A stretch of DNA of 64,000 bases from Struthio camelus (Eukaryota; Chordata; Aves; Struthioniformes; Struthionidae), in the NCBI RefSeq assembly GCF_040807025.1, contig NC_090943.1, forward strand, positions 2,501 through 66,500. Direction: 5' to 3'. This document shows positions 1 to 64,000 of this stretch, one piece after another. Each line of letters opens with the position of its first letter. Within the stretch, counting starts at the first letter, position 1. Under the pieces are notes generated by a model. The model was not told where the DNA came from, searched no databases, and saw only the letters and a list, made by a program, of their open reading frames with translations. Position numbers and translations under genes: made by a program.

Positions 1-545
1 TCTAATCCTAATCCCCTAAGCCTGACCCTTGACCCTTGACTCTAACCCTGACCCTGACCTCTAACCCTGACCCCTGACCCCCGACCCCCTGACCGTGACC
101 CTCTAACCCTGACCCCCTAACCTCTGACCCCCTGACCCCTATCTGCTGCAGTCTAACCCTAACCCTGACCCCTGATCTCTAATCCCCTAACCGTACCCCT
201 AACTGCACTGGCACCCCCAACCCCACCCCTACCCTGTAACCCTGACCCTCTAACCCTAACCCCTAATGCTGTGCTCCCCTGACCCCAACCCCTAAGTGGT
301 GCTCCCTGACCTGTGACCCCCTAATGCTAACCCCCTAACCCTGAGTGGCCCTGACTCCTTGACCCTCAGCCCTCCCTGGGGCCAGACCCTAACCGTCCGC
401 CCCCCTGGGTCTGACCCTGTAACCCCTAGCCTGCTCGAGCCCTGAGTGGCTCTAACCCTGGAGTGCAGGTGTGGTCCCTAGTGGTTAACCCTAGGAGCCT
501 GAGTGTAGAGTGGCTCCTGTAACCCTAGTGTGGTGGGGCTCCCCC
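1..545. repeat. Degenerate telomere-like (CCCTAA-related) repeat
   Basis: The sequence is dominated by variants of the vertebrate C-strand telomere repeat: CTAACCC, CTGACCC, CTGACCCC and CCCCTAA, becoming sparser and mixed with G-rich text toward 540. Pure TTAGGG/CCCTAA runs are absent, so this is proterminal variant repeat or an old interstitial telomeric block, not the functional telomere. The C-rich strand reads left to right, which fits the left end of a chromosome whose telomere lies beyond base 1. Confidence 0.8.
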
Positions 546-559
546 TAGTGGTGGGTGGG

Positions 560-677
560 GGTGGTGTAGGGTTGTGTATATATACTCTATATACTATATA
601 GTATATAAAAAGAAATAAAAATAATAAGAGAATGGAAAATAATTTGCATATGGAATGAAATGAGTGGCAGGGTTAGG
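560..677. other. AT-rich spacer
   Basis: TA-rich tract with several TATATA steps (about 575-610) followed by A-rich text. It separates the telomere-like DNA from the 17-bp array. No gene is visible. Confidence 0.6.
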
Positions 678-747
678 ATGCTAATTGGGAGTAAAGAATT
701 ATTATTTGAATAAATTGGGATAATAATTGATTACTCCCAATTAGCAT
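678..747. repeat. Inverted repeat with 17-bp perfect arms
   Basis: Bases 678-694 (ATGCTAATTGGGAGTAA) are the exact reverse complement of 731-747. A second, inner inverted pair (AATTATTA at about 697-704 against TAATAATT at 721-728) lengthens the potential hairpin or cruciform to almost the whole 70 bp. It ends two bases before the 17-bp array begins. Confidence 0.85.
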
Positions 748-749
748 GC

Positions 750-1599
750 TAAAGAGAGGGAAAGAGTAAAGAGAGGGAAAGAGTAAAGAGAGGGAAAGAG
801 TAAAGAGAGGGAAAGAGTAAAGAGAGGGAAAGAGTAAAGAGAGGGAAAGAGTAAAGAGAGGGAAAGAGTAAAGAGAGGGAAAGAGTAAAGAGAGGGAAAG
901 AGTAAAGAGAGGGAAAGAGTAAAGAGAGGGAAAGAGTAAAGAGAGGGAAAGAGTAAAGAGAGGGAAAGAGTAAAGAGAGGGAAAGAGTAAAGAGAGGGAA
1001 AGAGTAAAGAGAGGGAAAGAGTAAAGAGAGGGAAAGAGTAAAGAGAGGGAAAGAGTAAAGAGAGGGAAAGAGTAAAGAGAGGGAAAGAGTAAAGAGAGGG
1101 AAAGAGTAAAGAGAGGGAAAGAGTAAAGAGAGGGAAAGAGTAAAGAGAGGGAAAGAGTAAAGAGAGGGAAAGAGTAAAGAGAGGGAAAGAGTAAAGAGAG
1201 GGAAAGAGTAAAGAGAGGGAAAGAGTAAAGAGAGGGAAAGAGTAAAGAGAGGGAAAGAGTAAAGAGAGGGAAAGAGTAAAGAGAGGGAAAGAGTAAAGAG
1301 AGGGAAAGAGTAAAGAGAGGGAAAGAGTAAAGAGAGGGAAAGAGTAAAGAGAGGGAAAGAGTAAAGAGAGGGAAAGAGTAAAGAGAGGGAAAGAGTAAAG
1401 AGAGGGAAAGAGTAAAGAGAGGGAAAGAGTAAAGAGAGGGAAAGAGTAAAGAGAGGGAAAGAGTAAAGAGAGGGAAAGAGTAAAGAGAGGGAAAGAGTAA
1501 AGAGAGGGAAAGAGTAAAGAGAGGGAAAGAGTAAAGAGAGGGAAAGAGTAAAGAGAGGGAAAGAGTAAAGAGAGGGAAAGAGTAAAGAGAGGGAAAGAG
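750..1599. repeat. 17-bp minisatellite, 50 identical units
   Basis: Unit TAAAGAGAGGGAAAGAG repeats 50 times (850 bp). I see no substitution or indel: the first and last unit starts (750 and 1583) differ by exactly 49 x 17. The plus strand is all purine except one T per unit. Homogeneity implies very recent expansion, strong homogenisation, or an assembly-collapsed or expanded array. Two long minus-strand open frames here are products of the period (17 x 3 = 51) and are not genes. Confidence 0.97.
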
Positions 1600-2340
1600 G
1601 AGATAGACAAAATTGAAGTGGACAAAAATCATAAAATAAAAAAAGCCCAGAGGGGGGAATCTAACCACAGAGGAAAAGGAGAGGAGAAAAAAAAAAAAAG
1701 AGAGAAATACTGAAATAAGGAGAAATAGAATAATCAACATAAAGCTAACATTATCACAGTAGAGATAAAATAGAAAAGCTACAGGAAAGAACACAGAGGG
1801 AGAAAGCAAAAGGAAGCACAAAGCAACAGGGGGAAAGCAAAGGAAGACAACAAGGCAGGAGGGAGAAAGAAACAAAGGTCAATGAGAGACAAAATAAGAG
1901 AAAAAATTTGTCCCGCTCTTTCTTTCTTAGGAGGCCATAGAAAGACCACCATACAAATAAGAACCAGGATAAATTTTCTCTCCTACTTTGACTTGAAAGG
2001 GGAAGATGAACAAGAGCAAAGGACTTCCGTGCAACATGTACTGGAAATAACACAACAGAAACAAACAACAAAATCCTCTTTATTTGAAAGGAGACACAAA
2101 CACAGCCACCTCTATCATCTTTATTGCTCCAAAAACAAAAAAACCCACAACAATCTCCTTATTCCAACAGCATCACAAACACCTCCAGCTTCATTCCTCA
2201 CTACATAAGCATGCTCATCTCCACACTACATGACAGCTGCTTCTGCACCTGCAAAAAAAAAAAAAAAGGGAGGGGGGAAAGACATGTCAGTTACAAAACG
2301 CTAAACAAAACCACCCCAACAACATAACATACCAGCCCAC
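1600..2340. other. Purine- and AC-rich low-complexity spacer
   Basis: A/G-rich text (1600-1900) grades into AC-rich text with short poly-A runs (about 1688-1700 and 2252-2266). No convincing gene, RNA or mobile element was seen. Short open frames lack any recognisable protein character. Confidence 0.5.
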
Positions 2341-2590
2341 CATCCACAGCAGCTGCACACACTCGTCACCAACCTTCTCTACAATCACACCAATGCTACG
2401 CCCATCCAGCAGCATACACTACCTCCCTGCACTTACAAGGAAACACCAGCAGTTCTTTGGGACAGCTCTCAGTAACAACATTACCGAGCGCTTCCAAATA
2501 CCACCCTGCCTAGAAAACCCCGGCCCCAAGCCACAGCTCCGCACCAACATTGGCGATGATCATCGCCTCGCAGAGTGACCGGGACCGGGG

Positions 2591-2658
2591 AAAAAAAAAA
2601 CCCAGCCAGGGGAAGCAAAAAAAAAAAATCCCCCGGCTGGGTTTTTTTTTTTTTTTTT
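2591..2658. repeat. Long A-tract/T-tract hairpin, copy 1
   Basis: Ten A plus CCCAGCC (2591-2607) pairs with GGCTGGG plus a T-run (2634-2658), around an internal GGGG...A-run...CCCCC segment that can extend the stem. The structure recurs 373 bp downstream. Confidence 0.7.
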
Positions 2659-2840
2659 AAATAAAAATGGAAAAAATTTTACTTGCTAACTACAGCCTGT
2701 AAGAACAAAAGGTGCATACAAGGTTAGACACATTCCGTACCAAAACCACCCAACATCCACACAACTGCCCACTCAGTCCCACCACAGGCACTCTGCCCCC
2801 CTGCACTTACAAGGAAACACCAGCAGCTTCTGGGACAGCT

Positions 2841-2861
2841 CTCGGTAACAACATTACCGAG
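2841..2861. repeat. 8-bp stem, 5-nt loop hairpin
   Basis: CTCGGTAA-CAACA-TTACCGAG is a perfect small inverted repeat. The first tandem unit has the same hairpin with imperfect left arm; the third is degraded. Confidence 0.6.
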
Positions 2862-2963
2862 CGCTTCCAAATACCACCCTGCCTAGAAAACCCCGGCCCC
2901 AAGCCACAGCTCCGCACCAACATTGGCGATGATCATCGCCTCGCAGAGTGACCGGGACCGGGG

Positions 2964-3022
2964 AAAAAAAAAACCCAGCCAGGGGAAGCAAAAAAAAAAT
3001 CCCCCGGCTGGGTTTTTTTTTT
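2964..3022. repeat. Long A-tract/T-tract hairpin, copy 2
   Basis: Arms are A-run plus CCCAGCC (2964-2980) and GGCTGGG plus T-run (3006-3022). Same arrangement as the copy at 2591-2658; the degenerate third copy lies near 3340-3390. Confidence 0.7.
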
Positions 3023-3964
3023 TAAAAATAAAAATGGAAAAAAAATTTACTTGCTACCTACAGCCTGTAAGAACAAAAGGTGCATACAAGGTTAGACACA
3101 TTCCATACCAAAAACCACCCAACATCCATACAACTGCCCACTCAGTCCCACCACAGGCACTCTGCCTCCCTGCACTACATGGCAAACAGCACCAGTTTTT
3201 AGGACCGCTCACAGAAACAGCATTACCAAGCGTTTCCACATACCACCCTGCCTAAAAAAAAAACCCAGCCCAACCTGCACAGCAACATTGGCAATGATCA
3301 AATCACCTCAGGCAGTGAACAACACCACAGGAAAACAAACTCAGGGGAAAAAAAAAAAATCACCCACCTGGGGGTTTCCATTAAAAAAAAAAAAAAACTA
3401 AATGCTAAGTACAATCAAAAAACAAACCAAACACATGCATACAGACTTAGATACACTCAATACCAAACCCTACTGACAACCACACAATTACCCACACCCT
3501 CCCACCGCAGCCATTCCTCACCTCTACTAACACAGCCAATTTCCACCCATTTAAAAGGGAACGCTGCACTGCCATGAACAGGCTCCCACCAAAAACACCA
3601 TTCCTATCCATCAATAAATAAATATACAAAAAATAAAACTATGCTTTGCCTTACAGTTTCACTCTCACAGAAACCCTAACAAGGCCCCATGAATACAGTA
3701 CTTAGCACAGCCCACACCCTCGACTACACCCACAGGCAAGGCAGCTCCAGCTCCACACACAAAGACACAAACACACAGACACAACAACAATCACAGCACA
3801 AACAACACTCTCAGCCAGAAAGCCCTACAACAACACATCCCTGCAGCTCACAAGCACAGGAGAAGCCCATAATGGCAAGCAGCTGGCAAAGCCAGGACCC
3901 TGAACACACAAGAGGCCAGCCAGAAAGATCCAAGGCTGAAACCACACAGGGAAGACCACCCTGA

Positions 3965-4262
3965 AAGGATGCCACAAAGGCAAGGAAGAGCAGCAGCGGA
4001 AGGCAAGGAAGAGCATCGCCACAAAGATGAATGGCTGCAGAAGGCGAGGAAGAGCATCGCTGCAAAGATGAACAGCCACGGAATGCAAGGAACAGCGGCC
4101 ACAGAAGGCAAGGAAGAGCATCGCCGCAAAGATGAGCGGCCGCGGAATGCAAGGAAGAGCGGCCACAGAAGGCAAGGAAGAGCATCGCCGCAAAGATGAG
4201 CGGCCGCGGAAGGCAAGGAAGAGCGGCCGCGGAAGGCGAGCAGTATCGCCACAAAGATGAGC
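3965..4262. repeat. 41/23-bp short tandem repeat in unit 1
   Basis: Alternating copies built on GAAGGCAAGGAAGAGC with or without the insert ATCGCCGCAAAGATGA, giving 41-bp and 23-bp subunits rich in GCGGCCGC. It sits at the position that carries different short repeats in the other large units. Confidence 0.8.
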
Positions 4263-4611
4263 GGCCACAGACAGCTACGATGCAAATTCAGCGCAACACA
4301 CCGACCCTTTTGGTGGGCGGCACACAAGGAGACACCATCCCTCAACGCAACACTGAGCGCTCAGGCCACTCAATAGCCTGCGGATGCCTAACACCCTAGC
4401 CCTGCAAAGTTTACACCGTGCTCCACCATCACACAGGACAAGAGCAACATCAAGACCTGAGCAAAACACAGGACACCTACAACACACACAGAACACAGCA
4501 CACAACAACACAGACACAGGCTGGAGCTGCCCGGACTACCACACCCACCTCTGCCTCTACCTCACACGCAGCACCCACCCTCAGGAGGCCTCCACACTAC
4601 ACTGATTGGCA

Positions 4612-4641
4612 GCACACGCGCACACACACACACACACACAC
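4612..4641. repeat. CA microsatellite
   Basis: About fifteen CA dinucleotides with one CG interruption; a matching tract lies at about 6837-6867 in the next unit. Confidence 0.9.
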
Positions 4642-4870
4642 TGCCCAAGACACACCAACACCCTTGGCCCCCTCCACTTAGCTTGGGCACTGCCGTGCGT
4701 CACCGTCCATCCTCAACAGACAGCCTCGATGCCAGGCACCTCCTCTCTGATCTTCCTTCGCCCTCACCACCTGCCAAAACAGAGCACAAGCCATCACCTG
4801 CATGCCACACAGCTCCAGCCTCTTCCCCAAAAAACACCCCCCTCCAAAACAACATGGTCCCTCCGCTCAC

Positions 4871-4929
4871 CTGAAACACGTCCGTTCCAAACTCAGACAT
4901 CCTGCCCAGCACTAGGACACCCACAGCAC
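4871..4929 (-). other. Exon-like cassette E7 (unit 1), 59 nt
   Basis: On the minus strand, TTTTTCCCAG precedes 4929 and GTGAGC follows 4871, so a 59-nt segment is bounded by consensus acceptor and donor. Copies of identical length are at 7111-7169 and 8991-9049. One frame is open across it, including the residues GRMSEFGTD. It is related to the neighbouring E6 cassette, suggesting local exon duplication. Whether it is spliced or translated is unknown. Confidence 0.5.
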
Positions 4930-5010
4930 CTGGGAAAAACAACACAAAGTCACTCTTCTGCCAGGCAGCACCCAACAGCCCTACTACAAAGGGCACACCG
5001 TGCCACTCAC

Positions 5011-5051
5011 CTCAAATCCTCAGCCATCCGGGAAGAGGCCCCCCACAGCAC
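5011..5051 (-). other. Exon-like cassette E6 (unit 1), 41 nt
   Basis: Minus-strand acceptor (TACTTTTTTCAG) before 5051 and donor GTGAGT after 5011. Copies: 7251-7291 and 9131-9171 (41 nt each) and a shorter 11032-11066. One frame is open (VLWGASSRMAEDL). Confidence 0.5.
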
Positions 5052-5145
5052 CTGAAAAAAGTACAACAAAAGACATTACTGAGAGGCAGCCCGACACCAC
5101 CCAACCAAATGATAAAGCTCTCAACAACAAGCTGCCCCCTCTTAC

Positions 5146-5201
5146 CTGCTCAGCCTCCACCTCAGCGCTCAGCTTCTCCACACCACAACTGCATCCTGCA
5201 C
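5146..5201 (-). other. Exon-like cassette E5 (unit 1), 56 nt
   Basis: Acceptor CTGACTTTGCAG before 5201, donor GTAAGA after 5146 on the minus strand. Copies: 7384-7427 (44 nt), 9266-9321 (56 nt) and 11161-11216 (56 nt, donor GTGTGA). In the phase continuing E1-E4 a TGA stop falls inside E5 in every copy read. A last relic near 12540-12590 has lost its AG acceptor. Confidence 0.5.
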
Positions 5202-5290
5202 CTGCAAAGTCAGAGACAATACCACAGCTTGAGGGGATGCCCACAAAACCGCAGCCCGTCCACACCCACCCCTTGCTCCCACACCTTTAC

Positions 5291-5353
5291 CTGTGCCGCT
5301 CACCCTTCCCCACTGCCATGCTACAGGAGGCCACACCAAGCTCTGCCACGCAC
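5291..5353 (-). other. Exon-like cassette E4 (unit 1), 63 nt
   Basis: Acceptor CTGGTTTTGCAG, donor GTAAAG on the minus strand. Copies at 7517-7579 and 9411-9473 are also 63 nt. The frame continuing from E3 stays open in the unit 1 and unit 2 copies even though they differ at many positions (unit 1 reads CVAELGVASCSMAVGKG, unit 2 CVAEVSVASCSLTVGTG). That is weak evidence of past coding constraint. Confidence 0.5.
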
Positions 5354-5448
5354 CTGCAAAACCAGAACAGCACCGGGCAACAGGCACAGCACCAACAACA
5401 CAACAGCCCCGCTCCACACTCTGCTCCATCTCTCACACCAACACTCAC

Positions 5449-5501
5449 CTGGCCAGGCTCCTCCTAGGCACAAGCAACCCACTTGCCTCATGGCTTCCCA
5501 C
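5449..5501 (-). other. Exon-like cassette E3 (unit 1), 53 nt
   Basis: Acceptor GTTTTGTGTTTGTAG and the textbook donor GTGAGT flank it on the minus strand. Copies at 7667-7719 and 9569-9621 keep 53 nt. The open frame reads VGSHEASGLLVPRRSLA with two bases carried into E4. Confidence 0.5.
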
Positions 5502-5578
5502 CTACAAACACAAAACAAAAAGCATTCAGCAAACCGCCACCCAGAACACTCTCTTGCCAACAACACTCACAAGCTCAC

Positions 5579-5641
5579 CTCCTTAGTGCACATCTCGGTC
5601 TTCCTCCGTCTCCCTCGGGCACCCACAACACTGCTCTGCAT
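5579..5641 (-). other. Exon-like cassette E2 (unit 1), 63 nt
   Basis: Minus-strand acceptor GTTGCTTTTGCAG, donor GTGAGC. Copies at 7797-7859 and 9699-9761 are 63 nt. The open frame begins with ATG (MQSSVVGARGRRRKTEM), so this could hold a start codon. Copies differ by amino-acid-changing substitutions without breaking the frame. Confidence 0.5.
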
Positions 5642-5752
5642 CTGCAAAAGCAACACAAACTGCAGCACCCAAAGGCAGACCTATCCCCATTCCACTCCCC
5701 ATCACCACTCCATGCTGCACACCGCCATTGCTAAAACCCACAGGCAACGCAC

Positions 5753-5812
5753 CTCCAGCCCCAAACAAACAGGCACACTCACACACAGCACACACAAACA
5801 CAGAACAAAGCC
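5753..5812 (-). other. Exon-like cassette E1 (unit 1), 60 nt
   Basis: Acceptor TTCTTTCTGCCTAG before 5812 and donor GTGCGT after 5753 on the minus strand. Copies: 7971-8030 and 9868-9927 (60 nt), 11360-11417 (58 nt). Composition is strongly TG-rich, so any peptide (Cys/Val/Leu-rich) may be only repeat-derived. Confidence 0.45.
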
Positions 5813-6034
5813 CTAGGCAGAAAGAACAGTTCTCACGCATACGACCCTGCGGGCCACAAAGCCCTACGATGCCACAACTGTGCGGCTCAGAGGCTCGGGA
5901 GAAGCCCAGGAAAGTCAAACGCCACGCTCCGTGACAGAAACCAGCCAGCAAAGCCAGGACCATCAATGCACAAGAGGCTGGCCAGAAAGACCCAAGACCA
6001 CGACCACACAGGGAAGAAAACCCTGAAAGCATGC

Positions 6035-6490
6035 CATGAAGGCGAGGAAGAGCAGCCGCGGAAGGCAAGGAAGAGCATTGCCACAAAGATGAATGGCTGC
6101 AGAAGGCAAGGAAGAGCAGCCATGGAAGGCAAGGAAGACCATCGCCACAAAGATGAATGGCTGCAGAAGGCAAGGAAGAGCAGCCATGGAAGGCAAGGAA
6201 GACCATCGCCGCAAAGATGAACAGCCATGGAATGCAAGGAAGAGGAGCCGTGGAAGGCAAGGAAGAGCATCGCCACAAAGATGAACGGCCACGGAATACA
6301 AGGAAGAGCAGCCGCGGAAGGCGAGGAAGAGCATCGCCGCAAAGATGAACGGCCACAGAAGGCAAGGAAGAGCATCGCCGCAAAGATGAACGGCCGCGGA
6401 AGACGAGGAAGAGCGGCCGCAGAAGGCAAGGAGCATCGCCACAAAGATGAACAGCCGCGGAAGGCGAGCACTATCGCCACAGAGATGAGC
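6035..6490. repeat. 64-bp (41+23) short tandem repeat in unit 2
   Basis: Same motif family as 3965-4262 but more copies. A 64-bp composite period (41+23) is visible from the repeated AAGATGAATGGCTGCAG at 6087 and 6151. Long minus-strand frames across it are period effects. Confidence 0.8.
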
Positions 6491-6835
6491 GGCCACAGAC
6501 AGCTACGATGCAAATTCAGCGCAACACACCGACCCTTTTGGTGGGCGGCACACAAGGAGACACCATCCCTCGACGCAACGCTGACCGCTCGGGCCACTCA
6601 ATAGCCTGCGGATGCCTAACACCCTAGCCCTGCAAAGTTTACACCGTGCTCCACAATCACACAGGACAACAGCAACATCAAGACCTCTGCAAAACACAGG
6701 ACACCTACAACACACACCACACAGCACACAACAACACAGACACAGGCTGGAGCTGCCCGGACTACCACACCCCCCTCTCCCTCTACCTCACACACAGCAC
6801 CCACCCTCACGAGGCCTCCACACAACACTGATTGG

Positions 6836-6867
<32 letters not shown>

Positions 6868-8244
6868 CGCCCAAGACACACCAACACCCTTGGCCCCCTC
6901 CACTTAGCTTGGGCACTGCCATGCATCACCATCCATCCTCAAGAGCCAGCCTCGATGCCAGGCACCTCCTCTCTGACCTTCCTTCAGTCACAAACCTTCG
7001 CCCTCACCACCTGCCAAAACAGAGCACAAACCATCACCTGCATGCCACACAGCTCCAGCCTCTTCCCCAAAAAACACCCCCCTCCAAAACAACATGGTCC
7101 CTCCGCTCACCTGAAACACGTCCGTTCCAAACTCAGACATCCTGCCCAGCACTACGACACCCACAGCACCTGGGAAAAACAACACAAAGTCACTCTTCTG
7201 CCAGGCAGCACCCAACAGCCCTACTACAAAGGGCACACCGTGCCACTCACCTCAAATCCTCAGCCATCCGGGAAGAGGCCCCCCACAGCACCTGAAAAAG
7301 CACAACAAAAGACATTACTGAGAGGCAGCCCGACACCACCCAACCAAATGATAAAGCTCTCAACGACAAGCTGCCCCTCTTACCTGCTCAGCCCTCGGCT
7401 CCTCCGTGCCACAACTGCATCCTGCACCTGCAAAGTCAGAGACAATACCACAGCTTGAGGGGATGGCCACAAAACCGCAGCCCGTCCACACCCACCCCTT
7501 GCTCCCACAACTTTACCTGCGCCACTCACCTGTCCCCACTGTCAGGCTACAGGAGGCTACACTGACCTCGGCCACGCACCTGCAAAACCAGAACAGCACT
7601 GGGCAACAGGCACAGCACCAACAACCCCACACTATGCTCTGCTCCATCTCGCAGACCAACACTCACCTGGCCAGGCTCCTCCTAGGCACAGGCAACCCAC
7701 TTGCCTCATGGCTTCCCACCTACAAACACAAAACAAACATTGTTCAGGGAACCGCTGCCCAAGACACCCTCCTGCAAACAGCACTCACAAGCTCACCTCC
7801 TTAGTGCACATCTCGGTCTTCCTCCGTCTCCCTTGAGTACCCACAACACTGCTCTGCATCTGCAAAAGCAACACAAACTGCAGCACCCAAAGGCAGACCT
7901 ATCCCCATTCCACTCCCCATCACCACTCCACTCTGCACGTTGCCATTGCTAAAACCCACAGGCAAGGCACCTCCAGCTCCAAACAAACATGCACACACAC
8001 AAACAGCACACCCAAACACAGAGCAAAGCCCTAGGCAGAAAGAACGATTCCCATGCATAAGACCCTGCTGGCCACAAAGCCCTACAACAGCACAACCGTG
8101 CACCTCAGAGGCTCAGGAGAAGCCTAAGAAAGAGTCAAATGCCACAAGCTGTGACAGCAAGGGACCAGCAAAGCCAGGACTACGGAAGCACAAGAGACTG
8201 GTCAAAAGGACCCAAGACTGCGACCATGCAGGCAAGAAAACCCT

Positions 8245-8340
8245 GAAAGGATGCCGCAGAAGACGAGCGAAGAGCGGCCGCCGCAGAAGACGAGCGAAGA
8301 GCGGCCGCCGCAGAAGACGAGCGAAGAGCGGCCGACAAGT
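8245..8340. repeat. 27-bp tandem repeat in unit 3
   Basis: About three copies of CGCAGAAGACGAGCGAAGAG plus CGGCCGC. It replaces the 41/23-bp repeat at the same position of the unit. Confidence 0.85.
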
Positions 8341-10159
8341 ACTCAAACATCACCACAAAGATGGCCAGCCACAGACAGCTATGATGCTAATTCAGTGCAA
8401 CACACCAGCCCTTCTCACAGGCAGCACAGAAGGAGATATGATCCATTGGCACAATGCTGAGCACTCGGGCCACTCAAAAGCCTCCGGATGCCTACCATGC
8501 TACCGATGCAACATCTGTGCCATGCTCCATGAGCACAAAGAACAAGAGCAACATCAACACCTGAGCAAAACACAGGACACCTACAACACACACAGAACAC
8601 AGCACACAACAACACAGACACAGGCTGGAGCTGCCCGGACTACCACACCCCCCTCTCCCTCTACCTCACACACAGCACCCACCCTCACGAGGCCTCCACA
8701 CTGTAATGACTGGCAGCCCAGGCACACACCCACCCACACACCCACACCACCCAAGACACACCAACACCCTTGACCCCCTCCACTTAGCTTGGGCACTGCC
8801 GTGCATCACCATCCATCCTCAAGAGCCAGCCTCGATGCCAGGCACCTCCTCTCTGACCTTCCTTCAGTCACAAACCTTCGCCCTCACCACCTGCCAAAAC
8901 AGAGCACAAACCATCACCTGCATGCCACACAGCTCCAGCCTCTTCCCCAAAAAACACCCTCCGCCGAAACACCACGGTCCCTCCGCTCACTTGAAACACG
9001 TCCCTTCCAAACTCAGACATCCTGCCCAGCACTAGGACACCCACAGCACCTGGGAAAAACAACACAAAGTCACTCTTCTGCCAGGCAGCACCCAACAGCC
9101 CTACTACAAAGGGCACACCGTGCCACTCACCTCAAATCCTCAGCCATCCAGGAAGAGGCCCCCCACAGCACCTGAAAAAAGCACAACAAAAGACATTACT
9201 GAGAGGCAGCCCGACACCACCCAACCAAATGATAAAGCTCTCAACAACAAGCTGCCCCCTCTTACCTGCTCAGCCTCTGCCTCAGCACTCAGCTTCTCCA
9301 CACCACAACTGCATCCTGCACCTGCAAAGTCAGAGAAAACACCACACCTTGAGGGGATGTTTGCAAAACCACACCCCGTCCACACCCACCCCTTGCTCCC
9401 ACACTTTTACCTGTGCTGCTCACCCTTCCCCACTGCCATGCTACAGGAGGCCACACCAAGCTCTGCCACGCACCTGCAAAACCAGAACAGCACTGGGCAA
9501 CAGGCACAGCACCAACAACACAACAGCCCCGCTCCACGCTCTGCTCCATCTCTCACACCAACACTCACCTGGCCAGGCTCCTCCTAGGCACAAGCAACCC
9601 ACTTGCCTCACAGCTTCCCACCTACAAACACAAAACAAACATTGTTCAGGGAACCGCTGCCCAAGACACCCTCCTGCAAACAGCACTCACAAGCTCACCT
9701 CCTTAGTGCACATCTCGGTCTTCCTCCGTCTCCCTTGAGTACCCACAACACTGCTCTGCATCTGCAAAAGCAACACAAACTGCAGCACCCAAAGGCAGAC
9801 CTATCCCCATTCCACTCCCCATCACCACTCCACTCTGCACGCTGCCATCGCTAAAACCCACAGGCACCTCCAGCTCCAAACAAACATGCACACACACAAA
9901 CAGCACACACAAACACAAAGGAAAGCCCTAGGCACAAAAAACAGTTCTCACGCATAAGACCCTGCCAGGCACAAAGCCCTACAACACCACAACCCTGTGC
10001 CTTTCAGGCTCAGGAGAAGCCCAGGAAAGACTCAAATGCCATGGCCTGTGACAGAAAGGGGCCAGCAAAGCCAGGACTGTGCATGCACAAGAGGCTGGCC
10101 AGAAAAACCCAAGGCCACGATCACACAGGGAAGAAAACCCTGAAAGGGAGCCCCAAAGG

Positions 10160-10312
10160 CAAAGAAGCGCGGCCGCCGAAGAAGAGGCGAAGAAGCGCGG
10201 CCGCCGAAGAAGAGGCGAAGAAGCGCGGCCGCCGAAGAAGAGGCGAAGAAGCGCGGCCGCCGAAGAAGAGGCGAAGAAGCGCGGCCGCCGAAGAAGAGGC
10301 GAAGAAGCTATG
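10160..10312. repeat. 28-bp tandem repeat in unit 4
   Basis: About five near-perfect copies of GCGCGGCCGCCGAAGAAGAG plus GCGAAGAA. Each copy has a GCGGCCGC site. Unit 5 has only one partial copy at about 11650-11670. Confidence 0.9.
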
Positions 10313-12599
10313 TTGCAAATCTGCAACAACACAATGCCCCTTTTCACGGGCGGCACAGCAGATACAATCCCTTTGCACAACACTGAGCGCTGAGGCCAGT
10401 CCCAAAGCCTACAGATGACTACTGTGCTAGCCCTGCAAACTCGTCCTTTGTGCTCCAGGAACACAAAGGACAAGAGCAACAGCAACACCTAAACAAAAGA
10501 CAGGACACCTACAACACACAACATACAGCACACAACAACACAGACACAGGCTGGAGGTGCCCAGCCCCAAGCACAACCCCACGGCCTTGACCTCACCGAA
10601 AACAATCATCCTAAAGCAATACACTCATGGTCAGCAAACACACACACACACCCCTACCCCCAGGACAAGCCAACCCTTGACCCCTCCACTTAGCTTGGGC
10701 ACTGCTGTGCATCACTGTCCATCCTCAACAGCCAGCCTCGATGCCAGGCACCTCCTCTCTGATCTGCCTTCAGTCACAAACCTTCACCCTCATCACCTGC
10801 CAAAACAGAGCACAAGCTGTCACCCGCACACCACGCAGCACCAAACTCTTCCTCCAAAAACACCCTCCTCCCAAACACCACGGTCCCTCCGCTTACCTGT
10901 GCCCCGTCCAAACCCCAACATCGTGGCCGGGCGGACACCCGCAACACCTGGGAAAGGCAACACAACACAGTTACTCTTCCGCCAGAAAACGCCCAATAGC
11001 CCTACAACAAAGAACTCACCGTTCCACTCACCCCAAATCCTCTGGCAAAAGGCCCCCCCACAGCACCTGAAAAAAAGCACAACAGAAGACATCACCAAGA
11101 ACCAGTCCAACACCCCCCAGTCACAGAATAAAGCGCTCAATGACAAGCTGCCCCTCACACCTGCTCAGCCTCCGTCTCGGCACTCAGCTTCTCTACGCCA
11201 CCACTTCACGCAATGCCTGCAAAAACACAGAAAACACCACACCTTGAGGGCATGCCCACAAAACCAAAGTCCTTCAGCACCCACCCTTTCCTCCCACACC
11301 TTCACCTGTGCCGCTCCACTCTGCACGCTGCCATTGCTAAAAATCCACAGGCAAGGCACCTCCAGCCCCAAACAAACGTGCACACACAAACAGCAGACAC
11401 AAACACAGCAGAAAGCCCTAGGCACAAAGAACAATTCTCACACATAAGACCCTGCCGGGCACAAAGCCCTATGACACCACAACCGTGCAGCTTCAAAGCT
11501 CAGGAAAAGCCCACGAAAGAGTCAAACACCATGGCCTGGGATGGAAAGGGGCCAGCAAAGCCAAGACCATCACTGGACAAGAGGCCAGCCAGAAAGAAGC
11601 AAGGCCATGATCACACAGGGAAGAAAACCCTGAAAGGGAGCCCCAAAGGCGAAGAAGCGCGGCCGCCCGAGGCCGGCCACAGATGCTACGATGCAAATCT
11701 GGCACGACACAACGCCCCTTTTCACGGGCAGCACAGGAGGAGATGCAAACCCTTCGCACAACACTGAGTGCTCAGGCCACTCCAAAAACCTGCAGACGCC
11801 TACCGTGCTAGCCCTGCAAAGTCTGCATCGTGCTCCATGAGCACAAAGGACAAGAGCAACATCAACACCTCAGCAAAACACAGGACACCTACAACACACA
11901 CCAAACACAGCACACAACAACACAGATACAGGCTGGAGCTGCCCGGCCTAGCACACCCCCCTCTCCCTCTGCCTCACACACAGCACTCATCCTCAGGAGG
12001 ACTCTACACTGTAATGACTGGCAGCACACGCACACACACACACCCCAAGACAAGCCAACACGCTTGGCCCTCCCAACTTAGCTCGGGCACTGCTGCGCCG
12101 TCCTCAAGAACCAGCCTCAATGCCAGGCACATCCGTTCTGCTCTTCCTTCAGTCACAAACCTTCGCCTTCACCACCTGCCAAAACACAACACAAGTGGTC
12201 ACCTGCGCGCCAGATGTCTCCAGCCTCTTCACCAAAAACACCCTCCTCCCAAACACCACGGTCCCTCCCCTCACCTGCATCCTGTCCAAACTCCAGCATT
12301 GTGGCTGGGCGGACACCTGCGGCACCTAGGAAAGGCAACACAGTTACTATTCTGCCAGGCAACGCCCAACAGCCCTACAACAAAGGACACACCTTTCTAC
12401 TGCAGCTCACACCCTCAGCCACCCCAGAAAAGGCCCACACAGCACCTGAAAAAGCACAACAAAAGACATCACAGAGAAGCAGCCCAGCACCAGCCCCACG
12501 GCACAGTAGAGCCCTGACCCAAACAGCTCCCCCTCTTACCTGCTCAGCCTCCGTCTCAGCGCTTGGCTTCACCACACCACAACTGCACCCAATGCAAAA

Positions 12600-13330
12600 A
12601 AAACTAGGGTACAAAACTAGGAAAAAATGTTTTCCCTGAACCCCTCCTGTCTCTTCTTTTCTGCAGTCCTGCAGAACAACAAACAATTCCCCAACTCTCA
12701 TCATCTCAGAAGAGCCCAGTGAAGAAGCTGCATCCCTTCCGCAATAAACTCAAAAACACCAGAAAACAACAGTGACCGTCAACAAAAGATACAACAGGAT
12801 ATTCAGAAGCCCTTTTTCAGCCCAAACAACCCACACCGACATGCTACCCAAGAAAAACCCTATCTCCTACAAACACTTCCCTCTCATAATCACAGCTCCA
12901 GCTCAAGCTGCCTCATTGCTCTTCTATTGTTCAATGCCCTTCACATCTCCAAGCGTACAAATAGGTCTTCCAGGATAGTTGTACATCCTCAAATGCAGTT
13001 ATTTGCTAAGCCCATTACAAACTACCACTCCCACAGCAGATCAAAGGCAGAATGAACTCAGGGAAGAGAGACCCCCACTTTATATAACCCTAGGCCCCAC
13101 CCACTTCCCTACCCAGAAACCCTTTGGAGGGGAGGGGCAAACAAACAGCAACCATAAATACATAGGGCTAGGCAGAAGCAATTCTTCTTCCACTCAGCAT
13201 CTAGAACAGAGAGGACAGAAGGGATAAAGAGACCTCTTCTATGAAATAGAACATCTGTTTTGTTACTGAGACTTCATATAGTATCTACATTATCAAGAGG
13301 TAGGTCATTAAACTCCTTTTTACCTTAACT
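12600..13330. other. Low-copy spacer between macrosatellite and satellite
   Basis: Ordinary-looking sequence. A TTTATATAA box lies at 13079-13087 followed by C-rich text, the only promoter-like hint. Nothing coding is recognised. Confidence 0.4.
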
Positions 13331-15400
13331 AACACAAGCCTTCAAATTAAAAACTACAAATGAGTTCTGGTTATACTTAGGAAAAAAACTACAACATTCC
13401 ACAGCGCCTACAAAGGGAATGCTATACCATAGTCCTCTAATGGGTTCAGGTCTGCATAGAATACAGCTGCTCTGGCACGGCAACATTTCCTGAAGGGCAA
13501 ACCAGGATATCAAAATGAACTCTGGGAACAAGCCCTCTGCTGTAATAGGAACACTTCCTAAGAGGAATGGGTCTTCTATAGTACCTAAAATGATGAGGAA
13601 AAAAAGTCAGTGGCTGGAATGACTAGTTGTCCAGGAGAATACTATATCTGTATCACTAACTGGAGAACTGACACAAGGAGATCTCAGGATGGCTCCAGAG
13701 GGCACAACAGGGATGCTAAGAGGGCAGAAAGACCAATGCAGCATTCTGGGGCACAACAAAGAATAATCCAGAATAAAATAAAGGGGCTCCTCACAAGTCT
13801 GCAGGACCAATGGAAGTCTATGCAACACAACAAAGCTCTACAGAGGACTCCAGATTGGATTACACATTTCCAATGGAGACTAGAGAACAATAAAAAAAAA
13901 AAAGCCAGTAGAGAATAACTAGAGTTTCCCCAAGGGGTCCAAGGGAAAACAAGGCTGCTAAGACCACTAGATGATGAACAGAGAGCACTGTTCAGAAAAG
14001 TTCTGAGGACACTACAACAATCTTAAAGGATTGACAGAGCCAAAAGATGGCTCTGGGAAAAAAGGAAAGCTGAAAGAGAACTCCAGAGTTCACTAGAGGG
14101 GTGCTAAAAAGCCTACACGACCAACAGAGGTCTGTGGGGAAAAGATAAAAGGCCAAAAAAGTGGGCGGGGGGGGGGAGGGGAGAAAAATTGAGAGCTGCT
14201 GAAAGGGCTGGAGGGCCAACACAGAGCTCCATGTTGCAACAAAACACTCCAGAAACATTTTGAGGCCACTACAGGGGTCCTAAATCAGTCTAGAGGATCA
14301 AGATACAGCTCTGAGAAATGAGGAAAGCCAAAAAGAGACTCCAGAGCACACTACAGGGGTTCTAAGGGGTCTACATGGCCAAAAAGAGAGTCTGAGGTGC
14401 AAGGAAGCCCTCAAGAGGAGTTCAGATGTGACTACATGGCTCAAGAGGGGTCTAGAGGGCCAGAAGACAGCTCTGGGGAACAAAGAAAGACAAAGAGAGG
14501 TCCCAAATACAAGACCAACAAGCACAAAAAACTTCTAGAGCACAATTACAGCCAAAAGAGGGTTCCACAACAGACTGCAGAGCTGCAAAGACAGCTGCAG
14601 GGCCAAATGAGGGCTCTATGATCCAACAAAGACCTCCAAAGGGCTTTGGGAGGGACTACATGACCTGGAAGTCCAAAACAAAGCTCGGTAGCACTAGGAA
14701 GGCTGGAAAAGGAGTGCATACACACTAGAAAGGTACTGAGGGGCCCAGGAAGCCAACATACGTTTGCAGGGAAAGATAAAAGAGGAAAGGCCACGCAAGA
14801 ACAGAGGACTGTCAACAGGGACAGAGAACTAACACATGGCTCTGGGAACCCAAAGGTCTCCAGAGGACTCCTGATGTGAACACAGGAGTTCTAAGAGCTC
14901 TGGGGAGCCCCAAAAGCGAAACCTTCCAGAGTAGTCCGGAGGGAACTAGACGGGTGGGCCTAACCGCAAAAAAGCCTCGGGGGAACACGAGAAACCTGCG
15001 GAGGGGTTCTGGAGGACCTACACAGTACCAAAGGGGTCTGGAGGACCAGAAGACCGCTCTGAGGTACAACAACTACAGCAAGACTGATTCAGAAGACACG
15101 AGAGGGCTTCTAAGGGCTCTCCATAGCCACAAAGAGACTCTGGGGAAGGAGGAGGAGCTCCGTAGGGATTCTGGGCCACCTAGACAGTTTCAGAGAGCTC
15201 AGCACAAGCAAAAGACAGCTCTGGGCAGCAAGGAAGAGCCAAAGAGTGGTGCGGAGTGCTCTACAGTGGTGCCAAGGAGCCTAGGGAGCCAAGATCCAGC
15301 TCTTGGGCATAGGGAAACCTGCCAGAGTAGTGCCGAGGGCACCAGAGGGGGCCCTCAAGGGTTTACATGGTCCAAAATCCCACTCTAAGGAAGGAGGAGG
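13330..15400. repeat. Satellite, diverged left edge
   Basis: Roughly 80-bp monomers containing GGCTCTGGGG(C/A)A, GGGTTCTGAGG, a GACTAGAG-like step and GGTCTAGAGGGCCAA recur with heavy divergence and indels. Divergence decreases toward 15.4 kb, where the homogeneous core begins. Confidence 0.75.
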
Positions 15401-18400
15401 AGCTGAGGAAGGGGTCTGGGCCACCTAGACAGTGCCTAAGGGGTCCGGAGAGCCAAAACAGTGCTGTGGTCTCCCCAGGGGCTCTGAGGTGGATAGAGCA
15501 GTGCTAAGAGCTGTGGGGGGCACCTACACAGCTCTGGGGCACGCCAAAGGTCTCCCCAGGGGCTCTGAGGTGGAGAGAGCAGTGCTAAGAGCTGTGGGGG
15601 GGCCGAAGACAGCTCTGGGGCACAGGGAAACCTGCCAGAGTAGTCCCGAGGGCAGCAGAGGGGGCCCTCAAGGCGTGTGCCTAGCCAAAAGACCACTCTG
15701 GGGAAGAAGGAGGAGCTGAGGAGGGGGTCTGGGCCACCTAGACAGTGCCTAAGGGGTCCAGAGGGCCCGAAGACAGCTCTGGGGCACCCCAAAGGTCTCC
15801 CCAGGGGCTCTGAGGTGGATAGAGCAGTGCTAAGAGCTGTGGGGGGGCCGAAGACAGATCTGGGGCACAGGGAAACCTGCCAGAGTAGTCCCGAGGGCAC
15901 CAGAGGGGACCCTCAAGGCGTGTGCCTAGCCAAAAGACATCTCTGGGGAAGAAGGAGGAGCTGAGGAGGGGGTCTCGGCCACCTAGACAGTGCCTAAGGG
16001 GTCTGGAGGGCCAAATGAGTGCTCTGGGGCACCCCAAAGGTCTGCCCAGGGGCTCTGAGGTGGATAGAGCAGTGCTAAGAGCTGTGGGGGGCACCTACAC
16101 AGCTCTGGGGCAGAGGGAAACCTGCCAGAGTAGTCCCGAGGGCACCAGAGGGGACCCTCAAGGCGTGTGCCAGGACAAAAGACCACTCTGGGGACGGAGG
16201 AGGTGCTGAGGAGGGGGTCTGGGCCACCTAGACAGTGCCTAAGGGGTCCGGAGGGCCAAAACAGTGCTGTGGTCTCCCCAGGGCTCTGAGCTGGATAGAG
16301 CAGTGCTAAGAGCTCTGGGGGGCACCTACACAGCTCTGGGGCACAGGAAAACCTGCCAGAGTAGTCCCGAGGGCACCAGAGGGGGCCCTCAAGGCGTGTG
16401 CCTAGCCAAAAGGCAACTCTGGGGAAGGAGGAGGAGCTGAGGAGGGGCTCTGGGCCACCTAGACAGTGCCTAAGGGGTCTGGGGGGGCCCGAAGACAGCT
16501 CTGGGGCACGCCAAAGGTCTCCCCAGGGGCTCTGAGGTAGATAGAGCAGTGCTAAGAGCTCTGGGGGGCACCTACACAGCTCTGGGGCAGAGGGAAACCT
16601 GCCAGAGTAGTCCCGAGGGCACCAGAGGGGGCCCTCAAAGCGTGTGCCTAGCCAAAAGACAACTCTGGGGAAGGAGGAGGAGCTGAGGAGGGGGTCTGGG
16701 CCACCTAGACAGTGCCTAAGGGGTCCGGAGAGCCAAAAGACACCTCTGGGGCACGCCAAAGGTCTCCGCAGCGGCTCTGAGGTGGAGAGAGCAGTGCTAA
16801 GAGCTGTGGGGGGCCTGAAGACAGCACTGGGGCACAGGGAAACCTGCCAGAGTAGTTCCGAGGGCAGCAGAGGGGACCCTCAAGGCGTGTGCCTAGCCAA
16901 AAGACAACTCTGGGGAAGGAGGAGGAGCTCAGGAGGGGCTCTGGGCCACCTAGACAGTGCCTAAGGGGTCTGGAGGGCAAAAAGACACCTCTGGGGAACC
17001 CCAAAGGTCTCCCCAGGGGCTCTGAGGTGGAGACAGCAGTGCTAAGAGCTCTGTGGGCCCCGAAGACAGCTCTGGGGCAGAGGGAAACCTGCCAGAGTAG
17101 TCCCGAGGGCACCAGAGGGGGCCCTCAAGGGTTTACATGACCCAAAACCCCACTCTAGGGAAGGAGGAGGAGCTGAGGAGGGGGTCTGGGCCACCTAGAC
17201 AGTGCCTAAGGGGTCCGGAGGGCCAAAAGAGTGCTGTGGGGCACCCCAAAAGTCTGCCCAGGGGCTCTGAGGTGGAGACAGCAGTGCTAAGAGTTCTGGG
17301 GGGCCCAAAGACAGCTCTGGGGCACAGGGAAACCTGCCAAAGTAGTCCCGAGGGCAGCAGAGGGGGCCCTCAAGGCGTGTGCCTAGCTAAAAGACCACTC
17401 TGGGGAAGGAGGAGGAGCTGAGGAGGGGCTCTGGGCCACCTAGACAGTGCCTAAGGGATCTGGGGGGCCAAAAAACAGCTCTGGGGCACAACGAGTACTG
17501 CAATTGTAGTTCAGAAGTCACGAGAGGGCTTCTAAGGGCTCTGCATGGCCACAAAGAGACTCTGGGGAAGGAGGAGGAGCTCAGGAGGGGGTCTGGGCCA
17601 CCTAGACCGTTCCTGAGGGCTCAGCATGAGCAAGGGACAGCTCTGGCTATCAAGGAAGAGCCAGAGAGTGCTGTGGAGTACTCTAGAGCAGTGCGAAGGG
17701 GCCTAGGGAGCCAAGATCCAGCTCTGGGGCACAGGGAAACCTGCCAGAGTAGTGCCGAGGGCCCCAGAGGGGGCCCTCAAGGGTTTACATGGCCCAAAAC
17801 CCCATTCTGGGGAAGGGGGAGGAGCTGAGGAGGGGTCTGGGCCACCTAGACAGTGCCTAAGGGGTCTGGAGAGCCAAAAGACAGCTCTGGGGCACGCCAA
17901 AGGTCTCCCCAGGGGCTCTGAGGTGGAGAGAGCAGTGCTAAGAGCTGTGGGGGGGCCGAAGACAGCTCTGGGGCAGAGGGAAACCTGCCAGAGTAGTCCC
18001 GAGGGCACCAGAGGGGACCCTCAAGGCGTGTGCCAGGACAAAAGGAGACTCTGGGGGAAAAGGAAGACCTCTGGAGGGGGTCTGGGCCACCTAGACCGTT
18101 CCTGAGGGCTCGGCACGAGCAAGGGACAGCTCTGGGCAGCAAGGAAGAGCCAAAGAGTGGTGCGGAGCCCTCTAGAGCAGTGTGAAGGGGCCTAGGGAGC
18201 CAAGATCCAGCTCTGGGGCACAGGGACACCTGCCAGAGTAGTGCCGAGGGCCCCAGAGGGGGCCCTCAAGGCGTGTGCCTAGCCAAAAGACAACTCTGGG
18301 GAAGGAGGAGGAGCTGAGGACGGCGTCTGGGCCACCTAGACAGTGCCTAAGGGGTCCGGAGGGCCAAAACAGTGCTGTGGTCTCCCCAGGGGCTCTGAGC

Positions 18401-21400
18401 TGGATAGAGCAGTGCTAAGAGCTGTGGGGGGCACCTACACAGCTCTGGGGCACAGGGAAACCTGCCAGAGTAGTCCTGAGGTCACCAGAGGGGGCCCTCA
18501 AGGGTTTACATGACCCAAAACCCCACTCTAGGGAAGGAGGAGGAGCTGAGGAGGGGGTCTGGGCCACCTAGACAGTGCCTAAGGGGTCCGGAGGGCCAAA
18601 AGAGTGCTGTGGGGCACCCCAAAAGTCTGCCCAGGGGCTCTGAGGTGGAGACAGCAGTGCTAAGAGTTCTGGGGGGCCCGAAGACAGCTCTGGGGCACAG
18701 GGAAACCTGCCAAAGTAGTCCCGAGGGCAGCAGAGGGGGCCCTCAAGGCGTGTGCCTAGCTAAAAGACCACTCTGGGGAAGGAGGAGGAGCTCAGGAGGG
18801 GATCTGGGCCACCTAGACAGTGCCTAAGGGATCTGGGGGGCCAAAAAACAGCTCTGGGGCACAACGAGTACTGCAATTGCAGTTCAGAAGTCACGAGAGG
18901 GCTTCTAAGGGCTCTGCATGGCCACAAAGAGACTCTGGGGAAGGAGGAGGAGCTCAGGAGGGGGTCTGGGCCACCTAGACCGTTCCTGAGGGCTCAGAAC
19001 GAGCAAGAGCCAGCTCTGGCTAGCAAGGAAGAGCCAGAGAGTGCTGTGGAGTACTCTAGAGCAGTGCGAAGGGGCCTAGGGAGCCAAGATCCAGCTCTGG
19101 GCACAGGGAAACCTGCCAGAGTAGTGCCGAGGGCCCCAGAGGGGGCCCTTAAGGGTTTACATGGCCCAAAACCCCACTCTAGGGAAGGAGGAGGAGCTGA
19201 GGAAGGGGTCTGGGCCACCTAGACAGTGCCTAAGGGGTCTGGAGAGCCAAAAGACACCTCTGGGGCACGCCAAAGGTCTGCCCAGGGGCTCTGAGGTGGA
19301 GAGAGCAGTGCTAAGAGCTGTGGGGGGGCCGAAGACAGCTCTGGGGCACAGGGAAACCTGCCAGAGTAGTCCCGAGGGCACCAGAGGGGACCCTCAAGGC
19401 GTGTGCCAGGACAAAAGGAGACTCTGGGGGAAAAGGAAGACCTCTGGAGGGGGTCTGGGCCACCTAGACCTTTCCTGAGGGCTCGGCACGAGCAAGGGAC
19501 AGCTCTGGGCAGCAAGGAAGAGCCAAAGAGTGGTGCGGAGCCCTCTAGAGCAGTGCGAAGGGGCCTAGGGAGCCAAGATCCAGCTCTGGGGCACAGGGAC
19601 ACCTGCCACAGTAGTGCCGAGGGCACCAGAGGGGGCCCTCAAGGCGTGTGCCTAGCCAAAAGACAACTCTGGGGAAGGAGGAGGAGCTGAGGACGGCGTC
19701 TGGGCCACCTAGACAGTGCCTAAGGGGTCCGGAGGGCCAAAACAGTGCTGTGGTCTCCCCAGGGGCTCTGAGCTGGATAGAGCAGTGCTAAGAGCTGTGG
19801 GGGGCACCTACACAGCTCTGGGGCACAGGGAAACCTGCCAGAGTAGTCCTGAGGTCACCAGAGGGGGCCCTCAAGGGTTTACATGACCCAAAACCCCACT
19901 CTAGGGAAGGAGGAGGAGCTGAGGAGGGGGTCTGGGCCACCTAGACAGTGCCTAAGGGGTCCGGAGGGCCAAAAGAGTGCTGTGGGGCACCCCAAAAGTC
20001 TGCCCAGGGGCTCTGAGGTGGAGACAGCAGTGCTAAGAGTTCTGGGGGGCCCGAAGACAGCTCTGGGGCACAGGGAAACCTGCCAAAGTAGTCCCGAGGG
20101 CAGCAGAGGGGGCCCTCAAGGCGTGTGCCTAGCTAAAAGACCACTCTGGGGAAGGAGGAGGAGCTGAGGAGGGGCTCTGGGCCACCTAGACAGTGCCTAA
20201 GGGATCTGGGGGGCCAAAAAACAGCTCTGGGGCACAACGAGTACTGCAATTGTAGTTCAGAAGTCACGAGAGGGCTTCTAAGGGCTCTGCATGGCCACAA
20301 AGAGACTCTGGGGAAGGAGGAGGAGCTCAGGAGGGGGTCTGGGCCACCTAGACCTTTCCTGAGGGCTCGGCACGAGCAAGGGACAGCTCTGGCTAGCAAG
20401 GAAGAGCCAGAGAGTGCTGTGGAGTACTCTAGAGCAGTGCGAAGGGGCCTAGGGAGCCAAGATCCAGCTCTGGGGCACAGGGACACCTGCCAGAGTAGTG
20501 CCGAGGGCCCCAGAGGGGGCCCTCGAGGGTTTACATGGCCCAAAACCCCACTCTAGGGAAGGGGGAGGAGCTGAGGAAGGGGTCTGGGCCACCTAGACAG
20601 TGCCTAAGGGGTCTGGAGAGCCAAAAGACTGCTCTGGGGCACGCCAAAGGTCTCCGCAGGGGCTCTGAGGTGGAGAGAGCAGTGCTAAGAGCTGTGGGGG
20701 GGCCGAAGACAGCTCTGGGGCAGAGGGAAACCTGCCAGAGTATTCCCGAGGGCACCAGAGGGGACCCTCAAGGCGTGTGCCAGGACAAAAGGAGACTCTG
20801 GGGGAAAAGGAAGACCTCTGGAGGGGGTCTGGGCCACCTAGACCTTTCCTGAGGGCTCGGCACGAGCAAGGGACAGCTCTGGGCAGCAAGGAAGAGCCAA
20901 AGAGTGGTGCGGAGCCCTCTAGAGCAGTGTGAAGGGGCCTAGGGAGCCAAGATCCAGCTCTGGGGCACAGGGACACCTGCCAGAGTAGTGCCGAGGGCCC
21001 CAGAGGGGGCCCTCAAGGCGTGTGCCTAGCCAAAAGACAACTCTGGGGAAGGAGGAGGAGCTGAGGACGGCGTCTGGGCCACCTAGACAGTGCCTAAGGG
21101 GTCCGGAGGGCCAAAACAGTGCTGTGGTCTCCCCAGGGGCTCTGAGCTGGATAGAGCAGTGCTAAGAGCTGTGGGGGGCACCTACACAGCTCTGGGGCAC
21201 AGGGAAACCTGCCAGAGTAGTCCTGAGGTCACCAGAGGGGGCCCTCAAGGGTTTACATGACCCAAAACCCCACTCTAGGGAAGGAGGAGGAGCTGAGGAG
21301 GGGGTCTGGGCCACCTAGACAGTGCCTAAGGGGTCCGGAGGGCCAAAAGAGTGCTGTGGGGCACCCCAAAAGTCTGCCCAGGGGCTCTGAGGTGGAGACA

Positions 21401-24400
21401 GCAGTGCTAAGAGTTCTGGGGGGCCCGAAGACAGCTCTGGGGCACAGGGAAACCTGCCAAAGTAGTCCCGAGGGCAGCAGAGGGGGCCCTCAAGGCGTGT
21501 GCCTAGCTAAAAGACCACTCTGGGGAAGGAGGAGGAGCTCAGGAGGGGATCTGGGCCACCTAGACAGTGCCTAAGGGATCTGGGGGGCCAAAAAACAGCT
21601 CTGGGGCACAACGAGTACTGCAATTGTAGTTCAGAAGTCACGAGAGGGCTTCTAAGGGCTCTGCATGGCCACAAAGAGACTCTGGGGAAGGAGGAGGAGC
21701 TCAGGAGGGGGTCTGGGCCACCTAGACCGTTCCTGAGGGCTCAGCACGAGCAAGAGCCAGCTCTGGCTAGCAAGGAAGAGCCAGAGAGTGCTGTGGAGTA
21801 CTCTAGAGCAGTGCGAAGGGGCCTAGGGAGCCAAGATCCAGCTCTGGGGCACAGGGAAACCTGCCAGAGTAGTCCCGAGGGCCCCAGAGGGGGCCCTTAA
21901 GGGTTTACATGGCCCAAAACCCCACTCTAGGGAAGGGGGAGGAGCTGAGGAAGGGGTCTGGGCCACCTAGACAGTGCCTAAGGGGTCTGGAGAGCCAAAA
22001 GACAGCTCTGGGGCACGCCAAAGGTCTCCCCAGGGGCTCTGAGGTGGAGAGAGCAGTGCTAAGAGCTGTGGGGGGGCCGAAGACAGCTCTGGGGCAGAGG
22101 GAAACCTGCCAGAGTATTCCCGAGGGCACCAGAGGGGACCCTCAAGGCGTGTGCCAGGCCAAAAGGAGACTCTGGGGGAAAAGGAAGACCTCTGGAGGGG
22201 GTCTGGGCCACCTAGACCTTTCCTGAGGGCTCGGCACGAGCAAGGGACAGCTCTGGGCAGCAAGGAAGAGCCAAAGAGTGGTGCGGAGCCCTCTAGAGCA
22301 GTGTGAAGGGGCCTAGGGAGCCAAGATCCAGCTCTGGGGCACAGGGACACCTGCCAGAGTAGTGCCGAGGGCACCAGAGGGGGCCCTCAAGGCGTGTGCC
22401 TAGCCAAAAGACCACTCTGGGGAAGGAGGAGGAGCTGAGGAGGGGCTCTGGGCCACCTAGACAGTGCCTAAGGGGTCTGGAGGGCAAAAAGACAGCTCTG
22501 GGGCATGCCAAAGGTCTCCCCAGGGGCTCTGAGGTGGAGAGAGCAGTGCTAACAGTTCTGGGGGGCACCTACACAGCTCTGGGGCAGAGGGAAACCTGCC
22601 AAAGTAGTGCCGAGGGCAGCAGAGGGGGCCCTCGAGGCGTGTGCCTAGCCAAAAGGCAACTCTGGGGAAGGAGGAGGAGCTGAGGAGGGCTCTGGGCCAC
22701 CTAGACAGTGCCTAAGGGGTCCGGAGAGCCAAAAGACAGCTCTGGGACACAACGAGTACTGCAATTGTAGTTCAGAAGTCACGAGAGGGCTTCTAAGGGC
22801 TCTGCATGGCCACAAAGAGACTCTGGGGAAGGAGGAGGAGCTCAGGAGGGGGTCTGGGCCACCTAGACCTTGCCTGAGGGCTCAGCACGAGCAAGAGACA
22901 GCTCTGGCTAGCAAGGAAGAGCCAAAGAGTGCTGCGGAGTGCTCTAGAGAGTTGCGAAGGGGCCTAGGGAGCCAAGATCCAGCTCTGGGGCACAGGGAAA
23001 CCTGCCAGAGTAGTGCCGAGGGCCCCAGAGGGGGCCCTCAAGGCGTGTGCCTAGCCAAAAGACAACTCTGGGGAAGGAGGAGGAGCTCAGGAGGGGCTCT
23101 GGGCCACCTAGACAGTGCCTAAGGGGTCCGGAGAGCCAAAAGACAGCTCTGGGGCACGCCAAAGGTCTCCGCAGGGGCTCTGAGGTGGAGACAGCAGTGC
23201 TAAGAGCTGTGGGGGGCCCGAAGACAGCTCTGGGGCACAGGGAAACCTGCCAGAGTAGTCCCGAGGGCACCAGAGGGGGCCCTCAAGGCGTGTGCCTAGC
23301 CAAAAGACAACTCTGGGGAAGGAGGAGGAGCTGAGGAAGGGGTCTGGGCCACCTAGACAGTGCCTAAGGGGTCCGGAGGGCCAGAAGACAGCTCTGGGGC
23401 ACGCCAAAGGTCTCCGCAGGGGCTCTGAGGTGGATAGAGCAGTGCTAAGAGCTATGGGGGGCCCCAACACAGCTCTGGGGCAACCCAAAGGTCTCCGCAG
23501 GGGATCTGAGGTGGAGATAGCAGTGTTAAGAGCTCTGCGGGCCCCGAAGACAGCTCTGGGGCACAGGGAAACCTGCCAGAGTAGTGCCTAAGGGCCCCAG
23601 AGGGGGCCCTCAAGGGTTTACATGGCCGAAAACCCCATTCTGGGGAAGGAGGAGGAGCTGAGGAGGGGTCTGGGCCACCTAGACAGTGCCTAAGGGGTCC
23701 GGAGAGCCAAAAGACAGCTCTGGGGAACGCCAAAGGTCTCCGCAGGGGCTCTGAGGTGGATAGAGCAGTGCTAAGAGCTATGGGGGGCCCCAACACAGCT
23801 CTGGGGCACCCCAAAGGTCTCCCCAGGGGCTCTGAGGTGGAGAGAGCAGTGCTAAGAGCTGTGGGGGGCCCGAAGACAGCTCTGGGGCACAGGGAAACCT
23901 GCCAGAGTAGTCCCGAGGGCACCAGAGGGGGCCCTCAAGGCGCGTGCCAGGCCAAAAGGAGACTCTGGGGGAAAAGGAAGACCTCTGGAGGGGGTCTGGG
24001 CCACCTAGACCTTTCCTGAGGGCTCGGCACGAGCAAGGGACAGCTCTGGGCAGCAAGGAAGAGCCAAAGAGTGGTGCGGAGCCCTCTAGAACAGTGCGAA
24101 GGGGCCTAGGGAGCCAAGATCCAGCTCTGGGGCACAGGGAAACCTGCCAGAGTAGTCCCGAGGGCACCAGAGGGGGCCCTCAAGGGTTTACATGACCCAA
24201 AACCCCACTCTAGGGAAGGAGGAGGAGCTGAGGAGGGGTCTGGGCCACCTAGACAATGCCTAAGGGGTCTGGGGGGCCAAAAGACTGCTCTGGGGCACGC
24301 CAAAGGTCTCCGCAGGGGCTCTGAGGTGGAGAGAGCAGTGCTAAGAGCTGTGGGGGGGCCGAAGACAGCTCTGGGGCACAGGGAAACCTGCCAGAGTAGT

Positions 24401-27400
24401 CCCGAGGGCAGCAGAGGGGGCCCTCAAGGCGTGTGCCTAGCCAAAAGGCAACTCTGGGGGAAAAGGAAGACCTCTGGAGGGGGTCTGGGCCACCTAGACC
24501 GTTCCTGAGGGCTCAGCACGAGCAAGGGACAGCTCTGGCTAGCAAGGAAGAGCCAGAGAGTGGTGCGGAGCGCTCTAGAGCAGTGCGAAGGGGCCTAGGG
24601 AGCCAAGATCCAGCTCTGGGGCACAGGGAAACCTGCCAGAGTAGTGCCGAGGGCCCCAGAGGGGGCCCTCAAGGCGTGTGCCTAGCCAAAAGACAACTCT
24701 GGGGAAGGAAGAGGAGCTGAGGAGGGGATCCGGGCCACCTAGACAGTGCCTAAGGGATCTGGAGGGCCAAAAAACAGCTCTGGGACACAACGAGTACTGC
24801 AATTGTAGTTCAGAAGTCACGAGAGGGCTTCTAAGGGCTCTGCATGGCCACAAAGAGACTCTGGGGAAGGAGGAGGAGCTCAGGAGGGGGTCTGGGCCAC
24901 CTAGACAGTGCCTAAGGGCTCAGTACGAGCAAGAGACATCTCTGGCTAGCAAGGAAGAGCCAAAGAGTGCTGCGGAGTGCTCTAGAGCAGTGTGAAGGGG
25001 CCTAGGGAGCCAAGATCCAGCTCTAGGGCACAGGGAAACCTGCCAGAGTAGTGCCGAGGGCCCCAGAGGGGGCCCTCAAGGCGTGTGCCTAGCCAAAAGA
25101 CAACTCTGGGGAAGGAGGAGGAGCTGAGGAGGGGTCTGGGCCACCTAGACAGTGCCTAAGGGGTCCGGAGAGCCAAAAGACAGCTCTGGGGCACGCCAAA
25201 GGTCTCCGCAGGGGCTCTGAGGTGGAGACAGCAGTGCTAAGAGCTCTGTGGGCCCCGAAGACAGCTCTGGGGCAGAGGGAAACCTGCCAGAGTAGTCCCG
25301 AGGGCACCAGAGGGGGCCCTCAAGGGTTTACATGACCCAAAACCCCACTCTAGGGAAGGAGGAGGAGCTGAGGAGGGGGTCTGGGCCACCTAGACAGTGC
25401 CTAAGGGGTCCGGAGGGCCAAAAGAGTGCTGTGGGGCACCCCAAAAGTCTGCCCAGGGGCTCTGAGGTGGAGACAGCAGTGCTAAGAGTTCTGGGGGGCC
25501 CGAAGACAGCTCTGGGGCACAGGGAAACCTGCCAAAGTAGTCCCGAGGGCAGCAGAGGGGGCCCTCAAGGCGTGTGCCTAGCTAAAAGACCACTCTGGGG
25601 AAGGAGGAGGAGCTCAGGAGGGGATCTGGGCCACCTAGACAGTGCCTAAGGGATCTGGGGGGCCAAAAAACAGCTCTGGGGCACAACGAGTACTGCAATT
25701 GTAGTTCAGAAGTCACGAGAGGGCTTCTAAGGGCTCTGCATGGCCACAAAGAGACTCTGGGGAAGGAGGAGGAGCTCAGGAGGGGGTCTGGGCCACCTAG
25801 ACCGTTCCTGAGGGCTCAGCACGAGCAAGAGCCAGCTCTGGCTAGCAAGGAAGAGCCAGAGAGTGCTGTGGAGTACTCTAGAGCAGTGCGAAGGGGCCTA
25901 GGGAGCCAAGATCCAGCTCTGGGGCACAGGGAAACCTGCCAGAGTAGTGCTGAGGGCCCCAGAGGGGGCCCTCAAGGGTTTACATGGCCCAAAACCCCAT
26001 TCTGGGGAAGGGGGAGGAGCTGAGGAGGGCTCTGGGCCACCTAGACAGTGCCTAAGGGGTCTGGGGGGCCAAAAGACTGCTCTGGGGCACCCCAAAGGTC
26101 TCCGCAGGGGCTCTGAGGTGGAGAGAGCAGTGCTAAGAGCTGTGGGGGGGCCGAAGACAGCTCTGGGGCACAGGGAAACCTGCCAGAGTAGTCCCGAGGG
26201 CACCAGAGGGGACCCTCAAGGCGTGTGCCTAGCCAAAAGGCAACTCTGGGGGAAAAGGAAGACCTCTGGAGGGGGTCTGGGCCACCTAGACCTTTCCTGA
26301 GGGCTCAGCACGAGCAAGGGACAGCTCTGGGCAGCAAGGAAGAGCCAGAGAGTGGTGCGGAGCCCTCTAGAGCAGTGTGAAGGGGCCTAGGGAGCCAAGA
26401 TCCAGCTCTGGGGCACAGGGAAACCTGCCAGAGTAGTCCCGAGGGCACCAGAGGGGGCCCTCAAGGCGTGTGCCTAGCCAAAAGACAACTCTGGGGAAGG
26501 AAGAGGAGCTGAGGAGGGGATCCGGGCCACCTAGACAGTGCCTAAGGGATCTGGGGGCCAAAAAACAGCTCTGGGACACAACGAGTACTGCAATTGTAGT
26601 TCAGAAGTCACGAGAGGGCTTCTAAGGGCTCTGCATGGCCACAAAGAGACTCTGGGGAAGGAGGAGGAGCTCAGGAGGGGGTCTGGGCCACCTAGACCGT
26701 TCCTGAGGACTCAGCACGAGCAAGAGACAGCTCTGGCTAGCAAGGAAGAGCCAAAGAGTGCTGTGGAGTGCTCTAGAGAGTTGTGAAGGGGCCTAGGGAG
26801 CCAAGATCCAGCTCTGGGCACAGGGAAACCTGCCAGAGTAGTGCTGAGGGCCCCAGAGGGGGCCCTTAAGGGTTTACATGGCCCAAAACCCCACTCTAGG
26901 GAAGGGGGAGGAGCTGAGGAAGGGGTCTGGGCCACCTAGACAGTGCCTAAGGGGTCTGGAGAGCCAAAAGACAGCTCTGGGGCACGCCAAAGGTCTCCCC
27001 AGGGGCTCTGAGCTGGATAGAGCAGTGCTAAGAGCTGTGGGGGGGCCGAAGACAGCTCTGGGGCAGAGGGAAACCTGCCAGAGTAGTCCCGAGGGCACCA
27101 GAGGGGGCCCTCAAGGGTTTACATGACCCAAAACCCCACTCTAGGGAAGGAGGAGGAGCTGAGGAAGGGGTCTGGGCCACCTAGACAGTGCCTAAGGGGT
27201 CTGGAGAGCCAAAAGACTGCTCTGGGGCACGCCAAAGGTCTCCGCAGGGGCTCTGAGGTGGAGAGAGCAGTGCTAAGAGCTGTGGGGGGGCCGAAGACAG
27301 CTCTGGGGCAGAGGGAAACCTGCCAGAGTAGTCCCGAGGGCACCAGAGGGGGCCCTCAAGGCGTGTGCCAGGACAAAAGGAGACTCTGGGGGAAAAGGAA

Positions 27401-30400
27401 GACCTCTGGAGGGGGTCTGGGCCACCTAGACCTTTCCTGAGGGCTCGGCACGAGCAAGGGACAGCTCTGGGCAGCAAGGAGGAGCCAAAGAGTGGTGCGG
27501 AGCCCTCTAGAGCAGTGCGAAGGGGCCTAGGGAGCCAAGATCCAGCTCTGGGGCACAGGGACACCTGCCACAGTAGTGCCGAGGGCACCAGAGGGGGCCC
27601 TCAAGGCGTGTGCCTAGCCAAAAGACAACTCTGGGGAAGGAGGAGGAGCTGAGGACGGCGTCTGGGCCACCTAGACAGTGCCTAAGGGGTCCGGAGGGCC
27701 AAAACAGTGCTGTGGTCTCCCCAGGGACTCTGAGGTGGAGAGAGCAGTGCTAAGAGCTGTGGGGGGCACCTACACAGCTCTGGGGCAGAGGGAAACCTGC
27801 CAGAGTAGTCCTGAGGTCACCAGAGGGGGCCCTCAAGGGTTTACATGACCCAAAACCCTACTCTAGGGAAGGAGGAGGAGCTGAGGAGGGGGTCTGGGCC
27901 ACCTAGACAGTGCCTAAGGGGTCCGGAGGGCCAAAAGAGTGCTGTGGGGCACCCCAAAAGTCTGCCCAGGGGCTCTGAGGTGGAGACAGCAGTGCTAAGA
28001 GCTGTGGGGGGGCCGAAGACAACTCTGGGGCACAGGGAAACCTGCCAGAGTAGTCCCGAGGGCAGCAGAGGGGGCCCTCAAGGCGTGTGCCTAGCCAAAA
28101 GACAACTCTGGGGAAGGAGGAGGAGCTCAGGAGGGGCTCTGGGCCACCTAGACAGTGCCTAAGGGGTCTGGAGGGCAAAAAGACAGCTCTGGGGCACCCC
28201 AAAGGTCTCCGCAGGGGCTCTGAGGTGGAGACAGCAGTGCTAAGAGCTCTGTGGGCCCCGAAGACAGCTCTGGGGCAGAGGGAAACCTGCCAGAGTAGTC
28301 CCGAGGGCACCAGAGGGGGCCCTCAAGGGTTTACATGACCCAAAACCCCACTCTAGGGAAGGAGGAGGAGCTGAGGAGGGGGTCTGGGCCACCTAGACAG
28401 TGCCTAAGGGGTCCGGAGGGCCAAAAGAGTGCTGTGGGGCACCCCAAAAGTCTGCCCAGGGGCTCTGAGGTGGAGACAGCAGTGCTAAGAGTTCTGGGGG
28501 GCCCGAAGACAGCTCTGGGGCACAGGGAAACCTGCCAAAGTAGTCCCGAGGGCAGCAGAGGGGGCCCTCAAGGCGTGTGCCTAGCTAAAAGACCACTCTG
28601 GGGAAGGAGGAGGAGCTCAGGAGGGGCTCTGGGCCACCTAGACAGTGCCTAAGGGATCTGGGGGGCCAAAAAACAGCTCTGGGGCACAACGAGTACTGCA
28701 ATTGCAGTTCAGAAGTCACGAGAGGGCTTCTAAGGGCTCTGCATGGCCACAAAGAGACTCTGGGGAAGGAGGAGGAGCTCAGGAGGGGGTCTGGGCCACC
28801 TAGACCGTTCCTGAGGGCTCAGCATGAGCAAGGGACAGCTCTGGCTAGCAAGGAAGAGCCAGAGAGTGGTGTGGAGTACTCTAGAGCAGTGCGAAGGGGC
28901 CTAGGGAGCCAAGATCCAGCTCTGGGCACAGGGAAACCTGCCAGAGTAGTGCCGAGGGCCCCAGAGGGGGCCCTCGAGGGTTTACATGGCCCAAAACCCC
29001 ATTCTGGGGAAGGGGGAGGAGCTGAGGAGGGGTCTGGGCCACCTAGACAGTGCCTAAGGGGTCTGGAGAGCCAAAAGACAGCTCTGGGGCACGCCAAAGG
29101 TCTCCGCAGGGGCTCTGAGGTGGAGAGAGCAGTGCTAAGAGCTGTGGGGGGGCCGAAGACAGCTCTGGGGCACAGGGAAACCTGCCAGAGTATTCCCGAG
29201 GGCACCAGAGGGGACCCTCAAGGCGTGTGCCAGGACAAAAGGAGACTCTGGGGGAAAAGGAAGACCTCTGGAGGGGGTCTGGGCCACCTAGACCTTTCCT
29301 GAGGGCTCGGCACGAGCAAGGGACAGCTCTGGGCAGCAAGGAAGAGCCAAAGAGTGGTGCGGAGCCCTCTAGAGCAGTGCGAAGGGGCCTAGGGAGCCAA
29401 GATCCAGCTCTGGGGCACAGGGACACCTGCCACAGTAGTCCCGAGGGCCCCAGAGGGGGCCCTCAAGGCGTGTGCCTAGCCAAAAGACAACTCTGGGGAA
29501 GGAGGAGGAGCTGAGGACGGCGTCTGGGCCACCTAGACAGTGCCTAAGGGGTCCGGAGGGCCAAAACAGTGCTGTGGTCTCCCCAGGGGCTCTGAGCTGG
29601 ATAGAGCAGTGCTAAGAGCTGTGGGGGGCACCTACACAGCTCTGGGGCACAGGGAAACCTGCCAGAGTAGTCCCGAGGGCACCAGAGGGGGCCCTCAAGG
29701 GTTTACATGACCCAAAACCCCACTCTAGGGAAGGAGGAGGAGCTGAGGAGGGGGTCTGGGCCACCTAGACAGTGCCTAAGGGGTCCGGAGGGCCAAAAGA
29801 GTGCTGTGGGGCACCCCAAAAGTCTGCCCAGGGGCTCTGAGGTGGAGACAGCAGTGCTAAGAGTTCTGGGGGGCCCGAAGACAGCTCTGGGGCACAGGGA
29901 AACCTGCCAAAGTAGTCCCGAGGGCAGCAGAGGGGGCCCTCAAGGCGTGTGCCTAGCTAAAAGACCACTCTGGGGAAGGAGGAGGAGCTCAGGAGGGGAT
30001 CTGGGCCACCTAGACAGTGCCTAAGGGATCTGGGGGGCCAAAAAACAGCTCTGGGGCACAACGAGTACTGCAATTGCAGTTCAGAAGTCACGAGAGGGCT
30101 TCTAAGGGCTCTGCATGGCCACAAAGAGACTCTGGGGAAGGAGGAGGAGCTCAGGAGGGGGTCTGGGCCACCTAGACCGTTCCTGAGGGCTCAGCACGAG
30201 CAAGAGACATCTCTGGCTAGCAAGGAGGAGCCAAAGAGTGCTGCGGAGTGCTCTAGAGAGTTGCGAAGGGGCCTAGGGAGCCAAGATCCAGCTCTGGGCA
30301 CAGGGAAACCTGCCAGAGTAGTGCTGAGGGCCCCAGAGGGGGCCCTTAAGGGTTTACATGGCCCAAAACCCCACTCTAGGGAAGGGGGAGGAGCTGAGGA

Positions 30401-31130
30401 GGGGGTCTGGGCCACCTAGACAGTGCCTAAGGGGTCTGGAGGGCAAAAAGACACCTCTGGGGCACCCCAAAGGTCTCCCCAGGGGCTCTGAGGTGGAGAG
30501 AGCAGTGCTAAGAGCTCTGCGGGGCCTGAAGACAGCTCTGGGGCAGAGGGAAACCTGCCAGAGTAGTCCCAAGGGCACCAGAGGGGGCCCTCAAGGGTTT
30601 ACATGGCCCAAAACCCCATTCTGGGGAAGGGGGAGGAGCTGAGGAAGGGGTCTGGGCCACCTAGACAGTGCCTAAGGGGTCTGGGGGGCCAAAAGACTGC
30701 TCTGGGGCACCCCAAAGGTCTCCGCAGGGGCTCTGAGGTGGAGAGAGCAGTGCTAAGAGCTGTGGGGGGGCCGAAGACAGCTCTGGGGCACAGGGAAACC
30801 TGCCAGAGTAGTCCCGAGGGCACCAGAGGGGACCCTCAAGGCGTGTGCCAGGACAAAAGGAGACTCTGGGGAAGGAGGAGGAGCTGAGGAGGGGGTCTGG
30901 GCCACCTAGACCTTTCCTGAGGGCTCGGCACGAGCAAGGGACAGCTCTGGCTAGCAAGGAGGAGCCAGAGAGTGGTGCGGGGTGCTCTAGAGCGGTGCAA
31001 AGGGGCCTAGGGAGCCAAGATCCAGCTCTGGGGCACAGGGAAACCTGCCAGAGTAGTGCCGAGGGCACCAGAGGGGGCCCTCAAGGCGTGTGCCTAGCCA
31101 AAAGACAACTCTGGGGAAGAAGGAGGACCT
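15400..31130. repeat. Satellite core with 245-bp and 1,373-bp periods
   Basis: Highly similar monomers (AAAAGACAGCTCTGGGGCAC ... CTAGACAGTGCCTAAGGGGT) are organised as triplets of about 245 bp at 15.4-17.1 kb. Elsewhere they form longer higher-order units. A variant beginning TTTACATGACCCAAAACCCC recurs with its ATG at 17137, 18510, 19883, 21257, 25332, 28335 and 29707. The many open frames on both strands are stop-poor repeat artefacts and are not annotated as genes. Confidence 0.9.
17137..22440. repeat. Consecutive 1,373-bp higher-order repeat copies
   Basis: Successive starts 17137, 18510, 19883 and 21257 give intervals of 1373, 1373 and 1374. A second marker (TTTACATGGCCCAAAACCCC type) at 19161, 20535 and 21909 gives 1374 twice. 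Near identity over more than a kilobase implies recent unequal exchange or conversion. The pattern breaks after about 22.4 kb and partly resumes at 28335-29707 (1372). Confidence 0.9.
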
Positions 31131-34100
31131 CCATGGCGGCCTCTGGGGAACAAGAACAGTCCCAAGGGGTCTGGAGGGCCTAAAGAGGACTCTGGGGCAC
31201 AGCGTTCGGTTCAAGAGTCGTCCCGAGTATACTAGATGGCTGCTAGGAGGGCCGGAGGGCCACAGCGGGGCTCCAGGACAAACCAAGGTCTCCCCAGGGC
31301 TTCTGATGGGACTAGAGGGGGGCTAAAGGGGCTGGACGTCCAAAAGACACCTCTGGGGCCCAAAGGAGGCGGCAAGAGTAGGCCATAGCACACTGGAGGG
31401 GGCCTTCAAGGGGTTTATGGGGGCCAGCAGATGTCTGTGGTGAGAAGAAGGTGGCCTAAAGGGGGCTCCAGAGCAGAAGAGAGGGCTGCTGAGGGGGCTG
31501 GAGGGCCAACCCAGGGCTCCAGAGGGTTTGTGAGTCGACTCCAGGGGGCCTAAGGGGTCTCGAGGGCCAACATACAGCCTCGGGGAAGAAGACAGGCCAA
31601 AAGAGTAGCCCAGAACACACTAGAGGGATGCTGAGGAGACCCGATGGCCAACAAATTAAAACCTGGGGAACAAGGGTGACCTCAGGAGGGCTTCAGAGGC
31701 AACTAGACAGTTCCTAGCCAAAGGAACTATTTGCCAGCGGAGGGCTGGCAGACAGCTCTGGGCAGCAAGGAAGACACAAAGAGTGGTCCAGAGTGCCCTG
31801 GAGTGGTGCTAAGGGGCCTGAGGAGCCAAGATACAGCTTTAGGGCTGACAGAATGTTGGAAGAGTAGGCTAGAGCGCACTAGAGGACCGCTTGGGCCTCC
31901 ATGTCCCTGAAAAATGACTCTAGGGAACAAGGAAGACCTGAGGAGGGGTTCTGAGCAGATAAACGGGCGCCTGTAGGTGCTGGAGGGCCAGAAGACAGCT
32001 CTGGAGCACAACAAGCATCCGAGGACTGGTTCTGAGTAACAAATGCCTCTGGAAGGTTTCTGAAGGGACTAGAGGGCCAACAGAGGTCTGTGGGTCAAAA
32101 TTCAAGGCCAAAGTGGAGAGTAGGGCAGCCTAGAGGGGTGCTAAGGGCTCCAGAGGGTTAACACAGAACTCTGGGGTACAACGAAATCCTACAGGGCAGT
32201 TCCAAGGGGACTACAGGGGTCCTAAGGGGTCCAAAGGGCCTGACTGTTCTGGGGCAGAAAGAAGTTTGGAAGAGTCATTCAGAGTGCACTAGAGGGATTC
32301 TCAGGGGTCTAACATTGCCAAAAAAAGACTCAGGGGTCAGGAGGGCCAAAAGACAGCTCTGTGGCATAATAAAGGCCTCTAGAGGGGTTCAGGGGTGACT
32401 GGAAAGGTTCTAGTGGGTCTAGAGGGCCAATAGAGCTCTCTGGGGCACAGGAAAGGCCAAAAGATGGGTACCGAGTTCACTAGAAGGGTCATAAGGGGGT
32501 TATATGATCAAAGGAAGCCTCTGGGAACAAAGGTCCTAAAGGATCCTGAGGGGGAAAAGAGAGGTCCTAAGGGATCTGGAGGGCTAAAAGAGGGCTCTGG
32601 GACACAATTTTGGCCAAAAGAGACACCTAGAGTAGACTAGGGAGGTTGTAAGTGGGCTAGAAAGAAAAAAAAAAAAAAAAAAAAAAAGCAAGGGGGCACA
32701 ATGAAGGCAAAAGGAGGGGTTCTGATGGGACTGGAGTGGTCCCCTGAGAGCTAGAAGGCTAACAGAGGGCTCCTGCACAACGCAGGCCAAAAGAGGGGTA
32801 CTGAAGGAATTAGGTCCTAAGAGAGCTACTGGACCCCAAGAGGGCTCTGGGGCACTACAAAGGCCTCAGGAGGGGTTCTGAGGGTACTAGAGGGCTCCTA
32901 AGGACTCTACACACCCAAGAGAGCCTCTGGTGCACAATGGAGGGCTTCTGAGAGGATTGGAGCAGGCCTAGGGGGACTAGACATCAAAGAGAGGCCTCTA
33001 GGGCACAGTGAAGGCTTTGGGAGCAGTTTTGAGGTAACTAGATTAGAAAATGGAAGAGTCTTGAGAAGATTAGAGGGCATTCATTGGGTTCTAGGATGGC
33101 ATGTCAGAAGGATGTCTCCAGCTCAAATCAAGGGCTCAGGAAGGGGTTGTTAGGGAGCCCAAGGGCCAAAGGAGGCATTCTGTGGGGATTAGATGCCGGG
33201 GTCCTGAGGGGAAGAGACAGCACACAGTGGGCACTGGGGCACCCCAAAATGGAAAAGGACTGGTTCTGATGGGACTAGGTTGCAAATGGCCCTGGAGCGC
33301 GACAGGAGAACACAGGGTTCTGGGGTGCTTTGAAGAACAAACATGGGGGTTCTGAAGGGAGTAGAAGATAATTGAGAAGGCATAAGGCAGGCTGCAAGGA
33401 AATGGAGGGCTATAGTATGCACTAAGAGGCAAAGAAGGAGAACAGAAAGGGATCTGAGAGAAACAGAACTCCCAAGGAGGAGCTCAGGTGGGATTTGGGG
33501 GCATTTAGGCAATGCTGGAACACAATGAAGGCCAGCAGTTTTGAGGCTACATGCCACATGGATTGATTTTGATCAGACTAGAGAACACAGAGAGCTCTGA
33601 GGTAAAAGAAAGGAAGATGGAGGAGTCTTGAGGGGACTGGAAGGAAAGGGGACCTGATGGGATAGAGGGCACACAGAACGGTCATAGGGATAGGGCATAG
33701 AGAGGACTCTGTGGTGCAATCAATAGAAAAGGAGGGCTTCAGGGCACACTGAAAGGGTGCCATGAGCGCCCAGGGTTCTGGAGTGCCCTCAAGGCAAACA
33801 AAGGTTCCTGAGGGGAGCGTGTGGCAATCAGAGGGCTGCTGATGGGACTAAGAGACAGTGAGGTGGGCCCTAAGGGGCTCAGAGGGCAAACAGAGGCATC
33901 CTGAGAGGACTACAGGGAAAAACAAAGGCTCTGGGATGCACTAATGGCAAATGGAGGGGTTTTGAGGGACCCAGAAGAAAGAGAGAGGGGACTTAATAGG
34001 ACAAAAGAACAAACATAGGAGTCTTGATGCTACCAGAAGACCCACAGACACTAAATGGCAGAGTAATCATGCAGGAACTAGAAAGCAGCAAAGACTTCCG

Positions 34101-34230
34101 AGGGGACAGGAGAACAAATGGAGTGTCTTGGAGCACACCTGAAGGCAAATGGATAGGTCCTGAAGGAACTAGGGAGCAAACGGGTGAGTCCTGGGGTGAT
34201 GAGGCAGAAAACTGAAGGTTCTGGGACATT
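31130..34230. repeat. Satellite, diverged right edge
   Basis: Monomers with the GCTCTGGGGCACA and GAGGGCCAAAAGA signatures continue but are individually diverged, with poly-A at about 32669-32687. They lose the triplet and 1,373-bp order. They fade out by about 34.23 kb. Confidence 0.75.
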
Positions 34231-34239
34231 AACTCACCT

Positions 34240-35530
34240 GCCATAATCCTTCCACTTGGACCCTGCCTCTTACCTCTGAGAAGCAGGCCTTTGCTTTCAT
34301 TCCGCAGGCAGCTGTCAGCTGTTGCGTAGTCTTGGCAGACAACTTGAGGATCACTGCCCAGGCAGTCTTGACCTACAACACCATGTGCTCAGAACAGTTC
34401 TCAGGAAGTCATGTAGAGTCATAACCTGAAGGGCAAAAAGCAAATCTCTTCAGGACAGTTCTTATTTCATCATAGGAGCATTTTCCCCCTCTCTTCTCCG
34501 CTGTACTGCCTCTAACAACACATCTTCCTCATCACTGTTTTCCCCTGCTACTTCTACTCCTGTCAGTTGCCCCTGCATCTTAGTCCTCTAAAGCACCTGT
34601 TTCTCATCCACATGTACTTTTATGCCCTGTTGCCCATTCCCCCTCCTATTTGTCCTATACCAGGCAGCTGAGACCCCCTGGCCTAGCTCTTAGCCGCACA
34701 CCCCTTTTGATCCGGCCAACAGCTCTAACAGAGCAGAGGGCAGCACAGAGGGTGGATGCGAACATAGCACACCTAGGCACTGAGCAACACAGAAGCAGCA
34801 GCAAGGCATCCAAGAGATCCCATGTTTGTAAAGAAAATATGTAGAGGCAACTGGGGATCCTCTGCAGCTGTGCCCAGGGCTCCTGGAGGCTCTTTCCACC
34901 CAGTTAAAGGTAGCTGAACACAGTGACCTTGGGAGGCAGTGACACAGTCCCTGGGGCTGCTGTGGGTGCCTGCGGCTGTTCCAGGGTCTCTCCGGCTCTT
35001 TTAGGGTCCTCGGACAGCCACAGTGCTGGTTGCGTTTCCTTGTGCTGCAAAACAGGACAGCTTTGCACCATTCCCTCCCAGCGCCACCACTCCTCATAGT
35101 TGTTGCTGCCTACCTGGCCCCAAGCCTGAACAAAGCTATGACTATCAGGAGCCCCCACCGCCCCTCACACTCTCCCTGCCCTCCCCAGGGACAATAGGGA
35201 CATCCCCAGGCCCTGGGGAAGAACCCTGTCTGGGCACACCAGAGATGGAAAATACTTCCTGCCCTGTACCAGGGAAAGACAGGGAAATTCCACTGCCTCG
35301 GTGACCCATGGACACTCTCCTGGGAGCAGCAAATGTCCAGTGAGGAACAGAGACACTGGGCCAATGCTGCAGGGCTGAGAAGGCACAGACACCTGGAACT
35401 ACAGCTCCTGGTATGCCACAGAACACAACGTGGCCAGCGGGTGGGAAACCCGCTGACAGCTGCACCTCCTGCCACCTCGAGAGACACAAGATGGTCTCCC
35501 AAAAGCCCCGCAGGGGAAGGTAACACCTGC
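34240..35530. other. Non-satellite segment left of the 61-bp array
   Basis: Composition becomes ordinary. A ZNF143-like relic (GAACTACAGCTCCTGGTATG) occurs at about 35396-35415. One minus-strand frame (34904-35158) has coding-like composition; see the separate candidate exon. Nothing else is recognised. Confidence 0.4.
34928..35044 (-). CDS. Candidate unrecognised exon, 39 codons
   Basis: On the minus strand CCTGTTTTGCAG precedes 35044 and a weak donor (GTCACT) follows 34928. The 117-nt segment is open in one frame, reading HKETQPALWLSEDPKRAGET then a Pro/Ala-rich stretch. The same frame is also open upstream to 35158, so the left and right limits are uncertain. The CpG island at 36.3-37.1 kb could serve as its promoter. 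I recognise no family; it may be non-coding. Confidence 0.2.
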
Positions 35531-36290
35531 CAGCATGCCCTGCAGATTAAAATGGCCGCCGGGAAAGCTACTGCTGGAAGACTACTCCTCCCGGCATGCA
35601 GAGCGAAGCAACATGGCCGCCCGGAAGCTCAGTGCCGGAAGTTTACTACTCCCAGCATGCAGAGTGAAACAACATGGCCGCCCGGAAGCCCCGTGACGGA
35701 AGACGACTGCTCCCGGCAGGCAGAGCGAAACAAAATGGCCTCCCGGAAGCTCAGTGCCGGAAGTTTACTACTCCCGGCAGGCAGAGCGAAACAACATGGC
35801 CTCCCGGAAGTCCCGTGCCGGAAGGCTACTGCTCCCGGCACACCGCGCAAAGCAACATGGCCTCCCGGAAGCCCCGTGACGGAAGACTACTGCTCCCGGC
35901 AGGCAGAGCGAAACAACATGGCCTCCCGGAAGCCCCGTACCGGAAGACTACTCCTCCCAGTATGCAGAGCGAACCAACATGGCCGCCCGGAAGCCCCGTG
36001 CCGGAAGACTACTGCTCCCGGCATGCACGGCGAACCAACATGGCCGCCCGGAAGCCCCGTGCCGGAAGACTACTCCTCCCGGCATGCAGAGTGAAACAAC
36101 ATGGCCGCCCGGAAGCCCCGTGCCGGAAGACTACTGCTCCCGGCATGGCCCGCGAAACAACATGGCCGCCCGGAAGCCCCGTGCCGGAAGACTACTGCTC
36201 CCGGCATGGCCCGCGAAACAACATGGCCGCCCGGAAGCCCCGTGCCGGAAGACTACTGCTCCCGGCATGCCGCGGTCCTCAGCGCTCTGT
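35530..36290. repeat. 61-bp array, 12 units with YY1/ETS/ZNF143-like motifs
   Basis: The ATG of ATGGCC(G/T)CC falls at 35552 and then every 61 bp to 36223, twelve times with no indel. Each unit contains, in order, ACATGGCCGCC (YY1-like), CCGGAAG (ETS/GABP-like), a second GCCGGAAG, and ACTACTGCTCCCGGCATGC, close to the ZNF143/SBS consensus ACTACAAYTCCCAGMATGC. Substitutions among units mostly spare these cores. The array leads straight into a CpG island. I infer an amplified promoter module; binding is not shown. Confidence 0.9.
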
Positions 36291-37100
36291 GAAGCTTGAC
36301 CCTCGGGCGATTCAGTTCCTTCCCGTCCCAACCACCGTCCCGCCCCCTGACACCCGGACGCCGCCGAGCCCGGAGCGCGGCCCCGCGATCCCCAACCCCG
36401 GCCCGAGATTCCCCCGACGCCGCCGGACCGGCCCCGGGTCAGCTCCGACACTGCCCCTGCCCCCACTGCGACTCTCCCAGGCCTTCCTCTGGGATCTCTC
36501 CTTCCCCCGCCCCCCCCGACACGGTCCCGGTCTGACCCAGGACCCCCCGCGCCACTCCCACCGCGCAATAAACCAACCCCGCCAGCCCCGACGCCCCCCC
36601 GTCCTCCCTCCCCCCGCACCACTGCAGCCCCGACGCCCCTTTTCCTTCCTCCTCCAGCCCCGGTGCAACCCCTTCCTCGCTCCACCCTCGCCCTGGCGCC
36701 CCCCTTTTCTCTCCCCTCCTCGCCCCATCACAGCCCTGGCCCCCCTCCTACCTCTCCCCCAGCCCCAGCGCACCCCCTTCCTGACCACTCCCCGTGGCCC
36801 CGGTGCTCCGCTCTTCCCCACCGCCCAGGTGCACCGCCATCCTCGGCGCAGTTTCCGCTGGCCCGAGATGCTCCCGTCTGCCGGGACGCGCGCACCCCCC
36901 GGCCCCGCTCACCTACTCCGCGGTGCGGCCGCAGCGCCGGTCCCGGCGGGCGGTGCTCAGAGGCAGCTCCGTTGTCCCAGACCGGCCCCTGCACGAGCTT
37001 CCTCCCGACTGCGGCCCCAGCCCCGGCGCATGCCTGCCGTGGCCCCCAGCCCCACCTGGGGCTTGTTCCAGCCCCAGGGCCCACAGCTGCAGCCCTCAGG
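36290..37100. promoter_or_regulatory. CpG island next to the 61-bp array
   Basis: Very GC-rich, CpG-dense, C-biased plus strand with loosely repeated CCCCGACGCCCC/CCAGCCCCGGTGC text. On the minus strand a good donor (GCGGAGTAG|GTGAGC) lies near 36905-36915, so a leftward transcript could start here with its first exon above that point. No initiator or protein start is assigned. Confidence 0.55.
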
Positions 37101-37169
37101 AACCAGGGGAAGGGAATTACCCTCAGCCCCATCAGGGACAGCTGGGGCTGCCAGGGCAGCAGAGGCACC

Positions 37170-37950
37170 CCAGCGCCTGAGAGGTGCTCGCTAAAAGCTG
37201 AAGGGAGAGCCCTGGGGGGTACAGAGAGGAAAAGGGAGTATTCAGGGCACAAGAGAACAAATCGAGACCTCTGGGTGCAATAGAAGTTAAAAAAAAAATA
37301 TTACCAGGTGATGATAGAGCAAACAGAGTGACTCTGGGGGCACCAAAAGGCAAAGGCAGGACCCTGGGGCACACCAAAAATCACCCAGAAAACTCTGGGA
37401 CAGGGGATAAAGATCCTCTGGATCTTTCCAGGGATCCTTGTCCTGGATCCCTGGACAAGGAACTTTGCAGTGTGCTGCAAAACAAACATCGGGCCCCAGG
37501 GCACGCGGAAAAGCACACAGAGGGCTTGCCAGCAACCCAAAACGTGAATTGAGCTGTCCTGAGGACCACCAAAGGGCAAATGCAGGGCTCTTGGGCAAAC
37601 CAAAATTCAAGTGAAGGGCCTTTGTGCACACTAAAGTGGCCACAAGGCATGTCAAAGGGCTCAATGCAGCTGACGGCAAGGTGCCTACAGGCTCCCCCTT
37701 TCCCCAGGAAAACTGTCTCCCAGCACCAGGCACACAGGCCCCCGCCACCGACACATGAGGGACATTGCGGAGTGCTGAAAGCAAATCTGAGGGCAGTCTG
37801 GGGACTTCACATGGCCCTGGGGGGGGCCCTGGCTGCCCCCAGGATAATGGAAAACTCCACCAAGAGCCCCAAGGGTCGAGGCAATGCAAGGGAAGTTACC
37901 CCGAGCCCTGTGAACAGCACTGGGGTCCCTGGGAACCGCAGGGACCCCCA
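37170..37950. repeat. Outlying satellite relics
   Basis: Phrases such as GACTCTGGGGGCACCAAAAG, GACCCTGGGGCACACCAAAA and GGGCTCTTGGGCAAACCAAA match the diverged right-edge monomers at 32.9-34.1 kb. So the satellite resumes after the 34.24-37.1 kb promoter-like segment. Confidence 0.55.
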
Positions 37951-38063
37951 AGTACAAAGGATGTGGGGACCAGCTCCCAATCCCAGACACAATGTGTAAC
38001 CTCCTCCCCTGGGCATCATCTTCAGGCAAAGCGACGGCAGGAACCACAGACACGAGTGCAAAG

Positions 38064-38082
38064 AATAAAGCAACTGTTTATT
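38064..38082. terminator. Back-to-back polyadenylation signals
   Basis: AATAAA on the plus strand at 38064-38069 and on the minus strand at 38082-38077, eight bases apart. The minus-strand signal is followed by GU-rich text (GTGTCTGTGG), the better cleavage context. This suggests the 3' end of a leftward transcript. Confidence 0.45.
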
Positions 38083-38172
38083 GTTTTACTGCGCAGAAGC
38101 AACACCTGGGAGGGAGTTTGCCATGGAGCTCAGTGCCAGCATGCTTCCCCTTACCCTGTGACACCTGAAGAG

Positions 38173-38484
38173 TCATCTCTGCACCAGCGTTCGTCGGTCC
38201 TTTGGGGAAGGGTCAGCTCCTGCTGCTGCCCTTGACGCGGCAGGCGTCTGAGTAGCTGACAGCCTATCCCCTCTACTTTTTCCTTCAGGGATAGGATTCA
38301 GCTCTGACAGGTGAGAAGATCTTTGATCTCTGATCCTGCCTGTCTGCACTACTGCCCTACCCCAGACTAGAGCCCTGCAAGACACTTTCACAGCTCTCAC
38401 CTCACCTGTCACATCACCACTCTCAGTGCGATGGGCCTGCGCCTTATCAAATCCAGACCTCAGGTCAGTGCACAAAGCTGAACG
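38173..38484 (-). CDS. Candidate 3' coding exons of an unrecognised minus-strand gene
   Basis: An excellent acceptor (CCTTCCCCTGTTCCCAG) precedes 38484. A good donor (ACAG|GTGAGG) follows 38406 after a 79-nt open segment, and another acceptor (CTTCTCACCTGTCAG) precedes 38303. Joining the segments 38484-38406 and 38303-38173 keeps one frame through a TGA at 38173. The putative 102-nt intron is also open, so retention is possible. The C-terminal part is basic and Ala/Pro-rich. The minus-strand polyA signal is 90 bp beyond the stop. No family is recognised. A plus-strand donor also occurs at 38310, so strand assignment is not certain. Confidence 0.3.
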   Translation of the reverse strand, partial: RSALCTDLRSGFDKAQAHRTESGDVTGEVRAVKVSCRALVWGRAVVQTGRIRDQRSSHLSELNPIPEGKSRGDRLSATQTPAASRAAAGADPSPKDRRTLVQR

Positions 38485-39511
38485 CTGGGAACAGGGGAAG
38501 GTTAGGAACCCCAGAGAAGGGTTTGCACCCTGCTGCTTAGGCTTCGGGGCTTACAGTTTATTATCTAAGGATTCAGCCCTTGTCATTTATCAGTAAGGCG
38601 TAAGCCCTGAACCCTAAGTGACAAACTGCAAATCTTGGAACCCAAGTGGTTGCTTTAAAATTTACGGATGAGGTTGGATTTTAAATCCTGCGCCCTGATC
38701 GCTAAGTCAGCAAACTGTAAACCCTGACTGATAAAGACAGCCCCACAAAATAAAGTAATAAACCATAGCCCCTGAGTGACAGACCCTCAACAACAAACTA
38801 AACAATAAACCTCAAGTGAAAAACTCCAAACCCTCAGCTTTAAGCAAGAAACACCAAAGTACACATGAGCGTGCAAGTTTTGCCCACAGCTTAAGAAGTT
38901 TCCCCTTCATTTAGAAGTACAGCAGAACAGGAAGATATGCATCAGAATCATGTTACAGTTGCTGTTTATAAGCTTGGTCTTAGCCACCATTCAAATGTGA
39001 GCACATGCAAGAATCGCTCCACAGGACTGCAGTAAGCTGCACTTCCACTGAACCTACCTGAAACATTGCAAGCGCTTATTCAACTCCATTACAGACAATT
39101 AATATTTTTGGTCCCCTCAGCTCCATGGGCAAACATCCACAGCCAGTGACTCCAGCAACCACCTAGGGGACAACCACCTTCCACCTCCCAGCCCTGCACA
39201 CACACAGTGCAGCCCCAAGACTTAGCTGCGTCCACGCTGCAAGTCAGAGCTCGACCTTCATGGCCAGCCACAGATCTCCGCAGAGCTCCCAGCTGTGACA
39301 CCGCTCCTTCGACTGCCAGACTATGCTTCAGCACCTGCAAAGAAGCCAGAACAGTTACTGAGAGGCCAGGCAACTGCGCAGCCCTCCTAGAACTACTCCC
39401 TAGTCCAAGGCCCGTAACTGTTCCCACAATTATGACTGACCCTCTACACTGCTCCAGTCACTCTCTCAGGCTCCGTTTTATCGCAAGGATGTCACGGCAG
39501 CCCTCACATAC
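38485..39511. other. Single-copy segment, mostly empty
   Basis: 38.5-39.1 kb is AT-rich with scattered AACCCT-like words and AAATAAA. A minus-strand acceptor (GGCTTCTTTGCAG) precedes 39334 and its frame is open to 39089 with helix-like residues (VLKHSLAVEGAVSQLGALRR), but no convincing donor was found. Confidence 0.3.
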
Positions 39512-39667
39512 AGTCAGGCTCGCTCAGGCACTCGGCCACCTCCAGCCTTCGGTAGATGGTCCTCCTCAGGGAAACTGTGCTGCTGACGGACACTCTCAGA
39601 AAGCACTGTCCAGCCAAGGCAGGATAAAAACTAAGGCCTCCAAAAACTCCAAACTCTGGAGGCTGAG
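39512..39667 (-). CDS. Candidate unrecognised exon, 52 codons
   Basis: Minus-strand acceptor (CAGTTTCCCATCAG) before 39667 and donor GTATGT after 39512 bound a 156-nt segment, open in one frame and of symmetric phase. Residues such as FGVFGGLSFYPALAGQCFL and RRTIYRRLEVAECL look like ordinary globular protein, unlike the repeat-derived frames elsewhere. I cannot name a family or join it to neighbouring candidates in phase. Confidence 0.3.
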
Positions 39668-40380
39668 CTGATGGGAAACTGACTCTGGCCTGGACAATGA
39701 CAGAAGAAGGATTTTGCTTCACTCGTTCAGGCTGCCTAGCATGTGGCCCAAGTCAGACAGACCGTGCTGGATAATCCCTGTGACATGACAGCGTGCCGGA
39801 AAGCAGAGTTGAAAACAGGCTCCTGGAAGAGGAGCAGAGTAAGGCTGATGTAGGGAAGACAACAGTTTGCATAAAGTCAGAAAACAGGGCTCAATGCCAG
39901 CGACACGATCACGACTCAAGCTGCACCGCGCAGCAGCCCTGTCTGCGCACAGGCAGACAAGACACAGTAACTGCAGACTGCACTGACGAGTACGACAGAC
40001 AACAGTAGCTCCAGACTGCCCTACCACAAGCACCTGTCCTAACACCCGAGTACTCGGAGCCTCTGCTAATCTCTGCCTCCACGACAGCTTCCCCAGAAGC
40101 CTCTTCACTGTCTACCACATCCCCCACAGCATCTATGGCCCATTAGTGCTCCCCCACTGCACATCCGCAGCCCCATGCCTCTGCACATAGAGACACTGCA
40201 GGGGTATCTGACATGACCTGAACCAGGCAGATTGATGGGACCCTCTGGTCGCTACTGATCATCTCTGCTGAGCACCAATTGCCTCTTGACTCCTTCCACA
40301 CCAGACAAAACACAAAGGAATGATGAACTTTCAACTGGACAGAGGAACAGGGAGCAGAACAGAAGGAAAGAGGGATAGAG
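39668..40380. other. Single-copy segment without assigned gene
   Basis: A minus-strand open stretch at about 39719-39785 (GIIQHGLSDLGHMLGSLNE) follows a possible acceptor (GCTGTCATGTCACAG) but does not join the next candidate exon in phase. Nothing else is convincing. Confidence 0.3.
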
Positions 40381-41160
40381 AGCTTGGCTGACAGATGGAA
40401 AAAGAAAGAGAAGGACAGAGACCTAGCCCCAGGGTCAGGGCCCTGGACAAAGGAAGAGAAAAAGAGGACAGAGGGCCAGACAGGTGGAGGGCTGAAGAGA
40501 GGACCAGGGAGCAGAAGAGAGAAAAAGAGGGATGTAGAAGTGGACAGAAGAATAAAGAGAGGAAAGGAGGGAAGGGGAAGCAGACAGAGGGATGGGAAGC
40601 AAAAGAGAAGGGTGGAGAACCAGACAGAGGAACGGGGACTGGAAGAGAGGGAAAGGGAGCCAGTCAAAGCAATGGGAAGAGAGCGAGAAGGACGAAGAGC
40701 CAACCAGAAAGGTGGAGAGAAAAAAAGTAGGAGGGAAAGTCAGACAGAGAGATGAGATAGAGCAGGGGAAAAGAGGGATAGGGAGACAAATAGATGGATG
40801 GGGAGCTGAACAGAGGGACGGAAAGAGAAAGAGAAGGCTGGAGAGGGGGACAGAAGGCTGGAAAGGTACAAAGAGACAGACAAGAGCGGCAGAGAGTGGC
40901 AGTGGGAGGGGGAGCTGGACAGATGGACAGCGGGCAGGTAGTGGGACAGAGAGGGGAAAAGGATGATCGAGAGCTGGATAGAGTGATAGGGAGCCAGTTG
41001 GAGGGAGGAACATATTGACAGAGGGATGGAAAGAGTACAAGAGGGATGGGGAGCTGGGCAGAGCAACGAGTAGTTAAACAAAGGGATGGGGCACCGGACA
41101 GAGCTATGGGAAAGAAAGAGAAAGATGGAGAGCTGGACAGAGGGACAGGGAGCAGAACCG
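40380..41160. repeat. Purine-rich degenerate minisatellite, tract 1
   Basis: Plus strand is almost all A/G, built on roughly 20-bp words such as AGAGGGATGGGGAGCTGGAC and GGAAAGAGAAAGAGAAGG. Same family as 57.72-58.52 and 59.44-60.55 kb, always with purines on the plus strand. Long minus-strand Ser/Leu/Pro frames are artefacts. Confidence 0.85.
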
Positions 41161-41219
41161 GATGGACCCAGGCAGCCTGCCCGGGACAGCCCTCGACCCG
41201 CTCCAGCCCCGCTCACCCG

Positions 41220-41400
41220 CCGAGCGCTCTGCACACCGTTTTCCCCAAGTCCGCCTGTGGGCCTGCTTGCCCGAATCCCTGCACCTCCAGAGCGCCTGCG
41301 TCCGCGAGAGCGAGGGCGCACGCACGGGCCCACACCGGGGAGGAACCTTGCACTCCGTCACGCCCTTTTACTACTGCTTGTGCATCAGCCCCTTTCAGAC
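41220..41400. repeat. Diverged subtelomeric module, GC-rich copy
   Basis: CCTCCAGAGCGCCTGCGTCC...GAGCGAGGGCGCAC...GGGGAGGAACCT matches 57.62-57.69 kb (CTCCAGGCCGCCTGCATCTG...GAGTGAGGGTGCAC...GGGGAGGAACCT) and 53.76-53.82 kb. This copy keeps many CpGs that read as TpG/CpA in the others, which suggests it was spared methylation decay. Confidence 0.6.
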
Positions 41401-41529
41401 CGTCACGTGCGCACGCTTAACCCCCCAAATTCTCTCAGCCCTTAACAACTTCCGTACTCACAGCACCTAGCTTTCCCACGCTCTTCCCCGTCTTGTTTGA
41501 AAACCCTCCCAGAGCTCTTCTGTACTTAC

Positions 41530-41613
41530 GTGCTTCCTTAAAACAGCATCACCGAAATCAACAAAACGGGTCGAGCGGCTCCTCCTCAGGTTGCTGGCCC
41601 TCGGAACACTATT
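41530..41613 (-). CDS. Candidate unrecognised exon, 28 codons
   Basis: A perfect donor (GCAC|GTAAGT) and an acceptor (GATTCATTTGCAG) on the minus strand enclose exactly 84 nt in phase 0. The peptide is Arg/Ser-rich then acidic-hydrophobic (NSVPRASNLRRSRSTRFVDF and GDAVLRKH). The splice context is among the best in this region. Family unknown. Confidence 0.35.
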
Positions 41614-42066
41614 CTGCAAATGAATCAAACCACCAAGGTCACCGGGAGGTTCCTGTTTTGGAGCTTCCTCTCCCCCCTCCCGCTCCCCCCCCCCCCAAGC
41701 TTTCATTACGGTTCCCTAACCTGGGCAAACGCAGGTCCTCCCTTAAGCACTGCAACAGTTTTTATTCTGGGGTCCCAAGTTCCCGTTATTACTTGCTGCT
41801 AGGCAGCAAAGCAAGGCGAGGACAGGTCGGGTCACAGGTTACCCATCTAGCCATCCTAAATTCTCATTTTAGGCCTCGCCGGTTACTCCGGGTAAACAGA
41901 CCAAAATAAAGCTCCAGACAGGCAGGTGAGGCTTCACACAGACCTCGCGGGCCTGCTAGCGCCAGCGATGCCATAGCGACTGGGCTACCAGGCGCTACTC
42001 CCCCCTCTCCTTTGCTGGTCCACGAAGCGTGGCTCACGGGTCACGGTAAGGACGCTGCCAACCTTC
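41614..42066. other. Single-copy segment, C-run
   Basis: Includes a run of ten or so C at about 41685-41696. No feature assigned. Confidence 0.3.
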
Positions 42067-42299
42067 CTACGGCCGAAGGCTCCTCTTCGGAACCGGGCAG
42101 AGAACCTTTCCGCTGGCATTTGGATTCTCCTGGCCGCTCCTGACACGCGATAACTGACAGAGGTCTGAGGGCAGCAGCCCGTAGTTCTTCACGGCAGCAT
42201 ATAGTCCTTCCCCAATGTTCCGAACGCCTAGGATTAAGGCAACGTATAAACACAAAAATACTACCGCTATGGGGTGGGTGTAAAGCCAAGCTACAATTC
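42067..42299 (-). CDS. Candidate exon with one membrane-spanning segment
   Basis: Minus-strand acceptor (TTTTCGTTGGCTGCAG) before 42299. The open frame reads IVAWLYTHPIAVVFLCLYVA then LILGVRNIGEGLYAAV, a convincing single transmembrane helix of about 22 residues followed by a polar segment. The stop or donor limit is unclear: GTGAAG near 42186 is a possible donor, and the frame runs on to 42067. I recognise no family. It could equally be an in-frame accident. Confidence 0.3.
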
Positions 42300-43200
42300 C
42301 TGCAGCCAACGAAAACCTCTCCGTGTCTGACAGAACGAGCCACGCGCATCAGCGCCTACGGCTCAAGGCCAGCAACCCCTCCCAGGCGCCGTTCTTCTGG
42401 CAGGCTGCGGGTCTGAACTCCTCCGTCTTGTCTGGCACAGGATAACTTTGTCAGCCAGCGCTCATCGCTGGGGGCACGGTAAAATCCATCGCCCTACCAA
42501 AGCATAAAGCACAGCAAAAAAAGCGGAGAGCGCCGCAGGAAATTTTTAAGAAACCAAACTCGTTTATAGGCGCAAAAAGCACACACACTAAGACACACGC
42601 AAGCAAGATCAACGATAGCATGCAAGGCACAAACACCGCTTCCCCCAGCCCCCGTTCTGGTCACTATGACGACCCTCGGGTTGCTGTGAAAGGGAAGCGG
42701 GACTAAGTAGCCGCTAGAGATTAATCTTTTGGAAGCCTTCTGCGTCCACATTTGTGGCACAACCGCGCTCTGCCCCTCATTCAACTCAGACACGCAGAGG
42801 AAGATCCGCTCCTCGTAACGCTTGCGCAGCAACCCACCCCCCGTTACGCTTCGTGCCCGCTGTGCCACTTGGAGAGAGGATGCGCTGCTGTCTACTCGTT
42901 TCCCTGGCATTAGCTGTTCCAGAGGGAATTGAGCAGATCGGCCTGCATCTGTGCCATCAGAGGCAAAAAAAAATAAATCTCAAGGGCAGCTACAGCCCAG
43001 ATTGCCACTAAGCAGTCCTTCTCGCAGCCGGAGAATTTCTGTTCGGGCCTCAAAGGGGATGGATGTAAGGATGCTGCTGCCAGCACCCGCTTTCCCTTAC
43101 CGCTGTTTTCTAACGGTGCTGCTCCCGCGGAAGCAGCAGACGTGGAAAGCATTGCTGAGAAAGGCTTGCCTCGTCCCGGCAACTTTAGGGCAGGAGATTT
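42300..43200. other. Single-copy, CpG-retaining DNA
   Basis: Balanced composition with undepleted CpG. No repeat or gene that I can support. Confidence 0.3.
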
Positions 43201-43299
43201 TTTACAGACGCTTCTCTCAGTTTAGTGAAAGCGGCGTTGTGTTCCTTGCTCCGGCTCCGTTCCCGACTCCCTCCAGGAATTTCCGCCACGGTCTGCTGA

Positions 43300-43480
43300 T
43301 GCCCGCAAAGCTATCTTACCACTGCTGGAGGAAATTAAATCCTCCTAAAAATCGCTCCAAGTCGGAACTGATGAGGAGGACCCTAAATGCCACGAGGCTT
43401 TGGCCTTTCTCCTATCTCCCCTCTTCCTCTTTCCCCAAATACCATGGCCATGTCACTAGCCTGGGGTTGCACTAACTGAG
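43300..43480. repeat. Diverged subtelomeric module, copy at 43.4 kb
   Basis: AACTGATGAGGAGGACCC...CACGAGGCTTTGGCCTT...TTTCCCCAAATAC...CTGGGGTTGCACTAA matches 53.21-53.32 kb (GGACTGATGGGAAGGACCC...CACAAAGCTTTGGCCTT...TTTCCCCAATTAC...TTGGGGTTGCACTAA). Confidence 0.7.
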
Positions 43481-43687
43481 CCTTCCTGAAATCACTCTCT
43501 TAATTTTACAATTCAGACACCTCTCTCTCCCCTCGCTTCCTTCTCGGTAACTCTGGTCACTTGACTATCATTCCCCTAAGATAATAATTTGCTGTCTTGT
43601 AGCTTTTAAAATACGATGCTTCATAGACACACGAAGTCTACACGTGCACAGAAACACACGCACGCAGCATACTTTTTGTAGCGCGTA

Positions 43688-43867
43688 CAGACCTGTGATA
43701 TGTTGGCCATCTGTTATCCTGATCCCCATCGATGGCGATCCTTCCTCACCAGGAGGAACGGGCTTTGCCTCTTTGGGAGACGGAGGCAGCTTTCGGCTGG
43801 TTCCATTTGATTTCATTCCTCCAGCTCGCTTACGTTTTTCCGGTCTCTCCAGTTTCAGCCGCGGCAA
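43688..43867 (-). CDS. Candidate Lys/Pro-rich open frame
   Basis: A 60-codon stop-free stretch (KLERPEKRKRAGGMKSNGTS then RKLPPSPKEAKPVPPGEEG) ends near a weak donor (CACAG|GTCTGT). The nearest upstream acceptor (CTTTGTAG) brings an in-frame stop, and a competing donor GTAAGC lies inside. So the coding status is doubtful. It reads like a nuclear basic linker but no family is recognised. Confidence 0.2.
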
Positions 43868-43992
43868 TTAATCTACAAAGCATCACATCTTTCCCTTTTC
43901 GTAGATGCATGTAAGATAGCGACACCAAACAGAAACACCCAAAGCAAAACTACGGCAGACACAGCTAACAGTAGCCACAGGGTAGGAACGGG

Positions 43993-44219
43993 TTACTTAG
44001 TCCTCAGCGCTGCCCCTGGGAGACAGAAATAACAGGCGTTTGTTATCACTAGTTGCCCACGCCAGAACACCTCCTTCTGTAGCAGTTTCTGCCGAGATGA
44101 AGGGTCCGCTAAACTTCGTTCCGGCTTCCTTGTTTTATCCGGTGCCTTAGGTATTAATCGCCAAAAACCGCTCGCCCGTCTTTTCTCTTCGTCAGCTTTT
44201 GCTATCGTTGCTTCCATCC
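43993..44219 (-). CDS. Candidate exon with strong acceptor and ATG
   Basis: Minus-strand acceptor CCCTGTTTGTTACAG precedes 44219. Two bases later an ATG in good context opens a 74-codon frame, basic and helix-prone at first (MEATIAKADEEKRRASGFWR). The frame does not join in phase with the ATG at 46514, so if real it either starts here or intermediate exons were missed. No family recognised. Confidence 0.25.
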
Positions 44220-45950
44220 CTGTAACAAACAGGGATTGTTAAACTTGCGTTTTTACCTCCAATGAAACACTTAAATTCACGTGTGTTCTTTTCCTCTTTA
44301 CCATGTTCTTCCCCCCCCCACCCCGCCCCGTCCTTAAAGGAGAGGTCTTAATACAGCGCTTTGCATCACGCGACGCGTTACAGGGTAAACAGTTTGGAAA
44401 CATTACATACGGCCGTTAGGACTAGGTTATCGGACAGGCAGGCACATCCCCTAATGCTCACCCACGCCATTGTTAGAAAAGGGATTTAATTTAGCTGTAG
44501 CCCAACTTAGCACTAGTGCCTGAAGTAGACGAAGGCTGCAGGCGTGAACTGGAAATGAGCTCGAGAGACAATGCTGAGGATGCGACTGCAAACCCAGCTA
44601 GAACCAGCCCTCAAAGATACAGCACGCACTGGACAGAGGTAACTTCAGGTAAGATAAGGCACCGTGAAACAGGCACATAGCAACCGTCCCGGGATGCAGA
44701 CGTGAACCAATCAAAAGGGAAGAGACCACCGACTCCAGTACACAAGACTGGAAGAGACTGTCGCTGGCAGGTGGGGAAATAAGACTGTAAGGAGTAGAAT
44801 TACCGGCAAATTTCTTTGTTCGGGGTCCTTCCCCAGAGGCACCCAGCTCGAGCTGTTACTTTGCTGTACCGGCGTTTAAACAGATAATTAATTTTGCTGC
44901 TAGACGTCCGCGAGACTCTGCTCCTCAGAAACCTAGGGTCGAACTGTTTCCATAACGCCACCTTCCACGACAGCTTATTCGTTTTTATTCCGGTTCGGTG
45001 TGATTGTACTGTTCAGTGTCCTTTCTTGAACCCTCGCGTACGCGTGCTTAACCGGCAAGTCTCTTGGTCTTTAACTACGTGGAAGAACGACAGCGCTTCG
45101 TTTGCCCGCCTCCGTTTCAAACCTTTTGTTGACACGGCTCCTAGATTCCTCCCGTACGCGGACGCTCGCTTCAGAAGCGATGCCCAAAGCGAACAACTGG
45201 ATCACTAGGTCTAGCTGCTTCTCTTCAAGATGTCCTCCTTCGATGGGTTACCCTGCCAGACAAACCAACAAGACCGATGAGGCCATGAGGGGATCAGACT
45301 TTTGGATCGCTTCTCTAAGGCTTTCAGGGTGATTGATGTAACCGCTTCTCTTCGCGTTACTCAAAGCTACGTTCCTCTATTACTTGGGACTAAACCGTTT
45401 CCGGTGTCAGAGGGGCTTGCTGTTTGTTTCAGCTTTACACGCAGTCCATAATCTGCTAGGCATCATCTCTAGTCCCTTCCGCTTTCACAACACTTTTGGT
45501 AAGTAAAGGTGGTAATTAACAGTACCCATCGTCCTATGGGCTGGAGGAGCACCTCTCTCCTTCTCCGAGGACAAGCCACATTTAGAGAGTCCTCTTGCAC
45601 GCGCAGAGGGAAAAATCTGTTTGCCACCTCTGCATCTATCTGTCCCCGTTAGTCACCAAGAAGGGCTGTAAGTTCCCTTTTCTCTAAGGAGAGCAGACAA
45701 GAGGAGGTGTCAGGCTGCTGTGCCACTGCTGGAGACACCCACACCCCCGTGCAGCGTACGAGCGCCTGGGCAGACGTCAGAGGCAACGGGGGACCCATCA
45801 ACACATATTGGACTGGGGAACCCCGTGGCTTCGGGGCAGCTGTGCAGGAGGGCGCGGGGCTCAGCGAGGCTCAGGGGGGGTTACAGTCAGTTGGTGCCCG
45901 GGTTGGCTGGGGCCCACAGTCTGTGCCTGCGACTGGGGGAGGCCTCAGGG
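44220..45950. other. Single-copy segment without assigned gene
   Basis: Ordinary sequence, CpG not depleted. Short frames on both strands have no supporting splice or start context that I trust. Confidence 0.35.
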
Positions 45951-45959
45951 TGCCTGGGC

Positions 45960-46150
45960 GTATTTTTCCCCTGTCCACCTTCTCGTTTCCCTAGCTACAA
46001 CTCTCAAGTAAACGTTCTTGGGGGCACGCTAACTGCACCTGGCTCAAAGTGACCTTAAATCGGTTTGGTCCGGTAGCTTTAAGCTTCCTTGCGACTTACC
46101 AGCACCCTCGGGCAAGCCTGCCGCGACGGGAGCCGTCCGCCCAGCGCCGC
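45960..46150. repeat. Diverged subtelomeric module fused to the CpG island
   Basis: CTTGGGGGCACGCTAACTGC...GACCTTAAATC matches 53.30-53.35 kb. GCGACTTACCAGCACCCTCG...GGGAGCCGTCC matches 53.65-53.71 kb (GCCACTTACCAACACCCTTG...AGGAGCTATCC). Relative to the 53-kb copy about 300 bp are missing between the two parts. Confidence 0.65.
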
Positions 46151-47090
46151 TCCGGGGCCCGCCAGCCTCGCCGCTCCTCCCGGCCGCCTCCGCAGGGGCG
46201 AGCGCCCGCCCCGGCCGCGCCGGGGAGGAACCGGGGCCCTGAGGGCGACACACGGCAAACGGACGGTCAAACCCGCGCTCCCGGCAGACCCTGGGCCGCG
46301 CTGCCGGCGCCAGGCCCGAGCCCCCTCCCCAAACCTCGCCCCGCACCTCCGCCTCCACGCAGCGACGGCCCCAGCGGGCAGAAACCGCCCGACGCCCGCG
46401 ACCGCCCGAGGGGACGCGCTCACCTCACCGGGGCCCCCAGATCCCCGACTCCGGGCGGCCTCGGCCCGCACCCGCCGCCGTCCCAGCGAAAACTCCGTCC
46501 CCGCGCGCCGCCATGCTGCTCCCCGCCGCCGCACATGCGCCGCCCTCCGCGCATGCGCCGATCGCGAACAGGGCGCGGCAGCGCCGGGGGCCCGGCTATC
46601 GAGCACCGCGCATGCGCCGGCTCCGCCCCGGGCGGGAGGGGAGGGGAGGGGAGGAGCGAGGAGGGGAGTGGGAGGGACGGAGGGAAGGGGAGGGGGCGAG
46701 GGGGGGAGCGGGAGGGGGGGCCAGGCGGGGAAGAGCGCCCCCGCGTGCTCCCGGCGCGGGGCTGCAGCCCGCCGCCCCCGCCGCGGCCCCGCGGGGCTCG
46801 CGCTCAGCGGCGGGCGCCCCGGGGCTGCTCAGTCCGTGCCCGAGAGCCCGCGGCGATCAGCGAGCGGGCTCCGGTGCTGCACCGGTGCGAGGGCACCGCG
46901 GAGCAGCGCCGAGGCGGCACTGCCCGTCCCCGCGACAACAGGAAGGAAGCACCAGTACGGAAAAGCACTCTGCGCTGCGGGTCTGTGAGCACGGGGAAGG
47001 GGCGAGGAGCGCGGCCCCTTCGCTTACCCGTTACCCAAACACGGCGGAGTAGGGGCGAACACGGCGACCGGCACTGCGCGGGTGCGCGCC
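46100..47090. promoter_or_regulatory. CpG island with NRF1-type sites
   Basis: Extremely GC-rich. CCGCGCATGCGCCG occurs at 46547-46560 and again at 46606-46619, and a GCACATGCGCC variant at about 46531. On the minus strand an ATG in strong context (GCAGCATGGCGGC) at 46514 opens 86 nt ending at a consensus donor (CCCCG|GTGAGG) at 46429, a plausible first exon of a leftward gene. A (GAGGGG)n stretch at about 46636-46730 can form G-quadruplexes on the plus strand. It directly borders the 76-bp array. Confidence 0.65.
46429..46514 (-). CDS. Candidate first coding exon in CpG island
   Basis: ATG at 46514 in a Kozak-like context, 28 codons plus two bases, Gly/Ala/Arg-rich, then GTGAGG. Three NRF1-like sites lie 15-105 bp upstream. 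No downstream exon joins it in phase with confidence. The protein is unknown. Confidence 0.3.
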
Positions 47091-47095
47091 GGCTG

Positions 47096-47225
47096 GCTGC
47101 AGTATTCTCCGTACGCCGGCGAGGGCAGCGGCGGCTGCAGAACTGGCGTTTCGACACCGGAGGGCAGCAGTGAGCACAGGGAAACCAGTGCGCAGGCGGG
47201 CGCCTTACCGGTGCAGTACTGGCTT
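47096..47225. repeat. Decayed left edge of the 76-bp array
   Basis: GGCTGCAGTATTCTCC...GGCGAGGGCAGCGGCGGCTG CAGAAC...TTTCGACACCGGAGGGCAGC are imperfect copies of the 76-bp unit that lack the GCGCATGCGC palindrome. Confidence 0.75.
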
Positions 47226-50200
47226 GTCGACACGCGAGGGCAGCAGGGAGCACGGCGGGATCACCGCGCATGCGCTCGCTCCCTGGGTGCAGTACTGCAC
47301 TGTCGACACGCGAGGGCAGCAGGGAGCAGGGCGGGATCACCGCGCATGCGGTCGCTCCCTGGCTGCAGTACTGCGCTGTCGACACCCGAGGGCAGCAGGG
47401 AGCACGGCGGGAACACCTAGCATGCGCTCACTCCCTGGCTGCAGTACTGCGCTGTCGACACGCGAGGGCAGCAGGGAGCAGGGCGGGATCACCGCGCATG
47501 CGCTCCCTCCCTGGCTGCAGTACTGCGTTGTCGACACTCGAGGGCAGCAGGGAGCAGGGCGGGATCACCGCGCATGCGCTCCCTCCCTGGCTGCAGTACT
47601 GCACTGTCGACACGCGAGGGCAGCAGGGAGCACGGCGGGATCACCGCGCATGCGCTCGCTCCCTCGCTGCAGTACTGCGCTGTCGACACGCGAGGGCAGC
47701 AGGGAGCAGGGCGGGATCACCGCGCATGCGCTCGCTCCCTGGCTGCAGTACTGCGCTGTCGACACCCGAGGGCAGCAGGGAGCAGGGCGGGATCACCGCG
47801 CATGCGCTCGCTCCCTGGCTGCAGTACTGCACTGTCGACACGCGAGGGCAGCAGGGAGCACGGCGGGATCACCGCGCATGCGCTCCCTCCCTGGCTGCAG
47901 TACTGCGCTGTCGACGCCTGATGGCAGCAGGGAGCACGGCGGGATCACCGCGCATGCGCTCGCTCCCTGGCTGCAGTACTGCGCTGTCGACACCCGAGGG
48001 CAGCAGGGAGCAGGGCGGGATCACCGCGCATGCGCTCGCTCCCTGGCTGCAGTACTGCGTTGTCGACACGCGAGGGCAGCAGGGAGCAGGGCGGGATCAC
48101 CGCGCATGCGGTCGCTCCCTGGGTGCAGTACTGCGTTGTCGACGCCTGATGGCAGCAGGGAGCAGGGCGGGATCACCGCGCATGCGCTCACTCCCTGGCT
48201 GCAGTAGTGCGCTGTCGACACCCGGGGGCAGCAGGGAGCAGGGCGGGATCACCGCGCATGCGGTCGCTCCCTGGCTGCAGTACTGCACTGTCGACACTCG
48301 AGGGCAGCAGGGAGCACGGCGGGATCACCGCGCATGCGCTCGCTCCCTGGCTGCAGTACTGCACTGTCGACACGCGAGGGCAGCAGGGAGCACGGCGGGA
48401 TCACCGCGCATGCGCTCGCTCCCTGGCTGCAGTACTGCGCTGTCGACACCCGAGGGCAGCAGGGAGCAGGGCGGGATCACCGCGCATGCGCTCACTCCCT
48501 GGCTGCAGTACTGCGCTGTCGACACTCGAGGGCAGCAGGGAGCACGGCGGGATCACCGCGCATGCGCTCCCTCCCTGGCTGCAGTACTGCGCTGTCGACA
48601 CGCGAGGGCAGCAGGGAGCAGGGCGGGATCACCGCGCATGCGGTCGCTCCCTGGCTGCAGTACTGCGTTGTCGACACCCGGGGCAGCAGGGAGCAGGGCG
48701 GGATCACCGCGCATGCGCTCGCTCCCTGGCTGCAGTACTGCGCTGTCGACACCCGGGGGCAGCAGGGAGCACGGCGGGATCACCGCGCATGCGCTCGCTC
48801 CCTGGCTGCAGTACTGCGTTGTCGACACGCGAGGGCAGCAGGGAGCAGGGCGGGATCACCGCGCATGCGCTCACTCCCTGGCTGCAGTACTGCGCTGTCG
48901 ACACGCGAGGGCAGCAGGGAGCACGGCGGGATCACCGCGCATGCGGTCGCTCCCTGGGTGCAGTACTGCGTTGTCGACACGCGAGGGCAGCAGGGAGCAC
49001 GGCGGGATCACCGCGCATGCGCTCGCTCCCTGGGTGCAGTACTGCGTTGTCGACACCCGAAGGCAGCAGGGAGCACGGCGGGATCACCGCGCATGCGCTC
49101 ACTCCCTGGCTGCAGTACTGCGTTGTCGACACTCGAGGGCAGCAGGGAGCACGGCGGGATCACCGCGCATGCGCTCCCTCCCTGGGTGCAGTACTGCACT
49201 GTCGACACCCGAGGGCAGCAGGGAGCACGGCGGGATCACCGCGCATGCGCTCGCTCCCTGGCTGCAGTACTGCACTGTCGACACCCGAGGGCAGCAGGGA
49301 GCACGGCGGGATCACCGCGCATGCGCTCACTCCCTGGCTGCAGTACTGCGTTGTCGACACTCGAGGGCAGCAGGGAGCAGGGCGGGATCACCGCGCATGC
49401 GCTCCCTCCCTGGGTGCAGTACTGCACTGTCGACACCCGAGGGCAGCAGGGAGCACGGCGGGATCACCGCGCATGCGCTCGCTCCCTGGCTGCAGTACTG
49501 CGTTGTCGACACGCGAGGGCAGCAGGGAGCACGGCGGGATCAACGCGCATGCGGTCACTCCCTGGCTGCAGTACTGCGTTTTCGACACGCGAGGGCAGCA
49601 GGGAGCAGGGCGGGATCACCGCGCATGCGCTCGCTCCCTGGCTGCAGTACTGCGCTGTCGACACCCGAGGGCAGCAGGGAGCACGGCGGGATCACCGCGC
49701 ATGCGCTCGCCCCCTGGCTGCAGTACTGCGTTGTCGACACCCGAGGGCAGCAGGGAGCACGGCGGGATCACCGCGCATGCGCTCGCTCCCTGGCTGCAGT
49801 ACTGCGCTGTCGACGCCTGATGGCAGCAGGGAGCACGGCGGGATCACCGCGCATGCGCTCGCTCCCTGGCTGCAGTACTGCACTGTCGACACCCGAGGGC
49901 AGCAGGGAGCAGGGCGGGATCACCGCGCATGCGCTCACTCCCTGGGTGCAGTACTGCGTTGTCGACACCCGAGGGCAGCAGGGAGCAGGGCGGGATCACC
50001 GCGCATGCGCTCGCTCCCTGGCTGCAGTACTGCGCTGTCGACACCCGAGGGCAGCAGGGAGCAGGGCGGGATCACCGCGCATGCGCTCGCTCCCTGGGTG
50101 CAGTACTGCGTTGTCGACGCCTGATGGCAGCAGGGAGCACGGCGGGATCACCGCGCATGCGCTCGCCCCCTGGGTGCAGTACTGCGTTGTCGACACCCGA

Positions 50201-52200
50201 GGGCAGCAGGGAGCACGGCGGGATCACCGCGCATGCGGTCGCTCCCTGGCTGCAGTACTGCGCTGTCGACGCCTGATGGCAGCAGGGAGCACGGCGGGAT
50301 CACCGCGCATGCGCTCGCTCCCTGGCTGCAGTACTGCACTGTCGACACCCGAGGGCAGCAGGGAGCAGGGCGGGATCACCGCGCATGCGCTCACTCCCTG
50401 GGTGCAGTACTGGTTGTCGACGCCTGATGGCAGCAGGGAGCAGGGCGGGATCACCGCGCATGCGCTCGCTCCCTGGCTGCAGTACTGCGCTGTCGACACC
50501 CGAGGGCAGCAGGGAGCAGGGCGGGATCACCGCGCATGCGCTCACTCCCTGGGTGCAGTACTGGTTGTCGACGCCTGATGGCAGCAGGGAGCAGGGCGGG
50601 ATCACCGCGCATGCGCTCGCTCCCTGGCTGCAGTACTGCACTGTCGACACGCGAGGGCAGCAGGGAGCACGGCGGGATCACCGCGCATGCGGTCACTCCC
50701 TGGCTGCAGTACTGCGTTGTCGACACTCGAGGGCAGCAGGGAGCAGGGCGGGATCACCGCGCATGCGCTCCCTCCCTGGCTGCAGTACTGCGTTGTCGAC
50801 ACGCGAGGGCAGCAGGGAGCAGGGCGGGATCACCGCGCATGCGCTCGCTCCCTGGCTGCAGTACTGCGCTGTCGACACACGGGGCAGCAGGGAGCAGGGC
50901 GGGATCACCGCGCATGCGCTCGCTCCCTGGCTGCAGTACTGCACTGTCGACACGCGAGGGCAGCAGGGAGCACGGCGGGATCACCGCGCATGCGCTCGCT
51001 CCCTGGCTGCAGTACTGCGCTGTCGACACGCGAGGGCAGCAGGGAGCACGGCGGGATCACCGCGCATGCGCTCGCTCCCTGGCTGCAGTACTGCGCTGTC
51101 GACACCCGAGGGCAGCAGGGAGCAGGGCGGGATCACCGCGCATGCGCTCGCACCCTGGCTGCAGTACTGCACTGTCGACACGCGAGGGCAGCAGGGAGCA
51201 CGGCGGGATCACCGCGCATGCGCTCGCTCCCTGGCTGCAGTACTGCGCTGTCGACACGCGAGGGCAGCAGGGAGCACGGCGGGATCACCGCGCATGCGCT
51301 CACTCCCTGGGTGCAGTACTGCGTTGTCGACACGCGAGGGCAGCAGGGAGCAGGGCGGGATCACCGCGCATGCGCTCACTCCCTGGGTGCAGTACTGCGT
51401 TGTCGACGCCTGATGGCAGCAGGGAGCACGGCGGGATCACCGCGCATGCGCTCCCTCCCTGGCTGCAGTACTGCACTGTCGACACGCGAGGGCAGCAGGG
51501 AGCAGGGCGGGATCACCGCGCATGCGCTCGCTCCCTGGCTGCAGTACTGCACTGTCGACACGCGAGGGCAGCAGGGAGCACGGCGGGATCACCGCGCATG
51601 CGCTCACTCCCTGGGTGCAGTACTGCGCTGTCGACGCCTGATGGCAGCAGGGAGCACGGCGGGATCACCGCGCATGCGCTCCCTCCCTGGCTGCAGTACT
51701 GCGTTGTCGACACGCGAGGGCAGCAGGGAGCACGGCGGGATCAACGCGCATGCGCTCGCTCCCTGGGTGCAGTACTGCGTTGTCGACGCCTGATGGCAGC
51801 AGGGAGCAGGGCGGGATCACCGCGCATGCGCTCACTCCCTGGGTGCAGTACTGCGTTGTCGACGCCTGATGGCAGCAGGGAGCACGGCGGGATCACCGCG
51901 CATGCGCTCGCTCCCTGGCTGCAGTACTGCGCTGTCGACACGCGAGGGCAGCAGGGAGCACGGCGGGATCACCGCGCATGCGCTCCCTCCCTGGCTGCAG
52001 TACTGCACTGTCGACACCCGAGGGCAGCAGGGAGCAGGGCGGGATCACCGCGCATGCGCTCGCTCCCTGGCTGCAGTACTGCGCTGTCGACACCCGAGGG
52101 CAGCAGGGAGCACGGCGGGATCACCGCGCATGCGCTCCCTCCCTGGCTGCAGTACTGCACTGTCGACACCCGAGGGCAGCAGGGAGCACAGGGAAGCCCA
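47226..52200. repeat. 76-bp array, 66 units with NRF1 and CTCF-like sites
   Basis: Phase marker GTCGAC runs from 47226 to 52162: 4,936 bp = 65 x 76 minus 4. The four missing bases are single-base deletions that I can place (near 48679, 50411, 50563 and 50880). One unit near 49570 has TTCGAC instead. Each unit carries CGCGCATGCGCT (NRF1 core palindrome) and TGCAGTACTG followed by ACAC(G/C)CGAGGGCAGCAG, resembling the CTCF upstream element plus core. All are in the same orientation. Units vary at a few fixed positions only. Frames up to 1,102 codons exist because the unit lacks stops in most phases; they are not genes. Confidence 0.97.
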
Positions 52201-52720
52201 GTTCGCCCTCGCTGGCTGCAGTACTGCGTTGTCATCGCCCGAGGACTTCATGGGGGGAGTCGGGGGCAGTGCTCCTGCGTTTTCCGCCTGGCTGCAGTTC
52301 TGATCTGTAATCAGGTTATGGCAGCTGTGAGCAGTGCGGCGGCGCTGCGCAGGGGTGAGCCGTCCTGCTGCAGCGGTGGAATTCCATCGCCCGAGGGCAG
52401 CTCTGCGCAGATCCGCACCAGTTCGCAGTCGTTCCTCGGCTGGCTGCAGTACTGGGGTTTAACCACCCGAGGGCAGCACTGTGCCTGCGTTAATCACCGG
52501 GCTGCAGTACTGTTTGTCGTCACTTGGGGGCAGCAGGCAGCAGAGCGGTGCTGCTGCGCCCGCCTGAGCTGAGCGGCTGCAGTAGTGGGGTGTCGCCGCC
52601 CGAGGGCAGCAAGGAGCTGGTCCGCCTCAGTGCGCGTGCAAGACACCGCTGTCTGCAGTACGGGGCCGCCCGACCAGAGGGCAGCAGCGGGGGCGGTGCA
52701 ACCATGCGCATGCGCCGGTC
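52200..52720. repeat. Decayed right edge of the 76-bp array
   Basis: About seven degenerate units of irregular length. They keep CTGCAGTACTG and the CCCGAGGGCAGCA block (for example 52440-52475, 52500-52535, 52578-52612) while the NRF1 palindrome and flanks are mostly lost. A GACCAGAGGGCAGCAG variant lies near 52671-52686. Confidence 0.8.
52705..52716. promoter_or_regulatory. NRF1-like site
   Basis: TGCGCATGCGCC, a near-perfect match to YGCGCAYGCGCR, at the outer border of the decayed array. Confidence 0.6.
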
Positions 52721-53150
52721 GGCTGGTGGCCACGTGGAGCGTCCTCTGGCGGCGGCCGCTCCCCGCCCCCCCCCCCCCCCCCAAAAAGCGGCCGTTTGGG
52801 CCTCCCCGACGCTTTCGTATCGTCCCCGCTGGGCACCTCTCTCCTGCCGGAGGAGACGGTGGCGGGGACCTCCCGAGCACCCCGTGTCCCGGCGGCGGCG
52901 CAGCACCGGGGCGCAGCAGCGCCGAGGGGTGGCGGCAGCACCTGGGCGAGCAGGCGGAGCAGGCCTCGGGCGGTGGGGCGGACCGGGTGCCCGCAGTCAG
53001 GGCCCAGGGCATGGGCCCCAGCCGGGGCTTGCCTTGTCCTCATCGATGTATGGCAAGCTTGCAGCCACTTCCATCTGGTTAGGGAAAACAGCATCATTCC
53101 CTTGTTCCAGCTCTGCTCCTGACGCCTTTCCAGCACCTCCCATTGCAGTG
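52720..53150. other. GC-rich shoulder
   Basis: GC-rich, CpG-containing, with a C homopolymer at about 52767-52782, grading into ordinary DNA. It may be the right half of the island; no gene seen. Confidence 0.4.
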
Positions 53151-53189
53151 GGCTGCTGCTACTAGAAAGTTATGGATAGGCTGCTCTAA

Positions 53190-53960
53190 GAAATGCGACC
53201 CTCTTAACTCAGGACTGATGGGAAGGACCCTTTATTTCACACAAAGCTTTGGCCTTCTGTCAGCTTGCTGTTTCCCCAATTACAGAACCCGTATACTGAT
53301 CTTGGGGTTGCACTAATTGTGTGCTGTACTCAAATTGACCTCAAATCCTGCCCCATACAGTGATTTTTTTAAGGCTCTGATACTTTGCTCTTGCACCTCT
53401 TCTGTAGCTCTGCCCACCACTGCATTCTCCATGTAAGATAACACCTTTTCTGTATTCTCTACAGGCAATTCTTTAATGCCTCTGACAAGGACCACATGTT
53501 ATTGCAGGTGCATTGTTAAACCCCTACCAGACTGGAGGCTAGGAATGTTGTTTGTCTCTTATCTGTAAAAGACAATCTGTAAATGGACTTTTCTTTAGTA
53601 AGGGGAATGGCAAAGAAACAGCGCTGTAATTGGCAGCCACTTGTTATCATCTTGCCACTTACCAACACCCTTGGGCACACGAGGTACATAGGAGCTATCC
53701 TCCCTGGGACACCATGCAAAAATACTGCTTGAGGGGCGGGCGGCCTGCTTCCCCACACCTTCAGGTCATTTGCATCTACATGAGTGAGGGCACCCATACA
53801 AGCCTCCTTTGGGGAGGACCCTCAGCCCTAAAGGCAAGACCAAAACAAAACAGGGAGAGTCAAATACACATTCCAGGCAGACCCTACCCTGTGCACTCAC
53901 GGTGCAGAGTACTGCCAGGCCCCTGAAACCCCCCAGGCTTTTTTCCCCACACCTTTGCCT
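53190..53960. repeat. Diverged subtelomeric module, fullest copy
   Basis: Contains all blocks seen separately at 43.3, 45.96-46.15, 41.2 and 57.3-57.7 kb, in one order: GGACCC..GCTTTGGCCTT, GGGGTTGCACTAA, AACACCTTTTCTGTATTCTC, CACTTGTTATC, CTTACCAACACCCTTGGGCA and GAGTGAGGGCACCC..GGGGAGGACCCT. CpG content is low compared with the 41-46 kb copies. Confidence 0.7.
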
Positions 53961-56676
53961 TGAGGTGGGCAGGAGAAATCCAGGCACCCGCAGCCACCCC
54001 AGGGACACCCTCACCTCTCTGGTACTGCCGAGCCCTCAGGGCAAAGTGGTCCTGGTCCTTACCTGCCCTAGGTGACAAGAAACTCATCACCAGCACACAG
54101 CCCTACAGTGTGCCCACCTCTGCTCCTGCTGCTTCACCCAGGCTTCATGACTGAAAGTGCACCCGCTTCCCTAGGGACACAAACATCTGTTTGAATAATG
54201 GCGACAGTCTTGCTACTGGGGATCACTTGACTCTGTTCCCCATGGACAGCCATGTTTCTGCGCTCCAGCATCATCCAACTCCCTGGAGCAGCACAGGGCA
54301 AAAGGTATTTTTGACCTACAAACATTTCAGCACATAAGAATGAAATGCTGTGATGGCATATCTTACTTGACAAGCTTATTTCTATATGGGGTGCAAAGTA
54401 AACTCTAAGCACTGCTGTAATTCTGGATTTGAAATGCACATGCATTATTACTGTAAAGGCCAAAGTAATGATTTCTTATGCAGAGAAACAAATTCCAAAC
54501 CCTGCTACCTATTAAGTGCCACCACAGTTATGACTTTATGGAAGGGGACAGACGCACCCTGTTTTGATATAATACCTTGTAAATGGGGCAGGAACAAGCG
54601 CAGACTGGACCAGCAGCCACCAGCACTGGCAAATTCAAAATGCTCATTTACAAATCTGTTACACATGTGCGTATGCACAAACACTAGCACACTGCCCACT
54701 CACTGAGACAGATTCTCAGTGACATGCCCAGGGAGTGCAGCAATTAATTCCTGTGATGACCAGATATTTTGTGATCCAGTTGGGGGCGAGAGGGGAGAGA
54801 AAAATTAGTAAGTCACTGCCCAAAGCAGCCCTGGACAAGGGCTAATTTATTGTGTGGGAGCGGGGAAAAAGTGTGTAATGCAAAAAGTGTATGCATTCAT
54901 ATAGTTCTACTTTTTTTCAATATCTGAACAAATGCTTTTTCTTTCTCCCAGAAGAGTTCAGCACGCGCTCTGGACAAACACTGTAAGGCCAGCATATCCT
55001 GCCTCAATATGAATAAATGCCAAACAACACTGAATGCTGTTAAACAGCTGTTAAAACCATCAGGATTCTCTTTCTCCACTCTCTACAGAAGCTCAGTAGC
55101 TAGTCCTCCTCCTTCTGTCTTGACACGTCTGGAACACTGAGCTATTGACTACTCTCAGCTGCCTCCTGCAACACTACATCAGCATTAGAAGCACATCCAC
55201 CATGCTGTTTGGTACTGGCTCAGAAAGGTGTTTCCTTTACTCTGAAAAAAAAAAAAAAAGGCAAGGTCATTCCTGCAAAGCACATACGTATATGAACATA
55301 AGCACGAGGGAGGTGATGCACAATGACACAATCTTTGTTTTACACTCAGTTATGACGGTAAGACAGTTAAGACAAACGTCAGCATAGAAAGATGAAAAGG
55401 TTTTTCAAAGAGGGCAAATGACAGCTGGAAATACTAGCCTCAGAGAGAGACAGAACCTGTGACCACCCAGTGGTACATTTGGTTCACAAACCTGAATGAT
55501 GCACAACAGCATATCCAATAGGCTGACACGGTGCAAAGAGATTCCCCTCCCTTCTCCCCAGGCAAGGAAGATAAATGAGTATTAGTTTCATTCAAAAAAA
55601 AAAAAAAGAACAGTAATTCTGTAAAGTCCAGATGTTTCCACCTTTCCACTTTGAGACAAAAAGGCCCTCAAAACATATTAATGCATGCAAAAAACTGCCT
55701 GTGCGCTCAGTTTCACAGCTAAGTGACTTTGCTTTCTCTCCTGTTTAAAAACATACATAACCTGACACCTAAGAGTTTGGGCAAGGGAAATGAAGAGCAG
55801 AAATGTCTCCAAATTCCAGGGCCGAAGTTGCACCTTGGCACACAGTTACAGCATGCAAAGTCATTATTACAGCTGCTAATGGAATATTATCCTTTTGTGC
55901 AAAAAATATTATCCTTTTGTACAAGTATAAAGTGAATGTACCATAAAAGCCAGGCATAGCGAATGAGTTTCTCTAGGATTTCAGGTTCAAAATGAAGCAA
56001 GGATGTCTGAGAGAACTGGGGCACATAGGAAAAGGAAATGGGGTAGATGTCTTGAGATTTTTTCCGATCTTGAAGTGGGATTATAAAACCATTCCCATTG
56101 TCTGTGTTGGCTGTTGTCAAAAACCTTTTATAATGGAGATTCTGAAATCTGCTGGGGCAGATCCCAAGTAAGGGATGTTTGCATAGAGTATGTCTACCGC
56201 ACTAAAGCATTAAAATATCAGCACTCTGATCATCTTTTGTGGTCCCACAGGCAACAAGCCAAGAAAGCTTGTTCAGTTTCTAACATATCTGGAATTTTTG
56301 AGCAACGATCACAGCCTAAAGGCTGTTACCATGTGAAAAAGACTAATGGCTTGATCACCCATAAACCACTTACCTGGCTTGAATACTGCAGGTATTAATA
56401 ATGAAAGTATACAGCCTTCTAAAAAGGGCAAATACTGTCTTTTAGAAGTTTGTAGTAGATCCTCAGGGTTGTAATTTCTTTTGATTGTTAGCCACGTTCT
56501 TGCAAGCAAGCTGCAAAAACTTTAAGACAACAGAAAACTTTGCCTTCAAGTCAGAATTTTCTGCTCCCTGGGGCTTACAGCAACTCTATTGTCTGGTAAA
56601 ATCTGTACTAAACCTTACAGCAAATCACGAGGTGCTTTCTCCAGGAGGTCTGACCACTGTATCCCTTTCACTGCAG
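53960..56676. other. AT-richer single-copy DNA
   Basis: Ordinary sequence with short A-runs (55245-55259, 55594-55607). No gene, RNA or mobile element recognised. Confidence 0.45.
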
Positions 56677-56913
56677 GTTTTTCTTAATATCATGGTCCAT
56701 GCGATAAGCAAAATTGTACAATCAATGTTTAAATCTGCTTTAAGTGCTTTTCAGAAGAGAATAGCTTATCAAAATGAGATATTACAGCGTTTAGTCTTCA
56801 CTACATGTGGTACCTTGATGGCATGGACTTATTTAAAACACCAGAAACGTACACTTTTCACAGTATGTTCAAGGAAGAAACATACACTTCGTCTCAAGCA
56901 TGACTGTTGGTAA
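56677..56913 (+). CDS. Candidate terminal exon, 78 codons, unrecognised
   Basis: A good plus-strand acceptor (ATCCCTTTCACTGCAG) precedes 56677 and opens in phase 0 to a TAG/TAA-type stop at 56911-56913. The peptide starts VFLNIMVHAISKIVQSMF, is helix-prone, and ends basic. The frame is also open upstream to 56485, so splicing is not required. No family recognised and no nearby polyA signal seen. Confidence 0.2.
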   Translation, partial: VFLNIMVHAISKIVQSMFKSALSAFQKRIAYQNEILQRLVFTTCGTLMAWTYLKHQKRTLFTVCSRKKHTLRLKHDCW

Positions 56914-57289
56914 AAAGCTACAACGGCGTTAGATAACAAACCTAGACAGGCAGTTACTCACTTCAGGCCTTTGGCTCTAGGCGCTTCCAGTGGATGCAGT
57001 CAAAGATCTCTTTTTCACGACCCACTGGTAGGACCTTCCCAGCAACTCCAGCGAGCGTGTAATAGATGAGATTTAAAAGGCAGAAATTCTGTACTACCCC
57101 AAACTGCCAAATGAACTGCAAGATTAAGACAAACTGCTGCAAGCAAAATGGATTTGGACAGAAGCCACAGACCTTTTCACGTGATCACAGCGGTATCGAA
57201 GTATTAGGTCCTATTAGTGCCAAAGCAAATGAGACATCTAATTGCCTTTGAGGCCACAGGCTTATGCAATTTTAAAATGAGAGAAATGG

Positions 57290-57700
57290 ATAGTCAGTCC
57301 TCCTCCCCTCCACATCAGGTAACACCTTTTCTTTATTCTCTGCAAAAACCATTCTAGCACTTCTCTAACACGACTGTGTGTTACTGCAGGCATATTGTGA
57401 AATCCCCATGGGACCTGAAGACAGGTTTGTCTCTAAATGTGACAATCAATCTGTAAATTGATTTTCTTCAGTAAAGTCTAGGAAACACGTAGCTCTATAA
57501 CTGACAGCCACTTGTTATCTTCTTGGAACTTTTCAAAACCCTCGGGCATGCATGCTACACAGGAGCTATCTTCCTGAGGATGCCACACCAAAATCCTGCT
57601 CAAGGGCCAGCCCAGCTCCCCACATCTCCAGGCCGCCTGCATCTGCAAGAGTGAGGGTGCACACATCAGCTGCTTTGGGGAGGAACCTCACCCCTAAAGT
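57290..57700. repeat. Diverged subtelomeric module, copy at 57 kb
   Basis: GTAACACCTTTTCTTTATTC, GACAGCCACTTGTTATCTTC, AACCCTCGGGCATGCATGCT and GAGTGAGGGTGCACACATCA align in order with 53.44-53.83 kb. It is followed directly by purine-rich tract 2; at 41 kb the homologous block follows, rather than precedes, purine tract 1. Confidence 0.7.
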
Positions 57701-57719
57701 TGAGAGTGACAAGGAGACT

Positions 57720-58522
57720 GAAGAAAGGGGTACGGAGGACAGAAGAGAGAAACAGAAAGGGAAAGAGAGGGACGGGGAGCCAGACAAAGGGATGGAGAGA
57801 GAGACAGGGATGGGGAGCCAGACAAAAAGACAGCAGGCCAGAGCGCAGAACAATGAGTTAAAAAGAAGGCTGGAGAGGCAGACCAAGAGATAGGGAGCAG
57901 GAGAGAGGAAAAGAGGAACAGAGAGGATGAGAGGGACAGGGCAGGGAGGGGAACAGAGAGGGGAGAGGAAGATAGCGATAGAGAGAGGGACAGGGGTGTG
58001 GAAAAAGAAGAAAAGACAGCGAGCCAGACAGAGGGATAGAAAGAGATGGATGGAGGGCCTGCACAAAGGGACACGGAGCAGGAGAGAGGAAGAGAGGGAT
58101 GTAGAGGTGGACAGAGGGACAGGAAAAGAGAGAGGACAAGCTGAACAGAGGGATGGGGAGGGAAGAGAATAAAAGAGGGATGGAGAGCTGAGCAGAGGAA
58201 CAGGGAGTCAGAGGGAGGACTGGAAAGAGCAAAAGAGGGATGGAGAAGCAGAGGGATAGGGAGAGAAAGAGAGGGATGAGGAGCTGGACAAAGGAACAGG
58301 GAGTGAAAGAGAAGGATGGGGAGGTGCACAGAGGAACAGAGGTCCAGAGAGAGGAATGCAAAGGTAGAACGAAGGATGGGGAGAGCAAGAGAGGGACAGG
58401 GATCTGGACAGAGGTGCAAAGGGCCAGACAGTGGTATGGGAAGTGAATGAGAAGGCTAGAGCAGTGGATAAAGGACTGAGGAGCCGACAGAGAGGTGGGA
58501 AGCAGAAGAGAGGAAAGAAAGA
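57720..58522. repeat. Purine-rich degenerate minisatellite, tract 2 (left part)
   Basis: Words such as AGAGGGATGGGGAGCTGGAC and GGAAGAGAGGGATGTAGAGG recur at irregular 20-40 bp spacing. It is interrupted at 58523 by the LTR-like element and continues at about 59440. Confidence 0.85.
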
Positions 58523-59432
58523 TGTTGATAAGCGCCACACAGGCAAGCATGGGACTCAGGATGGTGCAGCCCATAGAAGAGGGATTTGCTCTGGAGTGCT
58601 CCCCAAGAGTCTAGGAACCTCAGGTGCACCACGGCCAGAGTCACCACACTGTGGGGTTGCCATAGCCCTCCAGTGACCCCATGAGTGCAGAGCAAACCTG
58701 CTCAGCAAAGGGGAAGTGACACCGCAGACTCACATCATAAGCATCTACGTACTGCTGAATATGCATACTGATAGGTGTTGAATGTGCATACCGATAGCTG
58801 TTGCCCATACTGCTGAGCATCCTGTTAACCATCCTATTGGTATCCATACTGTTATCGCCTGAGGACCTCTGTTCTATTGTCCAACTGTGGTCTGGCATTG
58901 ATCAACTGAATAATGAACTAAGCCTGGGAAGGAAAAAAGGAAGTCACATACCTCTGTGTGGACTCAGACTCACTGTCAGCTGGCCTGCGGACCCAACAAT
59001 CCACCCGTCAGTGGGGACGCCCCTGACGCCAACCACCAGAGAGAACCTGAATCGTCTCGGCACAGCTCGAGCGTGGTGAGAACAATCTGGGGAAAACTGT
59101 ATCGGCAGGGTGGCCCATAAGGACAAGGAAAGGGCGAGAGCGGTCATTATACCGTGCATCTGAGAACGGTCATTGTACCGTGCATCCGTGGCTTAACCAC
59201 AGAGCTCTGATACGTGTATTCTATGTTTAGTTCTTTACTATACTTTTTAGCTTTGTTATACTTGTAAATTGACTGCTGTTAATTGTTTAGTGTTGTCCAG
59301 TGTCCATCCTATGTGTAGAACCGCTCAGCTCTAATAAATTCTTACATCTAACAAAGGATGATCTCTCGAGTTCAGTGCAACTAACCGCAGAAGCCAAAAG
59401 AATCCCAAACACCCCTCTAGCGGTCTGTCACA
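58523..59432 (+). mobile_element. Probable solo LTR of an endogenous retrovirus
   Basis: A roughly 910-bp block unlike its surroundings is inserted in purine-rich satellite. It begins TGTTGA and ends TGTCACA, compatible with TG...CA termini. Flanks AAAGA and GAAGA could be a 5-bp target duplication with one mismatch. Near the right end are a TATA-like stretch (about 59238), AATAAA at 59334 and about 95 bp of possible R-U5. A 26-bp direct duplication (CGGTCATT(A/G)TACCGTGCATC) is at about 59136-59188. No internal retroviral genes are present. Family not identified. Confidence 0.55.
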
Positions 59433-59439
59433 GAAGAAG

Positions 59440-60550
59440 AGGCAGACAGAGAGCTGTAGAACAGGTGGCCAAAGGGTTGGAGGGCTGGCCAGAGGGAGGA
59501 GGAAAAAAAGAGACAGATGGAGACAGATTAGAGCCCTAAGAAAGGGATGGAAAGAGAAAGATGGAGAGATGAAAAGAGGGATAGGGAGGTGGACAGAGGG
59601 AAGGAAAGAGAAAGATGGAGAGGTGGGCAGAGGCACAGAGTGAGGAAAAGAGGTACAGGAACTGAGACCGAGGGATCAAAAGAAAAAGGGAAGGATGGGG
59701 AAACAGGATGAGGGACACTAAGAGAAAGAGAGGAATGGAGAGCTGGACAGAGGGATAAAAAGAGAGGGACGGAGGACCAGACAGAGGGATGGGGAGCAGA
59801 AGAGAGATGAAGAGGAATGTAGCGGTGGAGAGAGGAACAGAGAGGAAAAAAGAAAGGGGAGCTGGACAGAGGGCTAGAGCAAGGAAAAGAGGCATGGGGA
59901 GGCAGAGGGACGAAATGGGAAAGAGAGGCATAGCGCGATAAGGAGAGGGATGGAGAGCCGGACAGAGTAATAAAGAGTGAAAGAGAGGAAAGGAGAGATA
60001 CAGAGGCAGAGAGATGGACAGGTAGCTGGACAGAGCATACAGAGTGATAGGGAGAGAAAGAGAAGGATGGAGAGCTGGACAGAGGGACGCAGAGAGGAAA
60101 AAAGGGATGGGAGCCAGACAGAGGGATGAGGAGCAAAACAGAGGAAAAGAGGGATGTAGAGTCAGACAGAGGGACAGGGAGTTGGAGAGGCGGGTGGGGA
60201 GAGAGAGAGAGAGAGGGACAGGGAGAGATGGAAAGAGGGATGTAGAGCCACTCAGAGGGATGGAGAGGGAGGAGAAGAGGGATGGAGAGCTGGACAGAAG
60301 GATGGAGAGAGTAAAAGAGGAATGGAGAGCCATGGAGGGATAGCAAGAAAGAGAGGGATGGGGAGAGGGAAAGAAGGTCGGGGAGAGGGAAAGAGGGATG
60401 GGAAGCCAGACAGAGGGAAGGAGAGAGGAACAGAGGGATGGGGAAAGAGAGAAAGAGGAATAGGGAGCTGGACAGAGGGATAGGGAGCAGAAGAGAGGGA
60501 CAAAAAGAGAAGAAAAGAGGAGAGATGGAAAAAGAAAAAACAGACATGGG
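59440..60550. repeat. Purine-rich degenerate minisatellite, tract 2 (right part)
   Basis: Continuation of the 57.72-58.52 kb tract after the LTR-like insertion. Same words and same strand bias. Minus-strand frames of about 350 codons (Ser/Leu/Pro) are artefacts of purine bias. Confidence 0.85.
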
Positions 60551-60639
60551 GAACCAGACGGCACCACTAACCAGCCACATCTCTCCACTTCACACACCAT
60601 CCTATCTAACACGTTCCCCTGACAAGAACCACAAAACTG

Positions 60640-61140
60640 ACATATGTTAACCTACCCACCACCACAGACAAGCTACCCAGCTATAAATATTAGTAACCGT
60701 AGCCATTTTTTTTCAGCTTACACAGTAACTGAGTTACCAGGTAGCTTCAAAAAAAAAACGCCCTACCAAGAAAAAAAAAAAATTCTCCCCAGGCCAAAAA
60801 AGCTGTAGTACAAATGCATTAAAACGCCACCACATAAAGTGGATGGGTGAAGAAGAAAAACCAAACAGCTGGCCAACCAACAAAAGTTTTTTTTTTTTTT
60901 TTTAACTAAAACTGTAAAACAACAAAAATGAAAAAAATCCACAGGCATAGAGGGTGAGACACATTCATCACAATACCAACACATTCAATAACCATATAAA
61001 CTTCCATTCACCACTACACATCACACCTTAGAAAACCATAGCCTTACATTCATCCCCAACCTCTCCACCTATACAGATACACACACTGCAGGAACACTTG
61101 ACCAACTCAAACCCACACAATAGGAACGCTGACCAACTGC
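60640..61140. repeat. AC-rich block resembling the 2.7-3.6 kb units
   Basis: GCATAGAGGGTGAGACACAT, CAATACCAACACATTCAATA and T-run/A-run pairs correspond, with divergence, to GCATACAAGGTTAGACACAT and the following text at 2.71, 3.08 and 3.43 kb. Confidence 0.5.
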
Positions 61141-61149
61141 AAACCATTC

Positions 61150-61490
61150 CAACTGTGAAGAAGGCCATGAAATTTCCTGTAGCTCAGTTTGTGCCCATTG
61201 TCTCATGTCCCATCTCCGGGTACCACTGAGAAGAGTCTGGCTCTGTCTTCTTCACGCACTCCCATCAGGTATTCATATGCATTGATAAGATTCCCCCTCA
61301 AGCTTTATCTTCTCAAAGCTAAACAAGCCCACCTCTCTCTCAGCCTCTCCTTGTATGACTGATACCCCAGTCCCTTAGTCACCTTAGTAGCCCTTCGCCG
61401 GACTCACTCCAGCACATCCATGTCTCTTGTACTGGAGCGCCCAGAACCGAACACAGTTCTCCAGATGTGGTTTCACCCATGCTGGGTAAC
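61150..61490 (-). mobile_element. CR1: CR1 retrotransposon 3' fragment
   Basis: Read on the minus strand it gives the familiar CR1 tail of ORF2 and 3' UTR: AAACCACATCTGGAG, TTCTGGGCGC, CATGGATGTGCTGGAG, GGCGAAGGGCTACTAAGGTG, GGAGAGGCTGAGAGAG, CTTGTTTAGCTTTGAGAAG, then CAGTGGTACCCGGAGATGGG. It is 5'-truncated and diverged, as most CR1 copies are. This is the best single clue to an avian or other sauropsid host. Confidence 0.9.
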
Positions 61491-62080
61491 TGGCTACCTC
61501 ACATACCAGTTACCTCACCAGAAAGGCTCATAAGATGCACCAGAGCTCCAGCAAGTTTTAAAGGTCCCACGGGTGAACCAGGACCTTCTGAGAGAAGCTG
61601 GGATCCTCAGTGGGTGATGCCTTGAGCACAGGCCATTCACAGGGTGGTAACAGCCACAGCCAATCAGGGGTGCAAACACAACAGAAGACACTCTCACCAG
61701 CCCATCACCTTCCACAAACCCCTGGCTGACCCAGGAGAGTGCGACAGGAATCCCCAGACTGTCAGTGAGGAAAGGCCCAACATCAGGACCATGTTGCCTG
61801 CGATAAACCCTGACTCCTGCAGTCCGCTCTGCTAGTACCGACAGCTGGTGCTGAGGACCCCACAGGGGTGCCAGGGACTGACCACCTTGGCGCGTGTACG
61901 TACCTCATCCAGACCCTGCCACCCTCTCCCCTGCCCTGTGCTGCCCAGCCCCGCCACCCAACCACTCCCAACGCCTGCTGCCGCGCACGGCTGGGAGGCC
62001 GCGCCACGCAGCACACACAGGGCCCCAAACGGCCACGCGGAGGCCCGCCGCCGGCGACGCGCCGCAGTGCGTGCAGGGCC
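61490..62080. other. Low-copy segment before the second motif cluster
   Basis: Ordinary then increasingly GC-rich sequence. No gene supported. Confidence 0.4.
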
Positions 62081-62089
62081 CCAACGTGG

Positions 62090-62310
62090 CCAACAGGAAG
62101 TCCGGTACCAGAAGGCCACCCCTCCCCGCGGGCGGCCTGGCCAACATGGCCGGCCTGGCCAACATGGCCGGCCAGCAGCACACGGCCAGACGACTACAGC
62201 TCCCAGCGTGCCAGTCCGGCGCGGCCGACCAGCTGTCCTGCCGCGGGGATCCTGCACATCCCAGCATGCTGCGGGAGCCAACATGGCAGGCAGGAAGTCC
62301 TGCACTGGAC
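62090..62310. promoter_or_regulatory. Second YY1/ETS/ZNF143-like cluster
   Basis: CAACATGGCC at 62143 and 62161 (an 18-bp direct repeat), ACTACAGCTCCCAGCGTGCC at 62193-62212 (very close to the ZNF143/SBS consensus), ATCCCAGCATGC at about 62258-62269, CCAACATGGCAGGCAGGAAG at about 62278-62297, and AACGTGGCCAACAGGAAG near 62093. Motif order matches the 61-bp array at 35.5-36.3 kb, so these are probably diverged relatives, here in a CpG-rich promoter-like context. Confidence 0.65.
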
Positions 62311-64000
62311 CGCATCTCCCAGCTCTCTGCAGGGCCCGGAGGCGCTGGGAAGGCGCTCTGCGCCTGCCGGGGCGAAGGTCGGTTTTGCTCTTGGAGTTTC
62401 TCGCTGTGTTTTATGGCATACCCGTTCACTCCCTGCTCCCGAGGACTGGGAGTCTGGGACAGGCAGTCAGGCACATGGCATGGCAAAGGATCCCCTTCCC
62501 GTAAGGTCCGCTCCCACAACAACACATCCCAAAGAAAGCTAAGAAAGCTCTGCCTTCCTAAATGCGTCGCTTCTACCAGCTCTTGCCCCCAGCCACATAC
62601 AAAACTCCCAGAGACTTCGGGCCTTTACATGGAAACTCAATTGCTCACAACTCATTGTACAAACGGAGGATTCCAGGACAGGGGAGAAAGGGCCTCAAGC
62701 CCCGTCAGCTCCAGGGAATGGCTGTGTACTGTTGTGACTGAGAGCTTGGGCTGCAACAAAAGGGCTGAGACCTCCACAGTGTGCCCTAAACATGTTTGCA
62801 GGGCAGCCACAAGCCCTCACATGCAGTTGTTCATGTCTGGGCAGTTTCCACAGAGACCACGGAGGGGACTTAGCACAAGATCTCAAGACAGCCACCTTCC
62901 CACCCCACATCCTCCATAAAGACGGCCACAACCCTCAGCCCCAGCTGTACCTCTTTTGAGGCCACCGTGATCATCCTTACAACGACCAAGATAAGTCCTG
63001 AGGCCGTCATGATCCTCCACACGCTCCCATCTTCAGATGGGGAGGGCATGGAGAAAGTGGCCATCTTGCAGGCCCCAACCCAAGAAAACCACAAGCGTTG
63101 CCATAGCACATGGCACTGGGTGGTGTGGGTGCCATGGTGCCGGATGACGTAAGAATGCCACTGGAAGGTGTTGCCATGGTGGGAGCAGGCACTGGGCCTG
63201 TCCTAGGCATGCAAGACCCACTGCGGGGCTAGTTTCAGGCCCTGAAGGATCCCACAGCTGCGTGGGAGGCAGTGAGACCTGCTCAACCTGTGGCCACGAC
63301 AAGTTCCAGCTCAGCTGCGGTGCCCAGAGGATGCTGGTCCTGCCTGAGGGGACAGGGGTGCCTCCCTCCCAACAGCTGGCAGCACTCTGCTGGGCACCCT
63401 GCCCACGCTGCAGGCAGGAGGCTGGAGCTCTCTCCATGCTGGATGCTGCCAGAGTCTTAGCCCTTCCAATTGGCCATTTTGTCCCCGTACCTACAATCTT
63501 TGAGGGCAGGCCCTTGTCCTCTGCCTTGGCCATATTGCTGCACTAAACTGCCCACATTACCCATCTCTGGGGGCCTCTTGGGCTATTTGGGGGTGGGGGG
63601 TGGGGGGTGCACACTGTCTTGGTCTCAAGATCCAGAGGTGTCTGGCTCAGTGACCGATCTGGGGCTGAGCAGGAGGCAGGATTTTCCAGTGGTTCTCCAC
63701 GAGGGGACTTGGCTGCCACTGGGTTCTTCCACTTTCAACTATATAGTGACCTTGGGGAGGAAAATAGGCAGGAAAGGATGTCAGAGGAGGGATAAGACCA
63801 CAAAAGCTCTTGGACCAACCCTCACTATACCCAGCCACGTTTCCACAGGGTAGGAGCAGGGGAGGTGTCCCCAGGCACAGCCTCAATCTACAGGTAGGGC
63901 AGGAAGTCTAATCCCCTACTCTCATCCATCTCTGCCCACAGGCCAACATCAGATACCCTAAATATAAGTCTTGGCCAGGGCCACAGCTTCAGCACAGGTC
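62310..64000. other. Low-copy right end
   Basis: Mixed GC-rich sequence. A G-run cluster (GGGGGTGGGGGGTGGGGGG) at about 63589-63607 is a G-quadruplex candidate. No recognised gene, RNA or mobile element; short frames are not persuasive. Confidence 0.4.

What the first reader, a model, noticed from the sequence alone, without database searches (positions are those of the whole stretch)
47226..52200. Sixty-six-unit 76-bp array in which every unit carries an NRF1 palindrome and a bipartite CTCF-like site
Seen directly: period 76, 66 units with only four single-base deletions, each with GCGCATGCGC and with TGCAGTACTG about six bases before a 20-bp block ending GAGGGCAGCAG. Known: NRF1 binds YGCGCAYGCGCR; the CTCF core is CCASYAGRKGGCRS, often preceded by an upstream element resembling TGCAGTNCC. 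The commonest unit matches about 11-12 of 14 core positions. Inference: a dense, one-orientation CTCF/NRF1 platform beside a CpG island in a subtelomere, comparable in idea to human TERRA-promoter repeats or DXZ4. I know of no described avian counterpart.
Basis: partly seen in the sequence, partly recalled or inferred. Interest (0 to 1): 0.88.

Follow-up and report, generated by a model that had tools for sequence, protein, structure and literature searches.

The report
CTCF/NRF1-like repeat cassette at chromosome ends
Many chromosome ends of this animal carry the same cassette, a CpG-rich promoter-like island facing the telomere backed by a long run of near-identical 76-base units that each look like a docking site for the genome-folding protein CTCF and the promoter factor NRF1, which would make chromosome ends a natural test bed for what stacked one-way CTCF sites do.

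Summary
The array is real: 66 units, 61 spacings of 76 and 4 of 75. TGCAGTACTG is exact in 65 units and GCGCATGCGC in 56, so not in "every" unit. It is not isolated. The window is the left end of a 174-Mb contig. The same cassette, a CpG island on the telomere side and a 76-bp array on the inner side, was found at 15 contig ends plus one small contig, with the same polarity at all 15. Four arrays read in full hold 12, 66, 146 and 17 units. Diverged edge units mostly keep the CTCF-like upstream element, its spacing to the core, and the NRF1 half-sites, while the rest is about 50% identical. Arrays keep CpG (o/e 0.89-1.01); the neighbouring 245-bp satellite is at 0.19. Best reading: a telomere-facing promoter plus a co-oriented CTCF barrier, exchanged between ends. 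Binding and transcription are untested. The CTCF core is mid-strength (12.8 of 25.6 bits, recalled matrix). The human TERRA-promoter analogy fits the parts, not the position. My idea that a longer array spreads hypomethylation was refuted.

The parts
47212..52216 (+). Homogeneous 76-bp array, 66 units, with an upstream element TGCAGTACTG, a CTCF-like core (e.g. TCGACACCCGAGGGCAGCA) and an NRF1-like palindrome CGCGCATGCGCT
47212..47287 (+). First unit as an example: U element 47212-47221, CTCF-like core 47227-47245, NRF1-like 12-mer 47265-47276
   Evidence: read with the unit coordinates
47098..47211 (+). Old, diverged units at the telomere-side edge: a 38-base one at 47098 (core -0.6 bits) and a 76-base one at 47136 (13.9 bits)
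52217..52729 (+). Contiguous old units at the inner edge (U at 52217, 52293, 52369, 52445, 52503, 52578, 52654). Cores 16.0 (52445), 13.1 (52503, 52578) and 9.6 bits (52654), but -1.0 at 52293, 5.0 at 52369, and GGCAGC lost at 52217. NRF1-like remnants; a full GCGCATGCGC at 52706
46100..47080 (-). CpG island, GC 0.79, CpG o/e 0.98, with GCGCATGCGC at 46549 and 46608; likely telomere-ward promoter (direction inferred)
46094..47211 (-). Splice-donor-like 9-mers on the minus strand, first bases 47211, 47030, 46431, 46426, 46102 (five of 7 on minus; 0 on plus in 45.5-53 kb outside the array)
536..554 (-). Strong single CTCF-like site (18.3 bits) beside degenerate telomere repeats; also at C1 about 7898 (18.27) and in C3 probe L023 (18.68)
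1..330 (.). Degenerate CCCTAA/CCCTGA telomere-like tract, chromosome end
   Evidence: C1 counterpart begins with CCCTAA repeats after N
15468..31200 (.). 81/245-bp subtelomeric satellite, CpG o/e 0.19 (16-30 kb); seen at eight ends (C1L, C1R, C2L, C3L, C3R, C4L, C4R, C7L) with very different lengths
35552..36270 (.). 61-bp array, 11.8 units, CpG o/e 0.87, with ETS-like CCGGAAG, ZNF143-like ACTACTGCTCCCGGCATGC and YY1-like AACATGGCC elements (motif names recalled)

Best explanation
The array is the inner half of a subtelomeric regulatory cassette shared by many chromosome ends. On the telomere side lies a CpG-island promoter that most likely fires toward the telomere. Behind it lies a tandem bank of composite CTCF+NRF1 sites. 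The NRF1 sites (and the CpG content they protect) keep the island open and act as upstream promoter elements. CTCF, gripping each unit through the upstream element (zinc fingers 9-11) and the core, builds a wall of co-oriented sites whose 3' side faces the chromosome body, so it would stop cohesin arriving from the interior and separate the subtelomeric satellites from the rest of the arm. Copy number changes by unequal exchange, and island plus array are copied between ends by conversion. Shown: sequence, polarity, shared location, better conservation of the motif blocks taken together, CpG retention, unusually high identity of island and array edges between ends. Inferred: conversion as its cause, protein binding, promoter direction, barrier function.
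For: (1) 15 contig ends carry island+array: + at the left ends of C1, C2, C4, C10, C12, C15 and - at the right ends of C1, C2, C3, C4, C9, C11, C16, C18, C24, 28-444 kb from the contig end (the list is capped). The island lies on the telomere side at the 4 ends read in full and in all 11 further 500-base samples, ten ends and contig C125. (2) In 11 edge units (one short left-edge unit left out), identity to the array consensus inside U+core+NRF1 is 0.77 against 0.51 outside; of the 76 circular positions of that mask 2, the real one included, do as well, and 1, the real one, by column information. In the C2L array U differs in 1 of 610 cells. Over 232 units of four arrays: U 9/2320, NRF1 38/2784, core 3' half 38/2320, middle 104/4408, core 5' half 137/2088, spacer 84/1160, tail 182/2552. 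(3) The majority core of the edge units scores 15.8 bits, the array 12.8. (4) CpG o/e is 0.89-1.01 in all four arrays, 0.19 in the 245-bp satellite. At equal C1/C2 identity (96.3-96.5%) CpGs decayed in 9/175 cases in the island and 49/156 in window 8.3-15.5 kb; 1/31 in edge units. (5) C1/C2 identity is 97% in the island and 98-99% in the first edge units but about 80% on both sides. (6) Donor-like sites: 7 on minus, 0 on plus. (7) Human TERRA promoters: 29-bp repeats with two predicted NRF1 sites each, NRF1- and methylation-dependent (PMC6600276, passages). CTCF upstream element: 13-15% of sites, linked to insulator activity, loop on the 3' side of the core (PMC12885311, Introduction read, other passages seen).
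Against: No binding, methylation, RNA or Hi-C data. The CTCF matrix was recalled, not fetched. The array core has A at matrix position 4 and C at position 9 (usual C and A); 35 of 61 full C2L units score below 10 bits. The 5' half of the core varies as much as the spacer within arrays, and the 3' half and NRF1 only a little less than the middle of the unit. Conservation of core columns in edge units does not correlate significantly with matrix information (rho 0.28, p 0.24; one of its ten rows was out of register). In the mask test the single blocks are weak: U 5, core 7, NRF1 34 of 76 positions as good; the edge units are not all independent, and three were chosen from C1L and C2R by eye. Four of the ten edge cores scored are below 5 bits, one of them out of register. 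Shared polarity may simply follow from copying whole subtelomeres. At C5L, C6L and C8L four probes each showed no duplicon (one C5 probe was telomere-like, one C6 probe had an 86-base match). The C2L flank (41-45.6 kb) is CpG-rich unlike the three other ends read and is unexplained.
Confidence: 0.5

Rival explanations
1. Passive GC-rich minisatellite: a CpG-island promoter with one NRF1 and one CTCF site was caught in unequal crossing-over, and the array grows, shrinks and spreads with the subtelomere without doing anything beyond what one site would do.
For: Copy number 12-146 without pattern; exchange between ends could explain homogeneity and shared polarity; at C3R an array unit runs straight into an old edge unit, which I read as a trace of unequal exchange.
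Against: Motif blocks together are better conserved in old units, and U is nearly invariant inside arrays; CpG is kept in all four arrays.
Confidence: 0.27
2. Promoter repeat only: NRF1 drives a telomere-ward lncRNA or gene from array and island; the CTCF-like block is bound weakly or by another zinc-finger protein.
For: Mid-strength core (mostly 9.2-13.9 bits; 4.6-8.4 in 4 of 118 full C2R units); NRF1 palindrome 11/12; minus-strand donor-like sites, one at the array edge; human 29-bp TERRA repeats work with NRF1 (PMC6600276, passages).
Against: The U element is the most conserved block and stands at a fixed 26/27 spacing to the core; core plus U occur together in 3e-5 of random units.
Confidence: 0.17
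3. Telomeric-RNA (TERRA) promoter in the strict human sense.
For: CpG island, repeats, NRF1 and CTCF motifs, subtelomeric place, promoter likely facing the telomere.
Against: 28-444 kb lie between it and the contig end; a strong CTCF-like site sits beside the telomere repeats instead.
Confidence: 0.06

Closest known systems
Human TERRA promoter 61-29-37 repeats (PMC6600276 and PMC5727389, passages seen)
   Same: Subtelomeric CpG island with short tandem repeats, NRF1 sites in each 29-bp repeat, CTCF sites near by, shared among many ends
   Different: Here CTCF-like and NRF1-like sites are in the same 76-bp unit, 12-146 copies, 28-444 kb from the contig end rather than a few kb
DXZ4 / FIRRE / ICCE CTCF macrosatellites (PMC6985041, PMC5899087; listings with abstract starts only)
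   Same: Tandem arrays that bind CTCF, orientation matters
   Different: Unit 76 bp instead of kilobases (recalled), at many chromosome ends instead of the X
D4Z4 subtelomeric macrosatellite at 4q35 (PMC2639723; listing with abstract start)
   Same: Subtelomeric tandem array with CTCF-dependent insulator activity
   Different: 3.3-kb unit; here a 76-bp unit with an NRF1 palindrome
H19 imprinting control region CTCF repeats (recalled)
   Same: Several CTCF sites containing CpG, non-A at matrix position 9
   Different: Few copies, imprinting; imprinting was not tested here

Membership tests
CTCF binding site with upstream element | Core like CCASYAGRKGGCRS | tested here: met
   11-12/14 by reading for the commonest cores; 9.3-13.9 bits of 25.6 for the C2L cores and up to 16.0 in edge units with a recalled matrix; only mid-strength
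CTCF binding site with upstream element | Upstream element at a 2-7 bp linker, same orientation | tested here: met
   TGCAGT at 26/27 from GGC[AG] (5-base gap between 10-base U and 19-base core), 72 in the array region, 0 elsewhere in the window; linker range from PMC12885311 Introduction, whose way of counting the linker may differ
CTCF binding site with upstream element | Bound by CTCF in vivo | not testable with these tools
   no ChIP data
NRF1 binding site | YGCGCAYGCGCR | tested here: met
   GCGCATGCGC in 56 of 66 units, 11/12 of the consensus by reading; several edge units with TGCGCATGCGC or TGCGCGTGCGC
Human-type TERRA promoter | Within a few kb of the telomere | tested here: not met
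   28-444 kb from contig ends
Human-type TERRA promoter | CpG island with tandem repeats holding NRF1 sites | tested here: met
Human-type TERRA promoter | Gives UUAGGG RNA | not testable with these tools
   no RNA data
DXZ4-like CTCF array | Tandem co-oriented CTCF sites | tested here: met
   matrix hits >=9 bits in about 47081-52720: 70 forward, 0 reverse; same polarity at 15 ends
DXZ4-like CTCF array | Hi-C boundary | not testable with these tools
   no Hi-C

The most novel reading that the evidence does not exclude
Most large chromosome arms of this species end in a one-way cohesin wall: a tandem bank of 12 to 146 CTCF sites, all pointing into the chromosome body and all backed by a telomere-facing NRF1 promoter, that closes off each arm from its subtelomeric satellites. 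It is propagated between ends by conversion, so unit number per end would tune end-of-chromosome folding and subtelomeric RNA output. (Array found at 7 of 8 ends of contigs C1-C4; C3L unresolved.)
Probability: 0.3. Interest if true: 0.88.

Novelty: new variant of a known kind. Interest (0 to 1): 0.72.

Why it matters
If bound, these arrays are natural dose series (12, 17, 66, 146 units at different ends of one genome, behind nearly the same island) of co-oriented CTCF sites with the upstream element. They would allow a direct test of how barrier strength depends on the number of stacked CTCF sites, and whether subtelomeric promoters built from NRF1 repeats arose independently in another vertebrate lineage.

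Tried and rejected
Rejected: array length sets the size of a hypomethylated domain. C2L (66 units) has a CpG-rich flank (41-45.6 kb, o/e 0.65-0.85 per kb) and C1L (12 units) does not (0.16-0.47), but the C2R (146 units) and C3R (17 units) flanks are CpG-poor too (0.19-0.44 and 0.25-0.47), so C2L is the exception. Substitutions there are also biased to GC in C2L beyond CpG (C>T plus G>A 333 against 81 the other way), which methylation alone does not explain.

Not favoured: a coding array. Long plus-strand frames (e.g. 47174-50578, 1134 aa) cross the units, but 76 is not a multiple of 3 and the sequence is GC-rich; this was argued, not tested. Not supported: a conserved first exon at about 46430-46520 minus; its reading differs at several residues among the four copies.

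Led nowhere: Rfam on the window, 0 matches. Pfam on ten ORFs, one sub-threshold RNase H-like match, 23.4 bits against a 29.8 cut-off, not pursued. A CR1 3'-end pattern found nothing in the window or C1:1-90000. One search stopped on a division by zero and was rerun. In one search one edge unit (52217) was scored out of register; its value is not used as a score, but that row is in the correlation of that call. One search's edge set (9 units) was enlarged to 11; the 38-base unit at 47098 was left out of both. One search's per-region variation used units picked by TGCAG and GGCAGC and was replaced, which restores skipped units by phase. Paper search gave 0 papers.
Full report
Observation. The array is as described, with small corrections: 66 units from 47212 to about 52216, spacings 61 x 76 and 4 x 75, TGCAGTACTG exact in 65 units, GCGCATGCGC exact in 56 and GCGCATGCGG in 8. 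TGCAGT and the GGC of the core stand 26 or 27 bases apart 72 times in the array region and never elsewhere in the window. Random 76-mers with the array's dinucleotide make-up hold a core of 12.8 bits or more in 1.0% of cases, with the upstream element in place in 0.003%, and with an NRF1 11/12 match as well in 1 of 300,000. The CTCF matrix is recalled.

Where it lies. The window is C2:2501-66500 of a 1.45-Gb genome in 262 contigs; C2 is 173.7 Mb and C2:1-2500 reads N. The window begins with degenerate CCCTAA tracts; at C1 the first readable bases after 7.5 kb of N are CCCTAA repeats. I take this as a chromosome end, telomere at left.

It is a family of cassettes. C1's left end holds the same duplicon with 12 units. 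The right end of C2 holds 146 units in the inverted sense and the right end of C3 17 units. The genome search with a two-unit query gave 319 matches, a lower bound, of which only the best are listed. With contig lengths the listed ones fall at the left ends of C1, C2, C4, C10, C12 and C15, all +, and at the right ends of C1, C3, C4, C9, C11, C16, C18 and C24, all -, plus contig C125 (58.8 kb); C2's right end, known, adds a ninth right end. That is 15 ends, 15 of 15 with the core pointing away from the telomere. Of the first 8 left ends C1, C2 and C4 carry it; C3L and C7L were still inside the 245-bp satellite at the last probe (190 and 56 kb); C5L, C6L and C8L showed no duplicon at four probed positions each, apart from a telomere-like match at C5 and an 86-base match at C6. 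The island lies on the telomere side of the array at the four ends read in full and in all 11 further 500-base samples, ten ends and C125, 83-97% identical to stretches of window 46.3-47.3 kb. Shared polarity is expected if whole subtelomeres are copied, so it is not independent proof of function.

Exchange between ends. C1/C2 identity is about 99% at 32-35.4 and 38-39.5 kb, about 80% at 41-45 kb, 97% in the island, 98-99% in the first 400 bp after the array, then about 72-88% to 54 kb, and fades beyond about 55.4 kb. The island is 94.5-98.1% identical among four ends. A 97-99% block between 80% blocks, including edge-unit spacers that differ by half between units, points to conversion of island plus array between ends rather than constraint alone (inference).

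What is conserved inside the unit. I compared 11 diverged edge units: seven contiguous ones on the inner side and one on the telomere side of C2L, one of C1L and two of C2R, these last three chosen by eye and not all independent. They largely keep the 76-bp phase, with a few shortened units, but only about half of the array's bases outside the motifs. Identity is 0.88 in U, 0.78 in the 15-bp core, 0.67 in the NRF1 12-mer and 0.51 outside all three. Of 76 circular positions of the combined mask 2 are as good, the real one included; by column information only the real one. Singly the blocks are weaker (U 5, core 7, NRF1 34 of 76), NRF1 partly because edge units carry TGCGC where the array has CGCGC. 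The majority sequence of the edge units has the better core TCACCACCCGAGGGCAGCA, 15.8 bits against 12.8, and TGCGCATGCG, so if the edge units are the ancestral type the amplified unit is a weaker CTCF site than its ancestors. Individual edge cores range from -1 to 16 bits. Within four arrays (232 units) mismatches to each array's consensus are 9/2320 in U, 38/2784 in NRF1, 38/2320 in the 3' half of the core, 104/4408 in the middle, 137/2088 in the 5' half of the core, 84/1160 in the spacer and 182/2552 in the tail: U stands out, the 3' core and NRF1 only modestly. Core-column conservation in edge units does not track matrix information significantly (rho 0.28, p 0.24). Of the cores scored in register, only the 52654 unit has A at matrix position 9; this is the main sequence argument against strong CTCF binding.

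CpG. The arrays keep CpG at o/e 0.97, 0.89, 1.01 and 0.93 (C1L, C2L, C2R, C3R), the C2L island 0.98, against 0.19 in the 245-bp satellite and 0.18-0.30 per kb at 53-58 kb. Between C1 and C2 copies 9 of 175 CpGs decayed in the island and 1 of 31 in edge units. A fair control at the same identity (96.3%) is window 8.3-15.5 kb: 49 of 156. The more diverged flanks give 122 of 196 and 36 of 77, and the 99% identical stretches 4 of 28 and 5 of 33. This fits long-term lack of germline methylation of island and array (inference). The C2 left flank 41-45.6 kb is CpG-rich while the same stretch at C1L, C2R and C3R is not; it is also GC-enriched beyond CpG. I have no explanation and it defeats a dose model.

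Transcription. In 45.5-53 kb outside the array, splice-donor-like 9-mers (at least 7 of 9, two of them overlapping) occur 7 times on minus and 0 times on plus, one of them at the array's left border; no shuffled control was run. Of three donor strings checked, two are kept in all four copies and the third in three. This favours transcripts running from array and island toward the telomere. No coding exon was established.

Mechanism. The CTCF upstream element is present in 13-15% of CTCF sites, is bound by fingers 9-11, and goes with insulator activity; loops lie on the 3' side of the core (PMC12885311, Introduction read and other passages seen). Here that side faces the chromosome body at every end found. 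Human TERRA promoters combine a CpG island, 29-bp repeats with two predicted NRF1 sites each and CTCF sites near by, and NRF1 binding rises and drives them on demethylation (PMC6600276, passages; PMC5727389, passages). I therefore take the cassette as a telomere-facing NRF1 promoter with a CTCF barrier behind it (0.5). A passive minisatellite is the main rival (0.27).

Known or new. Tandem CTCF arrays (DXZ4 and relatives; PMC6985041, PMC5899087, listings) and NRF1-bearing subtelomeric promoter repeats are known. I saw no description of a short unit carrying both, or of such arrays at many chromosome ends, in the listings of searches (some lists were capped), nor in the passages seen of the complete chicken genome paper (PMC9974502, no occurrence of CTCF in its main text). 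Those searches cover open-licence papers only, and few of the listed papers were opened.

Noticed in passing
window 35552-36270: A second CpG-rich array, 61 bp x 11.8, whose unit carries ETS-like, ZNF143-like and YY1-like elements (recalled motifs); 16 of 19 bases of a ZNF143 consensus by reading. C1 has a counterpart at about 47.7-48.4 kb.
   Followed up: partly
window 536-554 (-): Strong single CTCF-like site (18.3 bits) beside degenerate telomere repeats, also at C1 about 7898 and in C3 probe L023, its 3' side toward the telomere; positional match to human subtelomeric CTCF/TERRA sites.
   Followed up: partly
window 41000-45600: CpG-rich, GC-rich version of a stretch that is CpG-poor at C1L, C2R and C3R; C1L and C2R are 94.5% alike, C2L only about 80% to either; C>T and G>A differences are unequal (202 and 131).
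   Followed up: partly
window 15468-31200 and ends C1L, C1R, C3L, C3R, C4L, C4R, C7L: 81/245-bp satellite shared by eight ends probed and still present at 190 kb at C3L and C4L; CpG-depleted.
   Followed up: partly
window 750-1599: 17-bp repeat TAAAGAGAGGGAAAGAG, 50 copies, 100% matches by TRF.
   Followed up: no
window 42910-43221 (-): Sub-threshold Pfam match to an RNase H-like reverse-transcriptase domain (23.4 bits, cut-off 29.8).
   Followed up: no
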